Assembly: GCA_013407085.1 (NCBI GenBank)
Contig: JACCGJ010019040.1
Location: 1-64,000 of the forward strand
Direction of reading: 5' to 3'
DNA length: 64,000 bases
Origin: Atriophallophorus winterbourni
Taxonomy: Eukaryota > Platyhelminthes > Trematoda > Plagiorchiida > Microphallidae
Made by a program: the position numbers and the translations under genes. This document shows positions 1-64,000 of the stretch, one piece after another (positions within the stretch are counted from its first letter, which is position 1; every line of letters starts with the position of its first letter). A model generated the notes under the pieces. It had not been told where the DNA came from. It worked only from the letters and a program-made list of their open reading frames with translations, and searched no databases.

Positions 1-2165
1 GAGACTTGCCGTTTGCCTACGCATACATCGACGACGTCTTAATTGCCAGCAACTCTCCAAAGAATCAGGCCAAACAGATTCGCCTTGCTTTCGAGCGTTT
101 TATAAATCACTGGATCAAGATGAACACTAGTAAATGCATTTTTGGCACAGACACACTGGATTTTCTCGGTCATCGCCTCACGCGATCTGGTATTACACCT
201 TTGCTGGAAGATTGCCAGGCGATTTCCAATTTTATTGCTCCAAAAACGGTAACGAAGTTGCGTCGATTTCTCGCTGATCAGCTTTACCGTCGTTTTATTC
301 TAAACAGTGCAAGCATAATTGCACCGCTAAACTGATTTTTCAACTTTAAAGCGGAGAAGCTCTAAACTTCCGCCAGAGCACTTGAAAGCTTTGGCGCTTA
401 CGAAAAAGGCGTTTTGCAGTGACCACGAACTCTCTCCATTGATTCTAGACCCGACCTTTCCTTCATAATTGACGCATACCGATGCCTTTCTTAATTCGGC
501 TGTGGGGAGCTGTTTAAAAACAACACCCTAAGAACACATTTTCGTCAATCGGGCATTTTTCCGCCACCAAGCCTACTCCGGCAACAAACATGATTCAGAA
601 CATTTAAGCCTAGAATTGGTTGTGATGCTATGTAGCCATAGGCACTGCCGTCATCTATTGGCAGGTTGTGAAGGTCGTGACTTCATCATTTTACGGATCA
701 CAAATCAAAAAGTTTGCTCTGCATTCTTAACTCGATCGTCATGCACCGCGCGAGATTCGACATTTAGATTACATTTCCCAATTCTCTACTGATATCCGTT
801 ACGTCAAAGGAGAAGCGAACTTGGTCACAGATGCTCTATCAAGACCTGACATTTCTGTTTTTCTGCAGACACGCAATTCAATCTCTACATTTTGGCTAAC
901 CATCAAGCTGTGAGTGATAAAACCGAACTCGCGAAGTGTCGACCCTCGAATTTGCAGCATATAAAGCCACCCAATGCCGAAGCCTTATTGACGTGTGATA
1001 TCTTGACAGGGAAACCCAGACCACTTGTTCATGCTTCTCTTGTTCGAACATTCTCATTCGATGTTTCATCTTGGTGAGCGCGCGACTGTGAAGCTTATCG
1101 CAGATTATTTCGTTTGGCAGTCCATGAATAACGACATACGAACCTGGGTCCAGCATTGCATTCCTAGTCAAAAGAACAAAATATCTCGACATACTATCAC
1201 ACCTTCCGTCCCTTTTAGGCATCCAAACAGTCGATTTTTTCATGTGCATCTTGACCATGTCGGTCTTATGCCATCATCGAAGGGATATTCATTCATCCTA
1301 AGGCGATTGATCGCTTTACTCGAAGGCCGATTGCATTCGCGATCGAAGGCACATGTTCTAAGACTGTCGCACGCGCCTTCGTCGAACACTGGATTGCCAA
1401 TTCTGGCATACCATCTATCATCACAACCGACCGTGGCGTTCAATTCCAATCGACATTGTTCCGAGATAATACTCGACTCCTTGGCTGTCAACACATCCGA
1501 ACTACCGACAACCACCCTAACTCGAATGGATTGGTTAAACGCTTCTACCGGCAGCTCAAAGCCTCTTTAGCTTGTCAGCCAGATCCTAATAGATAGACTG
1601 ACAATTTACCACTTGTTCTTCTTGGAATTCGTTCCACTATCAAACAAGACATGAAATGCTTAGCCGCAGAGTAAGTTTCTGGTAATACCTTGTGTCTTCC
1701 TGTTAACTCGTTGTGCCTCGCCAGTCATAACCTCCCGTATCAGATTACATTACTCGCTTGCGATCGTTTATGTCCAATTTGAATTTTACGCCTCATCGAC
1801 ATCGCAATATCCACCAACAGAAATCATCTCATCTGGATACGTGATTTTGTTTTGTGCGACGTGAATCTGTTGGTAGACCACTTCAACCATCCTATTATGG
1901 ATCACACAGAGTTATCAAGCGCAAAACCAAGTACTTTGTTTTGGACATGAATGGTCGACGTGACACGGTTTATATCGAAACCAGCTTTCATTGAGCTCAA
2001 ACCGCTAACTCCATCAAGTGTCATTACCCCCTGAATCTTAACCGCGTGATAATCCTCATGTGCCTAACACCCTCATGTTCATCCCAATCCTCCGGTCCCA
2101 TCTACATCCGTATAAACTTTAATCGGTAGAGATGTTCATTGGCCCAAATGTCTTGCTGACTATGG
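1..2165 (+). pseudogene. Gypsy-type LTR retrotransposon pol, 3' part, decayed
   Basis: The window opens inside the reverse transcriptase: positions 6-335 read YIDDVLIAS, then the connection segment with FLGHRL. RNase H remnants follow (about 440-870, ending near GEANLVTDALSR-like residues). An integrase follows at about 1025-1620 with a DxVG-like strand, TTDRGVQFQ and a DNHPNSNG-like motif spread over different frames. A conserved LVLLGIRS segment lies near 1612. A TRSGR..HWP-like tail near 2125-2160 resembles the pol end of CsRn1-type Gypsy elements of flukes. Many stops and frameshifts make it non-functional. The 5' half lies outside the window and no LTR boundary was fixed. Gypsy class is confident; the CsRn1 affinity is inference. 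Confidence 0.85.
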
Positions 2166-5100
2166 GAACTCATGAACATTTCGAGCGTAGGTTATCCTTC
2201 CTTCAAGCCTAACTAACGCTCTGGTGAAGGAGTACTGTAGTGCTCTGCTTTCACTTTGTATCTTAGTATTATGTAAATACACCTTTTGGCCTTGTACGGT
2301 TATTCGTTTTTTGGTCATGTATACTTTATTCGTATTAATGCTTGTATTTTTTGGCGGTCGATATAATTTCAAACTCCGACGTTGACTTCTCCCGTAGTTG
2401 CGAAGTTTGTGTGCACCGCCCCGTGCCTGAATTGTGATCAACGGATCCTCCAACATTTTAGCGCATTCTGCACATTGTATTCCATCTCTTGGATTTTCCT
2501 GTGTGGATTATTTCGCTGTTGTTGAAATTCCCTGATCTGTCTTCGGACACTTGCTCGTTTGGTTCCTTAGTGAGTTATTTCAGTTTTTGTTGTATTGTGC
2601 GTAGTGCATACTTATATTTCTAGTCATCTACATTCTGTATTGAATTAGAATTAGGAAGGATCAAACTAAAGATTCAAAATGGATGAAATCGGAATTTAGA
2701 GACATGAATAAAGATGTTCAATGATACAGAAGTTTTGATGCACTTATATTTTATTCCAGTTGAAGTTATCACGAATGCAACTCATGATTTCACCTTAGCT
2801 TGATCGTTGATCATACAATGAGAGAGTCTGGGGTTTGTCAAAATCATGCGTATTATCTGTTCCTGACAATACATTTTGTCGTACATGAAAAATTTCTTAA
2901 CTTTGTTTTCAAGTGAACGGATTGTTTTCCAGGTGTCCGATGAAGGGTTCTATAGATGATGTCACCAAGCCACATTTCTTACTTTCAAACGCTTACGAGT
3001 TCTTTTTCTTAGTTTGAAGTCGAGGCATATTCATGAGTTCTTAGAAACGAATTTAAAGCTCAATTTGAATAAATTTCACACAGCATGTGCATTCCAATTA
3101 CATTTTAAAATAAACAGAATAACTATTGTTATATCTGCGATATAAATACTTTATTAGACATTATGATATGTATTTAACATATTTGCAATTTCTTCACTGA
3201 TTAAAAACAAGAGGTCACTTTTCTTGCAACTGATCATTTAATAAATGACTCTAAATAACGTTGATTAGCTAACATTATTCAATTATTAAGGGAAGCTAAA
3301 TATAGTTAGAAAATGGAACTGAATCGCGATACACCTTTTCGAAGGTCGTCGATATGAGTCACTAAAAATAAATATCTCAAACTAGGAATTTCACAGTAAT
3401 TAACTCGTTGCACCGAAATATCCACAGTGGTGAAATCTATTCTGTCGTCCTCTATTGAAAGTATTTTATACGCATCCAAGTGAATAATTTGCTTCATCAT
3501 ACTGCATTTCATAAATTGAAAACAAATGGATAATAACAGAATTTGGTCAGCCGACATTCATGCTGATAAATATAAAATCCAATTGTCTACTATTTTGAAC
3601 TCAAACTCAAGCTTGAAGTATCTAACTAATATGTACACAGGAGTGCCAGAAGCTGCTTTTTACAGTTATTTAGTTTGGTCAGAGATATCTTGCATCTATA
3701 TTATACAGAGTTTTGTTTTGACCTAATTGAATCCAGCACAGCAATTCTACGATTAACATCTTCCTAACTTGGACACACAAATTCCCACGTTCAAATAAAC
3801 TACGCTTTACATGAGTTAGTTACGTGAACAAAAATACACGGGAAGAACTCGGTAATGCCCATGCTCATTCAAACCACACTTGATCGCGTCAAACGCTGTC
3901 CAAGCGATGAGGTCCTCAGACAGCTTATTACAAAGCTTACTTCTCTCACTTAGAAGAATTGTTGCATAAATGTTACCGATTTCGATTTCTGACTAGCTTT
4001 ATTATATTTCATCTAGCTTCGGAGTTAATCCCCAGAGAGAAAAGGTTTCGACAGTCATACTCGCTCACGCCTTTTAGGATTATGCAAGTTTCTATCAAGT
4101 AGAACTTAGATGCCAACGGAGTAGGAAGAGACCAGAAGAAATTCTCTGTTATCTGTAGTGTTTCTTAGACAATTCCTAAACCATTTTTGCAGCCAAAGTT
4201 TGGACACTTCCTTGTAGAAATATGTCTTTGAGATAGAAAGTGCGACAGGTTTGCATGCAGTATTTTAAATGAAGCCCAACAATCGGCAATGATGAGATTC
4301 GTTTATTCACATCTCAGAACTGATTTGATCTTAACAGTTGTTAATTCTTTACTTTTTACACTGAGATGAAATCAATCTTGCAGCTGTTGTTAATCGCTAT
4401 AATTTTGTCGACTAATGGAGACAAAATATGACAACAGAGGAAGATAAAAATTCTAGGAATATTTAATGGCCATTTCAATATTTCTCAACGGATCTCCATG
4501 ATTACTGGATTCAGTGAAGTAAATATCATCTTGAAAACTGAGATACCAAATTATCGATAAAGATCAAGAAGTATATTAAGCATAATACTGAACTAATTGT
4601 TTTTTCAGCGACTTCAAAGTAAGCATTGCCAACACGAACCTAGAAGGATCTATCGCAAAAAAGTGGATATCAAGTCCTGATGCTTAGCAGATGTTAATTT
4701 AACCGCTTGTTTCAACCCTAATAGCCACTGACCGACTGTATTGAAGGCCTCGTCAAACTCTATCTAGAACACTTCTACATGATAGCTTTCTTCAAGTGCC
4801 TTGAAAAAATTATAAAAAGCACTGAAGAATCGTGAAACATGAACGTCTGTTAAAGAATTCATGCTGAACCGTGCCTAATAATATATTTTGCTAAAGATGC
4901 ATAACCGATCACATAAGTGACGTAAAGTCAAGGCGAAAATCATAGTCAGGCTTACCGGTAAAAAATCGATATCCGTGTTTGTGGAAACACATTTTTTAAT
5001 TATTACAACAATGGCTTCCTTCAAGTAATCTGGTAATTTACCTCCGCAGAGCGATTCGTTGATTAACCTCTAAATAGATTATGCCAGTGCGCCAGAGATT

Positions 5101-7375
5101 TCCCTTACAATACTAGAATGCGCGATATCGGGTCCTGCAGATATATTTCCGTTTATATTTTGCGAATTCCGAAAAAATCTTCCGTGCTTGAAAGTAGTTC
5201 CCCTAGAGAGACTACCATTGCAGTACTAATAGTTATGTTTAAGTTAGTTAGAAAATGCTTTAGCAATAACTTCATGGTTGTCAGTTACATTTTGTTGCTT
5301 TTGAAAGCTAAAATTCGATACTTGGTTAATACAGTGAAAGATTGTTACTGTTATATTGACATTCTTTTAGTCTTGCACTTATAATACTTCATGCAATCCA
5401 AAGTAATGCAAATACGTTGTACGTTAATATATTCTGGGTGACCTATTGCCGCTCCAAATATATTCACAGATCAATGCGAGTTTATGATGTGACTCAAAAA
5501 AAGCATTGTACTGTATATCTCATACAAGCGCGTATATATTGTGTATCAATTTCATATTATGCGATTTTTTGCTGTTACGTCACCTGATGTGATTTTAGTG
5601 GATATAAAACGAGATATTATGTTTCATGCATTATCACTCGTAATCATGTGGATAAAACTTCACGTTGATTTATTGACCCTGAAATATTGAATGAATCTCA
5701 CTCACATGATTGCAAGATTGAGAGATTCATCTTAGTTTACTTAGGTCTCGTTGTTTATGACCTACATCGACGACAATATTGAAAAAATTAACGTCACCTT
5801 CTTTTTGTTCAATAGACTATTAGTATGGGTTACACACTCAATGAAAATAAATCAACCATTAACCATTCCCCAATTCACAAAAGGCGAGGAATCACATAAA
5901 CAAATCACCTATCTGCGAACCCACTGATTACAGCAGACCCATGACCTTAACCTAGTTGATTAAATTACCTTTGCCTAGCGGACAGGAAAAAATGTTCATA
6001 TTCAGAAAAGATCAATCTGTTTCGAAAAATCATAATGAAAAACTTTGGAACATCAACAACAGAGATTCTTCATGCATTCTCGATGAACCTTATCCGTTAA
6101 ACTTAAAGGCTGTTGGGATCATTCACTGACTTTTCCTAACAATACTAGTGTTTTTGTTCTATATCAGATGACGTACAAATGTTCTGAAAGGAACTTTTAA
6201 ATACTCTTACCTTTATATTTATTGATCGTTAAATTCCGCTGAAGAAATGACCTTGAAAATTATTTTTGCGAACGTACATATTATAATCTGATTGTACAAA
6301 CCTTTTGGAAATTAATGATCATGGTCAGCATGCCTTGGATTTCCAAAAGAAGAATTTATTCATTTATTCATTTGTTTATTGATTAATTAATCAATCAAAT
6401 TGGTTATCGATCTGATATCATTTATCAAAAAAATGTCGTGTCAACAATTCGATTCTGCAATTCCGCATGTTCCATCTTTTTGACGGACCATTTCCCATTC
6501 TATTTCGTTCCATTTTGCTGATTTTTCGACTATAGCTGTGTAATGACCTGTTGAAGACCAGAAGAAACTGGAATTCATTATTTATCTTTATTAGTGGCTT
6601 TTCGGTATTTCATGCAATTAAAGTCTAGTTGAGTGTAAAGAATTGTACATCAACGCAGTTCAGCTGCGTTGACAAATATTAATGCCGACAGTACAAACGT
6701 TTGGGAATTTAAAATCGGTGAAGCAAATAAAAGCAATTCAAGATGGTTTTGTTAGTTGTGCTTTTCATATAAGCAGAGGATGAATTTAGTTATCGATTCT
6801 GAATGCTGCTTTGATTTATTCTTCAATAATGTTTTAGAAAAAAACCTGCAGACAAATAATTTGTATTACTTGAATAATCAAAATTTATCATTCATTTGAA
6901 TAATCAAAAATTTATTAGAACAGGAGACTGGAGCCGATTCTTCCTCTCTAGTGATTTCACAACGGTCTCTTCAACATTTCATTCACAATTGAAAGGGTTA
7001 GTTATGAAGGCATCATATAAGCTCATTAGGCACACAAAATTAACGGAAGCCCAGAAAATAGAAAACAAAATGATGAAACTACATTCTGTTGCTGTAAAAT
7101 ACATGACATTTTCGCCCTTCTTCGTTATTATGAACTATCACGAAGGTACAGATATACTATGGATAACACGCTTATACCCGACGAAAACAAAGCTCTTATA
7201 AGTCTGGATAAGCCGAAAACACTAAGAAAACGTTTTAAGTTAAGATTATCCAACTCACTCAGCAAAATAGATTTCATTATCAAATATTGTGATTCATCCG
7301 CAGTTGAAACCATTATTAGTTGACCTGATGCTATCTGTGTAGAATTCGCTCTGTACTTTTACCACCACTCTAGAT
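2166..7375. other. AT-rich spacer, no gene recognised
   Basis: Only short open frames occur (3526-3726, 5118-5384, 6896-7201), with no recognisable domain and no codon-like composition. I see no RNA gene. The start may hold the LTR of the preceding Gypsy element, but no repeat partner is present to delimit it. Confidence 0.5.
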
Positions 7376-9845
7376 TTATCTACGTAGAGAGAGACCATCA
7401 TTTTCTCGCCAGGTTGATAATGTAGCCAAATCATTGTTTAGCCTGGCAACGTAAGTTTCTGCTTTTAAAGTGGATAGTGGTCTTATGATTGACAGTGCAA
7501 TGAGAATAGGAAAATAACTGACCAGTATCTCTGTAGTTAATCTGATCCACATGACAGCGATGCATTCAGCCATCAGCAAGGCATATTATTTTTCCAACGC
7601 GTTAACCGATATTGACAATACCGATACTATAAATCGGTCAGAATTCATTGCCACGATGAGATGAAACTTTAGTTGATCCTAGACCAGGCAGATTGGATCT
7701 CAAGGATCTTGATTTCTGAAATATAGCTAGAGTGTGTCCGGTAGTTGCATGAGTACAATTACGATATTGCAATAAGTAATTGTCAACAAATCGATAAAGT
7801 TCGTCAAATGTAGTGGATGCACCACAAGTAATTACTCGCTTTGAGCTACCCACGAAATTTTCAGCTGATGCATTTCATTTTGGATGACAAGGTGCAGTAG
7901 ATAAGTGTCGACAACACAAGTAATGTAACTATTGTGTAACACATGCAGCGAAAAAATGAATTCAGTTAACACGAACAAAGCAATAGGTACTTTCTCGTTG
8001 CTGAATACTTTTCGCAGAGCAAGTATAGTTAAACTAGAATTTGGTGTCTGCGTGAAAACAACTGCAGGCCATTTTAATAAGAATCAATCACAACCAATGC
8101 ATTATACTTGTATAAAATTGGTTCACAATAATCCAAATGAATGCGCTGCCAAGCTTCACATGACAACGGCCATTGTTTCCACTTTACTCTATGACAAGCT
8201 TCACAAGCAAGGCAGTTCTACGTATGTCTGCATGTATTTCAGGCCACCAACATAAACTTCTGGCTAGAGACTTCAATTTTTATTTTCCAAGATGTTCAGA
8301 ATTCAAATCATTCATTACAACTTTACGTTGTCTTAGAGAAATAATAATTCTAACATTGAAGCACAATAAACCATCAGAAGTGAACTACAGTTCATCACGT
8401 CTGGTAAAATATGATGGAAATTTTCTTCGCAAATTTGTGTGTTTCATCCATTTTTCAAAGCCGTAAAAATATCACAGAAGGAAATTTTTTCGGTCACAAA
8501 TTGAAAGATGACGACTGACAAAATTGGTTTCGCTAAAAGAGAATCAATAGTATCATCAGGTATCGCATCGTGTAGTGCTTGACGTGACAGGTAATCTACA
8601 TGCTGAATGTATTTTGCACTTCGATGTTTAATAGCATGAACATAAGCATTGAGTAATATACCCCATCTTTATACAATTGTGGCAGTACTTATTAATATAG
8701 ATTTACCAGGATCGTATATGAGCTTTAAGGCTTCGGGTCAGTAACAATTGTGAAACGATAATTGAAAAGGAATTTGTGTAAACGTTGAACGACCAAATAA
8801 ACAGATAAAGCATCGCGGTGTAAAGTAGCATACCCATATTCAGCCTTAGTTTACCTGCGAGAAACGCAAATTACCGGATATCAGTTTTACTGTTCAAATC
8901 GGTTCAGTTTACATAGGAATGTAAATGGCTGAAACGCTAATCCAGCGTCCAGAATTTCTGTCGGTGGAAAGCTTCAAAGGAGCGCCCACTACTGCCAAGG
9001 TCTTGCCTGATAACAACACATATTCCGTCAGAGGATGCATCAGTAATTAAAATGGAATGAATTATGGGACTAAATGGACAAAGAACTGCGTCTGACACCA
9101 TAAACGATACAATGCTTCCTGAACAATGTTTATGTTCATCAGTGCAAACAAACGTTTCTTTTGATTAAAGTGAAAATAATAGTGAAGATTTTAGAATAAA
9201 ATTTGGAATGAACCTCGAATAGAATTGCAATGCACCGGTAGGAGTTTTCAATTACGTCATGTTCTTTTAAGACTCAGCATTGGTCAGTGGAAGCAAACGA
9301 TTACGATCTATTTATATTCATTAACATCAACAATATATCCTATGCATTCAAACTTCGAAACTTAAATCAAACACATTTTCGGATTAACAGCAAAATTTTA
9401 GAAGTGAAACTACGAAACTATTCCAATAAACGTTCATCATGAAGGGATCGCGTTGGTGCATGGACAATAGAATCATCCTGATATACTTCGACTTCTTGAG
9501 TTGTTGAAATATATTGGGAGAATTTCACAAACCAAAATGTATAATGTTTTACCGAAATAAACCAAATGGTGTGTTATTGGTAGTTAACATTGAAGACTCA
9601 TCACTCAAGGATATTTGCAGATAGGCATCTTTTAGATCAATCTTCGAGAAGAATTCAGATCCTGTCCTTTTATTCCAAATATCTCCGGGTTCAACTTTCG
9701 TGCATATTTGCTTCAACAATCTAGTATTTAATGTAAGACGATAATCACCCCCAATACTTGTGGTCTTCCCATCAATATGAATTAATTCAATAAAACAAAA
9801 GGGGTGTACATGTAGATAATACAGTAACAGAAATGTAAGCACAAA
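7376..9845 (-). pseudogene. Gypsy-type retrotransposon pol, decayed
   Basis: Read on the minus strand from 9845: reverse transcriptase (9842-9549) with GDYRLTLNTRLL, FFSKIDLKDAYLQI and NTPFGLF. RNase H relics come next (about 9000-8560), including a residue run like HVDYLSRQALHDAIPDDTI. An integrase core follows (about 8200-7850, residues like WPAVVF and ILALRKVFSN). Its C-terminal part (7853-7638) has TTGHTLAIF and SRSLRSNLPGL. The order RT, RNase H, integrase is that of Gypsy elements. It is broken by many stops and frameshifts, with no open frame over 100 codons. LTRs were not identified; the lower boundary is approximate. Confidence 0.82.
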
Positions 9846-9919
9846 AACATTGCAAGATAAAAACTGTTAAGAATTAAGCAGATTGAAATTGTTTAAACAG
9901 AAAATAAAAAAGAATTTTA

Positions 9920-10405
9920 CAAAAGAATTTCGTCATGTACAGCGATGTAGACTAGAAACCCGGAAAAACGTTTTTAGCCTAGGCTGGTAAATTTCTGGAA
10001 CCGGCTTCCAAAACGTATATCCTACAGTTCAGTAGCGAGTTTAAAGAATGTCTTGGAAGACAAGGTTGTTCACCAATTTCAGGGTTATCTCGTAATTAAA
10101 GTAAACGCCAGAGTTCTGTTTTTTAATAACTCACTCTTTTTTTAGCTGACCTCTCACCGCACTGGTTAATAGAAATTTATTTTTATTTTTCAAGCAGCAA
10201 CTTTCATAACGAGGTGATTCCTAAATACAATCTGGATAAACTTTTGGTGTCGCTATCTTCGAGGATATACAATGCACAAAAAGAAAAAAAAGCGCTTTGG
10301 GCTGGTTGTTGCTTCACTGCAGATTTCTATAGAAAAAAATTCTGGGCGCTCGATTAACTCGATAGCAACTTAATCTCCTTCGCAACTGAACTGAACTGAA
10401 CTCAA
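9920..10405 (+). mobile_element. LINE 3' end (CR1/Jockey-like) with AACTG tail
   Basis: Positions 9930-10095 encode the usual end of a LINE ORF2, with a WNRLPKR-like motif and a SFKECLEDK-like helix. A 3' UTR follows and a short pentamer tail of AACTG units near 10382-10402. The same tail and preceding UTR words recur at 11040-11126, so two copies of one family sit nearly head to tail. The copy is severely 5' truncated. Confidence 0.75.
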
Positions 10406-10529
10406 ATGCACAAATATTAATATTAATCCGATATGTATAAGATTCGTGAATAAATCTACTTCCTCAAATCATTAAAACCTTATACCACAATGGTCGAAGT
10501 GTAATAGTCTCTAGTTATACATATTAGAA

Positions 10530-11128
10530 CAGAGAAAACATATAACTGTGTTGCACTCCATCAAGAATGAAACCGACGTGATCAGTGGTGTACCCCAAGG
10601 TTCGGTACTTGGTCCTCTTCTATTGCTGATTTTCATCGATGACTTGTCCTCTGCATTGAAGTGTCCATACTTCATTTTTGCGGATGATGTGAAATTCATC
10701 GGATCAACGGACGAAGATACCTTGATGCATGACCTTGAACGGGTCATAAACTGGTCACACCAGTGGGACCTCCCACTTAATCTTAATTAGAGCCAACTCT
10801 TGTCAGCACTGGTTGATAAGATTTCAGTTCAGGTGTCGGGCAATTCTCTCACTGTAAGCGCCACACAGCGTGTTAGAGATTTAGGAGTACTAGTTAGGAC
10901 GGACTTCAAATGGGAGGACCAATGCGCCGCTGCAGCTCAACGTGCTCGCAAAGTTCTCTTTCGGCTGAAATCCGTGTTATCCAGCAGAAGACCCGATGTA
11001 TTCCTGCCCCTTTACAAGGCATTAGTTCGGCCGCAATTAGAATATTGTGTCCACGGAAAGAAATTCTGGACGCTCGATTGCCTCGTTCGCCACCTACTGT
11101 CCTGTGCAACTGAACTGAACTGAAATGA
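10530..11128 (+). pseudogene. LINE reverse transcriptase fragment with AACTG tail
   Basis: Two open stretches (10548-10790 and 10800-11123, split by a stop) give one RT piece: SGVPQGSVLGPLLL, IDDLSSAL, the catalytic FADDVKFIG box, then RDLGVLV and LVRPQLEYC. After LEYC it jumps to the family's 3' UTR and tail, so the C-terminal ORF part is deleted. It is a dead copy of the same family as the preceding element. Confidence 0.85.
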
Positions 11129-11338
11129 AGAATAATAAATGATAAGTTATTCACATTCCTTCACAATTATAAGTTAAATCTTGCCATTTTGAAACTGTTG
11201 CACTTTTACACATTTATCAGGGTTCTCTTGGATAGCACTAGTGTTATTATAAGTTTGGTAATTATATTGAATAATATTCGTTTTAGTGTATCAATTGAAT
11301 ATTATTAGGCATTGAGTATAATTTCCGCGTCAATCGGT

Positions 11339-11366
11339 ATGGCCTCACTTCGAGTTGCTTTCCGCA
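11339..11366 (+). CDS. DyP exon 1 (start codon, presequence)
   Basis: Encodes MASLRVAFR plus one base. The donor is gtgagc, followed by a 46-nt intron with a T-rich end and ttccag acceptor. The first open-frame alternative, running through without this intron, lacks an ATG. The spliced form gives a typical mitochondrial-type leader, so I chose it; this first junction is the least certain of the seven. Confidence 0.68.
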
Positions 11367-14300
11367 GTGAGCTTTCCCATTTATTGTTATTCGAAAGGAA
11401 TTTCATTTCCAGCTCTGAATAAACTTGCGAAAGCCTCTATTCTTTTTGCCGGAGCTTCAGGTGTTACATACGGTTTAATTACGAATCGTGACATAAAAAT
11501 CCATTCCAAGACCAACCCTTTTACAATGGTTAATTGTGCAGTTAAAAATCCAGCGCAAAGTTCTGTAAGATTAATCAAGTAAAATAATTTTAGGTCATCA
11601 ATGGATTGAAAGAACATGCCCTTTTTCTGACGATTCATCTCAAACCAGGAACATCTCCTCAAGAATGTCTGCATTCACTTGGGTTAATGCAGGTACTGTT
11701 CAAAAATTCACTTGTGTTATAAAATCGTCAATAAAAAACTAAATTTTTCAATGATAACCGGTTATGGAAAATTTTCATCCATATCCCCTGAATCTCTACC
11801 ATTTAGCTTCACCAATTTACTGTTAAATTTTCAAATCTTTATAATCTTTTATTTTTTACGCGGCTCAAACTTTAATTCCGAGAATCTTCCGTGTATGTGT
11901 TCATTTCGTTCGCAATGCAACTTCATCTTTTCTAGGAAACGGGTCCTCTTGTATGAGATAAAATAACAATTGCTGCTACTCAATATTAATCGATACTGAT
12001 TACTTGTTTTAATCCGATATTATACTCTTTGAATTATGATTCGTGAAAATTCTGTTGTTCATAACTACTTGATATACGTCAATGATTTCACTCCTACCAC
12101 AGCAATGCTATTCGACTTATTCTGATTATGCTAATAACCTTTCTGCACGGATGTGCAATCGTGCAGCATTTCTGTGCTGTATGGCTGACATCGTGCTAAA
12201 TTGATTGGCCAACGGTAGTGAGCTGCATGCTGAAACGTGCTGGACGCTCACTAGCATTTCTATTTCACCCCTCATATCTGTCTAGGCTTGGGCAACCTGA
12301 CAGTATCTTAGCCCACGTGCAGTCTGACTGTGCGGCACTTTGCCTGGATCAGGCTTGTGTTTTCATACATACATCATCATACAATAACCTTTCTGTACAT
12401 TTGACGTTCTAAAAAATTTTTATGGCTATTTGTTCTTTACTTCAACCATAGTTCTTTTTCTTTTTTATAAATTGTGCGTTTTACATTACCGAAGTCCTGA
12501 GGTACAACACAACAAAAACTTGCTGACGGAAGGTAAACCTTTAATTTTTAGCTAGAATCTTAACTGAAATTGGTTCTGATGCAAAATTATACGGAATAAA
12601 TATGTTTTGCGTCAAGGTTTCCATGCGCTACAAAGACAAATGAGAAACAATACCGATTTTCCTTATATAAGCAACTACGAACCTAAGAACTCATCGGCTT
12701 GCTACTAACTCCACATTATCTACGAATATAGTGAACATCTGGAGTGTTTTTCCGGGAACAAACTTGGATCCTTACATAGAAGAGCAGATCGAACGTACGT
12801 TTGACAAACACTTGCTAGCTGGTTTTGAAAAAAAGATTCACCATTAAATAAAAACCGTTTTTCTGAATAACGATCATGTCGATCGCTGAACTCTGTTAAC
12901 GAAGACAATGTAATGCGCTGTACAATTGGCAACCCTCCGCCCTTTATACAGAAGCAGAGGAATTAACGGAAATTAAAATTATTCATCAAATTTTGACCGG
13001 ATGTATTACCGCCATTAGAATTTTTAAGTACTCGAACTAGATCATACTTTATATTAAGAACTAAAAGGTCAATTGTTTTCTGATCTACAAAAGACAGATT
13101 TTGTTCAAATTTTGCGAAAATTCATTAATATTGGTCAAAACTAAGTGATTTTCGTACATAAAAATTTATGTATCCTATGGAATACTAAGTGCAGTCGTTC
13201 GATTCATCATTCGCTCGCAAAAGTACTTTTCATTGGCACCAGCCTATTATTTGACACCAGTGTTCTCGAATTGTTCGTGCTTTAATGATAAATCGATTAA
13301 AAATTCGAAATGATGCACTTGACCGCTTTGATTTCTTCAGTGTCATGTTCGTAGTAATCTCTTCGTATCTAGTAAACACCACTAAATAAAAATACTGTGG
13401 TAGATATCAAGCTGGCCTACTCTATCAATTGAGTAGTTTGTGAAATTTTATTACTCTTGCTAATATCAACAATTTCTGGACCACATTAAATAATATCACT
13501 TAACATGCTTTACTTTTTTAATTTCGATTTAATTAACGTATGTATCATTGAGATGTTATGCAAAATGTCGAAAAGGAATACTTTTATCGAATTCAACATT
13601 CATGTCAGGATGTCTCGTAACACAATGATTGTGTTGTATTATATGATTTCAAACGTTCAGAGATATTAAGAGACAAAGGCCGTAGAATAGGCTTTAATCT
13701 TCTAAAACTGGAATACAGGAGCTGTAACAGAAAAGGAGAGACGTGAGATATATATATATATATATATATATACGAGAAAAAGGTGAGTTAATGAATCACT
13801 ACATTCTTCCTCGCTGCAAAATGAACATGTTGCTGAACACTATGCCTCTCGATTTCGAAGGGAATATGGATGAAGTATCTGTTGGTTCTCTTTTAAAAGT
13901 TCGTATGTTGAAGGAGTGCCGATGTTAGATTCATCCTCGTGAGAAATCGTTGAATGGTCATCTTTGTCGGTATTGTCATTGTGAGAGACAAAGTCAGTCT
14001 GCATTTCATTTGATTGTTCATCACCACGTGGGGCCAAATGTCGCAAAGAGACAGTTTGTTCTTTGCCATTACGGAGGCGCACATGTGCATACCGTGGATT
14101 ACATTCCAAAACTTCTACTTCATCAACTGAAGGACTGTACTTTGAAGGACGAGCAAACTTTTTTAAAAGAACGGTAGTTCCTGGTGAAAGCCAACTGGGA
14201 ATGGACGTTCCTGTTGCGGCCCTTCGATTGAAACTCATAAAACGTTCGTGAGGAGTTACGTTTGTAGCAGTACATAACAACGAACGGACAGAGTGCAACG

Positions 14301-17300
14301 CCTCGAGAAGTACGAATTCCCAGCTGTCTAGGGACAAATGCTTGGATTTTAGGGTTACGTTTATGGCTTTCCAAAGAGTGGAGTTAAGACGTTCCACTTG
14401 GCCATTACCTTGGGGGTTATACGGAGTTGTTCTGCTAGTCGCAACACCGCGATTGTGTAAGAACGACTTGATTTCATTGGACATGAAAGCAGAACCACGA
14501 TCCGAGTGAACATACGCGGGAAATCCGAATAGAGAAAAGAGTTGATAGAGACAGTTCAGTACAGTGGCAGAGGAAGTATCGGGACATGGGTAGGCAAATG
14601 GAAATCGTGAATACTCGTCTACTATAGTCAGAATGAATGTATTTCGAGTTTTCGAAGGAATAGGTTCTTTGAAGTCTATGCTCAATCTCTCAAATGGTTG
14701 CGTAGCTTTGATGAGATGAGCAGCATCAGGTTTATGGAATTTTGGTTTAACTTCCGCACACACGCTACATCCGGAAGTCATTTGTTTTACTTGAGTGGAA
14801 AACGGCACGTTTTTTGATCGGACATAATGTAACATACGTGTAACACCTGGGTGGCACAAGGCATCATTGAGTGATTTCAGATCCGAGGACTGTGTTGAGG
14901 CGCACGTAGCTCTTGACAAAGTGTCAGCCGCCTGGTTGTCCCTACCAGGCCGATACACAATATCGTAACGAAATTCCGATAATTCTAAGCGCCAACGTAA
15001 AATTTTATCATTTTTAACCTTGCTTTTATGCTTTTCATCAAACATAAATGCCACAGAGCGTTGATCTGTTATAAGTTTGAAGTGAACTCCAAAGAGGTAA
15101 TGTCTCCACTTACGGCAAGATTCGACGATAGCGTAAGCTTCTTTTTCGACTGATGAATGATTTTTTTCAGAAGGCGATAATGTCCTAGAAAAGAAGGCGA
15201 CAGGCCTCCCTTCTTGATTTAAGGTTGCAGCTATAGCAATGTCAGATGCATCTGTATCCACTGTCAACGGTGTTTTGGGGTCAATTGATAAAACAGCAGC
15301 ATTTTCAAGTTCCGCTTTGAGACCGTTGAATGCTTGTAACACATGAGGTGGGAGCGGGAAAGTTGAATTATGTACCAATGGAGAGATTTTGTCGGAAAAT
15401 CGCGAAATCCAATGTGAGTAGTAAGCAAACATGCCGATCACTCTTTGATGTAATTTAGTGTCGCAGGGGGGTGGAAGGTCTCGTAAAGCGCGAAACCGTT
15501 CCGGGTCTGGTTTGATCACTCCTTTGGATACTTGATAACCCAAAAGGGTAATAGTATCTTCAGCCAGAATAGATTTACTTTCATTAAACGTAAGTCCATG
15601 TTCTTTAGCAGCTTTTAAGAACTGTGAGTAATTTTCAGGCACGACGGTAACCGAAACCCCACCAACCCACGAATACCCGCCATGCCCCCTCGGCCCTCCC
15701 CTATCCCCCCCTCCTCACTCCTCCTCCGGGACTCCTCTTACACCCCATCCCCCTTCCCCCACCGCGCCCCATGGCCGCCCGCCCAACTCCCCCAAAGCTC
15801 TGCTGCACGCCCCGGATCTCCATAGTGACTCTCCCGTCCCTCACATGCTGCTCCTTATTTCGACCGCAAATGGTCACATTGTCTACGTAGGCAAAAACAT
15901 CATCCAGGTGTGCATCGCTTATGATTTTGTCAATGATCCGCTGAAAACAGGCAACAGTTTCAGTCATATAACAATTGAAATATATATTTATCTGTTTCAA
16001 GAAACACATCGATGCAATCAGCCCACCGGACTTACGTGACGAATCCGATGAAATTTGGTATGGGGTCGGATTCGGCCCGCATTTTTGGGATGAAGTCAAA
16101 AAAGGAAACAAAGCTGACGCCACTCAACCATTCACATACCGCGCGCGATCCGGTTCAAATGGCGATCTGCCTTACACAGGTGATACATCGCTTTAAAATT
16201 TTCTGTTTTATTGATAAACCATAATCATACATTTTTACAACCTTCATTTGTGCTTCATATGTTGCTTATTATCTGAATCTTTACTTTCCTTAGATATACG
16301 TTGCACGATTTTTACCCTAATGACACTATAACCTCCTCAACCTCGCGTTTTCGGTTTAACTATCTATTAAATTTTGATTCACACCGTAAAGACAATAATT
16401 CATCGTTACCCAGGTTGACACTTGAATCCCGAAGCACGAAAGTGCGCCATGTGGTAAAGCGCTTATTATACACATGACAAAGAATAGAACACGCGCCCAT
16501 CATTGATAGACGAATATCTTAACCACTGTAAAATTTCGGTGTATTCGTGCCAGTTGTTATTTCGAGGTGATCTGCCTGCAGCTTGTTTCGATCCAGCTCT
16601 CGTCACGTTGCACTCGCTAGACTAAACTGGCACATCATTTTCCAGCACGTATTTTACGGCATGCTGGTGTTCCACAGGCCGTCCCAGAGCTCTTGGTTGG
16701 CTTCCTTCACCAATGCACCTTATGCTTTTCAACAATATCTTACTCTCTGTATTCTTGGTGATTCGACATTGAAGGTGTTGATTGGCACGTAGGCTCCTAA
16801 CATCTTTAATCTTGCTTCCATTCTAGTAAATACGCAACACTGTGCCCATTGGCCTGGTTGCCTCCATCATTCTAATTTCACTTCAACTTTGCATCTTATT
16901 GTTCAATCGTTTTTATGTTTGGCTGATTGACTAGAACTTCGCGTCATACTTATAAGGTGGTGTCGTGAAACGATACACATTAATTATAGTAACAACCACA
17001 GAAAAAGTGTCATTCCTTGAATCTGGTGAAGTTGCGCAGTATTTACTTGGTTGTTCATAAGCCAACATGCTATCATGTTTCTCGAATCAAGACGATATAG
17101 AGGAGAAGCCACTGTGTCTTGTCATGAGCTGGTTTTCCTCGTGCACTCTATTCCAGATATACCAGATAAATATAAACCGTGTGCTTTTGTTAATCAACAA
17201 CAACTCAGCTTCACAATTTTTCAGAGTTTTGTCCAAATTCTTTCAATCGATGAATTCTTGTGAATAAACTGATTTGCTTACCAACACCGTGATGATGAAC

Positions 17301-20300
17301 CATCCTACGCTACTATGTCAGCTCAGCTCAGCGAACACAAAACACCCAGCTAAGGCCTGGCTTTTAGCGTATTACTATATTCTATTGAATTTTCAAAATG
17401 ATATTTGTTTAAGCAACCTATACCGAGTAATACGGACGTTCAAAATTAATCCCACCACTTAGAACAGCACACTGAATCGCTTACCAAGGACTGACCATGG
17501 CTAAAATGGGATAATATTCCAGCTGGCTTCCAGTTTATTAGACTGTAGTTCGTTTCCTGATTTCGCACTTGTAGTTTGATAAAATTTACGCTATCTCAAT
17601 CTGGCATCGATTTGCTCCGGGAGAACTTTGGGATGATTTTTATGGCTAAACCATTAGTTCAATTCACTTAGCCCACAGCTGCAATCAAGTATCCGGAATT
17701 TCTCTCAGTGGAATGCAACTGAGTAGTATCCACCACTGCCAAAGTTGTTTTTTGTCCGTCGTTATCCTCAGCATATGCTACAGGCGTTGATACTTTGAGA
17801 GTTATCCAGTCCATCCTTCGGAAACACAGATTCTTTTAGCTGTGCCTAAACAAGTAAGAAAAAGTTTCCGTTCAATGTGCTGGTGGTTGAACAGACACCC
17901 AAAACCATCCAATTTCGATATTTGTGCTGAAGAAACTGTTGGATATTTCGCGCTAATGACAATTGCTTTGGAATTTATCAACCAATAAAATGTTTGTTCT
18001 GTGTATCTTGATAAATCATTTCTTAATCACAACAACTCTTATCATCTATGTTGATTTCATGGCATACGCTCCTCATTTGCCTCTTTTATAACGTTATGGC
18101 AACCAACACTTGGTTACCCTAGAGATGTTTCCTATAAACCAGTGTTATAATCTTATGCTAAAATTCAATGAACCTGGGCTGCAACCGATAGGCACTATAG
18201 CAACAACGTGTTTTTTCAGTGTATGCAGCATTTCTTAAAAATTGAGACCTTTTATGTAGAGCCTGTCTAAGCATGTTTGAAAGCTTCTTCTGTCTACATA
18301 AACAAGCGTTGGCTGTTTGAACGTGTTTAGCTAGGCAGGGTGAATTCACAACAGTTTATAAACGCTTTCAATGGGTAAATATTTTTATCAGGAAACATAA
18401 GCATCACACCAGATCACTACATTGAATTTGCCCTGGGTGTTTTGAGCTTGCATCAAATATACATGCCCTTCAATCTTAGTGAATCATTCATACTCCGGCT
18501 AGATAAATCCATTATAGTAACATCATTGCACAGAAATCGGAATTATCAGTTACCCGCATGCTGTCTTGCAATACTAGCGTGCTTAGCGTATTTTGAAATC
18601 GACTAATGGTGCTGCATAGCCTTTTGGATTTAGCCAGCCCGGATCGAGAATGACCGACGCAAATGATCCGTTATGCCGACGTTAGAGATATTGGATTTAC
18701 TCTCCAGTCTCACTTTTATTGCAGTACTTTTTAACGCAAAATTCTATACTTATGTCTCGCAGATCCTCACGTATTGTCCGTACCTGATGATTGCAAACAA
18801 AATGAAACCGGCTGTTGGTTGTGTGTGATGGAAATGCATGCAAATGAGTATCTTTCTCTACGTACTTCTGTTTTCGTTTCAGAGAGAAAGCTTTTATATA
18901 CACCACATCAAGCAGCCGCTCTTAACTCGTGCTACTCAAATTAAAGCGCCTGTTTATCGATCGTTTCCCTTTTATAGGTGGTGACATCTTCATTCATGCC
19001 AAGTGCAATGAACGCGGGAAGCTATTTGAGCTCGCTCAAGCGGTCATCAATAGTTTGCCTCGTACAGCGGTAGCTAGTTTCGAAGATGTTTACGGGTGGA
19101 CCTATCGCGGTGGAAGAGATCTGTCGGGTTTCATTGATGGTGAGTGCTGCTGGTTATATCGAAATCGTGTTGTCAAATAACATGGAATTTTAGAGAGACA
19201 CATGATCTTGGTGACATGTGGTGCACAACTTGTCACTGATGAGCATTCTGGATTATTGCTTGCCTTGCGTGCCTATGAAATGATTTACGCTTTGTTAAAC
19301 ATCAAAGTACCGAAATATTTGTTCATTTCTCACAATCCTTTCAATTATTCAGCCGGGTCTAGTGCTCATGCTCTTCAACGCTTTTTGCTAAACCAATCAA
19401 TCAATTTCAATATTTCTATTTGATGACTAAAAGCGTGTGGCTATCCCAGTTACGTTACCATCGACAGCAGTTCAATAGCGAAGTAGTTTTGAGGTTGACG
19501 AGACGTTCTACTCTGCTAATTGTACATTCAAAAAAGAATTCGGAACTCTGATAGATTTATGGTAGAAAAGGCAATAAGTTTAACAAAAAAACAAGAAATA
19601 AGACATTTGCCTCATCGCTGGAGTTGTTTGACGTCATAGGATACGCAACACAACTATCTGTAATAGAATCGGTGGTTGCGATGTAGATATTGAAAAACAA
19701 GTTAACGTGCATATACTTCGCTGGTAAAGCCACGTATTGTAACTGGGAAATCATCGTTTCCCTAACGCGGTTTTGTTTGCCACTCCTAACCCGGAATGAC
19801 TTCGTTCAAGCAGATGAAGGTTTTGACTGTAAATCTAGCTGCAGTTGGGGCGACCTGTATCTGGGGTTATGGTCCAAAAGATCATGTCCACACTGACTTC
19901 TTACCTTTATTCATAAGGCTCAAAATTGTATTCAGAGGCAGTCTTGCTGTAGACATCTTGGAGAGTTTGATTGTATCCAAGTGTCTAATCTTCCACAAGT
20001 TCATTGATATTTTAGATGCCACTCTTTCCCATCATTTCACGATTTCATCATGACATGGCTGCACGGCAGATAAGCACACGGTACTTGTTACCGGTGTAAT
20101 GTTGTCCAGGATGATAATGATGCTGCTGCTAGTGTCATTGATAATGAACTTAATCGTAGGGTACATTTCTATTCAGGTCGTACTCGAGTTTTCTCAAACA
20201 TTTCGTAAATTCTTCTTCGTGATACTTTCATGTATCTGGGTTGAGAACCTTTTTGTCATTAACCACTCAGCTGGTATCCAAATGTCTTTTCTGATTGACA

Positions 20301-23300
20301 ATTTGGTGCACGATTCTGTCGATTCCATCTGCACCGGCTAATGAGGATCGGTCACGTGTTATCAAGGTTGTGTCGAGAGCGCGCGCTCTGTTTGAAACTC
20401 AATTACACGAATCAAATCGTTTAACTTCCTGCTTTTGGTTCGGATGAATGCCAAGGATTCAAAGATTTATGATTAAAAAAGCGAACACTTTACAACGCCA
20501 CATGATTTCGGTATGAATTAATAGAGTCTATCAAATGTTTGGCTAACGGATGATGTTCTTCTGCATATCTAAGTCCAATTTTGCGTTGAATCTGGTCATG
20601 TGTGCAGAGTCTACCACATGGAAATTCCAGAAGCATATATCACGCACGGCAACAAATGCCACCGACAATCAATACGTGAACTTAGGAGGCAGAGGAATAG
20701 TGTATGTCCGGGTGTCACTTTCTCGCCACACTTGAAACAATTGTGCGCAATCCATGCATATTAAATTGCATTAGGCATGAAATTTGGAGCCGATTCATGG
20801 TTTTCGTGGTTTATTCGATCGAAAATTCTTTATGTATTACAGTATCTCCGTTAAATAAGTGTGGCAATTATGTGTCTGATATGGTTCAGTTCGCTGTCGC
20901 TGAGGTTGGCACAGTTGTCTGTAGTCGGCATCACATGCTGTGCTGTACTTGTCATCCACATGATGAACAGCATTACACCGGAACCATGTACAGAATGATG
21001 AACTGTGAAATCCTAAAAGAAGCGGTAGTGTGGGACTTAGATAGCTACGGATTCTATTGAAAAGTATGCACAAACGAACTGGGATGAGGTGCCTACACTC
21101 GGAACATTTAATCAAGTTTCGTGAACGAATAAAGCAGCATTAGCACGACAGCTTCCTTGCAGCTTTTACTGTCATGCATCATAACAAGCTTTCCTCGTTA
21201 CTCCACTTGACAGCATTTGAGATTAAGCAAACCATCCGCGAAGATACTTAGCGCATGACCGCAACTGAACACCGTTTGTAACTAACCGCCGCGATATCTA
21301 ATCGCGAGGACCACAGCCAGGAATATGTGCTGCGCCGACTTTGAAAAGATTACTAGTAAGGGTTTTTAGCTGCCAATGCCGTGTGACGGTTTGGCAACCA
21401 TGGGATTTAGGCCAATCGGGATGTGGCGTCTCAAAAAGAATCCGTTTCGGAAGTCGGTGGTTCGCTATCTGTAAAACGCGACCCAACAAGCGTTACCTAT
21501 GCACGTTGATCTGCTTCTGTGTGACGACATTACTACCGAAAATCTTATTTAGCAGAGCGTCGTTGCGTATGCGACTGTAAAAGCTAACTCCCCAAAACGC
21601 TTTGCAGACATCGGTTTTCAAATACTTGGAGATGCCAAATGTGCTCTTTAAGTAAGGTTCAAGTTTCGCACTGATACATGTTCGGTTCGCCCTCAGTGTG
21701 CAATCGACAACGTTCGTGCGAGTCACGCCTGTCGCTGTGGGGAAGACTGTTCCTCCCGAATCGAACTACGCTTATGATGTACATCCCTGGTTGATATCGA
21801 CCGGAGGAGGCTAACAATATACATGTTTGAGGGAGGCAAACCACCCAACAGGCAGAGACCGCACGGTCTGTTGAGTACACAATACCAAAAGAGATATTTA
21901 CGACAGGAATAATAGCAGTTAGCGTGCAGCATGGTGCTGACCGAAAATCGTTACCCTCGCCACTCAGTATAGCACGAAGTTATATGCACTGGGTAGAGGT
22001 ACCACATAATTGTACATCTGTGTACCACAATATTCAGTACCCGGTGTATTCACATTTGAAACCATGAATGTTGTTTAAACTTATCGTCCAACCAATCACA
22101 TATGAATTATTCCCGCATGTCATTTGAGTCAACCAACATGCCCGAGAATCTTTATATAATTAAAATGTAATATCTTTTTCCCGTTTCGATTTATATCCAC
22201 GTATCAATCATCACGCAACTTTACATTTGCTGCCCGTGAAGTCAAACAATCGTTCTTGCCATTGAATACGTAGAGAACTTAGCTTTGCACTCCACTACAA
22301 TCTACTTGCTAAGAACGGATGACGTAGTCTTAAAATCTATGTTCCTAATCATGTGAACTTAAAGGATCCGTTCAAATTATTAATAAAGTACGAATTCTTT
22401 GCTGATGAAACAACAATACGAACACCACCACCCATGAGCGTAGTTACTGCTCGAATCATCCGCGGTAGTTCTTCGTAATATTTCAAGTGACTTGTGGTTT
22501 TTTCTTCCCAGGAACGGAAAATCCCGCTGACGAGGACGACCGTATAAAAGCTGCCATTGATCCTAAAACCGGTGGAAGCTATGTGGTCACTCAAAAATGG
22601 GTCCACAATCACGATTTGATTCGATCAACCAAAGGTAAATGACTTGTACCAATTGGAGAGTCTGTGGCAGACGGAAAACAAGGATGATTGTGTTTCCTCA
22701 TCAATATAAATGGATAGTTTCTTGTTAATTTTCAAACACCCAACTGCTCTTATCAATTCATCGCCCTCCACATGATGCTCAAAACGGTCTCAGTAATTCC
22801 CCTGAAGTACCGTAATGTGATTGAGTTCACAGGATAATTCGACCTTGTTGACCTCGAACTCATTGAAGCTTACGTCATCACCAGGAGCAACATTAAACCG
22901 ATCGCGTGTACCAAATGGTTATCTATCACACAACCGTGACAACCGCAGAATCGGTAAAAGTGTAAGCACAAACAAACTGAGATGAGTTGCATACACCTAG
23001 AATTAAATCAGGTTTCGCAAACGAGTACAGCGGTTGCTTTCGCTGCAAGATATCATCACAAGCTTTCCTCTTCACTTCACTATACAAAATAGAAGATTAA
23101 ACAAGACAATCCAATGGACATGTTTAGTTCAAAACCGCCAGTGAACACGATTTGAAGATATATCTGCAAGCGATAAAATCTACGATATAAAATCGCGAGG
23201 AAAGCAGCCAGGAAGACAGGCTGCGCCGACTTTAAAAAGGTTACTACTTAGGATGCTTATGCCACATGGCGGATCGCCTTATACGACTTCCACGCCAATC

Positions 23301-26300
23301 GGGATGTGGCGTAGCACAAAGAATCCGTCGGTAATCTGGCAGCCGTAAAACGTGACTCAACCTGCGTAACATGTGTTGATCGTTCTTTTTCTCTACATCA
23401 ACGTTATCGTTTCAGTTAGCCAATTTTGTACTTACCCCGTTGTTCCATATGTAACATTCGATAGTTTACTTAGTGGTGGATGTTGTTTATCGTACACAAT
23501 TTACCTCGAATTTCGCAATATTTCTGTATAATCTTTTCGACCTTTCTGTGTTACTCGCTTAAATAGCCTCAACGTAAGACCAAGAGATCATCACGGACTA
23601 GATCTGTATTTAATCCTTCTGCATTTCTTTCGCATTACACACGCAACCCTTTATTCAACTTTCGATATTGGCATATGTAGACGGATTTTCCTTGTTGAAT
23701 GCACGTGATATGAGTTATAGTCAGACGGGGTGCATGTCTAAAGAAACCGAATCAAGCGCTTTAGTTCACTTGAATCGTCCGCGCCGAGAAACAACCTAAT
23801 CTCCCGCAGTGAAACAGCTGATAGGACATTCGGTTGCACCTATCGCGCATCGTGCTCAACTTGCATCCCCATCGTCGTCAAACGCAAAGCGAGTGTCACC
23901 AATTGCTTCAGAAATAAATCCTATAACCGTTCACCCAATCTCATAACAGGTTTAGTTTTCTGTTAAGAAAAGTCTAAAATCAACGCCTAATCAATACGTT
24001 CCACTGGCTTGATAAGGAAGAATCAATCCTGTGTGATGAACAATCAGCTGAATTTTTTTCGTTTAATCGCGCCAACCCTTCCACTGATCCAAAAATCACA
24101 CTTCGATGCGCGAATTTTTGGGCGGCGCATGCAATTAATCCGCTATCGTTCGCGAGTCTTGTGACGACCTTTTTGAGTAACATCCGCAGGCATTTTTTCG
24201 GCCAGAAAACCAACATTCCTAAATACAGTTAACTTATTTGCTAGCAATTTCCAGTGACAAATATATATATTCATATTTTAAGGGCTGAGAGGGATTTTGA
24301 CAAATCGATGTGTGTGTTGACTTCCTTCGGTCGATGTCGACCATGGATGTACATCACAATCGCTTGATTTTTTCATACTCCACAGCTTTTCGAATGACTA
24401 AACATTCCGATTCTGAAGGAACAATCTCTCCCGCAGCGATGGCAACGATAGTCAGAACTCGGTTGTAGGGCATCAGTTGTGCGCCGGCGGCGTGATCTGC
24501 GTTCAGCAGCCAAGAGCTGTATCTTCTCCTCCTCCACAGCTTGCAAACAACGCTTTACACAATGCCTCCAATGTGAGCGGTCAAGAGCAAGTTCTTCCCA
24601 ACTCATGCGGTAATTTTTGTCAGGTCAACCGCAGCCAAATTGCATATACTGTTCGACTGCCTGTTGCGTTGTTTGCAACTGAATCCAATATAGACCCTTC
24701 CACCCTGAGGTCAACCTGTCCGACTCGTTCACACACGAATCCCACAACACAAAAGAAAACTGATTGGCTAAACGCACTTGCCGCGCACATGATGAAGAAC
24801 ATAGCCAACGCCCCTCTTATACAGACAAATCTCGCGGTCACAACGCTGTCCTCGACATGTCACTTCGAGCTGATTTGCCAGTCGATTGCGTGCCAACCAG
24901 CTCGGTTCACGATATCACCACCCCGGGCTCATTTGACGGAATTGAATGTCGTTCAATAGTGACTGACTTTGTGTATCTCCTCATCTTTCCGAAGATGTTG
25001 TCGCTCCAACTGTTCTCATGCAATCCTTCCAAACCCATTCTCTTTTCTCTGTCCCTGGTCTCGCGTTGTCACGGAGCGTGATGTTCTGTATACCATCCGA
25101 GAGAGGGTGATTATCACTTGTCGCTCATGCCTTTCACGCCTCCGAGACATCTCACTCTTGTTTCTTGTCAACCGGTTTGCTTACGAGTTGAAGTCTCCCA
25201 GCCCGAAGGAATTGAGCTCCGATTCTTCATATCGTGTGTGCATTTGCACTTCTATTCATTATTGATACGTTTGTTTCCCAAATAATATATATAAACTTAG
25301 TAACAGTTTCAGGGACATCAAAAGTTTTTCCGTTTCTGTTCATCGCTCGTATAAAAAATCGGAGGCACATTGGCACATGGCATTTTATGCGCTCTGTGTG
25401 TTCGCCATCTATGATTTCATTTTCGCGCTTTTCACAGACTCACAAAAGGAACAATGGATTGGCCGTGACCTTGCCGACAGTACCGAACTCAAAAACAAGC
25501 CCATCACCTCGCACGTGGCCAGAATGGTCGGATGTGAGTTACCCCGCTAAGGCCACCGTTGTCAGTGCGTTCTGGATTGATCTTATTCAAGTTACACATG
25601 TGATAAATCGTGGTCGCATTCACACATTTCAGAGCAACGTAGTTTTCGAAGGAATCCGCTAAATTTGATTTGTCTCTGTAAACGTGAAATATTACACTCC
25701 TGGGATTACGTTGAGGAGACTAGTTATTAATATCTAGGGGCGAATTAATCCATATTAACAGCCCCGCTTTTATTCCAAGCTAGTTATTTCGGCTTCCTAC
25801 TTGCTACAGCCTCATAAAACCCATTACTGGTTCAGAAGTCCATATTGGCATTCCTTTCCATCACACAAACACTCCAGGACTTGTTTCTTGCAGTGTGCAT
25901 TCATCAAGTTGGGACAGTAAGATCAGAATCAACACGCTTTGAAACAGACGAGAAATGGTAAACAACGTTTACTTTGAACTTGTAAGCCAATGTTGAATAA
26001 AGCCGGCGTGACCAAACTGTTCACATTTCCATAATATCCATCTCGCTCCTCCTCGAGGAGCGCTTGTCATGTTGCATCAATACTCACTTCTCTTGTCGTT
26101 TGCTAAATGATACCGAGGCACTTCAACGACCGACGACATTTTCAATGATGGTTGATGGTTACTCTATGCTGAAGCTTAAATCCGGATTGTCGCAATCGCC
26201 ATGTTTCGCCGTCTAGTCGCTTCAATGTTTACGACACTCTTACTGATTCTCAAAAAGCAAATCTTTCATCATCAAACCTACCATGGCATCGCCGCTTCTT

Positions 26301-27636
26301 CAGAAAATTGAAGTCTTATCAAGTTTGTCAGAGATTAAAGACTGATTACAGAGAATTTGAATGGCAGTCGATATTAGAACGTCTTTCTATGTGCCTAAGC
26401 CGCAAGTTCCCATTTAACTGCATTATTCATTCAAAACTTTTCGATAGGATGCATTTATCAATTCCATTTCTATTTTCTTCCTCATATCCGCCTAGGCCTA
26501 GAAAACCCCATAGTATCTTCGCTCACGTGCAGTCTATGACTGTGCGGCAGTTTGGCTGCATCAAGCTTGTGCTTTCATACATACTAAGAAATTGTAAGGC
26601 TTTCTTTTAGGGCTGACCACAAGCACGACCAAAATGTATTATTTAGCCTCCTATTTTTAAGTACACAGAGGTAGTGTGGACTACAAATGAGGTTTTGTAC
26701 AGTTGTATACTTTACCATGGTTCTTTGTTATGTTATATCGATTTTAAAAAGCGAATTACTATTTTACTTAAACACTCATTTGCATTCCCATCACACACAC
26801 CCCACTACCGATTTCGTGCTGTGCCCTCTCATTCGGGTGTGAATCAGTGGTGGAACAGTAAACAAGTTGTGCTTGTATGCCACTGTTGGGCAAGGTCGGC
26901 ACGACCAACCTGTTCATTCACATGTGCCAAAACACAAGTCAATGGATTAAACACATGATCATGACCGACAATACTCATTTGTATGCGTTCCCATCGCGCA
27001 CACACCACGACCGGTTTATTGCTGTTTGTATTCAGCAGGTATGTATGTATGTATAGACGCACAAGCCTGTTCCAGGCAAAGTGCCGCACAGTCAGAGACT
27101 GCACGTGGGCGATATTACTGTCGGGCCTAGACAGATATGAGGGGGGAGATAGAAATAGAAATGGTAGTGAGACTCCAGCGTGTTTCAGCATGCAGCTCAC
27201 TACTGTTGGCCAAACAATTTAGCACGATGTTAGCCGCAAAGCACAGAAATACTGCACGATTGCACATCCGTGCACTATTCATCAGGTAGGGACTGTATGG
27301 TCACGGAACGCATGCCTTGTTTACCATTTTACTTGTTTGCCTGTTTACCAAGCCGCGGATTACGACGCACCTGCGGTGTACCAAATTGTCCGCCACTCTC
27401 AACCGTGGGGCACGTTGTCTGGACAATCGGGATTGTTTTTCATCGCTTACACAGCTTCACCAAAAGTTTTCGATTGGATGTTGGATCGAATGACCGGTGA
27501 TGGGAGTGACAAACATGCTGATGATGTGATGCGCATGACTCGCTGCTTGACCGGCAACTATTGGTTCTTTCCCAGTCAAGCTGAGTTCAACCGCGTCGTT
27601 GCAGGTGGTGGCAGTGCGTTCCGACTTTGGCGTTAA
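11339..27636 (+). CDS. DyP-type (dye-decolorizing) heme peroxidase, 8 exons, 373 aa
   Basis: DyP peroxidases bind b-type heme and reduce hydroperoxides while oxidising a second substrate. Join: 11339-11366, 11413-11564, 11594-11692, 16002-16179, 18978-19139, 22512-22634, 25438-25533, 27353-27636. Every intron is GT-AG and every phase matches (1,0,0,1,1,1,1). Residues about 1-30 form a Ser/Arg/Lys-rich, acid-free presequence. The DyP domain starts near NPAQSS (55-60) and has EHALFLTIHLKPG (67-79), YGVGFGPHFW (113-122), GGDIFIHAK (153-161) and the signature GFIDG (203-207; D206 distal acid). The likely proximal heme ligand is H273 in TSHVAR, the distal Arg R293 in IVRHSQPWG. The C-terminal strand is GLFFIAY and the chain ends YWFFPSQAEF...RLWR. 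Length and motifs fit B-type DyP plus a leader. The ATG at 11339 is the first in frame after an upstream stop. Expression is untested. Confidence 0.9.
11413..11564 (+). CDS. DyP exon 2
   Basis: Completes Thr10 and encodes residues 11-60. These are a short hydrophobic stretch (ASILFAGASGVTYGLI), then a linker, then NPAQSS, which matches the Pro-Gln-rich start of DyP domains. The donor is gtaaga, phase 0. The following intron is 29 nt. Confidence 0.8.
11594..11692 (+). CDS. DyP exon 3
   Basis: Thirty-three codons (residues 61-93) between an attttag acceptor and a gtactg donor. It holds the first ferredoxin-like beta strand (EHALFLTIHL) of the DyP fold. Phase 0 on both sides. Confidence 0.85.
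12138..12400 (+). repeat. Interspersed repeat E, copy 1 (in DyP intron 3)
   Basis: Shares long stretches with the reverse complement of 27032-27276 (for example gtgctaaattg, agctgcatgctgaaac, cccacgtgcagtct). A shorter copy is at 26455-26585. Open frames in it (12218-12412) are repeat-borne and carry no domain. Confidence 0.75.
12401..13742. other. Intron 3 sequence, nothing recognised
   Basis: AT-rich, with no open frame of interest and no internal repeat found. The LTR of the adjacent minus-strand Gypsy element may lie in its right part, but no partner copy allows delimitation. Confidence 0.4.
13747..13773. repeat. TA microsatellite
   Basis: Perfect run of TA dinucleotides just downstream (element sense) of the Gypsy pol end. 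Confidence 0.95.
13840..15975 (-). pseudogene. Gypsy pol (RT end, RNase H, integrase), 5' truncated, in DyP intron 3
   Basis: The minus strand from about 15975 reads VACFQRIIDKII and VFAYVDNVTICG (RT; YVDN replaces the usual YxDD). A GC-rich block interrupts it, then a 600-codon frame (15642-13840) runs. RNase H: TVDTDASD (D131), EKEAY (E168), ITDQRS (D193), then ADTLSRA. Integrase: H264/H272 and C292/C295 as a zinc site, catalytic D323 (SIDF), D381 (HSDRGSAF) and E417 (NGQVERLN), the last two spaced D35E. It ends HPYSLRNREA. The RNase H and integrase part is free of stops, so this is a young copy. Gag, protease and most of RT are missing at the right edge. The first in-frame codon of the 600-codon frame is not a real start. 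Confidence 0.9.
15645..15842. other. GC-rich low-complexity block inside the Gypsy RT
   Basis: About 200 bp, very C-rich on the + strand (runs such as tatccccccc and cccccttccccc) in an otherwise AT-rich window. RT similarity breaks exactly at both edges (NKEQH on one side, ENYSQFLKAA on the other), so the block is inserted. No similarity to anything else here. An assembly error or a foreign insertion are both possible. Confidence 0.75.
16002..16179 (+). CDS. DyP exon 4
   Basis: Residues 94-152 plus one base, including the conserved VGFGPHFW segment. The acceptor is tttcaag and the donor gtgata, which is the weakest donor of the set. Residue order across the junction gives PYTGGDIF, as expected in the family. 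A Gypsy remnant ends about 30 nt upstream of the acceptor. Confidence 0.88.
16180..18977 (+). other. DyP intron 4
   Basis: No coding feature recognised. A reverse copy of repeat B lies at about 18740-18850 (gaaaccggctgttgg, then aaatgcatgcaaatgag). Short open frames at 16583, 17051 and 18158 have no domain. Confidence 0.55.
18978..19139 (+). CDS. DyP exon 5 (GXXDG half)
   Basis: Acceptor ttatag, donor gtgagt. Encodes GGDIFIHAKCNERGKLFELA onward to SGFID. The catalytic Asp codon (D206) is the last whole codon, and Gly207 is split across the intron. Confidence 0.93.
21061..21480 (-). repeat. LINE 3' region, direct-repeat copy 1 (intron 5)
   Basis: Matches 22958-23350 over about 400 bp with many substitutions. 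Shared words include caatcgggatgtggcgt, aagaatccgt and caagctttcctc. The minus strand at 21489-21298 reads LGRVLQIANHRLPKRILF and AHIPGCGPRD, the C-terminal end of an RTE-like LINE ORF. Confidence 0.75.
21481..21930 (-). pseudogene. LINE ORF2 C-terminal remnant (intron 5)
   Basis: Continues upstream (element sense) of the preceding entry. Minus-strand frames near 21726-21493 give YLKTDVCKAFWGVSFYSRIR and NVVTQKQINVHR, which align in order with the LINE segment before WLGHVLRM. Several frameshifts. Confidence 0.6.
22512..22634 (+). CDS. DyP exon 6
   Basis: Acceptor ttcttcccag, donor gtaaat. Starts TENPADEDDR directly after the split Gly of GFIDG, the usual continuation in DyPs. It then has GGSYVVTQKWVHN, a conserved strand. 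Phase 1 on both sides. Confidence 0.93.
22958..23350 (-). repeat. LINE 3' region, direct-repeat copy 2 (intron 6)
   Basis: Second copy of the 21061-21480 segment in the same orientation, about 1.9 kb away. DyP exon 6 lies between the two copies. It is more decayed than copy 1, with no usable reading frame. Confidence 0.72.
24364..24606 (-). pseudogene. LINE ORF C-terminus with zinc-finger-like CxxC
   Basis: The minus strand reads LALDRSHWRHCVK, a basic stretch, then CHRCGRDCSFRIGMFSHSKSC and a stop. This is the C-terminal zinc-finger tail seen at the end of many LINE polyproteins (DRxxWR ... CxxCGRxCxSRIGxxSHxxxC). No RT is attached, so it is an extremely 5'-truncated copy within DyP intron 6. 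Confidence 0.72.
24640..24930 (+). repeat. Interspersed repeat D, copy 1
   Basis: Shares the run cacaacacaaaagaaa and following words (ctgattggctaaacgca; then tcgagctgatttgccagtc) with 29840-30200 and 49960-50160. Open frames over it are repeat-borne. Confidence 0.7.
25438..25533 (+). CDS. DyP exon 7 (proximal His)
   Basis: Acceptor tttcacag, donor gtgagt. Encodes KEQWIGRDLADSTELKNK then PITSHVARMVG. H273 is in the position of the proximal heme ligand. A longer open frame overlapping it (25234-25662) is in another frame and lacks similarity. Confidence 0.9.
25830..26015 (+). repeat. Palindromic repeat family B, copy in intron 7
   Basis: Contains the family words: tccatcacacaaacactcc, cattcatcaagttgggacag, taagatcaga, ttgaaacag, gtaaacaacgtttac, aagccaatgttgaataa. 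Diverged copy. Confidence 0.6.
26455..26585 (+). repeat. Repeat E, partial copy
   Basis: Shares ctcatatccgcctaggcc, cacgtgcagtct and gactgtgcggca with the two fuller copies at 12138-12400 and 27032-27276. It ends in the same catacatac motif. Confidence 0.7.
26780..27031 (+). repeat. Repeat family B, two partial copies
   Basis: Tandem of two starts (ctcatttgcattcccatcac and ctcatttgtatgcgttccc), each followed by a cacgac/cactac-cggttt-like core. Between them are the gccactgttggg and gaccaacctgttcattcacatgtgcc words found in other B copies. Confidence 0.65.
27032..27276 (-). repeat. Interspersed repeat E, copy 2 (inverted)
   Basis: Reverse complement of 12138-12400 with moderate divergence. 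It directly precedes DyP exon 8. The two long antisense frames over it are repeat-borne. Confidence 0.75.
27353..27636 (+). CDS. DyP exon 8 (terminal)
   Basis: Acceptor tttaccaag and stop TAA at 27634. Encodes residues 281-373 (Ser280 is split): IVRHSQPWG with distal R293, SGLFFIAYTASPKVFDWML, then the C-terminal heme-pocket region with GNYWFFPS. Confidence 0.93.
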
Positions 27637-27798
27637 GTCGCACTATTCATTCGGAACAACAATGACATCCCCATTCACGGCTAGCTATTCTTTGGATTGC
27701 TTGCGTTTAACCATGTGACAATTATGCTATCTGTTTTGCTTTGTTTCTTACAATTCATTTGGCGTGTATTAGAAAAGCTTTGTAATCTGACTCGATAA

Positions 27799-27804
27799 AA
27801 TAAA
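27799..27804 (+). promoter_or_regulatory. Poly(A) signal AATAAA
   Basis: Canonical hexamer 163 nt after the DyP stop codon, in AT-rich sequence. It is the first good candidate for the end of the transcript. Confidence 0.6.
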
Positions 27805-27844
27805 GTAATATATCAAAGTGTTGTGTTGCTCACATCCCCCGAAA

Positions 27845-27990
27845 TTACACTCCACTACCGGTTTCTGGCTGTTTGCCGTCATCAGGTGGAGACCATAAGA
27901 TTAGGTTCAGTGAGCCTTGAAACAGTGGATAAATGATAAACAAGGTTATACTTGAATGCCACTGTAAAGTAATATTCAAAATGTTGCGAT
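27845..27990 (+). repeat. Palindromic repeat family A, single unit
   Basis: Contains ctccactaccggtttctggc, gtcatcaggtggagac, ataagattaggttcagtga, gccttgaaacagtgg and gccactgt. The same unit occurs at 47310-47650 and, inverted, at 46240-46600 and in 58121-58689. Confidence 0.8.
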
Positions 27991-28189
27991 GTTGTTTAAT
28001 TGGACAACCGTCATCATCATGAAGCACTAGTATGGAGCCAGACAATGTGCCAAGCCATATGAAGCTGGAAAAGCAGATAAGCAAGCGCGTGTAAAAGGGA
28101 AAGCGCAATATGCAAAGCAAATGCGCAAAAAGCAGCTTGTTTTTGTAGTTTCACTGCATGTGATTTGTTATTTGTTTTCTGTTCATCAA

Positions 28190-29000
28190 ATTTAATATTA
28201 TAATAATATACCGGGTAAAAGATTCGGACACACATAATAAAATACACTGGCGCCACTGACTTCGGTTTGCAGCCATATCTCGTAAGGTTTCCAGCCAACT
28301 ATTAGGTGGAGCTTTTGGACCCAACCAAGGCAAACGAATACGACATACAGCCTAGCGCTACGGTGAGTTTTGATTGTATTTGACAATCAATGAAATGTCC
28401 CAAGTTGAGTGACGCGCAAAATCCCCAGGTATATCAGAACCCAACGAGAGATTTGCCAACAAAAGCGGTACTGTATTGAGGCAATCAAATATATTAAAAA
28501 CACCTCAATTATTGGGGCTAACCGGGTAAAAATCGGGTCAATGTCAAAACAATATCGAGTACGTACCAAGTTACGTACACGAGTCGAAATCAAAGCTAAG
28601 TTCAAACGTCCCACGCGATCGAGATTATGACACATTGTGCGCAGTAAATCAAAGTCAAAATAAATAAAAGGGACCATAAAGTGATAGGGCAATGACAGGT
28701 CAGAAAATCAGTGTGCAAGATGATATTGACGGAACAGATAGAAACAACAGTGAGTTCCTTCATCCCAACCCGCCACATCATGGACTGGCCACCCGATCGT
28801 TTCTTCCAGCTTTTGTCAGGCTCTGCGAATAAGGCGCGGTATGGTAAACGATGAGGAGTCATTCTTAAAACATTCCCCAACCACGCAAACAAGCAAGCAT
28901 CAACATTTCTCTCAGTCTGTCGGCTGTTGGTCCACACATCTGTTTGCAGACTTCTACATTTGTAACGCGATGCAGCCACCGAACAATCCTGCGCAAGCAA
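28190..29000 (-). pseudogene. RTE-like LINE 3' end, decayed
   Basis: The minus strand from 29000 gives RNVDACLFAWLGNVLRM, HRLPYRALF, KKRSGGQ and a WRVGMKELT segment (to about 28740). About 350 bp of unrelated sequence follows, then WLETLRDMAANRSQWRQCIL (28300-28240) and a TAT-rich tail at 28190-28210. The order is that of the LINE C-terminus seen at 21300. The interrupting stretch 28380-28740 was not identified. Confidence 0.75.
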
Positions 29001-29839
29001 CGGATGTCAAAAATCGTTAGTAAACATCAGCTTAAGGCTCCGGTAAAATTGTGGCCAACGTAATTGTCACATTGAATTGGACTGGCTCTAAATATCATGA
29101 AATGTTTCATATTAGTTGGAGGGCAACAGTGCCTTAGGAACTGAGCTTTTACCTTGACAAGCAACAGATATGATAACTCTTGTACACATCTGGGTGACCG
29201 ATGTTTTTGAAACTGGTTTTCCTGTTGCGTCTTGAAAGAATAGATGAGAAACATAATATATATTTTGTAGATTCAACTTTTTATATAAATAAGTATGTTT
29301 ACACATCAGATGTAGGGTTGTAATTCTTGATACTTCAATAATAAATCTGCTCTGCCCCCTTCTGATCCATGCCAAATTGCGTAACCGTTTTTGGAGTGTT
29401 TGTACCATGGAGATTAGTTCATGTCAGCATTATTTGAAGCAACAGCTTGATTAATACTGGATGCTGACTAATCATCGAATGCTTTTAGACACATTTTTGT
29501 GTTGCGAAAATATTGGTTGGAAATTCTATTGTTGTCTGTTCTATATATGCGGCTGGGTAACATCGGATTTCAGCAATGCAGATGCTATACCGGGTGCTAC
29601 CAAAAATAATTGTTTAGGTACTATTGCAAAATGACTTTTATACCTCAATGTGCATTACCCCTGTTGAAGTCTGTTTAATGTATTAGGAATGTTTGTTCAG
29701 GTATATACCGGTCATTGCAGCTCGTGGGAGTAGAGAGGGACCGGATATGATTTTGTCAGGTTATTTAAAGTCAACAAGTGACAGCCGGCGCCAATTATCA
29801 CATTTTCGCGTCATCCCTTCAACATTAACCACCTATCCC
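29001..29839. other. Spacer, no gene recognised
   Basis: A minus-strand frame at 29408-29112 has no domain; it might be further LINE decay upstream of the preceding copy. Otherwise nothing is seen. Confidence 0.4.
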
Positions 29840-30200
29840 CCCGCGTTGCACGCACCCACATCTCACTTCATCTCCGAGGTCATCCGGTCCAACGCTAATT
29901 CCACAACACAAAAGAAACCCAATTGGTTAAACGCATTTATTACACACAAGACGAATAACAAAGCACGCTTATTAAAAAGCTCATTTACATGCATCTCCAT
30001 CACACACTGCCCACGACCGGTTTCGTGCTGTTTGCACTCAACAGGTAGGGACAGTAGGATCAGGATCCACATGCGCTTATCTTATATAGGCAAAACAAAC
30101 AATCACAACACTGATCTTCAACTTATCTGTCCCGGTTGTCACTTCGATGTGATATGTCAGTGAATTTCGTGTCAACCTGTACACTTCAAGCATTCGCCAC
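29840..30200 (+). repeat. Interspersed repeat D copy 2 carrying a repeat B insertion
   Basis: The D words cacaacacaaaagaaaccc and ttggttaaacgcattt are followed, at about 29985-30095, by a B unit (catttacatgcatctcc, ccacgaccggtttcgtgc, gatcaggatccacatgcgct). D then resumes (cttatataggcaaaacaa; cacttcgatgtgat). The B unit therefore appears to have been inserted into a D copy. Confidence 0.65.
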
Positions 30201-30474
30201 GCAGGGCTCGTTTGACCGGCATTCACACATTGCATATCGTTCGAACGGAACTGACGTTTTCTATCTTCTCATACTTCGAAGATTTTATCGCTCAAACCGT
30301 TCGAATGCAATCATTTCGAAACCGAAAATATTACGAGTTCGTAATTGTCGTTGTCGATTTTTCGATGCTTCTTGCTCTTGTGCTGTGTCGGAGTGTAGAG
30401 TTCTGCATATCATTCGAAAGCTCGTGGCTAGCGCATTAGCTTTCACAGTTTTGTTAAAGTTTCCCTTTCTTGTT

Positions 30475-30760
30475 TGAACTTGTATGCCACTGTTGGATAA
30501 GTTTACATCGACCAACCTGTTCAACCACGTGTTCAAAAACCTATGGACGTGCTAAACCCACGGGCTTGAGTCCCAAATCTGTATCTCGTATCGTATTTTG
30601 CTGTGTGCACTCATCAGGTAGAGAGTACGATGGTAAATACGAATTTTCGTTCAAACACACGGATTTAACTCGTATGTGGGCACATGTGGTTGAACAGGTT
30701 GGTCGTGTCAGTCTTATCTAACAGAGTGGCTTACAAGATCACATCTTGTTCACCATTTCT
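30475..30760. repeat. Repeat B foldback pair
   Basis: Left arm 30480-30535 (gtatgccactgttggataag ... gaccaacctgttcaaccac) and right arm 30684-30742 (the reverse complement, gtggttgaacaggttggtc ... agtggcttacaag) form a good hairpin around a loop of about 150 nt. Confidence 0.75.
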
Positions 30761-31419
30761 ACACTGCTTCAAGTCCTGCGGATCCAAATCGTACTTTCTC
30801 TGCCCAATGGGTGCGAATGGCACAAATTCGGTCGTGTGTATGCGATGAAAATCCATGCAAATTATGCATTTTGGTAACCTGTCTAGATTTTTTGAAGTTC
30901 TTTCTGAATGAAATTGTTGACTGGCTTCAAGGTACCTGCCGTTAAATTACTTCTAGATATGAGAACCCTCATAGGATTCGATGAAAGTTACTAGCAGCTA
31001 TTAGCTTGAATACATTTGGGATCATCAGTGCCTGTTTGCTTTTGATGAAATAATAACCTGACGGTAATATTTATTTTGGTCTCAACCGTTCAAAATGGAA
31101 TCGTCATTATCCTATTTGTGACTAATTAATGAATATATTATTAGTTACTCAACTTTGAGTATGATGTGAGGCTTTGTGACAAATGAGATATGCAGTGCCG
31201 AGAAACAACAAAACGGTTGCAATCAAACTCACCGTTTTAACTAGGTTTAAGGAAATTTGGTTCTCCTGGATCAGTGGATATTTAGATCGTCAATTTGAAC
31301 CTTTCAGAAGAACACAATGTCATACTCAATCGAAATTGATGCAGAATCTAATCCGAGTTCACCGAATACGTAACCCAAAATAAATAATGACTTCCAGAAC
31401 ACATTTCCTTCAGGTGCAA

Positions 31420-31890
31420 CAATAGTTTTTGTTTAAAGTCAGATTTTTTTTAGTAAGTAGTATATGACGTTCGAAAAGCAGGACAGAAGCACACGACCAG
31501 TTTCGCGGTTATTGCCGCTCATCAGGTGTGCGTATCCGTGACCTGACATTCGAACGCCGTTCTGACTTTGTGCTAAACCCATTTATTTGCGATTTCGAGG
31601 ATAAATCGTCATTTGCAAATTGAAATTTAGCTTTTTATTTGGGGACTAATCGGAGTCCCACACTTGGTGCAATGTAGCACCTTACTTACTTATTACGTAC
31701 TTATTAATAAAAATCTGACTTTAAACAAAAACTACAATCATGCTGTTATTGGAATGTTGCAAAAATATTCCAAACAGTTGCCGGTGCTACATTGCACCAA
31801 CTGTGGGACTTTGATTAGCCCCCAAATAAAAAGCTAAATTTCAATTTGCAAATGAGGATTTATCCTCGAATTCGCAACAATAGTTTACTC
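31420..31890. repeat. Palindromic repeat family C, foldback copy
   Basis: Outer pair: gtttaaagtcagatttttt (31432) with its complement near 31715. A second pair: atttgcaaattgaaatttag then ctttttatttggggactaat (31614) with its complement near 31805-31855. It includes the ctcatcaggtgtgcgta word. A related, more decayed copy lies at 49340-49870. Confidence 0.78.
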
Positions 31891-32799
31891 GAGAATGTCC
31901 TCAAATTTTGACTTGATTTTTATTGAATCAGTAGAAAACTATATTCAGTGTTATTACTTCGAAACGAAACCAAAATGTGTCGTAGTCAGTCGGTTATATA
32001 TGACATATGATTATTTTGCTTCTGATACTACACATTAACGCTTTCGGCTACTTGCCTGCACAATTATGGCAAGATTAATTTGACCGAACCTCTCATATTT
32101 GCTGTCATGAATTGTGAACAGCCATACACTATCCAACAATATATAGCCTAAGTTTCGGCAACGTGTATGCAAAACACTGTCGCAATACTGGAACAAGTGT
32201 ATCACGGAGAAACCAAAAGGTCAGAAGATTTGTGTGTTCTTCTCTACATGAAGCAACAAACCGGACTCATTCTCTCAGACGTAAATTAATTTGCTCTGAC
32301 GTAACTAACACCCACGATATTTGGAATGCAACAGCCCATCTGCATAAGAAACGAGTTATCATATCGGTCACTGGGGCACCGTGTAACCGCCAACCATTCG
32401 AATTTTGAGATGTCACATTCCCAACGGAATTGCCATAGGAAATAGTCAATTATGAAGTCAATACGTCCACATAAACGTGATTGATGAAATATCCGATGAT
32501 CAATACAGGTTGCACTAATTGAATCTCCTTTGGGTGACAACGTCGATTGAGCACAAGTGAGCGCTCTAACAAGAAGTATTATCCAGTGCACGTTTGATTG
32601 CTTTCAAGTTAATAAGAGTCGCACTATTTCGAACTCTGTGCTAAAAATTGAAGGTGTTTCGCTTAACTTAATGCTGCACGTACATGAATTGCACGTTACA
32701 CGTGATCTCGACCACATTGTGATGTTAAAAATTAAATTAAAATCCGTTGAAAGCTTGTCAGCATGTTTTACGGTATTCGAAAGACTATCGCTTATTTTG
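31891..32799. other. Spacer, no gene recognised
   Basis: Open frames at 32163-32408 (+) and 32591-32286 (-) overlap each other and show no domain. Confidence 0.45.
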
Positions 32800-33109
32800 C
32801 AATGAGTCTTGTACTAATTGTCGCCGATATTTCTATTCGGTATGTGTCTGTTTCCTGTGGAATGCCCTTCCCGAAGCAATTATCACCTCTCCCTGTATCC
32901 AAACATTCACTCGAACCTTGGACACTTATTTGTTACATAACGACTTGACGATGCCTGTGTATTGACTCAGGGTAAGCATATTACTTGACTCCAGTGACAT
33001 CGTATAATTGTTTTTTAATACCTCTTATTGAACGCATATTTACTATGATATGGTAATTGTGAAGCTATGTGCTTTTTGTAACCATAAATTCTTGAATCTT
33101 GAATCTTGA
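32800..33109 (+). mobile_element. CR1/Jockey-like LINE 3' end with CTTGAAT tail
   Basis: Encodes the last residues of ORF2 (RRYFYSVCVCFLWNALPE, TRTLDTYLLHNDLTMPVY stop). The 3' UTR contains ctatgatatggtaattgtga and the tail is of CTTGAAT units. Same family as 42205-43440, 53023-56113 and 61688-62049. Confidence 0.88.
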
Positions 33110-33215
33110 GATTTTGTGTAGATTATTTCAAGTACTAAAGCATTGAAGCTGCCTTAGATTGCATTGTACACATATTCTTTGGTTTTTATACGGTTTGTCT
33201 GTCCGTTCACCATCA

Positions 33216-33650
33216 TCAACGCGGGTTGGTCGAATGCATATTGTGCATTCTCCGTGAGCGGTTTCTCATTAGTCCATATGCTGCAGCTAAATGGAGATGT
33301 TGGTTAAATGAGTTAGTTGTCGAGTGCCACGCTTCAAGGAATTCTCGCGCCCGTCGGTCCTTTCTTTTGGCTATGATTTTCGTGCGGTCCCAGTCGAAAC
33401 AATGCCCGAGTTGATCGATACGTATTAAGATAAGTGATTTCTGATCATGTATGCGGATGGTCAACTGGTGTTCATGTAGTCTTGTGCTCAGTTTGCGACC
33501 CGATTGTCCGACGTAGTTCTTTTCGCAATCTCTGCAACTAATCTTGTAAATGATATTCGACTGTTTCACTTTAACATCTTTGTGTTTCAAAGTTTGTTGA
33601 AATTTTTTAACTAAGGGTCTTACCCAAAAACATTATCCTACTTTACTAGT
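33216..33650 (-). pseudogene. Penelope-like element GIY-YIG endonuclease end
   Basis: The minus strand reads WVRPLVKKFQQTLKHKDVK, then YKISCRDCEKNYVGQSGRKL with STRLHEHQL, the GIY-YIG module with its CxxC. It then has GHCFDW and REFLEAWHSTTNSFNQHL, the usual C-terminus of Penelope-like elements. The RT domain is missing upstream, so it is a 5'-truncated copy. The 124-residue stretch itself is open. Confidence 0.87.
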
Positions 33651-34094
33651 GTGCATATGTCAACTTTCTTTTGTTTGAGGCCGTAACGTTACCAAAATTC
33701 CATTATGGCTCAACGAATTTCGTCTGTATGCATCTTAAAGTAAACCGCTCGTTTACAAATCAAGGCAATTAACCACAAATTCTTAATAATCTGACAATGT
33801 ATGCCCTTTTAAATATTGCTAAATACTTACAACTAAATTCGACGCATTTGGTTTATGTAGTTTACTGATACTCGTGAAACGAAAACAAATTGTGACAAAC
33901 ATAACAAAGGCTAAATTACTCCGAAATAACGTACTCGGACTGGCCGCCAATTTGTATATACACCAGCAGATACACGATATTCGCTATTGGCTTTGCGTAT
34001 TTCCCGTTTGTCAGAGACGCTTTGCAATCTTGGTCTTATATCACGTACGTATTTGTCAGTCACATTATACATAATGTAGGTGGCTATTGCTTGT

Positions 34095-34690
34095 TTGCGT
34101 GCAGTTTCATCACAGACCCCAGGACCGGTCCCTTGTTGTTTGCACTCATCACTGGGTGGAAAACAAGGATGAGGATCCGCATATGCTTGAAACAGTGGAG
34201 GAATGGCAAACAATTTGCGCACGTAAGCCACTGTGTGTTAAGGTTTACCACGACCTACATGTTGAAGCAGATTTGCTATAACACATGTAGATGGGGTAAA
34301 ATTCATAATCATCGTCAAAAATGCTCATTTGCATGCATTTCCGTCACTCGTACCCCACGACATGACCTACATCTGTTTTTCGCACATGTGATTGAACAGG
34401 TACGTCGTTTTAACCATATCTATCAGTAGCTTACCATTGCAAATTGTTTACCATTATTCAACTGTTTCAAGCGCATGCGGATCCTGATCGTATGCTCTCC
34501 AAATGATGATTGTACACAGAACATAATCGGTCGTGGGGCATGTCTGGTGGAAGTGCATGCAAATGAGCATTTTTGATAATGATTTCGGCTGTTTTACCAC
34601 ATGGGCACATGTGAATGAACAGGTTGGTGAATGTTCCCCGACAGTGGCTTACAAGCGCAACTATCAGCTCGTTATTGTCATGAAAATGAA
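34095..34690. repeat. Repeat B, large inverted pair
   Basis: A forward unit at about 34100-34290 (aggaccggtcccttgttgtttgcactcat, gatccgcatatgcttgaaac) faces inverted units at 34320-34520 and 34520-34680. These contain caagcgcatgcggatcctg, cataatcggtcgtgg and tgcatgcaaatgagc. The open frame 34022-34429 is repeat-borne. Confidence 0.7.
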
Positions 34691-34954
34691 ATTTGAAAAC
34701 AATCAGTTAGAGCGGTTTGTCTGCAAAAGGTTTTACTGATTAATGTGCAATAGAAAACCCGAATAATCAATTAATCCCTCAATCGATACACAAAGACCAG
34801 CAAATGCTTTAATCTGAGTTCTTTAAATTGAAAATATGAACAACATTTTCTATATGGTTTTAATAGTTTAATATTGAGCTATTTATGATGGTTGGTTCAC
34901 TAATGAATTCATCCACCAAGAATACACAACAAAATGTAGACATATTTAACATGA

Positions 34955-34957
<3 letters not shown>

Positions 34958-34991
<34 letters not shown>
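34958..34991. repeat. CA/TA microsatellite
   Basis: Runs of CA and then TA directly abut the LINE piece that follows, at the place where that copy's 3' tail should be. Confidence 0.9.
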
Positions 34992-34992
<1 letters not shown>

Positions 34993-35290
34993 TACAATTA
35001 CCATATCATAGTAAATATGCGTTCAATAAGAGGTATAATAAATCAATTATACGATGTCACTGGAGTCAAGTAATATGCTTACCCTGAGTCAATACACAGG
35101 CATCGTCAAATCGTTATGTAACAAATAATTGTCCAAGGTCCGAGTGAATGTTTGGATACAGGGAGAGGTGATAATTGCTTCGGGAAGGGCATTTCACAGG
35201 AAACAGACACGTACCGATAGAAATATCGGCGACAATTAGTACGGGAATGGGGAATTTGTAGTGCTGCTGAGTGGCTACGTGTGATTCACG
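34992..35290 (-). mobile_element. CR1/Jockey-like LINE 3' end, inverted copy
   Basis: Reverse complement of 32800-33065 at very high identity (shared tatacgatgtcactggagtc and ctgagtcaatacacaggc). It lacks the CTTGAAT tail, which is replaced by the TA run, and extends slightly further 5' than the other copy. Confidence 0.88.
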
Positions 35291-35440
35291 GGAGAGATAT
35301 AGTATATGAGATATAGATATATATGAGATACTAATATATATATATATATATAGAGATATATATAGATATTATATAGATATATATATATAATATATAGATA
35401 TATATATAATATATATATTTATAATTTATATATATACGTT
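35291..35440. repeat. TA/GA-type microsatellite
   Basis: Imperfect TATA/GATA-type simple sequence over about 150 bp. With the run at 34958 it brackets the inverted LINE end. Confidence 0.9.
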
Positions 35441-35988
35441 AATATGTCGACAAGAAAAAGAAAAGTGTTAGTTCATGATAATGTAAAAGATGCTTTCGTA
35501 TAATATTGAACTTGCACGAGAAATCATTCTGATACGACGTAATATTATCTCAACGATTTTTTGAAAGGAATATTGGATTATTTACACGAGGACAGTATAA
35601 AAGATGAGATTAGATACAGGAAACTTGATAACGATATGAATGTAATTATCACAAATTTCACTATTTTGGTGAATATTTCCTTAACTGAAGAATGTTTCAT
35701 TGCTTTCTGAAGTTAATTTCTTGTTTCTAACCTGTTAGCAATTAACTATTGCGAAAATTAAACTGTTTGATTACAGTACAATTATTTCACTAGATTATTT
35801 AAAAAAGGAATGTTCATACGTTTAATGTTTACTCCTGGCTTGAAGTTGTCAGAAAAATAGGCAAATGATTACGTCAACAAGGATGGTGATATTCGCTGAA
35901 TCGATAATGATAAAATTAACAATCGAACCCATTTAAAAATTTGCTTAACCGGTAGCTACATCTTTGTACTTCAGTTTGCCTGTTTTAG
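35441..35988. other. Spacer, no gene recognised
   Basis: AT-rich; no frame or repeat identified. Confidence 0.45.
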
Positions 35989-38740
35989 TTCTTCTTCTTC
36001 TTCTTCTTGATAGACGACAGGGGGTCAAGCCCTTGTAATCCGCATCTCTTTATATCAGCAACATAGTCCAGGAGAACCTCAGTTGAAGAAATCCTGTCTA
36101 GTGTTGTTCAGCTCCGCCGTGATTACAGGCAATACCTTATCCAAAAGTTGCTTGAATTGGTTTTCAGAGCTCGCTGAGATAACCTCTTCCGGAAGCGCAT
36201 TCCACAAGTTAACAATTCTTTTTGATAGCGTGAATCCCTGTGGTAGACGTAGTGTCCTTCGCTTTTGAAGCTTTAGAGCATGGCCACGGGTTCTTGAGTC
36301 CGTCACGAGAGGGAAAAACTCGCGCAGCTCGTCACCATAAGCTCCCAGTAATATGCGACGAGTTAGCAGCAGGTCGTAGCGCACACGCCGAATACTGAGC
36401 GACATGAGGTTGAAGCGTTGAACTCTCTCCACATAAGGAATTGATTTCAATCCTTGTACTCGTTTCGTCGCCCGCCTTTGCAATTTTTCCAACTGGTCAC
36501 GTTCTCCCTTAGTTTGAGGATAGGTGGCTGGCAAACCATATTACAAAACTGGTGTCACGTATATTGAATAAAGAATGCGAAACATTTGTGGAGTAATCGC
36601 CGAAAACGACCGACTAATAGCCCACCATGCGCGGTTTGCAGCAGCAGCTTTTCTGTTCGTATATTCCTTCGATTTAAGCGTCCTAGTCACAATTGTACCC
36701 AGGTCACGTTCAGTATCAACCCACTTCAGTTGATGATTCCCGAGGAAGTACGCACCTTCAGGCGTGCTTGGCCCCAAAAGCATTACAGCGCATTTCTGTC
36801 GGTTTACAGGAAGCTGCCATTTTACCGTCTAATCAAGCAATTTGTTCAATTCGTTCTGGAAAATGGTATTATCAGCAGAAGAGCTTACTGTACCCCAAAC
36901 TTTCAGATCATCCGCGAAAAGTAGACAATTCGTATTTAATGAGTCGGGGAGGTCATTAACATACACTTTAAAAAGTAACGGGCCGAGAACAAATCCTTGT
37001 GGAACCCCGGAAGTTGGACGTGTAACCTGCGATTTGACTCCGTTAACCTCCACCTGTGTATAACGGTCAACAAGGAAGTCTTTAATCCAAGTTAGAACAG
37101 GTCCCCTCACACCACGAGCACGAAGCTTGAGCAATAGACGTTGAAATGGAACACGGTCAAAAGCCTTACTGCAGTCAATGAAGGCAGTGACTACCGGGTG
37201 ACCCAGATCAAGTTCAGCACACCAGTGCTTGCGAGCAGTGATGAGATTGGATGAGCATGATCGTTTTGACGTAAAACCATGTTGAGCAGATGTTAACTGA
37301 CTGGTTGTAAGGAGAAAATCTTCAATCTGTTTCTTCAGCCGTCGTTCCAGAGTCTTCACAACTACCGCAGTGAGGGTAACCGGTCGGTAGTTAGCCGGAT
37401 CACTGGTTTCACCGCCCTTATACATTGGATTGACAATGCCGTACTTCCAATCTTTAGCTAACCTACCATACCTCAGGGATAAATTGAAGATTAGCGCCAG
37501 TGGTTTATGTATGATACTCGACAATACCTTTAAAAGCATCGGGTGTATATCGTCCGGGCCAGGTGCTGAGGGTACATCGAGTCGTTCTAGTAAATACTGC
37601 ACCATCTCTGGCGAGATCGAGATAACCGGCATTTCGGCGTTGCTCTCATGAAGCAGAGGAATGGGAAACGTCTCCTCTGTGTAAACCGAATTGTACTGAG
37701 CGGCGAGAAGAACTGCTTTACGTTCATCTTCATGTTCAGTCGAACCTCCGATAGATCTCAAGCAAGGTACTCGTTGAGAAGCTTTCGTTCTACGTCTCAT
37801 GTACGCAAACAAGCGTTTCGGCATCGAGTTGGCTCCGTCCACCAAGCGAGTTTCATAGTTCTGCCTTTTTTCTCTTTTGAGGTAGGTGCACTTGTTGCGG
37901 ATAACTTTGTAGGTTACATAGTCATCGGTGCATCCACTAGAACAAAACTTCCGCCATAACCGCTTTCTTACCTTCATGTATTTACGGATAAAGTTATCAA
38001 ACCACGGCGGTCCCTTAGCGGGGGATCTTCCATTCATCCATGGGCATGATTTTCAAGCGATCTTATTTATCCAAAAAGTCCAACCAACAGATATCAACAT
38101 TCGTAGATAGAGGGAGTGACCAGTCCATCGAGTTTGCAGACGTGATTAGACTCGTTGTGTCTAATTTCCAGTAGTTTCTCCGGGCATGCGTACGTAATCT
38201 CGGTTGAAGACCCCGATTCCAAACGAACCATAAAGAATAGTGATCGCTGCAGCCAATGGGGGTCTCAATAGACAGATTCGTAACATCAGAGAATCTAGGT
38301 GTGACCACCAAATCCAATATTGAAGGAACTTTCCCGACGCATATCCTCCTAGGATCGTTTACATTCTGCACCAAATTCAGCTCCAAAATCGTATCTAGGA
38401 ATTCTCGTTGGAACGGTTTACCCCTCGAAACTAAATCCGCCCAGTTTATATCAGGAGCATTCAGGTCTCCAAGAACGATACAGTCACGAGTAATACCATA
38501 CCGTTTGATTTGATCACATAACACAGGAGCGTAAGCGCCAGGTGAGCGGTAAATGACCCCAAGTGATGCAGCTCCAGAGCTAGACTTCACCTTACACCAG
38601 AGGCTTTCGGCATTTCCAGCATCATTTTGAAACCTTCCCAATACTTCCACAATCAGGTGCTCTTTAAAGTATACGGCAACGCCACCGGCAGATCTCGAAG
38701 CTACTCTGTCACTTCTGAAACTAAATATAAAGAGATACAA
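35989..38740 (-). pseudogene. CR1/Jockey-like LINE, nearly full EN-RT, few lesions
   Basis: Minus strand. Endonuclease (38740-38063): AGGVAVYF, GVIYRSPG, VLGDLNAPDINW, SILDLVVT and CSDHYSLW; its first strand is missing. RT (38037-36829): PSAPGPDDIHPMLLKVL, NYRPVTLTAV, AFIDCSKAFDRVPF, SGVPQGFVLGPLLF and FADDLKVWG. Thumb and C-terminus (36783-36079) include RDLGTIV and LWNALPEEV. The three RT blocks are in one frame split by two in-frame stops; the endonuclease is one frameshift away. The 3' end has an AAG-unit tail (35989-36009 on the + strand as TTC). Too damaged to be active but young; ORF1 is absent. Confidence 0.92.
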
Positions 38741-39639
38741 ATCAATTTGTAACCTTCGACTTGTCCATCCAAATTTGTATATCCTAACCGGTGCACTTGG
38801 CCAGATACGAAATTAACGCTTTTATCGTTTACATTTTATCACCATTTTACATCCACGAAATCCCTATAATCAATTTTAGAATTTTCGATTGAATTACATT
38901 TTGAAGCGTAAAATTTCTGAAACATCAGTGAAAAAGGAAACATTAATGAAAGAATGCTTCAATCGTTTAAACGAGTTTTCAGTGAATCAAATTAATTTAG
39001 CCACATAAATTATAAATACGAATAAGGTATACGAGAGAGAGTTTAATGGGAAAATTTCACATTGCCAGTCACTTAAAATTCCCAAACAACTTCGGTTTCG
39101 ACTACAGCGGCATCAAAGTTGGGATGGAAGTTGACGAAATGTCAGGCTGTACGATTTTTAAAACCCCCATGTACAAGTTTTCTTTCGTATTTTTCTGACC
39201 GGCGTAACAAATTCCCTTTTTTTCAAAATAAGAATTTGCACTGCATTGAAAGCGTGCAGGACATCAAACGTTCGTAGTTAACACAGAAACGTTATAGCGT
39301 TGCAAACACCAAAGGCTTCAGTTTTGACTGAAACAAATAAAGATGCATTGAAAAATAATTTTGAGCACGGCCGATTCAAAGCAATGTTGATATGGATTTA
39401 TCTGTGAAACGGGTCGATATATTTCAGAATGAGAGTTGGCAACGCCCTTGTAATCAGTCGAACGAAATAAGACGTATTAAGATTGCAGTATAAAATCTCA
39501 TCTCTTGTAGTGTACTTGCCACTACAATAACGTCCCGTGAATATAGGAGAAAAGACACAGGACGATAAAAATTTTATGGCGGTAAATAAAACGTGTACAA
39601 CGGTACATAAGTAGCAGTTACGTTGCACGCGTGAACGGA
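38741..39639. other. Spacer, no gene recognised
   Basis: AT-rich; the minus frame 39628-39398 shows no domain. Confidence 0.45.
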
Positions 39640-42200
39640 AAATGTGTCAAGATTTTTGGTCCAGGACAACACAGATGTTACACAGACCGCTTTTGAGAAG
39701 TCAGGTCAGAGGGGACTTCTGATCAGGACCCAGGCTTAAACATAGTATCTAAGCAACCGGTCATTCCTTAGTCAGCCTAGGCACTTGATCTGCATGGATC
39801 AATTGTCGGTGGTGACCGGGGTACAGCACACGAGTCGCCGAGTGACGTCTCATGGGTTCAACGTGCTGCTTTCTGGGATCACAGGTCTTGCATGGTCTTA
39901 GTAAGAACCCAGTAGAAGCAGATGTAGGCGCATCCGTAGGTTTGACAACGAAGAACCAGATCCCTCAAAAACACAGTCCCTGCTGAGAATTTACTGCATC
40001 CCCAGGATTGATGGCAATCTGTCTCGCCTGGAGAAAATTGGGTGGCGTGCGAATTCGCGCTGTTAGGTAACTTGTCAGATAGATTTCGTGATGGACGGTG
40101 AGTGATCATGGCTGATGGCTGGGGCTACCGGGTTTGTTGGCTAAAAGCGTCGGTGGTCCGTGGATGTCATATGCCACAGTTACATCAGTGGGAAGTATGC
40201 ATGTGCACTTGAGGGGTAAGAAGAAGAGAACTGTTTCTGGTGAATAGGTTTAAGGCCATGACAGAGTTATAAAGATGAGGTACTAAAATGAACAGTTGAT
40301 GCACTTTTCTCACTGCTTCGGAGGATGCCCCAATGATTATTGACTTTGGAGTATAGGGCCCATAGTCCTTCTATTATGTTATCTCGGCGTTATGCTTCTT
40401 CAGCGATCCTTAAAGCTGGTGGGCTGTGGGATGTTCAGGATTGCTCATGAATTTTCTTCCAGTGGTTTGGTACCAGAAACTGAGATTCTATGACCTAAGA
40501 AATCGACTGCACTTTTCGCGTTGAACGTAACCCCATGACTGTACATACGATGTAAAATTCCAGACAGGTGACGATTATGTTCTTCCTCACAGGTGCTAGC
40601 GACTATTACATCATCAAGTTAGACGTAATCAAAATCGAAGCCTCTGAAATCCTGATCCACAATTCGTTGGAAGGTTTGAGCCGCATTACCTAGACTGAAA
40701 GGCATAAGCACAAAATCGTAGTCCAAACGGCCTGGTAACGACCGTCTTCGAGATGACTACTTCGGCTACTGGGATTTGTTTGTACTTTCGCACATGGTCC
40801 ACCTTACTGAAAATGGTACCCACGTGGATACTGGCTGTCAAGTCTTGAATATGCGAAATGGGTTAACTATCAGGCACCGTCACTTTGTTCAGCCTAAGGT
40901 AATCGCCACGCGGACGCCAATCTTTTAGGGTTTCCTTTGGGGCTATATGCAGGGAAGAGGACCAGCGTATATTAATTGGCCATATAATGGCTAATTCTAG
41001 CATATAGCGGAATTCCTTGCGCACGATATACAACTTCTCCGGCGGTAATCGCATCGGTGGTCCGTAATCCGAGGGACCACTTGTGGCAATGTTGGGTTCC
41101 AGTTTTATAATGACCACCGGTAGTGCAGTAGATGATGATTGGACCAAGTTCAGATATTTCGCGAACAACTTTGTTTAGCAGGGGTCTATGTCGCCAAAAC
41201 TCAAAACCGTAGAAACCCTTGCTTGTATGCTCCTTGTGCCAAGATCTTTCAGACGAGTAGTCCCGTCTATCAGCTGCGAGCGCCAAGAATCGACAAGTTG
41301 ATCAAATGAGTGTGAGAATAAACGCCAAGGATTGTAAAATTGAACCACATCGATGGTAAAATTCCAGCAAAATTTACGCGGCAAACCTAAATCAATGGTC
41401 AAGTCGCGTTGAGCGTAGGTTATTATAACCTATCCGTTTGCTGATCTAAAGTGTTGGCTTATGTTGCTAGACGTTGCGCAGGCGTCTACCAGCAGTACAC
41501 TCATTTCCGCACCGGATTCTACCAGAAAACGTACACCGGAAGACCCATCATGGATGAAATAAGGACGACCTTGCCCCTTCGGGCTGACGACGGTAATCGT
41601 CATTACACGTTGGCTCGAGTTTTTAGCTTGTGACTTGCGATAGTACCCAGGTTTAATGCAACGTCAAGCATCAACACCGTATTTCCAGTGCAACCGTCGA
41701 ACGGGCAACCGAGTATGACTGTTCGAGTATTGGCGAGATGGTGTGCGTCGTCGTGACATACGGCTGAGTGTTAGGATTCTAACCTCATTGCGTAAAGATG
41801 CAACCTCAATCAGTAATTCTGCATTTCTTTCTTTCCTTTGGTTGCCCAATGCGTGGGATCGTCCCGTGGTCAGTGTGGAAATATGTGCACCTGCTTGCTG
41901 CGCACAGATGCGTTCTGCGATGCTGTCTGTCGTTTCCGCTAGTTCATATACTGGAGAAATTTATGCTGCAACCGATATGGCTTGCACCTAATCAGGGAGT
42001 TGCTGAATCACTAATTCCTTCAATACTAACTCGTCCAAGTGCGATGTCCATAACGGGCGCGCATCTCCATTAGTAGATGTCTCTATGCTGGTAAATTCCA
42101 AGTTAACAAACAGCTGCTGTATCCTATATCGTTCAGGCGGAATCGTGCTGGAAATCACGGCCAACTTGACAATATGGAAGCGGTCCCCTTCCGGGAAAGA
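39640..42200 (-). pseudogene. Gypsy retrotransposon gag-protease-RT, decayed
   Basis: Minus strand from 42200: a gag segment (IPPERYRIQQLF; LVLKELVIQQLP), then a gag tail (RNAELLIEVASLRNEVRIL). A protease follows (about 41600-41200: RFLVESGAEMSVL in place of the usual DTGAE; then LTIDLGLPRKF). The RT follows (41168-40500: PPEKLYIVRKEF, WSSSLHIAPKET, DWRPRGDYLRLNKVTVPD, then FSLGNAAQTFQR). RNase H and integrase are missing; 39640-40150 is probably UTR or LTR sequence. Its 5' side is cut by the LINE that begins near 42205. Confidence 0.85.
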
Positions 42201-42204
42201 CAGG

Positions 42205-43440
42205 AGTGCGCCGCGAACCTGGACATGTCTCAAGCTTTCGATCGAGTTGATCACTTTCGACTATTACAAAAGCTGAAGCAGATGGGTATCAGCGGACAGC
42301 TACTCATATGGCTTGAAAGTTACCTCAGTGGGCGTAAGGCGATCGTTCGAATCAACGGGGTACTATCACAGGCTATTGATGCCTCTAGTGGCGTACCGCA
42401 AGGTTCAGTCCTCGGGCCAGTACTTTTCTTGGCTTACATCAACGACTTACCGGAGACGCTCGCATGCAAGGTGATTCTTTTCGCTGATGACATTAAAATT
42501 TGGACCCGGATAAAAACCATTGCGGACTGTGTACAGCTGCAACGTGATCTAGATGCTCTACACGAATGGTCGGTACGGAATAATTTGCCATTCAATATCC
42601 AAAAATGCAAGGTGCTACAAATTGGTAAGCCATTCCAGTATCAGTATCACTTTGGGCAGACTTTTTTGAGCTGGACAGAATCGGAAAGGGATCTTGGAGT
42701 CTGGGTATGCGGCAGTCTGAAGAACAGCCTGCATTGTGAGATTATCTGCAAGCGTGCTTCGAAGCTTCTAAGTATGCTGCGACGGATCTTCAAAACCTGC
42801 TCGCCTGGAACTTTGCCCACCATCATGAACGCCTACATAATTCCAACCATGGAACATGCATCACAAGCTTGGACTCCGTGGTTGAAAAAGGATATAATAT
42901 TGCTTGACAAAATATACCATCGCGCAACCAAACTCGTGAGAGGTTTCCGTGAACTAGCGTACGAGGAACGATTGAAAAAAACTGAGGCTCCCCACTCCCC
43001 TCCAAAGAAGCCTTCGAAGCGATGTGATACTGACATATAAAATATTGAATACCCCACATCATCCCTTAAAACATTTATTCGAATACCGTGATTCACGTCA
43101 TACACGCAGCCACTCAGCGACACTGCAAATCCCCCACTCCCGTATCAGCTGTCGCCGATATTTTTATTGTGTACGTGTCTGTTTCCTTTGGAATTCCCTA
43201 CCCGAAACTCTTGTCATCTCTCCCAGCATCGGAACGTTTATTCGAAATTTGGATACTTATTTGTTGCATAACGATTTGACGACACCGGCGTATTGATTCA
43301 TGGTAACTATACAACTTGACTATACTTGACATTACATGTTTATTTTATACCTATTTCCTGAATGTATATTTACTATGATATGGTAATTGTGAAGCTATGT
43401 GCTTTTTGTGACCATAAATTCTTGAATCTTGAATCTTGAA
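42205..43440 (+). pseudogene. CR1/Jockey-like LINE, 5' truncated
   Basis: Starts within RT at LDMSQAFDRVDHF. It continues SSGVPQGSVLGPVLF, FADDIKIWT, RDLGVWV and EHASQAWTPWLK to 43040. A frameshift near 43000 moves the last 90 residues (HPLKHLFEYRDS; VCFLWNSLPET) to another frame. The 3' UTR ends in CTTGAAT units at 43421-43440. Its last 350 bp are nearly identical to 61688-62049. Confidence 0.92.
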
Positions 43441-46239
43441 AAATATTGTTATCAGCTGCTTGTAATAAATAGGCGTTATTAGCACGTCACAGTGATTTGA
43501 ATATCTGAACACTAATTTCGCATCGTGTTAAAATTCAAGTGCTAAAACGTTTCCGCTATTCCAATCAAAATTAAATTTCACTCCGATATTTCACCCGTTA
43601 ATATTTTTGCCTTTAGCTGATAGAAGCAGATCGACTATAGGACGTAAGTTTAATGCACCATGGTTAGATAAAAGACGTCTCAATATTCGAGCGAATTTAA
43701 CATTTTAGCAGTCACAATGATTAACTGATCGCATAATCTAACCTTTGAGCAGTGACTATCTATACTCGGTGAGAGCACCCTCGAACACGGATGAATTTGA
43801 AGTGAATTAATACTAGTTTACAGAATAATATTTATGGCGTCAAACCCACTGAAACACATATTTAAAAAAAGGTTTTTCAGTCTTCCGGCATGCAGTGAAA
43901 ATATTACCTTTTATGTAATATATGCATGAACTATCGTATATGGAACAGTTTGCTTCCACTAAGTGGACACAATTTCAAACAAAATTAGAAGATTTATGTG
44001 GAATTTCAATGTGATGACATTTGTAAACTGAAATCCATCTGTGATTCTGATATAGACTGGCGCTTGAAAAATAATTCACAGATGCACTAAAAAACGAGTC
44101 TTAATTATTATCCGAACAGTGGCATACAAGCGCAACTTATTTTCCAATCTTTCATTGTTTCAATCGCATGGGGATCCTGATCTTACTGCTTCTACCAGAT
44201 GAGTACAAACAAAACGAAACCGGTTGTGGGGTGGGTCGGTGATTGAAATGCACATAAAATGAGCGTTTTTGAGTCACAGTTATGTTTAATCCACTAGGAA
44301 ACATAAAGTTTACCCTCCTACTTATGAATGGCTGAAAAAGAAAATTATTTTAGGCTGAGTGACTGCCTTGTGTCTTGTCTCCGTAGAGTTGGACCAAATT
44401 TAATAAAGGCTTCGAAAGTTCTCCGATAATTTTATGACTTACTCTTATGGATAACAACATTCATCTTGATTTTTAACAACACAATTAAAGTGCCAAAATA
44501 ACATCACAAGACGTGACTTTGTGCTCTACTTAAATTGAAAAATCAATTCAGCTAATATGTTAAACAGGATTGCAATCTTTCATGTGCGGAAAAATAATGA
44601 ATTGATAGTCATGGTAGCTCTATTTTAGATGAATTAAATGTTTACAAGATATTAAGCAATGCGATCCAATCCAATCAAATACCCGAGAATCTTTCGAATA
44701 TGAGTGCAAGGAAATTTCGTTCACCGACCCACAAATTACGCCCGATGTTATTGAACTTCCTAGAAATTTGGTATTGTATGCACAGCAATGAGTTAAACAA
44801 ATTAGAACTGCGAAGCCATTATTTAATAGGACTCGTACAACACCAGGATAGTAAATAACAAAATCCCACAGTGATTCTCGGTAAAAACTTTCGAGACGCT
44901 CTAAATCGATATTAAGTTTTGGTGTTCAGCACTCGCACCTAAACTCCACAGATATTTCTGTGTTTGTCGTCATCGGTTGGACACATTGAAGATAATGTTC
45001 AGTAAGCCTTCTACTAGTGGCATGCAGGCGAACAAAGTAATACCTTGAAGACTGTTCGTAAAACTATCTCCACCGCGCGACCTCAAATAACTGCAAAACC
45101 GCCTGTGGGTGCATTTAACGTTATAATACAGTGGCGAGCAAAATTTGAAATACATTATTTTATTTAATGATGCTGTAAACATTGGCGCTCCCAGTATACA
45201 AATAACGCCGATTATAAATCCTCAACTTGCGTAATATACAGCCATTCACAAACCATTTGATTTACAGATAGTATACAATTGGACCTATTCATCGGATTAC
45301 TGGTTAAAAATTAATTTTAATTTTATGAAACAGACAAATGAGTACTAATAGTTTAGTAGTGATATTTGCACTTTGACGTATAAAGTATTATTAATGAAAA
45401 GGATATTCATCTCCTAGAAGCAATTACCGTATTTGGGCAATCATTGAATCGACCTAGAATTAGCTTTAAATAAGATACTTTGAATTTACAAAAAAATATT
45501 ATCTATTCGATTAGGAATCCAAAATTTCACTTTCGACTCACCAAATTTTGATTCATCTTCCGGCGTTGTTTTTATTTAGCAGAAACAAAATTCATCCACC
45601 GACAGCTAAATCAAGGAAAAATCGTTCCCAGGTGTATGTTTCTAAATCCTATTGCCACATTGTTGTGGCAGTGTCGGAAAATAAGCAATCACGTTTGCAA
45701 AGAATGTGCCACACAAAAGGTGCATATTTCAACCAATCACCGATTCCCAAACATTTGCAAATTTGTGGCGGGTAAATCAAAATCGGATTTGAAACGTGCC
45801 GCAAAATGGGAATGAAATGTTTTCAATTCGACGGTTAATCTTTAAGAGCTAATTTAATTTTATTTGGTTGAAAACGTCTACAGCCTTTCAAACAGACCAG
45901 AGAGTGATCGAATTTACAAGTATTCCACAGTGTAACTACGAGGAGCTAACGTTATTTTGCGTTTTTGAACCGGTTGAATTATGGGATATTCGGTGCGCTT
46001 CATGCTGCGTTGAAACATGTTTTCAGAAATTTTGAAATATAACTTGTAATATGTTTGTGAGCAAATACCTGTGACGTTAGGAAGATTTACAAAAATTTCT
46101 GTTCACTCGTTATACGTTGTTTTATAATACCCAGTACAAATTACGATTTGGTTAATATTTTTATGTTGATGGAAATAAGATAAAGGATCATGAAACTATA
46201 AGTGGCAGTGGTTTTAATCTATAAGTGAATATATACCAT
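43441..46239. other. Spacer with scattered repeat A/B pieces
   Basis: An inverted B unit lies at about 44105-44275 (gtggcatacaagcgcaac; tggggatcctgatct; aaaccggttgtggggtg). A weak A unit lies at about 44945-45060. No gene is recognised; frames at 45182-44970 and 45548-45775 carry no domain. Confidence 0.55.
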
Positions 46240-46600
46240 ATTTGAAACGGTACATAGTTCGTTTACTACTATATCACTGTTTAAAGTATCACTGAATCTG
46301 ATCTTACTGTTTCCATTTGATGAAGGTAAACATCCAGAAACCGGTTGTGATGTGTAAGTGATGAAGATGGCAGCACCAAAATTCGTTGTTCGCTTTAAAG
46401 CACCACGTGAGCTTGACCAATAAACTCCGTGATTCTTTATTCGGACATCGTGGTTCTTTGTGAGGTTCTTTGGGGCATACAACCATGTCACTGTTTAAAG
46501 GCTCACCGAATTTGATCTTACCGTCTCCACTTGATGACGGCAAACAGCCATACACCGGCCGTATGGTGTAAGTGATGGGGATGCGAGTAAAAATCGGTTT
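46240..46600 (-). repeat. Repeat A, two inverted units
   Basis: Two copies of the A core in minus orientation (about 46260-46375 and 46485-46590). They share ctgaatctgatcttactgt / cgaatttgatcttaccgt, tgatgaaggtaaac / tgatgacggcaaac and gtgtaagtgatg. The link contains a ctttattcggacatcgtggttctttgtga word matching the Y part of the 58-kb foldback. Confidence 0.72.
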
Positions 46601-47309
46601 CTTTTGTCGTTGTGATCATACGTTTATAAAAACGTTGATAAATATTAATCTGAGAATGAAACCTAAATAGGGAATTAAATAAACTGATGAACAACACTGA
46701 TCGCACTTCTCCGGTTGACTCCAAAAGCTGGCTATTTTCACTTTTATCATCATTTGTATCTGAAACTATATGTGGATCGAAGTAGAAGAAAAAAGAAGAA
46801 AGACAACTCTTTATTGGAAACTTTTACATAATTCAGCTCAAGACCAACATGGAAGGATCGAAGCGAATCCTATGCAATACAGCATAACGATGTTCACTGA
46901 AAATACACATATTATATCAACGAAATAAATTTTCAAGAAGAAGTTGCTTTTGACATGGATAAGTTGACACAAATGAAATAGAAGACCTTCGATATAGGGA
47001 CGCTCAGGAAGATAGTTTTTTGATAATGCTGAACACTTGAGGAAAACGTCTTGCATCAGGTGAGAAGTATCATTGAGGGTTATATTGATGAGATGATCGC
47101 GTGATGAAAAGTGCATTTTCCAAAGTGTATCCAGAATGTGTTCGAAATGCTGGTATTCGAAATATCATTTCAACGTGAATAGTTTTTTTGCAGCTTCAAC
47201 ATTTAAACCACACACCATTAATATTTCTTTTAGCTTCCATTGAATACATTTTTCTACAAGGTACTTGTAGTTACATACTATGGATGGCAACCACAATGTC
47301 GTGACCAAC
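46601..47309. other. Spacer, no gene recognised
   Basis: The minus frame 47116-46838 has no domain; no repeat identified. Confidence 0.4.
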
Positions 47310-47650
47310 GTATTGTGGTGCTCACACCCCCAGCGCTTATACTCCATAACCGGTTTCTGGCTGTTTGCCATCATCAGGTGGAGACGATAAGATGAGCTTC
47401 AATGATCATTGAAACAGTAGATAAGTTGTAAAAAATTAGACTCTGAAGCCACTGTTAAATAGGGTTCATACGACGAACCATGATTTTCAAATAAAGTATC
47501 ATAACGTGATACTTGGTCAAGTGCTCAAGTCGTTCAAAATGATAAATGTATTCTGGTGTTCACATCCCAAGCCATAACACTTTACTACCGGTTTCTGGTT
47601 GTTTGCAGTCACCGTGTGGAGAGATTAAAATTTCGTGAAGTCGCTCAAGT
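47310..47650 (+). repeat. Repeat A, two direct units
   Basis: Unit 1 (47310-47460) has actccataaccggtttctgg and gccatcatcaggtggagac. The linker at 47460-47565 is the Y segment (agggttcatacgacgaacca; gtgatacttggtcaagtgctc), followed by unit 2 (47565-47640). Confidence 0.75.
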
Positions 47651-49339
47651 AAAAAAATAATTTTCAAATGAAGCAAGATGAATTGATGGGCTAAACAAAA
47701 GAGAAAAGCGTTATGGTTTTGTCGATTATTTGAGCAACGTAAATCTTAGAATTGCATAATCAACACCTGAACTTGACTTCTTAACCATCAGCATGCGAAC
47801 CACGTAAAATCAGTTTCAGTAAATTTGACATATTGCGGAATTGTGGGAATATTTTGTGATATCGAGTACTTACAAAGCGAACCAAAATCATTTTAAAAGC
47901 AACAGAAATTTACCATTCGTTATTTGTAGGAGATTATTACGTTTCGCTTAACTTTTGTGGACCAATCACTCTAAAATTGGATGTATCTGGTGACGTGCTT
48001 AGCTCGAAAAACTATCTTGTTTATTTGAATATCTTTTCTTTCGATCAGTCTATACTTTTGATGCCCCGAAAGAAGGTTTCGATCTGGCAGTTTTGACTTT
48101 TGTGTTTTTGCCCATCATCACTTGGTTACACATGTTTTGTCTATGTTTACAAGTGGGTGTATTCTGGTTAATCGAAAACTGGCTTTTCAGATGTGTTTTC
48201 GTGTAAATAAATAATTCCGTATCCGTGAAATTCAGGTGCATGAGATAAACTGATCACTTTTATATTACTTAAATAAGGAAAAAAGAAGGTGAGATCACTT
48301 GACTAAGTCATATTTGATTTTCTGCCTTAGTATTTCATTCACATTTCACGACCAATCTCAAAATTAGTTGTGAATCATGTATTTTCAAGTAATATTGTCT
48401 GTGACATTCTTTTGAATAGGGTTTCGCGCGAAAAATATATAAACTGTGCCCACTGATTTCTTGCTAATACAAGTAAATCAAATGAGTTTATCGCGCTGTT
48501 TGGCGCGAGTCGACAACGGTAATGTTATATTTGATCGAATGAACACAATATTCAAACCAACAGACTCGTGTAAAACTATTTTATTTCAAGTGAAAATACA
48601 TACATTGATTCGTACTAAACGCCAAAAGCAATCTAGTCTCCCTGATAACAAGCGGGTCAGCCTCTAAGCCCGCTCGCATGATTTCCTTTCTATCGTGTAC
48701 TAATCGTGTTTGAGCCATCCAATCGAAATAGCCAACTTGTACATCAATCATTAGATGGTGATGTCTACCGTCTGGTCTCGTTTACAGAAGGACTGCCACT
48801 CAAAACTTCCCATTTCGGTTAGCCTGTTTATTGTGGGAGTACAATGTCCGTCTTCAGCCTTTCTGGTGCTACGCTCTAATCGGATGACGGTGCTTGTGGA
48901 TTATTGCTCTGAATTTGCACAAATCAAAGCAAACTCAATGTATCGCACATTTTGTACGTTATGTAAGTCCGCGGGCGATGGCTGCGGTCTAATGCGATGC
49001 AAAGCTTCCTTCAAAATTCTGATAAATCACCGTAAAATTGAACATCGCAACATGAAATCAGAAAGGAGATTATGTGTACCATTTATGTTATTGTTTTCAG
49101 ATAAAATGCATTGATTGAAATTGATATTTTTTATCCCACCGGTAGCTAAAATGATACCACATTGAACGGCTGAGTGTGTGTAAATCCACTGAGTTAATCT
49201 CTCAAATAGACCCCATTTTAGATTGTCAATATAGTCCAGCAATTACAGACGACAAACTATAACTGGCTGTTTGCAGTAGGCAGGTGGAGTCAGCGTGAAT
49301 ACGTTGTGTTGAAATCAGCATCTATAAATTAGTAGTGCA
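47651..49339. other. Spacer, no gene recognised
   Basis: The largest frames, 48755-49114 (+, 119 codons) and 48241-48050 (-), show no domain I know. A short A-like word (ctggctgtttgcagtaggca) occurs near 49260. Confidence 0.4.
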
Positions 49340-49870
49340 AGATGTTCAAAAAACAGGACGAAAGCACAGGCCGATTTTATATTTGTTGACACTCATCAGT
49401 TATGCATATCCGTGAACTGATATTCGAACGCCGATCTGACGTTGTGCTGAAACCATGTTTTCACGAAGTCCAGGATAAATTCTCATTTGCAACTTGAAAT
49501 TTCGCTCTCGTGTGGGAACTAAGCTAAATTCGACAGTCGTTGCAATACAGCACGGGTAACTCTTTTTAATATTTTTGCAATATTATAATTACAGCAGGAT
49601 GGTTGATTGTTGTTTAAAGTCATATTTTTATAATTAAGTAGTATATGACGTTCGAAATACAGGACCGAAGAACACGATCGGTTTTGCAGTTAATGCCACT
49701 CATCGGGTATGCGTATTTGTAACCTGACAATCGAACACCGTTCTGATTTTTGCTGAACCAATTTCTTTCGCAAAGTCGAGGATAAAATCTGATTTGCAAT
49801 CAGAAATTTAGCTTTCGTGTGAGGACTAAGCCGAGTATCGTAATTTGTATGATGCAACATCAATGACTAT
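49340..49870. repeat. Palindromic repeat family C, tandem decayed copies
   Basis: Two successive copies (49340-49560 and 49610-49860) of the half-unit seen at 31432-31690. Shared words include gtatatgacgttcgaaa, cactcatc, ccgttctga, gaggataaa and aagctaaattc-like ends. Confidence 0.7.
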
Positions 49871-49959
49871 TTGGAATATTCTCGCATCACTCTAATAACA
49901 GCTTTTTGGTTGAAATTTGGTTGAAATTAAAATTGACAGCTACTTGACTAATCTGTCCT

Positions 49960-50160
49960 GATTCAAACCTGAGTTTAACATTTTCAACACTAATCGCTTT
50001 CACTCGCGAATCCCACAACACAAAAGAAAGCTGATAAGTCAAACGCATAAGACCGAGAACAAAACGCACGATCATCTTATATCGGTAAATCAAGTAATCA
50101 GACCACATTCCTCAAACATGTCTGTCACAGTTTTCACTTTGATCTGATTTAACAATCAAT
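49960..50160 (+). repeat. Interspersed repeat D, copy 3
   Basis: Contains atcccacaacacaaaagaaa, taagtcaaacgcat, cttatatcggtaaatcaa and ttttcactttgatctgattt, in the same order as the copies at 24640 and 29840. Confidence 0.7.
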
Positions 50161-50164
50161 TTTA

Positions 50165-52620
50165 TACTAAATCTTGTGTCCGCTGTTGTAGTTGTTTCCG
50201 ATCCGGACGCAGGGAAACTGAGAGGTATGAAAGTCAGTTTACCTAAAGCTTGGACGGCTGATCCCAAGATCTTCAAAGCCAAATCAGTTCCGTACAGATT
50301 GTATTCCCAGGTAAAGGCCGAATATCAACGCTTGTTGGAAGCAGGGATAATTGAGCTGGTTAATTTTTCCAAATGGGCCATCCCGGTCGTGCCGGTGCTC
50401 GAAAGCGATAGCAATGTAAGAATTTTGGGTGACTACAAATCGAATGTACACTCGAGTTTACCTGCCGAAGCATATTCTATCCCGAAAATTGAAGATATCT
50501 ACGCCAACCTGGGACGAGGTAAATATCTCATCAACATCTACATGCCTCATGCTTATTAAAACTGAATTTAGATAAGTGCTCAAAATTGGCAACGACAATT
50601 TTGACATACAAAACTTTATTTCGGTTCACGAGATTGTCACTCGGGATTAATTCAGCTCTAACAGATTTCAAAGGACCATAGAAATGTACATTAAGGACAT
50701 ACCACATACGGTGGCGTATCTGAACAACATCCTAGTCACCAAGATGATAATAAAAGAACATTTGTCAATACTCGAGAAGCTGTTTGCCAATCAACACGAA
50801 CTTGGTCTGAGATTAGAATGGTTAACCTTTATTCAAGGTTCATACCAGACGCTTCAACAATTATGCCCCCTAAATTGACTACTCCTCAAGAACGTGCGGC
50901 GTACGTGGGGTAAAAGTGAAGGTGTATCCTTTCAACGAATCGAGGAACTGCTAACCTCTCTTTGTGTATTAATGCATTTCTGACAGTCAGGTACAATCAC
51001 GATGTTCTTCGACACCTCACCTTATGGTGTTGGAACAGTTTCAATCCAACTCAATGAATTCGGAACAGATAGACCGGTTGCGTTCGCTTCCCGTACGCTT
51101 AACTCGTCAGAACCAAATTATTCTCAATTGGACAAAGCGGCCTCGACGTTAATGTTTGGTATCAAACTTTTCCATCATTATTTATTCGGACAATCATTTG
51201 AGATGAACACCGACAACAAAACATTGGTGGGATTGTTTGTAAAAAATTGGACCATCGCACGATGTAAGCAGCTCGGATGCAATTGTCCTCCCATCAATAA
51301 AATATACCCTATATTCCAGGCTCAAATAGCTACAATGCGGCCGCCTTTACTCGGCAATCTCTACCAGAATGTCCAGAATAGTACGAAATTGCAATCGAAC
51401 TTGTTCACCTAATCGATTGCTTAGAGATGTTACCAGTGACGTCATCTGAAATAAAAAACGGAACCGAAAGGGACCCCATATTCTCAACAGTAAAAATGTA
51501 TCTACAAGTCGGTTGGCTGGCTGAGCCATCTGATACTCAATCTCCGTTTTTCAAAAGGTAACAGGAGTTAAGCCTTATGAACGATTGCATCCTACATGAA
51601 TGTTGTGTTATTATACCACAAGTTTTCAGAAGTCGAATACTAATAGAACTACACACTGCTCAACCAGGCATTTCTTGTATAATAAGTATTGGCACGCAAT
51701 TATGTTTGGTGACATGGTATTGATGAACACATTACAAAACTGGTTCAAAAGGCTTAACATCGGTTTAATTGGTCTAACCGATGGGTCGATGATATTGGTT
51801 GTGGTGGATGCCCGTACCAAGTGAATCGAAGCCTGGGTGCTGAGAAATGTAACCTGGGACTTAACAGTTAAAACCCTTCGCGCAATCTTTGCTAACATGG
51901 TTTACCCGAGTCTTTCGATTGTGATAATGGACCAGCTTTCGCGAGTGTTGAATTTCAAGAATTTCTAAAGGCCATCGGTGTCCAAACAATCAACACATCT
52001 GCCGTATCACCCATCATCAAATGGTTTAGCTGAATGGGTAGTTCAAACACTTAAACAAGGGAATCAAACGTTTAACGGTGATCTTCAGACACGAATGAAC
52101 AAGTTTCTTTTCGGCTACCGAATAACACCTCATTCTACGATGGAATTATCCCCGCCAGAAATTTTAATGTGTTCGAAACTAAAATGCTGAGTGGACCTTC
52201 CGCAGCTCCATCCAAGCATCCGTATTTCGTTGAAATAAAACGAAATGATGAAACGTCAAGACAGCGTGGAGATCCAGCGGTGAATGGCTGGAGATAAAAG
52301 CATAGTAATAAATAAATAATGGACACGACGTGACAAAACTTTTAGCAAATGGAAAGACAATACATTGCCACCCAGAGCAACTCCGTTTTAGACCTGTACT
52401 TCCAACAGATTCGACTGACCAACACATAAACGATAAAGAGGTGGCAGCACAATAGTCGTTGGTAGCTCACCACTACCACCACGTCGTTCAGAACGAACTG
52501 CCAAACCGGTTCAACGCTATCTAGCTGATCAAGTCGTTGTGTCTACAATATCGAACAATCACAAATCAATAATGATCGCGGACGCTTGTTAACTAGACAG
52601 CGTGTGATATTTATTAACTC
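50165..52620 (+). pseudogene. Gypsy-type retrotransposon pol, decayed
   Basis: RT (50176-50559): LLEAGIIELVNFSKWAIPVV, ILGDYKSNVHSSLPAEAYSI and PKIEDIYANLGRGKYLI, then about 50 residues are lost. RT end near 50684-50850: YLNNILVT. RNase H (51002-51412): MFFDTSPYGVGTV, RPVAFASRTLNSSEPNYSQL and FEMNTDNKTL. Integrase (about 51690-52190): a VVDARTK-like strand, then LPYHPSSNGLAEWVVQTLKQ and LFGYRITPHSTMELSP. Multiple stops and frameshifts. The RT and integrase words differ from the other Gypsy copies here, so it is a different lineage. LTRs were not delimited. Confidence 0.88.
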
Positions 52621-52749
52621 CATAAACCGGTCCTTAAACGGTTGGGTTCTCACTCACCCATGGTTGGGCTTGCAGTGCTACCGACTACGAGTCGCACTAA
52701 CAAAGAAGGTGGATTATATACAATTAACTTTCCGTAACATGAGTGCCTA

Positions 52750-53022
52750 GTCCAAACAAACTTAAAATGGCTCCCATTAAGTTTATATCTAGTAACCCGT
52801 TTGTTGACAAAACGCAGCAGATTAAAAGATGGGTGGAGCGCTTCTCCTCTCTATACTCTTGGGACAGTATGGTTTTACCGCTTGCACTTCAAAATGTTGA
52901 GCGGATGACAAACAATAAACATCTAGATACCGTATATACTAGATACTCCTGATGAGTTCAATAGGGCAATCGACCGCATAGCGAATGGGAAGGCACCTGG
53001 TGACAACGGAATTCCACCTGAA
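52750..53022 (+). pseudogene. RTE/CFDP2-like LINE, left part, split by a LINE
   Basis: Reads FVDKTQQIKRWVERFSSLYS (52801-52860), then DEFNRAIDRIANGKAPGDNG and IPPE, where similarity stops abruptly at about 53022. The natural next residues (ELI) are found at 56116, after the inserted LINE. Confidence 0.85.
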
Positions 53023-56000
53023 TCCGGCTCAAACCGAGTCGGACTGAGTACATCATGGTCCGGCTCTCAGGGGGTCGGACATACAAACATCATCCGCATG
53101 GGCTCGCTACACACGAAAACCACTCTTAAATGCCTATACACAAATGCACAGTGCTTGCGGAACAAAATCTCCGAATTGTCTCACTTTAACGCTCAGTTTT
53201 CTGCTGACATCATTGCTGTTACCGAAACATGGTTTTACGATCAGGTGAACGATTGCGAGCTGGCACTTCCCAACATGATCCTACTTCGACGAGACCGTTC
53301 GGGATCAGGTGGTGGAGTTGCTTTGTATTATAACGAACGTCTTCAATGCACAGCTGTACCTGACGCAAGGTTTGAACTAGAGGACACCATGTGGTGTAGC
53401 CTTCGCTTGGAAACTGGAGAGAACTGTATAATTGGTGTGATCTACCGCTCGCCCAACTCTTCCGATGCCCAAAATGAAACGTTGTTACAAATGATGCGCA
53501 ACGCTGGAAATCTTAGAGGATGCCAACTGTTAATAATGGGTGATTTTAACCTCCCACATCTCTACACCAAAAGTGTGCATACTCAGCAATCCCTTGAGTA
53601 CAAATTCCGTGAGATTATCACTTTCACTCCCCTATACAACCATGTCCATTCATTCACTCGACAAAGGGGCCTCAATGAATCGTCAATTCTAGATCTGGTT
53701 TTAACCTCCGAAGCAACAGCAGTGGAGTCAGTGCAGTATCATAGTCCTTTGGGGCTAAGTGACCATCTTGTGTTGTCCTTCGAATTCGTGTGCAACGCCA
53801 GAAGGGCGTCGGGCGACGTTAAGTTCATCAGGAGAGTCGATTACTTCGGCCTTCGCGGTGCCATTACGATTATGGAGGAAAAACATCTCGATCTTACGAA
53901 TGCAGATACTCATTGTTCTAGTCTGTTAAGTTATATCGGTACAAAACTAGACGACAATTCTACCTGTGTTCCCAAAAGGAAATCAAGAACATTTTGCTTC
54001 AAACTTCGAAGCCGCACTCGGAAGTGGATAGCCATGCGAAATTCCGCATGGGCTGCACACAAAATAATACGAACAGACGCATCCTGGGAACACTTTCGTA
54101 GTTTTCGTAACAAGGTGACGTCCCTAATTCGAGAAGACAAGCAATATCACCATTGGAAGCTGATCGACCAGATGGAACGACATCCTAAGTTGCTGTACAC
54201 CATCGTAAACACCGCGACCAAGGTTAAGCCAGGTGTATTTCCTATCCAGACAGAGAACGGACTGACTGATAATGTCAAGGATACAGCTGATGCCCTAATA
54301 TCATTTTATGCGCAAGTATTTTGTCCAAAGAACGTGTCAACGCTGACGTCTTTGCCGCACCCACTACAAGTCGAATGCCTTAGCAACATCGAGGTAAATC
54401 CTACGGTTGTGCGAAAGCATTTACGCGGACTGAACGTTCGCAAATCACCAGGAGAGGATGGAATAACACCCGCTGTTCTGAAGTCATGCGAGCTGGAGCT
54501 TTGTGGCCCACTAAGTGGTCTATTCAGGCACTCATTGAATACGGGAACCGTACCAACTCAATGGAAAACCGGTGTTATCACACCAATCTACAAAGGGGGC
54601 AGTCGTTCTGATCCGGCGAATTACCGCCCCGTGACGCTTCTTTCAGCGGTTTCTAAAATTTTGGAACGCCTGGTGTGTGAACGACTTGTTGAACATCTCG
54701 AGAACCATCAGCTAATAACTTTCACACAACACGGATTTAGGAAAACATATTCATGCCTGTCTAACTTGCTCACGACTCTAAATGACTGGACGCAAGCACT
54801 AGACCAAGGGGGTTCCGTCCATGCCGGTTACTTAGATATATCTAAAGCATTCGACAGAGTGAATCACTCCTTACTGCTTCAGAAACTGCAGAATGTTGGC
54901 GTCATCGGAAACCTACTAACATGGTTCACAAGTTACCTGTCTGGACGCAAAGTAAAAGTCAGAATAGATGGTGAAACTTCTCGAACAATTGAAGCCACGA
55001 GCGGAGTCCCTCAGGGTTCGGTTCTCGGTCCAATACTGTTCCTCATATTTATAAACGATCTACCGAACTTACTAGCATGTAAGCTTGTTTTATTCGCAGA
55101 TGATGTAAAAATCTGGACGAAGGTCAACTCTATCGAGGACTGTCATGTTCTGCAAGGAGATTTGAATAAGCTGCACCAGTGGTCAATCCAAAACAAACTG
55201 CCATTTAATTTCCGCAAGTGCAAAATGTTGCAAGTCGGAAAACCCTTTCCCTTTACCTACAAACTTGGCAGCCACCCGCTTGAATGGAGTACATCACAAA
55301 AAGATCTCGGAATCTTGGTGTCTGGCACTTTGAAGAACAGCCTACAGTGCGACGCCGTCTACAAGCGTGCGTGCAGCTTGCTAGGTTTACTGAAACGCAT
55401 TTTCGGACGTTTCCCACCACACTCACTCGCGAAATTACTAAACACTTACATACATCCTGTCGTTGACTACGCTGTACAAGCTTGGACGCCATGGATGGAA
55501 AAAAACATCTCGCTCCTCGAACGAATTTATCACAAGGCAACCAAAATTGTTACCGGATTGAATAATTTACCCTTTGAGCAGCGACTGACCAGACTTGGAC
55601 TGTGCACCCTCGAGCGCAGGCGTATCCTACACGACCTCACTCTGACATATCGAATCATCTACGCGAAATCCCACCCTCTCAAACACCTCTTCAAGTTTGG
55701 TTCGGTTGTCCCCACACGCAGCCACCCTTTGACCCTTCAAATCCCACACTCACGATTGAATTGTCGTCGTCACTTCTTCGCTGTTCGTGTATGCTTCTTG
55801 TGGAATAGCTTGCCGACAGATATTGTTACCTCAGCGAACGAGCACATCTTTAAACAAAGGTTACGAAACCTTATGTTGAGAACTACTGCGTTGGCCCCTA
55901 CATATTGATGTCTATATTTTTTAACGCACGGAACTACCGTCCATCCCTCAGTCTGTGTCGCCATTGAGGATTATTTTTGCTCCACCTATGAAGAAAACGG

Positions 56001-56113
56001 AGATGATCATACAAGTAACGATTTTTTTTATAAATTTTTATACGTATATCCTATGGTACTGTACAGCAATTTGCTTTTTTTAACCATAAATCTTGAATCT
56101 TGAATCTTGAAAC
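53023..56113 (+). mobile_element. CR1/Jockey-like LINE inserted in another LINE
   Basis: The element runs from about 53023 through a 75-nt leader, the 936-codon ORF2 and a 3' UTR of about 200 bp. The UTR ends in CTTGAAT units at 56090-56111. The surrounding RTE-like ORF resumes right after the tail. ORF1 is absent, so the copy begins just before ORF2. No clear target duplication was found. Confidence 0.9.
53098..55908 (+). CDS. LINE ORF2: endonuclease-reverse transcriptase, 936 aa, intact
   Basis: The AP-like endonuclease (1-230) nicks target DNA. Visible residues are N16 (YTNAQ), E43 (VTETW), Y116 (IYRSP), D149/N151 (GDFNLP), D199 (SILDL) and D222/H223 (LSDHL). The RT (about 440-760) makes cDNA at the nick, with RKSPGEDGITPAVLK, NYRPVTLLSAVSKILER, YLDISKAFDRV, SGVPQGSVLGPILF and catalytic F666-A-D668-D669. 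The C-terminus has VCFLWNSLP near 890. There are no stops or frameshifts, and all catalytic residues are present, so the protein could be functional. It is much better preserved than the copies at 42205, 32800 and 34992. Confidence 0.95.
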   Translation: MGSLHTKTTLKCLYTNAQCLRNKISELSHFNAQFSADIIAVTETWFYDQVNDCELALPNMILLRRDRSGSGGGVALYYNERLQCTAVPDARFELEDTMWCSLRLETGENCIIGVIYRSPNSSDAQNETLLQMMRNAGNLRGCQLLIMGDFNLPHLYTKSVHTQQSLEYKFREIITFTPLYNHVHSFTRQRGLNESSILDLVLTSEATAVESVQYHSPLGLSDHLVLSFEFVCNARRASGDVKFIRRVDYFGLRGAITIMEEKHLDLTNADTHCSSLLSYIGTKLDDNSTCVPKRKSRTFCFKLRSRTRKWIAMRNSAWAAHKIIRTDASWEHFRSFRNKVTSLIREDKQYHHWKLIDQMERHPKLLYTIVNTATKVKPGVFPIQTENGLTDNVKDTADALISFYAQVFCPKNVSTLTSLPHPLQVECLSNIEVNPTVVRKHLRGLNVRKSPGEDGITPAVLKSCELELCGPLSGLFRHSLNTGTVPTQWKTGVITPIYKGGSRSDPANYRPVTLLSAVSKILERLVCERLVEHLENHQLITFTQHGFRKTYSCLSNLLTTLNDWTQALDQGGSVHAGYLDISKAFDRVNHSLLLQKLQNVGVIGNLLTWFTSYLSGRKVKVRIDGETSRTIEATSGVPQGSVLGPILFLIFINDLPNLLACKLVLFADDVKIWTKVNSIEDCHVLQGDLNKLHQWSIQNKLPFNFRKCKMLQVGKPFPFTYKLGSHPLEWSTSQKDLGILVSGTLKNSLQCDAVYKRACSLLGLLKRIFGRFPPHSLAKLLNTYIHPVVDYAVQAWTPWMEKNISLLERIYHKATKIVTGLNNLPFEQRLTRLGLCTLERRRILHDLTLTYRIIYAKSHPLKHLFKFGSVVPTRSHPLTLQIPHSRLNCRRHFFAVRVCFLWNSLPTDIVTSANEHIFKQRLRNLMLRTTALAPTY

Positions 56114-56870
56114 TTGAGCTCATCTAATTCTGCAGAACAGCATTATTACCGCCTCTTCACTAGTTGCTTTTTCATTGCTGGCAGTAAGAGTGAGTAACGC
56201 AAGTGATGCGAGACACGAAGATCACCACGCTAAGAATAAGGATGATATTGTCGGCTGCAACAATTGCAGAGGAATCTCCCTTCTGAATGTTGTATACCAA
56301 TTGTTTGCTAAAGTCTTACAGATCCGGCTACAAGTTTTAACTGATAGCGTTTACTCCGAAACTAAATGTGTCGTCAACCGTTGACATTTTCTACTCCTTA
56401 AGACAAATTCAAGAAAAGTGTCGGAAACAGTAAACGCTATTTTTATTGATTCAGTGAAGGCACTTGACTACGTCAGCATGGATGGTATTTTCAAAATGCT
56501 CCATCATATGAGCTGCCCGAAAAGACTGCTCAAACTCGTTATTCCGTTCCACTCTGGCATTAAGGGCTAAATCCATTTTAACGGTTTCAGTTCATAAGCC
56601 TTTGAATTTCACCGGGGCATCGAACAACGGTCTGTTCTGGCTCCCACGCATTTTTGCATTTTTCTTGCCCAGCTTCTGAAGCACGCTTTTAGGACGAGAA
56701 CAGGAGTTCACCTTGGCATGTGAAGTGATGGCAAACTTTTCAACTTGCACCGGTTGAGAGCACTAACCAAAGTACGGGATGTGCTAATCCGTGATCTGCT
56801 GTTTGCCGACGATGTAGCCATTATTGCTCACTTTCAAGAACACCACCAGTCGCTACTGAACTGAACGGGA
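56114..56870 (+). pseudogene. RTE/CFDP2-like LINE, right part, decayed
   Basis: Resumes ELI-stop-FCRTALLPPLHQLL, then CNNCRGISLLNVVYQLFAKV and LQIRLQVLTDSVYSE (56250-56370). Next is QIQEKCRK (56405), then a region with stops. Last is RALTKVRDVLIRDLLFADDVA (56757-56820) with the catalytic ADD. The order matches the RT of RTE-type LINEs known from trematodes; several stops and frameshifts. Confidence 0.88.
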
Positions 56871-57165
56871 TTCTCTCTTACTAATTTCAATGCTTCTACA
56901 AATTTATTGACTTGCACCAGGATATCATGATGAATAATAGAATTAGGCTTCAAAAAAGATAATAACGGTTTAAGAGAATAAAAGAAAGTTTGAGAAGTTG
57001 TTATTTCGTTACGTAGACTTAATAAATCAGATTCTAATATTCTCAACGTATTCAAGATTAAAGAAGTGTCGCTAACTAACCTCACGGTGCAATTTCTTGT
57101 TTGAGGATTCTTACGAATTTTAATACGGTGAGAGATAGATGTTTTAGGATGCATCGTCTAAATGA
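56871..57165 (-). pseudogene. Possible LINE ORF1 N-terminal fragment
   Basis: A 106-codon minus frame starting MHPKTSISHRIKIRK, with a leucine-rich helix (LILNTLRILESDLLSLRNEI). The first residues recur on the + strand at about 62272-62316, so it is a dispersed element. A helical N-terminus would suit a LINE ORF1, but I cannot show this. Confidence 0.4.
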
Positions 57166-57851
57166 TATGGTGATACGAAGATTTCAATTTTTAGTTACTA
57201 GCACAAATATATCAGTCCCGTTATGTAACGTGTAGAAAATAAAAGAATATAAGAAAGCAATTGAGAACACGTACAGTATTCATTCTGCTTAAAAATAATT
57301 TAATATAGAGGTCGCATATATATTTTCCTCCTCAGGGCGCAAAAACATAACTTTCAAATCGATGCTTTCATTCACGATCAAGATATATTTTTGTATTTTC
57401 GCCAAACGTCAAAATAGATTTCAGTGTCTGGTTGACTGTGAAAGCACTGACATTTATGCAATAGTGTTAGAAAAGTTACGTTAAATTTAAAGCTATAATA
57501 TTTTTTGCATGCAATTAACTTCCCAAATCACAGAATACCAAGGAAACCGTGCTTATACAATGACTTTCTTTACTCTGAATACATTTTATTGTTAAGGATA
57601 GTCAAAGGACATTAACGTCCTCTTCGCTTTCTCGCATTGTAGCAAAAGAGAGCGAAATATGTTTCGTGTAAGTTCAATGAATTCTTGGAAACGAACTCCA
57701 TAAACAATGCATGTTTGTAATTTGACAGTATCTTTTCAAATTTACTTGTACAATGACAAACATTGAAGTATTCCTATCTTACGTGCGCCAAACTGACAAT
57801 CATCCACGTGCAATTAAACATTTGGAAAAACAAAACCGCTAATGAATATTA
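57166..57851. other. Spacer, no gene recognised
   Basis: AT-rich; nothing identified. Confidence 0.4.
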
Positions 57852-60520
57852 ATGATGATCACAAATGCCCACGAAAGAATGAGGAAATACAAAGCAATAA
57901 TAAATGAAGAACAAGCGAGGTTCGACATCCACATTGGGCAGCAACTAGCAGATGACCTGGAGAAAGCAATTAAGATAATAACGAGCCGAGCAAAAATGAA
58001 GACGCGAAGAACACTTGACCTGAAATCGCACAGGCTTACACCTAGTCTTGGTGAGAAACCTTTCAACAAAGCAACTGTCAACGAGTAACAAGCGGGTGCT
58101 TGCGAACGGACCGAACTTTATATAGGGTTCTTACAAAGAACCACAATGTTCAAATACAGAATCACAAAGTGATTCTTGGTCAAGCGCTCGATGCGCATAT
58201 AAAAGACCAATGTATTGTGGTGCTCACATCCCCATCCCTTACACACCACTACAGCTTTCTCGTTGTTTGATGTCATCAGGTGGAGACAGAAAAATTAGGT
58301 TCAGTGAGCCTTGAAACAGTGGAAAAGCGGTAAACAAAGTTAAACTTGTATGCAACTGTTATATAGGGTTCTTACAAGGAACCACGATGACGAAATACAG
58401 AAGTGATTCCTAGTCAAGCAGTCGAAGCGTATACAATACATTGGTCTTTTATATGCGCCTCGAGCTCTTGACCAGGAATCACTTTGTGATTCTGTATTTC
58501 GTCTTCGTGGTTCTTTGTAAGAACCCTATATAACAGTGGCATACAAGTTTAACTTTGTTTACCGCTTTTCCACTGTTTCAAGGCTCACTGAACCTGATCT
58601 TACTGTCTCCACCTGATGACGGCAAACAGCGAGAAAGCGGTAGTGGTGTGTAAGGGATGGGGACGTGAGCACGATAATACATTGGACTGAACTTTAATCA
58701 TCGGGATGCCGATGCAAGTGAATTCTCAACATGTCTGGAAGTTATCATGAAATCTCAAAATGTGGATCAGGAAAAAAGTAAAAATATTCGACAAAAAACA
58801 TTCCCCCATTACGGAGAAACCTTAGAAAACTTCAAGTTTAGATATGAAAACCTAAAAGTGATCAAACATTTCAAAATGACCAGAACATAGTCATTTTAAC
58901 ACAGACAAAGTAAGAATGAAGGTAGTTATGAATAAAGCTGATTACATCGAGAAAGCTGAAGAACAGTTGCGTGGCACGACCAAAATCAACAGGTTAGTTA
59001 CATAAAATAAAACGAATAGAGAACAAGATTAACGATACTCTCAAGAGACAGCAATTCAAGGCACTGATTACCAGTGCTAAATATTTCCGAATGAAACTAG
59101 AAGATTCTTTAACTCTTTGATTCTAAGGTATACCAAAGGTACGCAAATAAGGTATCCCACTACGTCTAGTCGTCTTACTGCTCGGAACACCTACTCACAG
59201 ATTGTCAAAAGAATTACGAAGAATACTATTATATAGCGTCAGAGACTCCAGTCATTTCATAAAAGAAGAATATCTCAAGAACTGCAGAACGTGAAGATAA
59301 CTGATGACGTGCTGATGGTCTCCTTCGATTTCGCCACCGTGATATGTCGATTGACATCACAATCGCCAAACAAACAATTTCATCGCTACTAACGAAACAA
59401 GAAAATACTTATGGCGGAAATCAAATCTCCCATGAAAAACTAATGACAATCATTGATTTTTGTCTCCACACTCGTTTTAATTCAATGGAAAATTGTACGA
59501 GCAGATCAAATTAACTTCAATTGGGTCGCCCATCTCTGGACTGATAGCGAAAGCAGTAATGCAGAGGTTTGAACGCATTGCCATTCGTCTAATTGAACCG
59601 AGACTCTTGGTACGCTACGTGTGATGCCACCTTCGTCATAATCAAGATATCGCAAAACGAATACGCTCACGAACTACTGAATTGTGTCTTCATAGGAATA
59701 AATTTTACAAGATAAACATAAACTAATAAGTGCCGGCCATTCTTGGATATCTTTGTCACAAAAAGCGGAACAGGATCCCTTCTGACAATCAACTTCCAAG
59801 AGCCTACCAATACCAACCAAATACTCAACGTCAATAGCAAGCATTCGATTGCACACAAAAGGATCTGTGTAATAACGTTATTCAACCTAACGCATATGCA
59901 TTGGAACACCCCTGAAACGCTGGTGGAGGAATAAAGACAACTTTTCAAGGTCCTCAAGAAAAACGGTTACCCGAAAAACTTCATAATGAGATACAAATCG
60001 CCAAGAAACGTCTTTACGGAACATCCGAATTCACAGGTCATAAAACCTCTGCCATACATTGCGAACGTTTCGGAAATCGCTGCAAAATTACTGCGACCAC
60101 TTGGGATCAAAGTAGTTCACAGATTTACGCGAACACTACGCAACCATTTGTGCAATTTAAAGATGGATTAAATCAGGAAGTCAAAACAAACGTGGAATTT
60201 AAAGTCCCATGCGCAAAATGTGAAGAGCATAACGTGTGACAAACCTTGGAGAAAATTGGGTACCAGGCTAAATAAACACTAATCGGCGGTGAGGAGGCAC
60301 GATTATAAATCCATACTGACCATTCGCGCTGACCAAGAAGGGCATCACTTCAACTGGAATTAAACCCAAGGCATTGCCAGGGGACGCACAAGTTACATAC
60401 AGGAATTCCTCGAAGCGTGGTACTTCACAGCGCAATCATTAAATCAATACGTTAAATCGAACGTGTGTACCAACGAGGAACCAAACATTGAGCCGTGCGA
60501 TTTTGAGAAGAACCAATAAC
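57852..60520 (+). pseudogene. Penelope-like element (RT and GIY-YIG), decayed
   Basis: N-terminal part at 57852-58117 (LADDLEKAI, then a frameshift and LANGPNF), interrupted by the foldback. It resumes NHRDADASEF at 58697, then MNKADYIEKAEEQLRGTTK (58928-58985). RT: a SFDFATV-like motif near 59322; SPISGLIAEAVMQRFERI across a frameshift near 59530; DIFVTKSGTGSLLTINFQ and EPTNTNQILNVNSKHSIAHK (59743-59860). Then LPYIANVSEIAAKLLRPLGI (60050-60110). A broken GIY-YIG end follows (CAKCEEHNV near 60210; FLEAWYFTAQSLNQ near 60410). Stops throughout. The order RT then GIY-YIG identifies a Penelope-like element. Confidence 0.87.
58121..58689. mobile_element. Foldback element (repeat A) in the Penelope copy
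   Basis: Flanked by a perfect 8-bp duplication GAACTTTA (58113-58120 and 58690-58697). Structure: Y segment 58121-58203, X segment 58204-58362, second Y 58363-58440, then Y and X inverted to 58689. X carries catcaggtggagacag, aggttcagtgagccttgaaa and acttgtatgc. Y carries gggttcttacaaagaaccac, aatcacaaagtgattc and a catataaaagacc word. No coding capacity. Confidence 0.88.
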
Positions 60521-61687
60521 GAGGAAAAAAGCCAAACGACCAGTGTATAAATATCAGAATACTCAACGGTACGATCACTTTGCAAGAAGCTTAGCTGACG
60601 ATGTGATATAGATTGATGACGAAAAGACCTACTGCTGCAATACCAGCTCAGCAAACACAAAACACCTAACATCAAACCCCAAGCTACGAGTATTCACGTC
60701 AATATCAAACAGTTTAATACCAGTTTGTAGCAGTTTACCGCCAGGGATAATCTGAAATTAACATGCGCGTGTGCTGAATTATTCACTTTGAATATTCTGT
60801 GTAACTCACGTAATGCAAAATTTTAAAATAAATTTGGTGAGTGAGTGTTACTTGAATTTTGATCAGAAAGATTGCAACTTGATTTTCAACTAGAAGTCAG
60901 CGATAAGCCAACATGTCATTCTGTCAACCTGTCGAAGATTTGGATAGTAGAAAAAGCTTGCAATGAAAGCTTGCTATATCTATTTTCCCTATTGTGTTTC
61001 ATATTTAGAGAAATTTGTTTGTCAAATATTGCATTGAATCGGTTTTCAACTTTGCACCACACACGATGTGATTGTACAAGAATATTTGTGCTTCACTTGA
61101 ATTTTTTGAACATATCATTTATCAACATTCTGGCAATATAGACGAAACTAGTTCAAAAAGGAAGTTCGTACACTTTCCCGGGAAGTCCACAAACAGCAGG
61201 ATAGTAACAAAGATGGCTCAACACGGTCAATAAATGTTCTAATTTTGACGCAGGTTGAGTTTTTTTTCGAGACCCAAAGGCTCATAAGGAAAGTGACCGC
61301 AGGAAGGTCAACAACAAACTCCGTGCTTCAGGCATGCGCCCTACTACTCAGATGAATTAAGCTCACCGTGTTGGTAAATAGAGAGTTGGCCCAAACGATG
61401 CATCTCTCAGATCGATGCGGCCAATTTTAATCGAATTCGCAAAGCAGTGCAATCGCGACTACTTTCTCTCAAAAGCTGCCAAACTTCACCTTGTTGTGGG
61501 CAAGTGGTTGGTGTAAACGGGCACCCCACCCCACAAAACATTTCTAGCGTTATTAAAGGTAGAATGTCAAAGTAAGGTGTAAATCGTAGCACATCTTATT
61601 CGTTTACGAGGCGGAACACATTAAATAACAGCGGTGTGACAGTGACACTACGTCAAGAAAATTGTACTTCAACATTGAAGAGCGCCA
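60521..61687. other. Spacer, no gene recognised
   Basis: Short frames at 60872-61141 (+) and 61592-61407 (-) carry no domain. No repeat partner found in the window. Confidence 0.4.
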
Positions 61688-62049
61688 CCGTGATTCACGT
61701 CATACACGCAGCCACTCAGCGACACTGCAAATTCTCCACTCCCGTATCAGCTGTCGCCGATATTTTTATTGTGTACGTGTCTGTTTTCTTTGGAATTCCC
61801 TACCCGAAACTCTTGTCATCTCTCCCAGCATCGGAACGTTTATTCGAAATTTGGATACTTATTTGTTGCATAACGATTTGACGACACCTGCGTATTGATT
61901 CATGGTAACTATACAACTTGACTATACTTGACATTACATGTTTATTACATACCTATTTCCTGAATGTATATTTACTATGATATGGTAATTGTGAAGCTAT
62001 GTGCTTTTTGTGACCATAAATTCTTGAATCTTGAATCTTGAATCTTGAA
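61688..62049 (+). mobile_element. CR1/Jockey-like LINE 3' end, severely truncated
   Basis: Begins within the last 70 codons of ORF2 (HTRSHSATLQILHSRISCRR; VCFLWNSLPET) and ends in four CTTGAAT-type units. It differs from 43085-43440 at only a handful of positions. Confidence 0.92.
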
Positions 62050-62271
62050 AAGGAAGAACCGTGGTTGTGCTACGATGACTCGGACTACGAAGATGAAACT
62101 GAATGCCAAGTGTTGTAATCCTTTACAGAAACGAATGCTGCTGGAATACGGTACGTGTTCCGAATTGATTTTCCATATTCCTCTATTTTCTATACGCTAC
62201 ATACCGGAACTGATATATTTGTGATCATATATAAAAAATTAAAATCTCCCTATCACTATATTTTTTATTCG

Positions 62272-62990
62272 ATGCATCCTAAAACATCTATCTATCACCG
62301 CATCAAAATTCGTTAAAGTCCTTAAAGAAGTAAATTCACCATGAGGTTAGATATCAACATTTGAAGAAACAATATGCACTGAAATTAATCAGAGAGAATC
62401 TCGTTCTAAGAATATCATTCTACTTAATGTAACTGATAACTATCCTTTAAATGACTTGAAAAGATGTATTATCACATCATATTGCATTCCGGCAGGTTGT
62501 GCAGATTGTGTCCGCTTAGGCAAAAACAGCATGAAACATTAAACCCCGAATCTTATAAAATTCCCTGCAAATTTTTCGCGTAATATTTATTAGAGAATAA
62601 AAATATTTTTAAATCCATATCTCGGTTTTCCAATCTCACTATGAAACCTCACCTGAATGCAAGAAGAAGCGTAAAACTATTAATTTTACCGCTAAACTAA
62701 TCATTTCTGACAATACTTAGAGCATGCAGTTTGTTTCATCCGTAATTATACGCCTATAAGTAGTCAAGCTTTAACACCTTTAGCATCACACGACATGATA
62801 CACAGAACACCACAGGCCTCTGAGCATTCATTACGCTTTCCTCCATTTAGACAGACACTGGCTCTTCCTTCAAACCCAAACCCATTTACAAACAAAGTAG
62901 TCAGTAAGACCCTAAACCACCAAGTAACGTTTGTCTATAAAAACAATAGGAGCACACACGATGTCAGTTACCGTAACCAACTACAATAAC
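62272..62990 (+). pseudogene. LINE ORF1-like remnant
   Basis: Starts MHPKTSIYHRIKIR, the same opening as 57154 (-), then a stop. Later frames read RESRSKNIILLNVTDNYPLN and CIPAGCADCVRLGKN (62390-62530), which resemble the RRM-like segment of LINE ORF1 proteins (KNIIL..., VRLG). A last open frame, 62795-62989, has no known domain. Broken by several stops. Confidence 0.5.
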
Positions 62991-63639
62991 GCCCTTTACA
63001 GCCTAACCATTCTCGCATTGACCAAGACTAGCATTGCATGAATTATTTCACAGACCTTTCCGGATGCATCGAGTAAGAGTAAGCGCACAACAAAAAATAC
63101 ATAATAGCTTGATCAGTAATGTTATATATCAGAAAATTGGCTTCCATTTGACCGGATCGTAAACGAAAAATAGATGCGCAGAGAGCTGAAAATGTGCTTG
63201 TGATATGCTGTGATTGTCGAATGGGAGAAACTTTACTTTCAAAAAGATCGCTCATAATGGCGTATTAAGAGAGTATTTCCAAAATATGCAAAAAATGGAA
63301 TTATCAAAAATGGCAAAAAATGCGGTTTCTCGGTTTCATCAATTATGTAGTTGAACAAAAATAAGTCTGCACAACAAATTCTTCCATCATCAATTCACAT
63401 GTATACACGACTGGGTTCTGTACGAATCAATCAATTAATCACATCTCCGAAAGAATATGGGCACTCATTTCGACTTGGTCGTCTATCGCCCCTTGTTACT
63501 GATATTGATACTAATACTAAACTAGTCACCAGTTGAAGAGGTCCTGCAACTTTGGTAGCAAGGACATCGTCCTACTACAAACTAAGGCAATAAATCTGAT
63601 TTGGTAATCATACGAATAAGAACGTATTGTAGAAATCTG
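62991..63639. other. Spacer, no gene recognised
   Basis: Could hide decayed LINE endonuclease sequence between the ORF1-like piece and the ORF2 piece that follows, but I find no motif. The frame 63351-63536 is not recognised. Confidence 0.35.
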
Positions 63640-64000
63640 GTGTGAATATTATAAGAGGGCAACTTTTACAACTACGGGAATGTTTTGCTTCGCTAAAACC
63701 ACAGAGAACTCGACAAAAATCCCACTGGTGGAGTGCGTCTTTTCGTAGATCTATCAGATGGTGTGACCGTAGCTGGAGTATATACAATTTCTCTAGAACT
63801 CACAAATCTAAACTGCAGTACACACAGACCAAAATTTCAGTTGTTGCGCTGCTAAGGAAGGCTAAACGGGAATTGGAATCTGGACTCGCCAAAATAGCCA
63901 AGATTAAGTTAAAAGCTTTAAATCTTTATGTTCAATCTAAACGATATTCAAGAGAAGAAATAGGAACGTTGTTGCTGGATGATGTCAACTTGGCTCTGAT
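63640..64000 (+). pseudogene. LINE ORF2 linker between EN and RT, runs off the window
   Basis: Across two frames the sequence reads KSHWWSAFFR, then RTHKSKLQYTQTKISVVALL, RKAKRELESGLAKIAKIKLK and LNLYVQSKRYSREEIGTLLL to the window end. This is the basic stretch that links endonuclease and RT in CR1/Jockey-like LINEs. The RT would lie beyond 64000. Confidence 0.7.

What the first reader, a model, noticed from the sequence alone, without database searches (positions are those of the whole stretch)
11339..27636. Complete DyP-type peroxidase gene, intron-split, in a flatworm-like genome
DyP peroxidases are mainly bacterial and fungal; I recall no characterised animal member. Here eight exons with GT-AG junctions and matching phases give one 373-residue protein. 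It carries GFIDG (D206), TSHVAR (H273), IVRHSQPWG (R293) and GLFFIAY in the right order and spacing. Exons were found by family motifs and none of the longer single-frame ORFs shows the gene, so an automatic annotation could miss or split it.
Basis: partly seen in the sequence, partly recalled or inferred. Interest (0 to 1): 0.9.

Follow-up and report, generated by a model that had tools for sequence, protein, structure and literature searches.

The report
Fluke DyP-type heme peroxidase gene
This is a real, intron-split gene for a DyP-type heme peroxidase in a fluke-like genome, but the same enzyme is already recorded in many flukes and other invertebrates, so it is a new member of a known animal family and not a surprise.

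Summary
Eight exons at 11339-27636 (+), with GT-AG introns and matching phases, give one open 373-aa protein. It passes TIGR01413 (1.2e-40), PF20628 (1.7e-29) and PF04261 (5.3e-06). Fluke orthologues place exons 3-8 independently; exons 1-2 are less secure. The idea that this is unusual for an animal fails: of the 120 best of 686 relatives, those with an organism name are animals (flukes, tapeworm, Macrostomum, molluscs, hemichordates, Trichoplax and others), several already called DyP or YfeX-like. Fluke DyPs have been in print since 2009. In a 60-row tree the 36 non-bacterial rows are separated from 24 bacterial rows by a 100/100 branch, which argues against a separate gain in flukes, as a 2015 review proposed; no protist was sampled. 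Most scored relatives carry a leader that is basic-rich (77 of 95) with a hydrophobic stretch (80 of 95); exons 1-2 encode it here. Best reading: a YfeX-like heme peroxidase, probably mitochondrial and perhaps membrane-anchored. Reaction and location are inferred.

The parts
11339..11366 (+). Exon 1 (28 nt): start codon and first part of the leader; the least certain exon
   Evidence: GT donor and phase match with exon 2; gives a basic, acid-free start like that of orthologues
11413..11564 (+). Exon 2 (152 nt): rest of the leader (hydrophobic stretch) up to the QSS at the start of the bacterial-like part
   Evidence: AG/GT borders, phase 1 in; alignment
11594..11692 (+). Exon 3 (99 nt): start of the N-terminal half of the domain (EHALFLTIHLKPG)
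   Evidence: tblastn with P0002 E 1.2e-9
16002..16179 (+). Exon 4 (178 nt): VGFGPHFW region
   Evidence: tblastn with P0002 E 4.5e-18
18978..19139 (+). Exon 5 (162 nt): GDIFIHAK and GFIDG, with D206
   Evidence: tblastn with P0002 E 1.9e-26
22512..22634 (+). Exon 6 (123 nt): TENP and GGSYVVTQKWVH
   Evidence: tblastn with P0002 E 1.6e-19
25438..25533 (+). Exon 7 (96 nt): WIGRDLADSTEL and TSHVAR, with H273
   Evidence: tblastn with P0002 E 4.5e-10
27353..27636 (+). Exon 8 (284 nt): IVRHSQPWG with R293, GLFFIAY, C terminus and stop
   Evidence: tblastn with P0002 E 1.2e-38
27799..27804 (+). Possible polyadenylation signal AATAAA
   Evidence: pattern scan of the sequence after the stop

Best explanation
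The gene encodes the trematode orthologue of the animal YfeX-like DyP peroxidase, inherited within animals and not a recent bacterial arrival. The mature domain (from about residue 56) should fold into the tandem ferredoxin-like DyP fold and bind heme b through H273; D206 and R293 on the distal side would split hydrogen peroxide to compound I, which then oxidises a small reductant or porphyrin-type substrate (residue roles recalled from bacterial DyPs). The leader (exons 1-2) most likely directs it to mitochondria, possibly as a membrane-anchored protein. Shown: gene structure, family membership, conserved residues, fold of a close orthologue, tree position within the rows sampled, character of the leader. 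Inferred: heme binding, peroxidase activity, location, substrate. The confidence below is for the gene and family reading; the mitochondrial location alone I put at about 0.65.
For: Exon structure. TIGR01413, PF20628 and PF04261 above their cut-offs. D206, N210 and H273 identical in 20 of 20 aligned rows (query and 19 of the 120 proteins), R293 in 19 of 20, the exception being a gap in the broken model P0028. Solved bacterial DyPs matched at up to 9e-37 with D, H and R aligned in the two alignments shown. AlphaFold model of the Paragonimus orthologue: mean pLDDT 84.5, first 60 residues at block means of 42-50; Foldseek best hit 7yzt (Acinetobacter DyP), E 2.5e-28, TM 0.89 by target. The 36 non-bacterial rows are separated from 24 bacterial rows by a 100/100 branch and the query groups with Paragonimus and P0001 at 98/82. 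Leader: 77 of 95 scored sequences basic-rich, against 235 of 2400 random domain stretches; 75 of 95 without acids in the first 25; 80 of 95 with a hydrophobic 17-mer. In 19 of 24 bacterial ORFs used in the tree the first Met lies at or just before the domain start; in the other 5 (L005, L013, L042, L067, L075) the script's first Met was not informative.
Against: No transcript was available. Exon 1 is small and introns 1 and 2 are only 46 and 29 nt; if exon 1 is not used, the first Met is residue 48 and most of the leader is lost. No targeting predictor was run, and this query's own hydrophobic stretch is modest (17-mer mean 1.38). 18 of 95 leaders failed the basic-rich test and 15 of 95 the hydrophobic test; 25 of the 120 proteins were not scored (17 lacked the anchor motif, 8 were short or did not start with Met). 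Opisthorchis DyP was found in excretory-secretory product as well as lysate (0.4% each, passage of PMC9751068), which a purely mitochondrial location does not predict. PF04261 alone is a modest match (26.9 bits against 20.4).
Confidence: 0.85

Rival explanations
1. The trematode DyP was acquired by horizontal transfer, from a lower eukaryote or a bacterium, separately from other animals.
For: PMC4420034 (2015, passages seen) states that Schistosoma DyP-B genes were acquired by transfer from lower eukaryotes. In the tree the flatworm rows are not one clade: the tapeworm falls outside the other animals and Macrostomum groups with Priapulus at 83/81.
Against: All 36 non-bacterial rows (31 named, 4 unnamed, the query) lie on one side of a 100/100 branch. 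Holding the flatworms together is not rejected at 0.05 (p-AU 0.078; trematodes plus tapeworm 0.36). A leader of the same kind is seen in molluscs, hemichordates, Lingula and Watersipora. No protist was in the tree, so an old transfer into the animal stem, or a protist donor close to animals, is not excluded.
Confidence: 0.06
2. The protein is secreted or tegumental (the leader is a signal peptide or signal anchor) and serves at the host interface.
For: DyP seen in Opisthorchis excretory-secretory product; S. mansoni Smp_160550 clusters with transcripts of stages that interact with the intermediate host.
Against: The leader is about 55 residues long, and in 77 of 95 scored homologues, many of them from free-living animals or unnamed sources, its start is basic-rich. 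An equal share in lysate (0.4%) fits leakage of an internal protein.
Confidence: 0.12
3. The open frames are pieces of a decayed gene that is not expressed.
For: Long introns, one of them holding a retrotransposon fragment; no transcript data here.
Against: No stop or frameshift in 373 codons and intact splice sites; catalytic residues kept; AATAAA downstream.
Confidence: 0.02

Closest known systems
Trematode DyP-type peroxidases (Paragonimus P0002, Schistosoma including Smp_160550, Fasciola, Dicrocoelium, Opisthorchis)
   Same: Same domain and residues, and a similar leader in the full-length models; 48-70% identity for the named fluke rows
   Different: Sequence only; schistosomes also have diverged paralogues, while this window holds one copy; the rest of this genome could not be searched
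Animal YfeX-like dye-decolorizing peroxidases (molluscs, hemichordates, Lingula, Trichoplax and others)
   Same: Same domain and, in the full-length rows looked at, mostly the same kind of leader; 44-53% identity for named rows outside flatworms
   Different: Position 294 beside the distal Arg is H here and in most of the non-schistosome flukes aligned, Q in most other animals aligned
Bacterial YfeX/class B DyPs (PDB 7yzt, 5de0, 5gt2, 3qnr; class labels recalled)
   Same: Fold and D/H/R constellation
   Different: No long leader in 19 of 24 bacterial ORFs examined; 25-31% identity to the Paragonimus model among the Foldseek rows listed
Dictyostelium DyPA (PDB 7o9j)
   Same: Eukaryotic DyP with the same fold (phmmer 9.5e-29; Foldseek 3.8e-26)
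   Different: Lower sequence score than bacterial 7yzt (103.7 against 130.1 bits)

Membership tests
DyP-type peroxidase superfamily | Curated family models above cut-off | tested here: met
   TIGR01413 139.8 bits (cut-off 100.5), PF20628 103.2 (20), PF04261 26.9 (20.4)
DyP-type peroxidase superfamily | Distal GFxDG Asp, distal Arg, proximal His ligand (roles recalled from bacterial DyPs) | tested here: met
   D206, H273, R293 aligned with 7yzt and 5de0 and conserved in 20, 20 and 19 of 20 rows
DyP-type peroxidase superfamily | Tandem ferredoxin-like fold | tested here: met
   Tested on the Paragonimus orthologue (70% identical over 87% of the query), not on the window protein itself: Foldseek E 2.5e-28 to 7yzt
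DyP-type peroxidase superfamily | Heme binding and H2O2-dependent oxidation of dyes | not testable with these tools
   Needs purified protein
YfeX-like (class B) DyP | Closest to YfeX/class B members, and Ser two residues after the distal Arg in place of Asn (recalled) | tested here: inconclusive
   Best solved hits carry names such as deferrochelatase, iron-dependent peroxidase and DypB, and R293-H294-S295 is present; class labels are recalled and no tree with classes A, C and D was built
Mitochondrial protein | Cleavable basic presequence and import | tested here: inconclusive
   Leader character only; no predictor, no experiment

The most novel reading that the evidence does not exclude
An ancient, animal-wide, membrane-anchored mitochondrial DyP peroxidase, missing in vertebrates, stands in for an absent peroxide-removing heme enzyme in flukes (trematodes are recalled to lack catalase; not checked here). 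It would be the first animal DyP with a defined cell compartment and role, and the published idea of a transfer into schistosomes would be wrong.
Probability: 0.3. Interest if true: 0.5.

Novelty: new member of a known kind. Interest (0 to 1): 0.2.

Why it matters
PMC2764848 describes DyP enzymes as not present in vertebrates and lists them as anti-schistosomal candidates, yet the passages I read give no biochemistry for an animal member. A clean gene model adds one more orthologue. The shared leader suggests a simple, testable hypothesis: a mitochondrial heme peroxidase across invertebrates. The tree also argues against a separate gain in flukes, within the sampling used.

Tried and rejected
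Looked for a second DyP copy or decayed paralogue in the window: none. Considered bacterial contamination: rejected because of seven GT-AG introns and the position among trematodes. Tested flatworm monophyly: not recovered in the free tree and not rejected, so the branching inside animals is left open. Asked for DyP genes in the window's own genome: not completed, so copy number in the genome and the species are unknown. Paper search for dye-decolorizing peroxidase with mitochondria and molluscs: no paper. YfeX with mollusc gave three papers that I did not open. A six-term search needing any two terms was mostly noise.

Full report
Observation. All seven introns are GT-AG, the phases match, and the 1122-nt coding sequence runs from ATG to TAA without an internal stop. 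Coordinates are 11339-11366, 11413-11564, 11594-11692, 16002-16179, 18978-19139, 22512-22634, 25438-25533 and 27353-27636 on the + strand. From these, introns 1 and 2 are very short (46 and 29 nt) and introns 3-7 are 1.8 to 4.3 kb. tblastn with four proteins (P0001, unnamed; P0002 Paragonimus; P0005 Schistosoma japonicum; P0010 Calicophoron) against the window recovers exons 3-8 in order; exon 3 is weakest with P0010 (E 6e-4). An AATAAA lies at 27799.

Family. The protein passes the curated cut-offs of TIGR01413, PF20628 and PF04261 and matches 42 distinct PDB sequences at E up to 0.001, best 7yzt at 9e-37. In an alignment of the query and 19 of the 120 proteins found, D206 and H273 are identical in 20 of 20 rows and R293 in 19 of 20; the gap is in the broken model P0028. 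The AlphaFold model of the Paragonimus orthologue has mean pLDDT 84.5 and a low-confidence leader, and its best Foldseek hits are bacterial DyPs (7yzt, E 2.5e-28, TM 0.89 by target length).

How common it is. The protein search gave 686 proteins at E up to 0.001, of which the best 120 were listed. Those that carry an organism name are animals: trematodes (Paragonimus, Schistosoma, Trichobilharzia, Dicrocoelium, Calicophoron, Fasciola, Opisthorchis), a tapeworm (Rodentolepis), Macrostomum, many molluscs, the annelid Paralvinella, Lingula, Watersipora, Tubulanus, Priapulus, three hemichordates and Trichoplax. Several are named 'Dyp-type peroxidase' or 'dye-decolorizing peroxidase YfeX-like'. The gene is therefore a new orthologue of a known and annotated animal family.

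Literature. PMC2764848 (2009, passages) names Smp_160550 as a DyP-type peroxidase and says the family appears to be expanded in Platyhelminthes and not present in vertebrates. PMC3125140 (2011, one passage) has Dyp in the legend of its figure on proteases, antioxidant enzymes and stress proteins of Clonorchis. PMC3512318 (one passage) repeats the candidate list. PMC5302490 (passages) reports a mussel gill protein matched to Trichoplax DyP. PMC4420034 (2015, passages) reports Schistosoma DyP-B, says it was acquired by horizontal transfer from lower eukaryotes, and says functionality must be proven. PMC9751068 (2022, one passage) finds DyP in Opisthorchis lysate and excretory-secretory product. 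PMC11879061 (2024, passages) names a DyP gene among eight ovary candidates (written Smp_314200 in one place and Smp_312400 in another) and calls the orthologue uncharacterized. Their listings showed me no title about a purified animal DyP, but I opened only these seven papers, in passages, and the library lacks most subscription journals.

Origin. A maximum-likelihood tree of 60 rows (the query, 35 of the 120 listed proteins, and 24 of the 80 bacterial loci kept) separates the 36 non-bacterial rows from the 24 bacterial rows with 100/100 support. That branch is about 1.84 changes per column long (0.39 and 1.45 on the two sides of the midpoint root). The query groups with Paragonimus and P0001 at 98/82, and the ten named trematode rows with the query and three unnamed rows form one group at 89/89, which is not starred. 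Flatworms as a whole are not one clade in the free tree; holding them together is not rejected (p-AU 0.078), nor is trematodes plus tapeworm (0.36). The tree has two long bacterial rows (L053, L075) and three rows with odd letter make-up (L042, L049 and one schistosome row). It speaks against a separate gain by flukes. It does not settle how animals first got the gene: no protist was included, and the bacteria were those most like the animal set.

Leader and location. In 19 of the 24 bacterial ORFs the first Met lies at or just before the PQxxI-like start of the domain; in the other five the script's first Met was not informative. Full-length animal proteins in the alignment add several tens of residues before that point, about 55 in the query. 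Of the 120 listed proteins, 17 lacked the anchor motif used and 8 were short or did not start with Met. Of the remaining 95, 77 have a basic-rich first 25 residues (against 235 of 2400 random domain stretches), 75 have no acid there, and 80 have a hydrophobic 17-mer. In the window exons 1-2 encode this leader and end almost where the bacterial-like domain begins. I read it as a mitochondrial leader, possibly with a membrane anchor; that is inference. Presence in Opisthorchis excretory-secretory product is a point against.

Surroundings. Intron 3 holds a Ty3/gypsy-type pol fragment with RNase H and integrase domains on the - strand (13840-15714), and a reverse transcriptase fragment lies just upstream of the gene (10515-10790). 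The other introns were not screened for mobile elements. Long introns of this kind can split automatic gene models, and four public fluke models do look broken.

Verdict. The unanswered biology is the compartment and substrate of animal DyPs.

Noticed in passing
13840-15714 (-): Ty3/gypsy-type pol fragment (RNase H and integrase core domains) inside intron 3 of the DyP gene, opposite strand, open for 624 aa.
   Followed up: partly
10515-11123 (+): Reverse transcriptase fragment (RVT_1 at 10515-10790; no family for 10791-11123) directly upstream of exon 1.
   Followed up: partly
52927-55908 (+): 993-aa open frame with endonuclease- and reverse-transcriptase-like stretches; looks like a non-LTR retrotransposon ORF (by eye; no family search run).
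   Followed up: no
36079-38812 (-): Further retrotransposon-like open frames (153, 407 and 249 aa, by eye).
   Followed up: no
11367-11412 and 11565-11593 (+): Introns 1 and 2 of the DyP gene are only 46 and 29 nt, while introns 3-7 are 1.8-4.3 kb (coordinates).
   Followed up: no
homologous proteins P0004, P0009, P0011, P0028: Public fluke DyP gene models that look mis-joined or truncated when aligned.
   Followed up: partly
schistosome rows of the tree: Two diverged schistosome DyP groups besides the orthologue-like one, pointing to duplication within the schistosome line.
   Followed up: no
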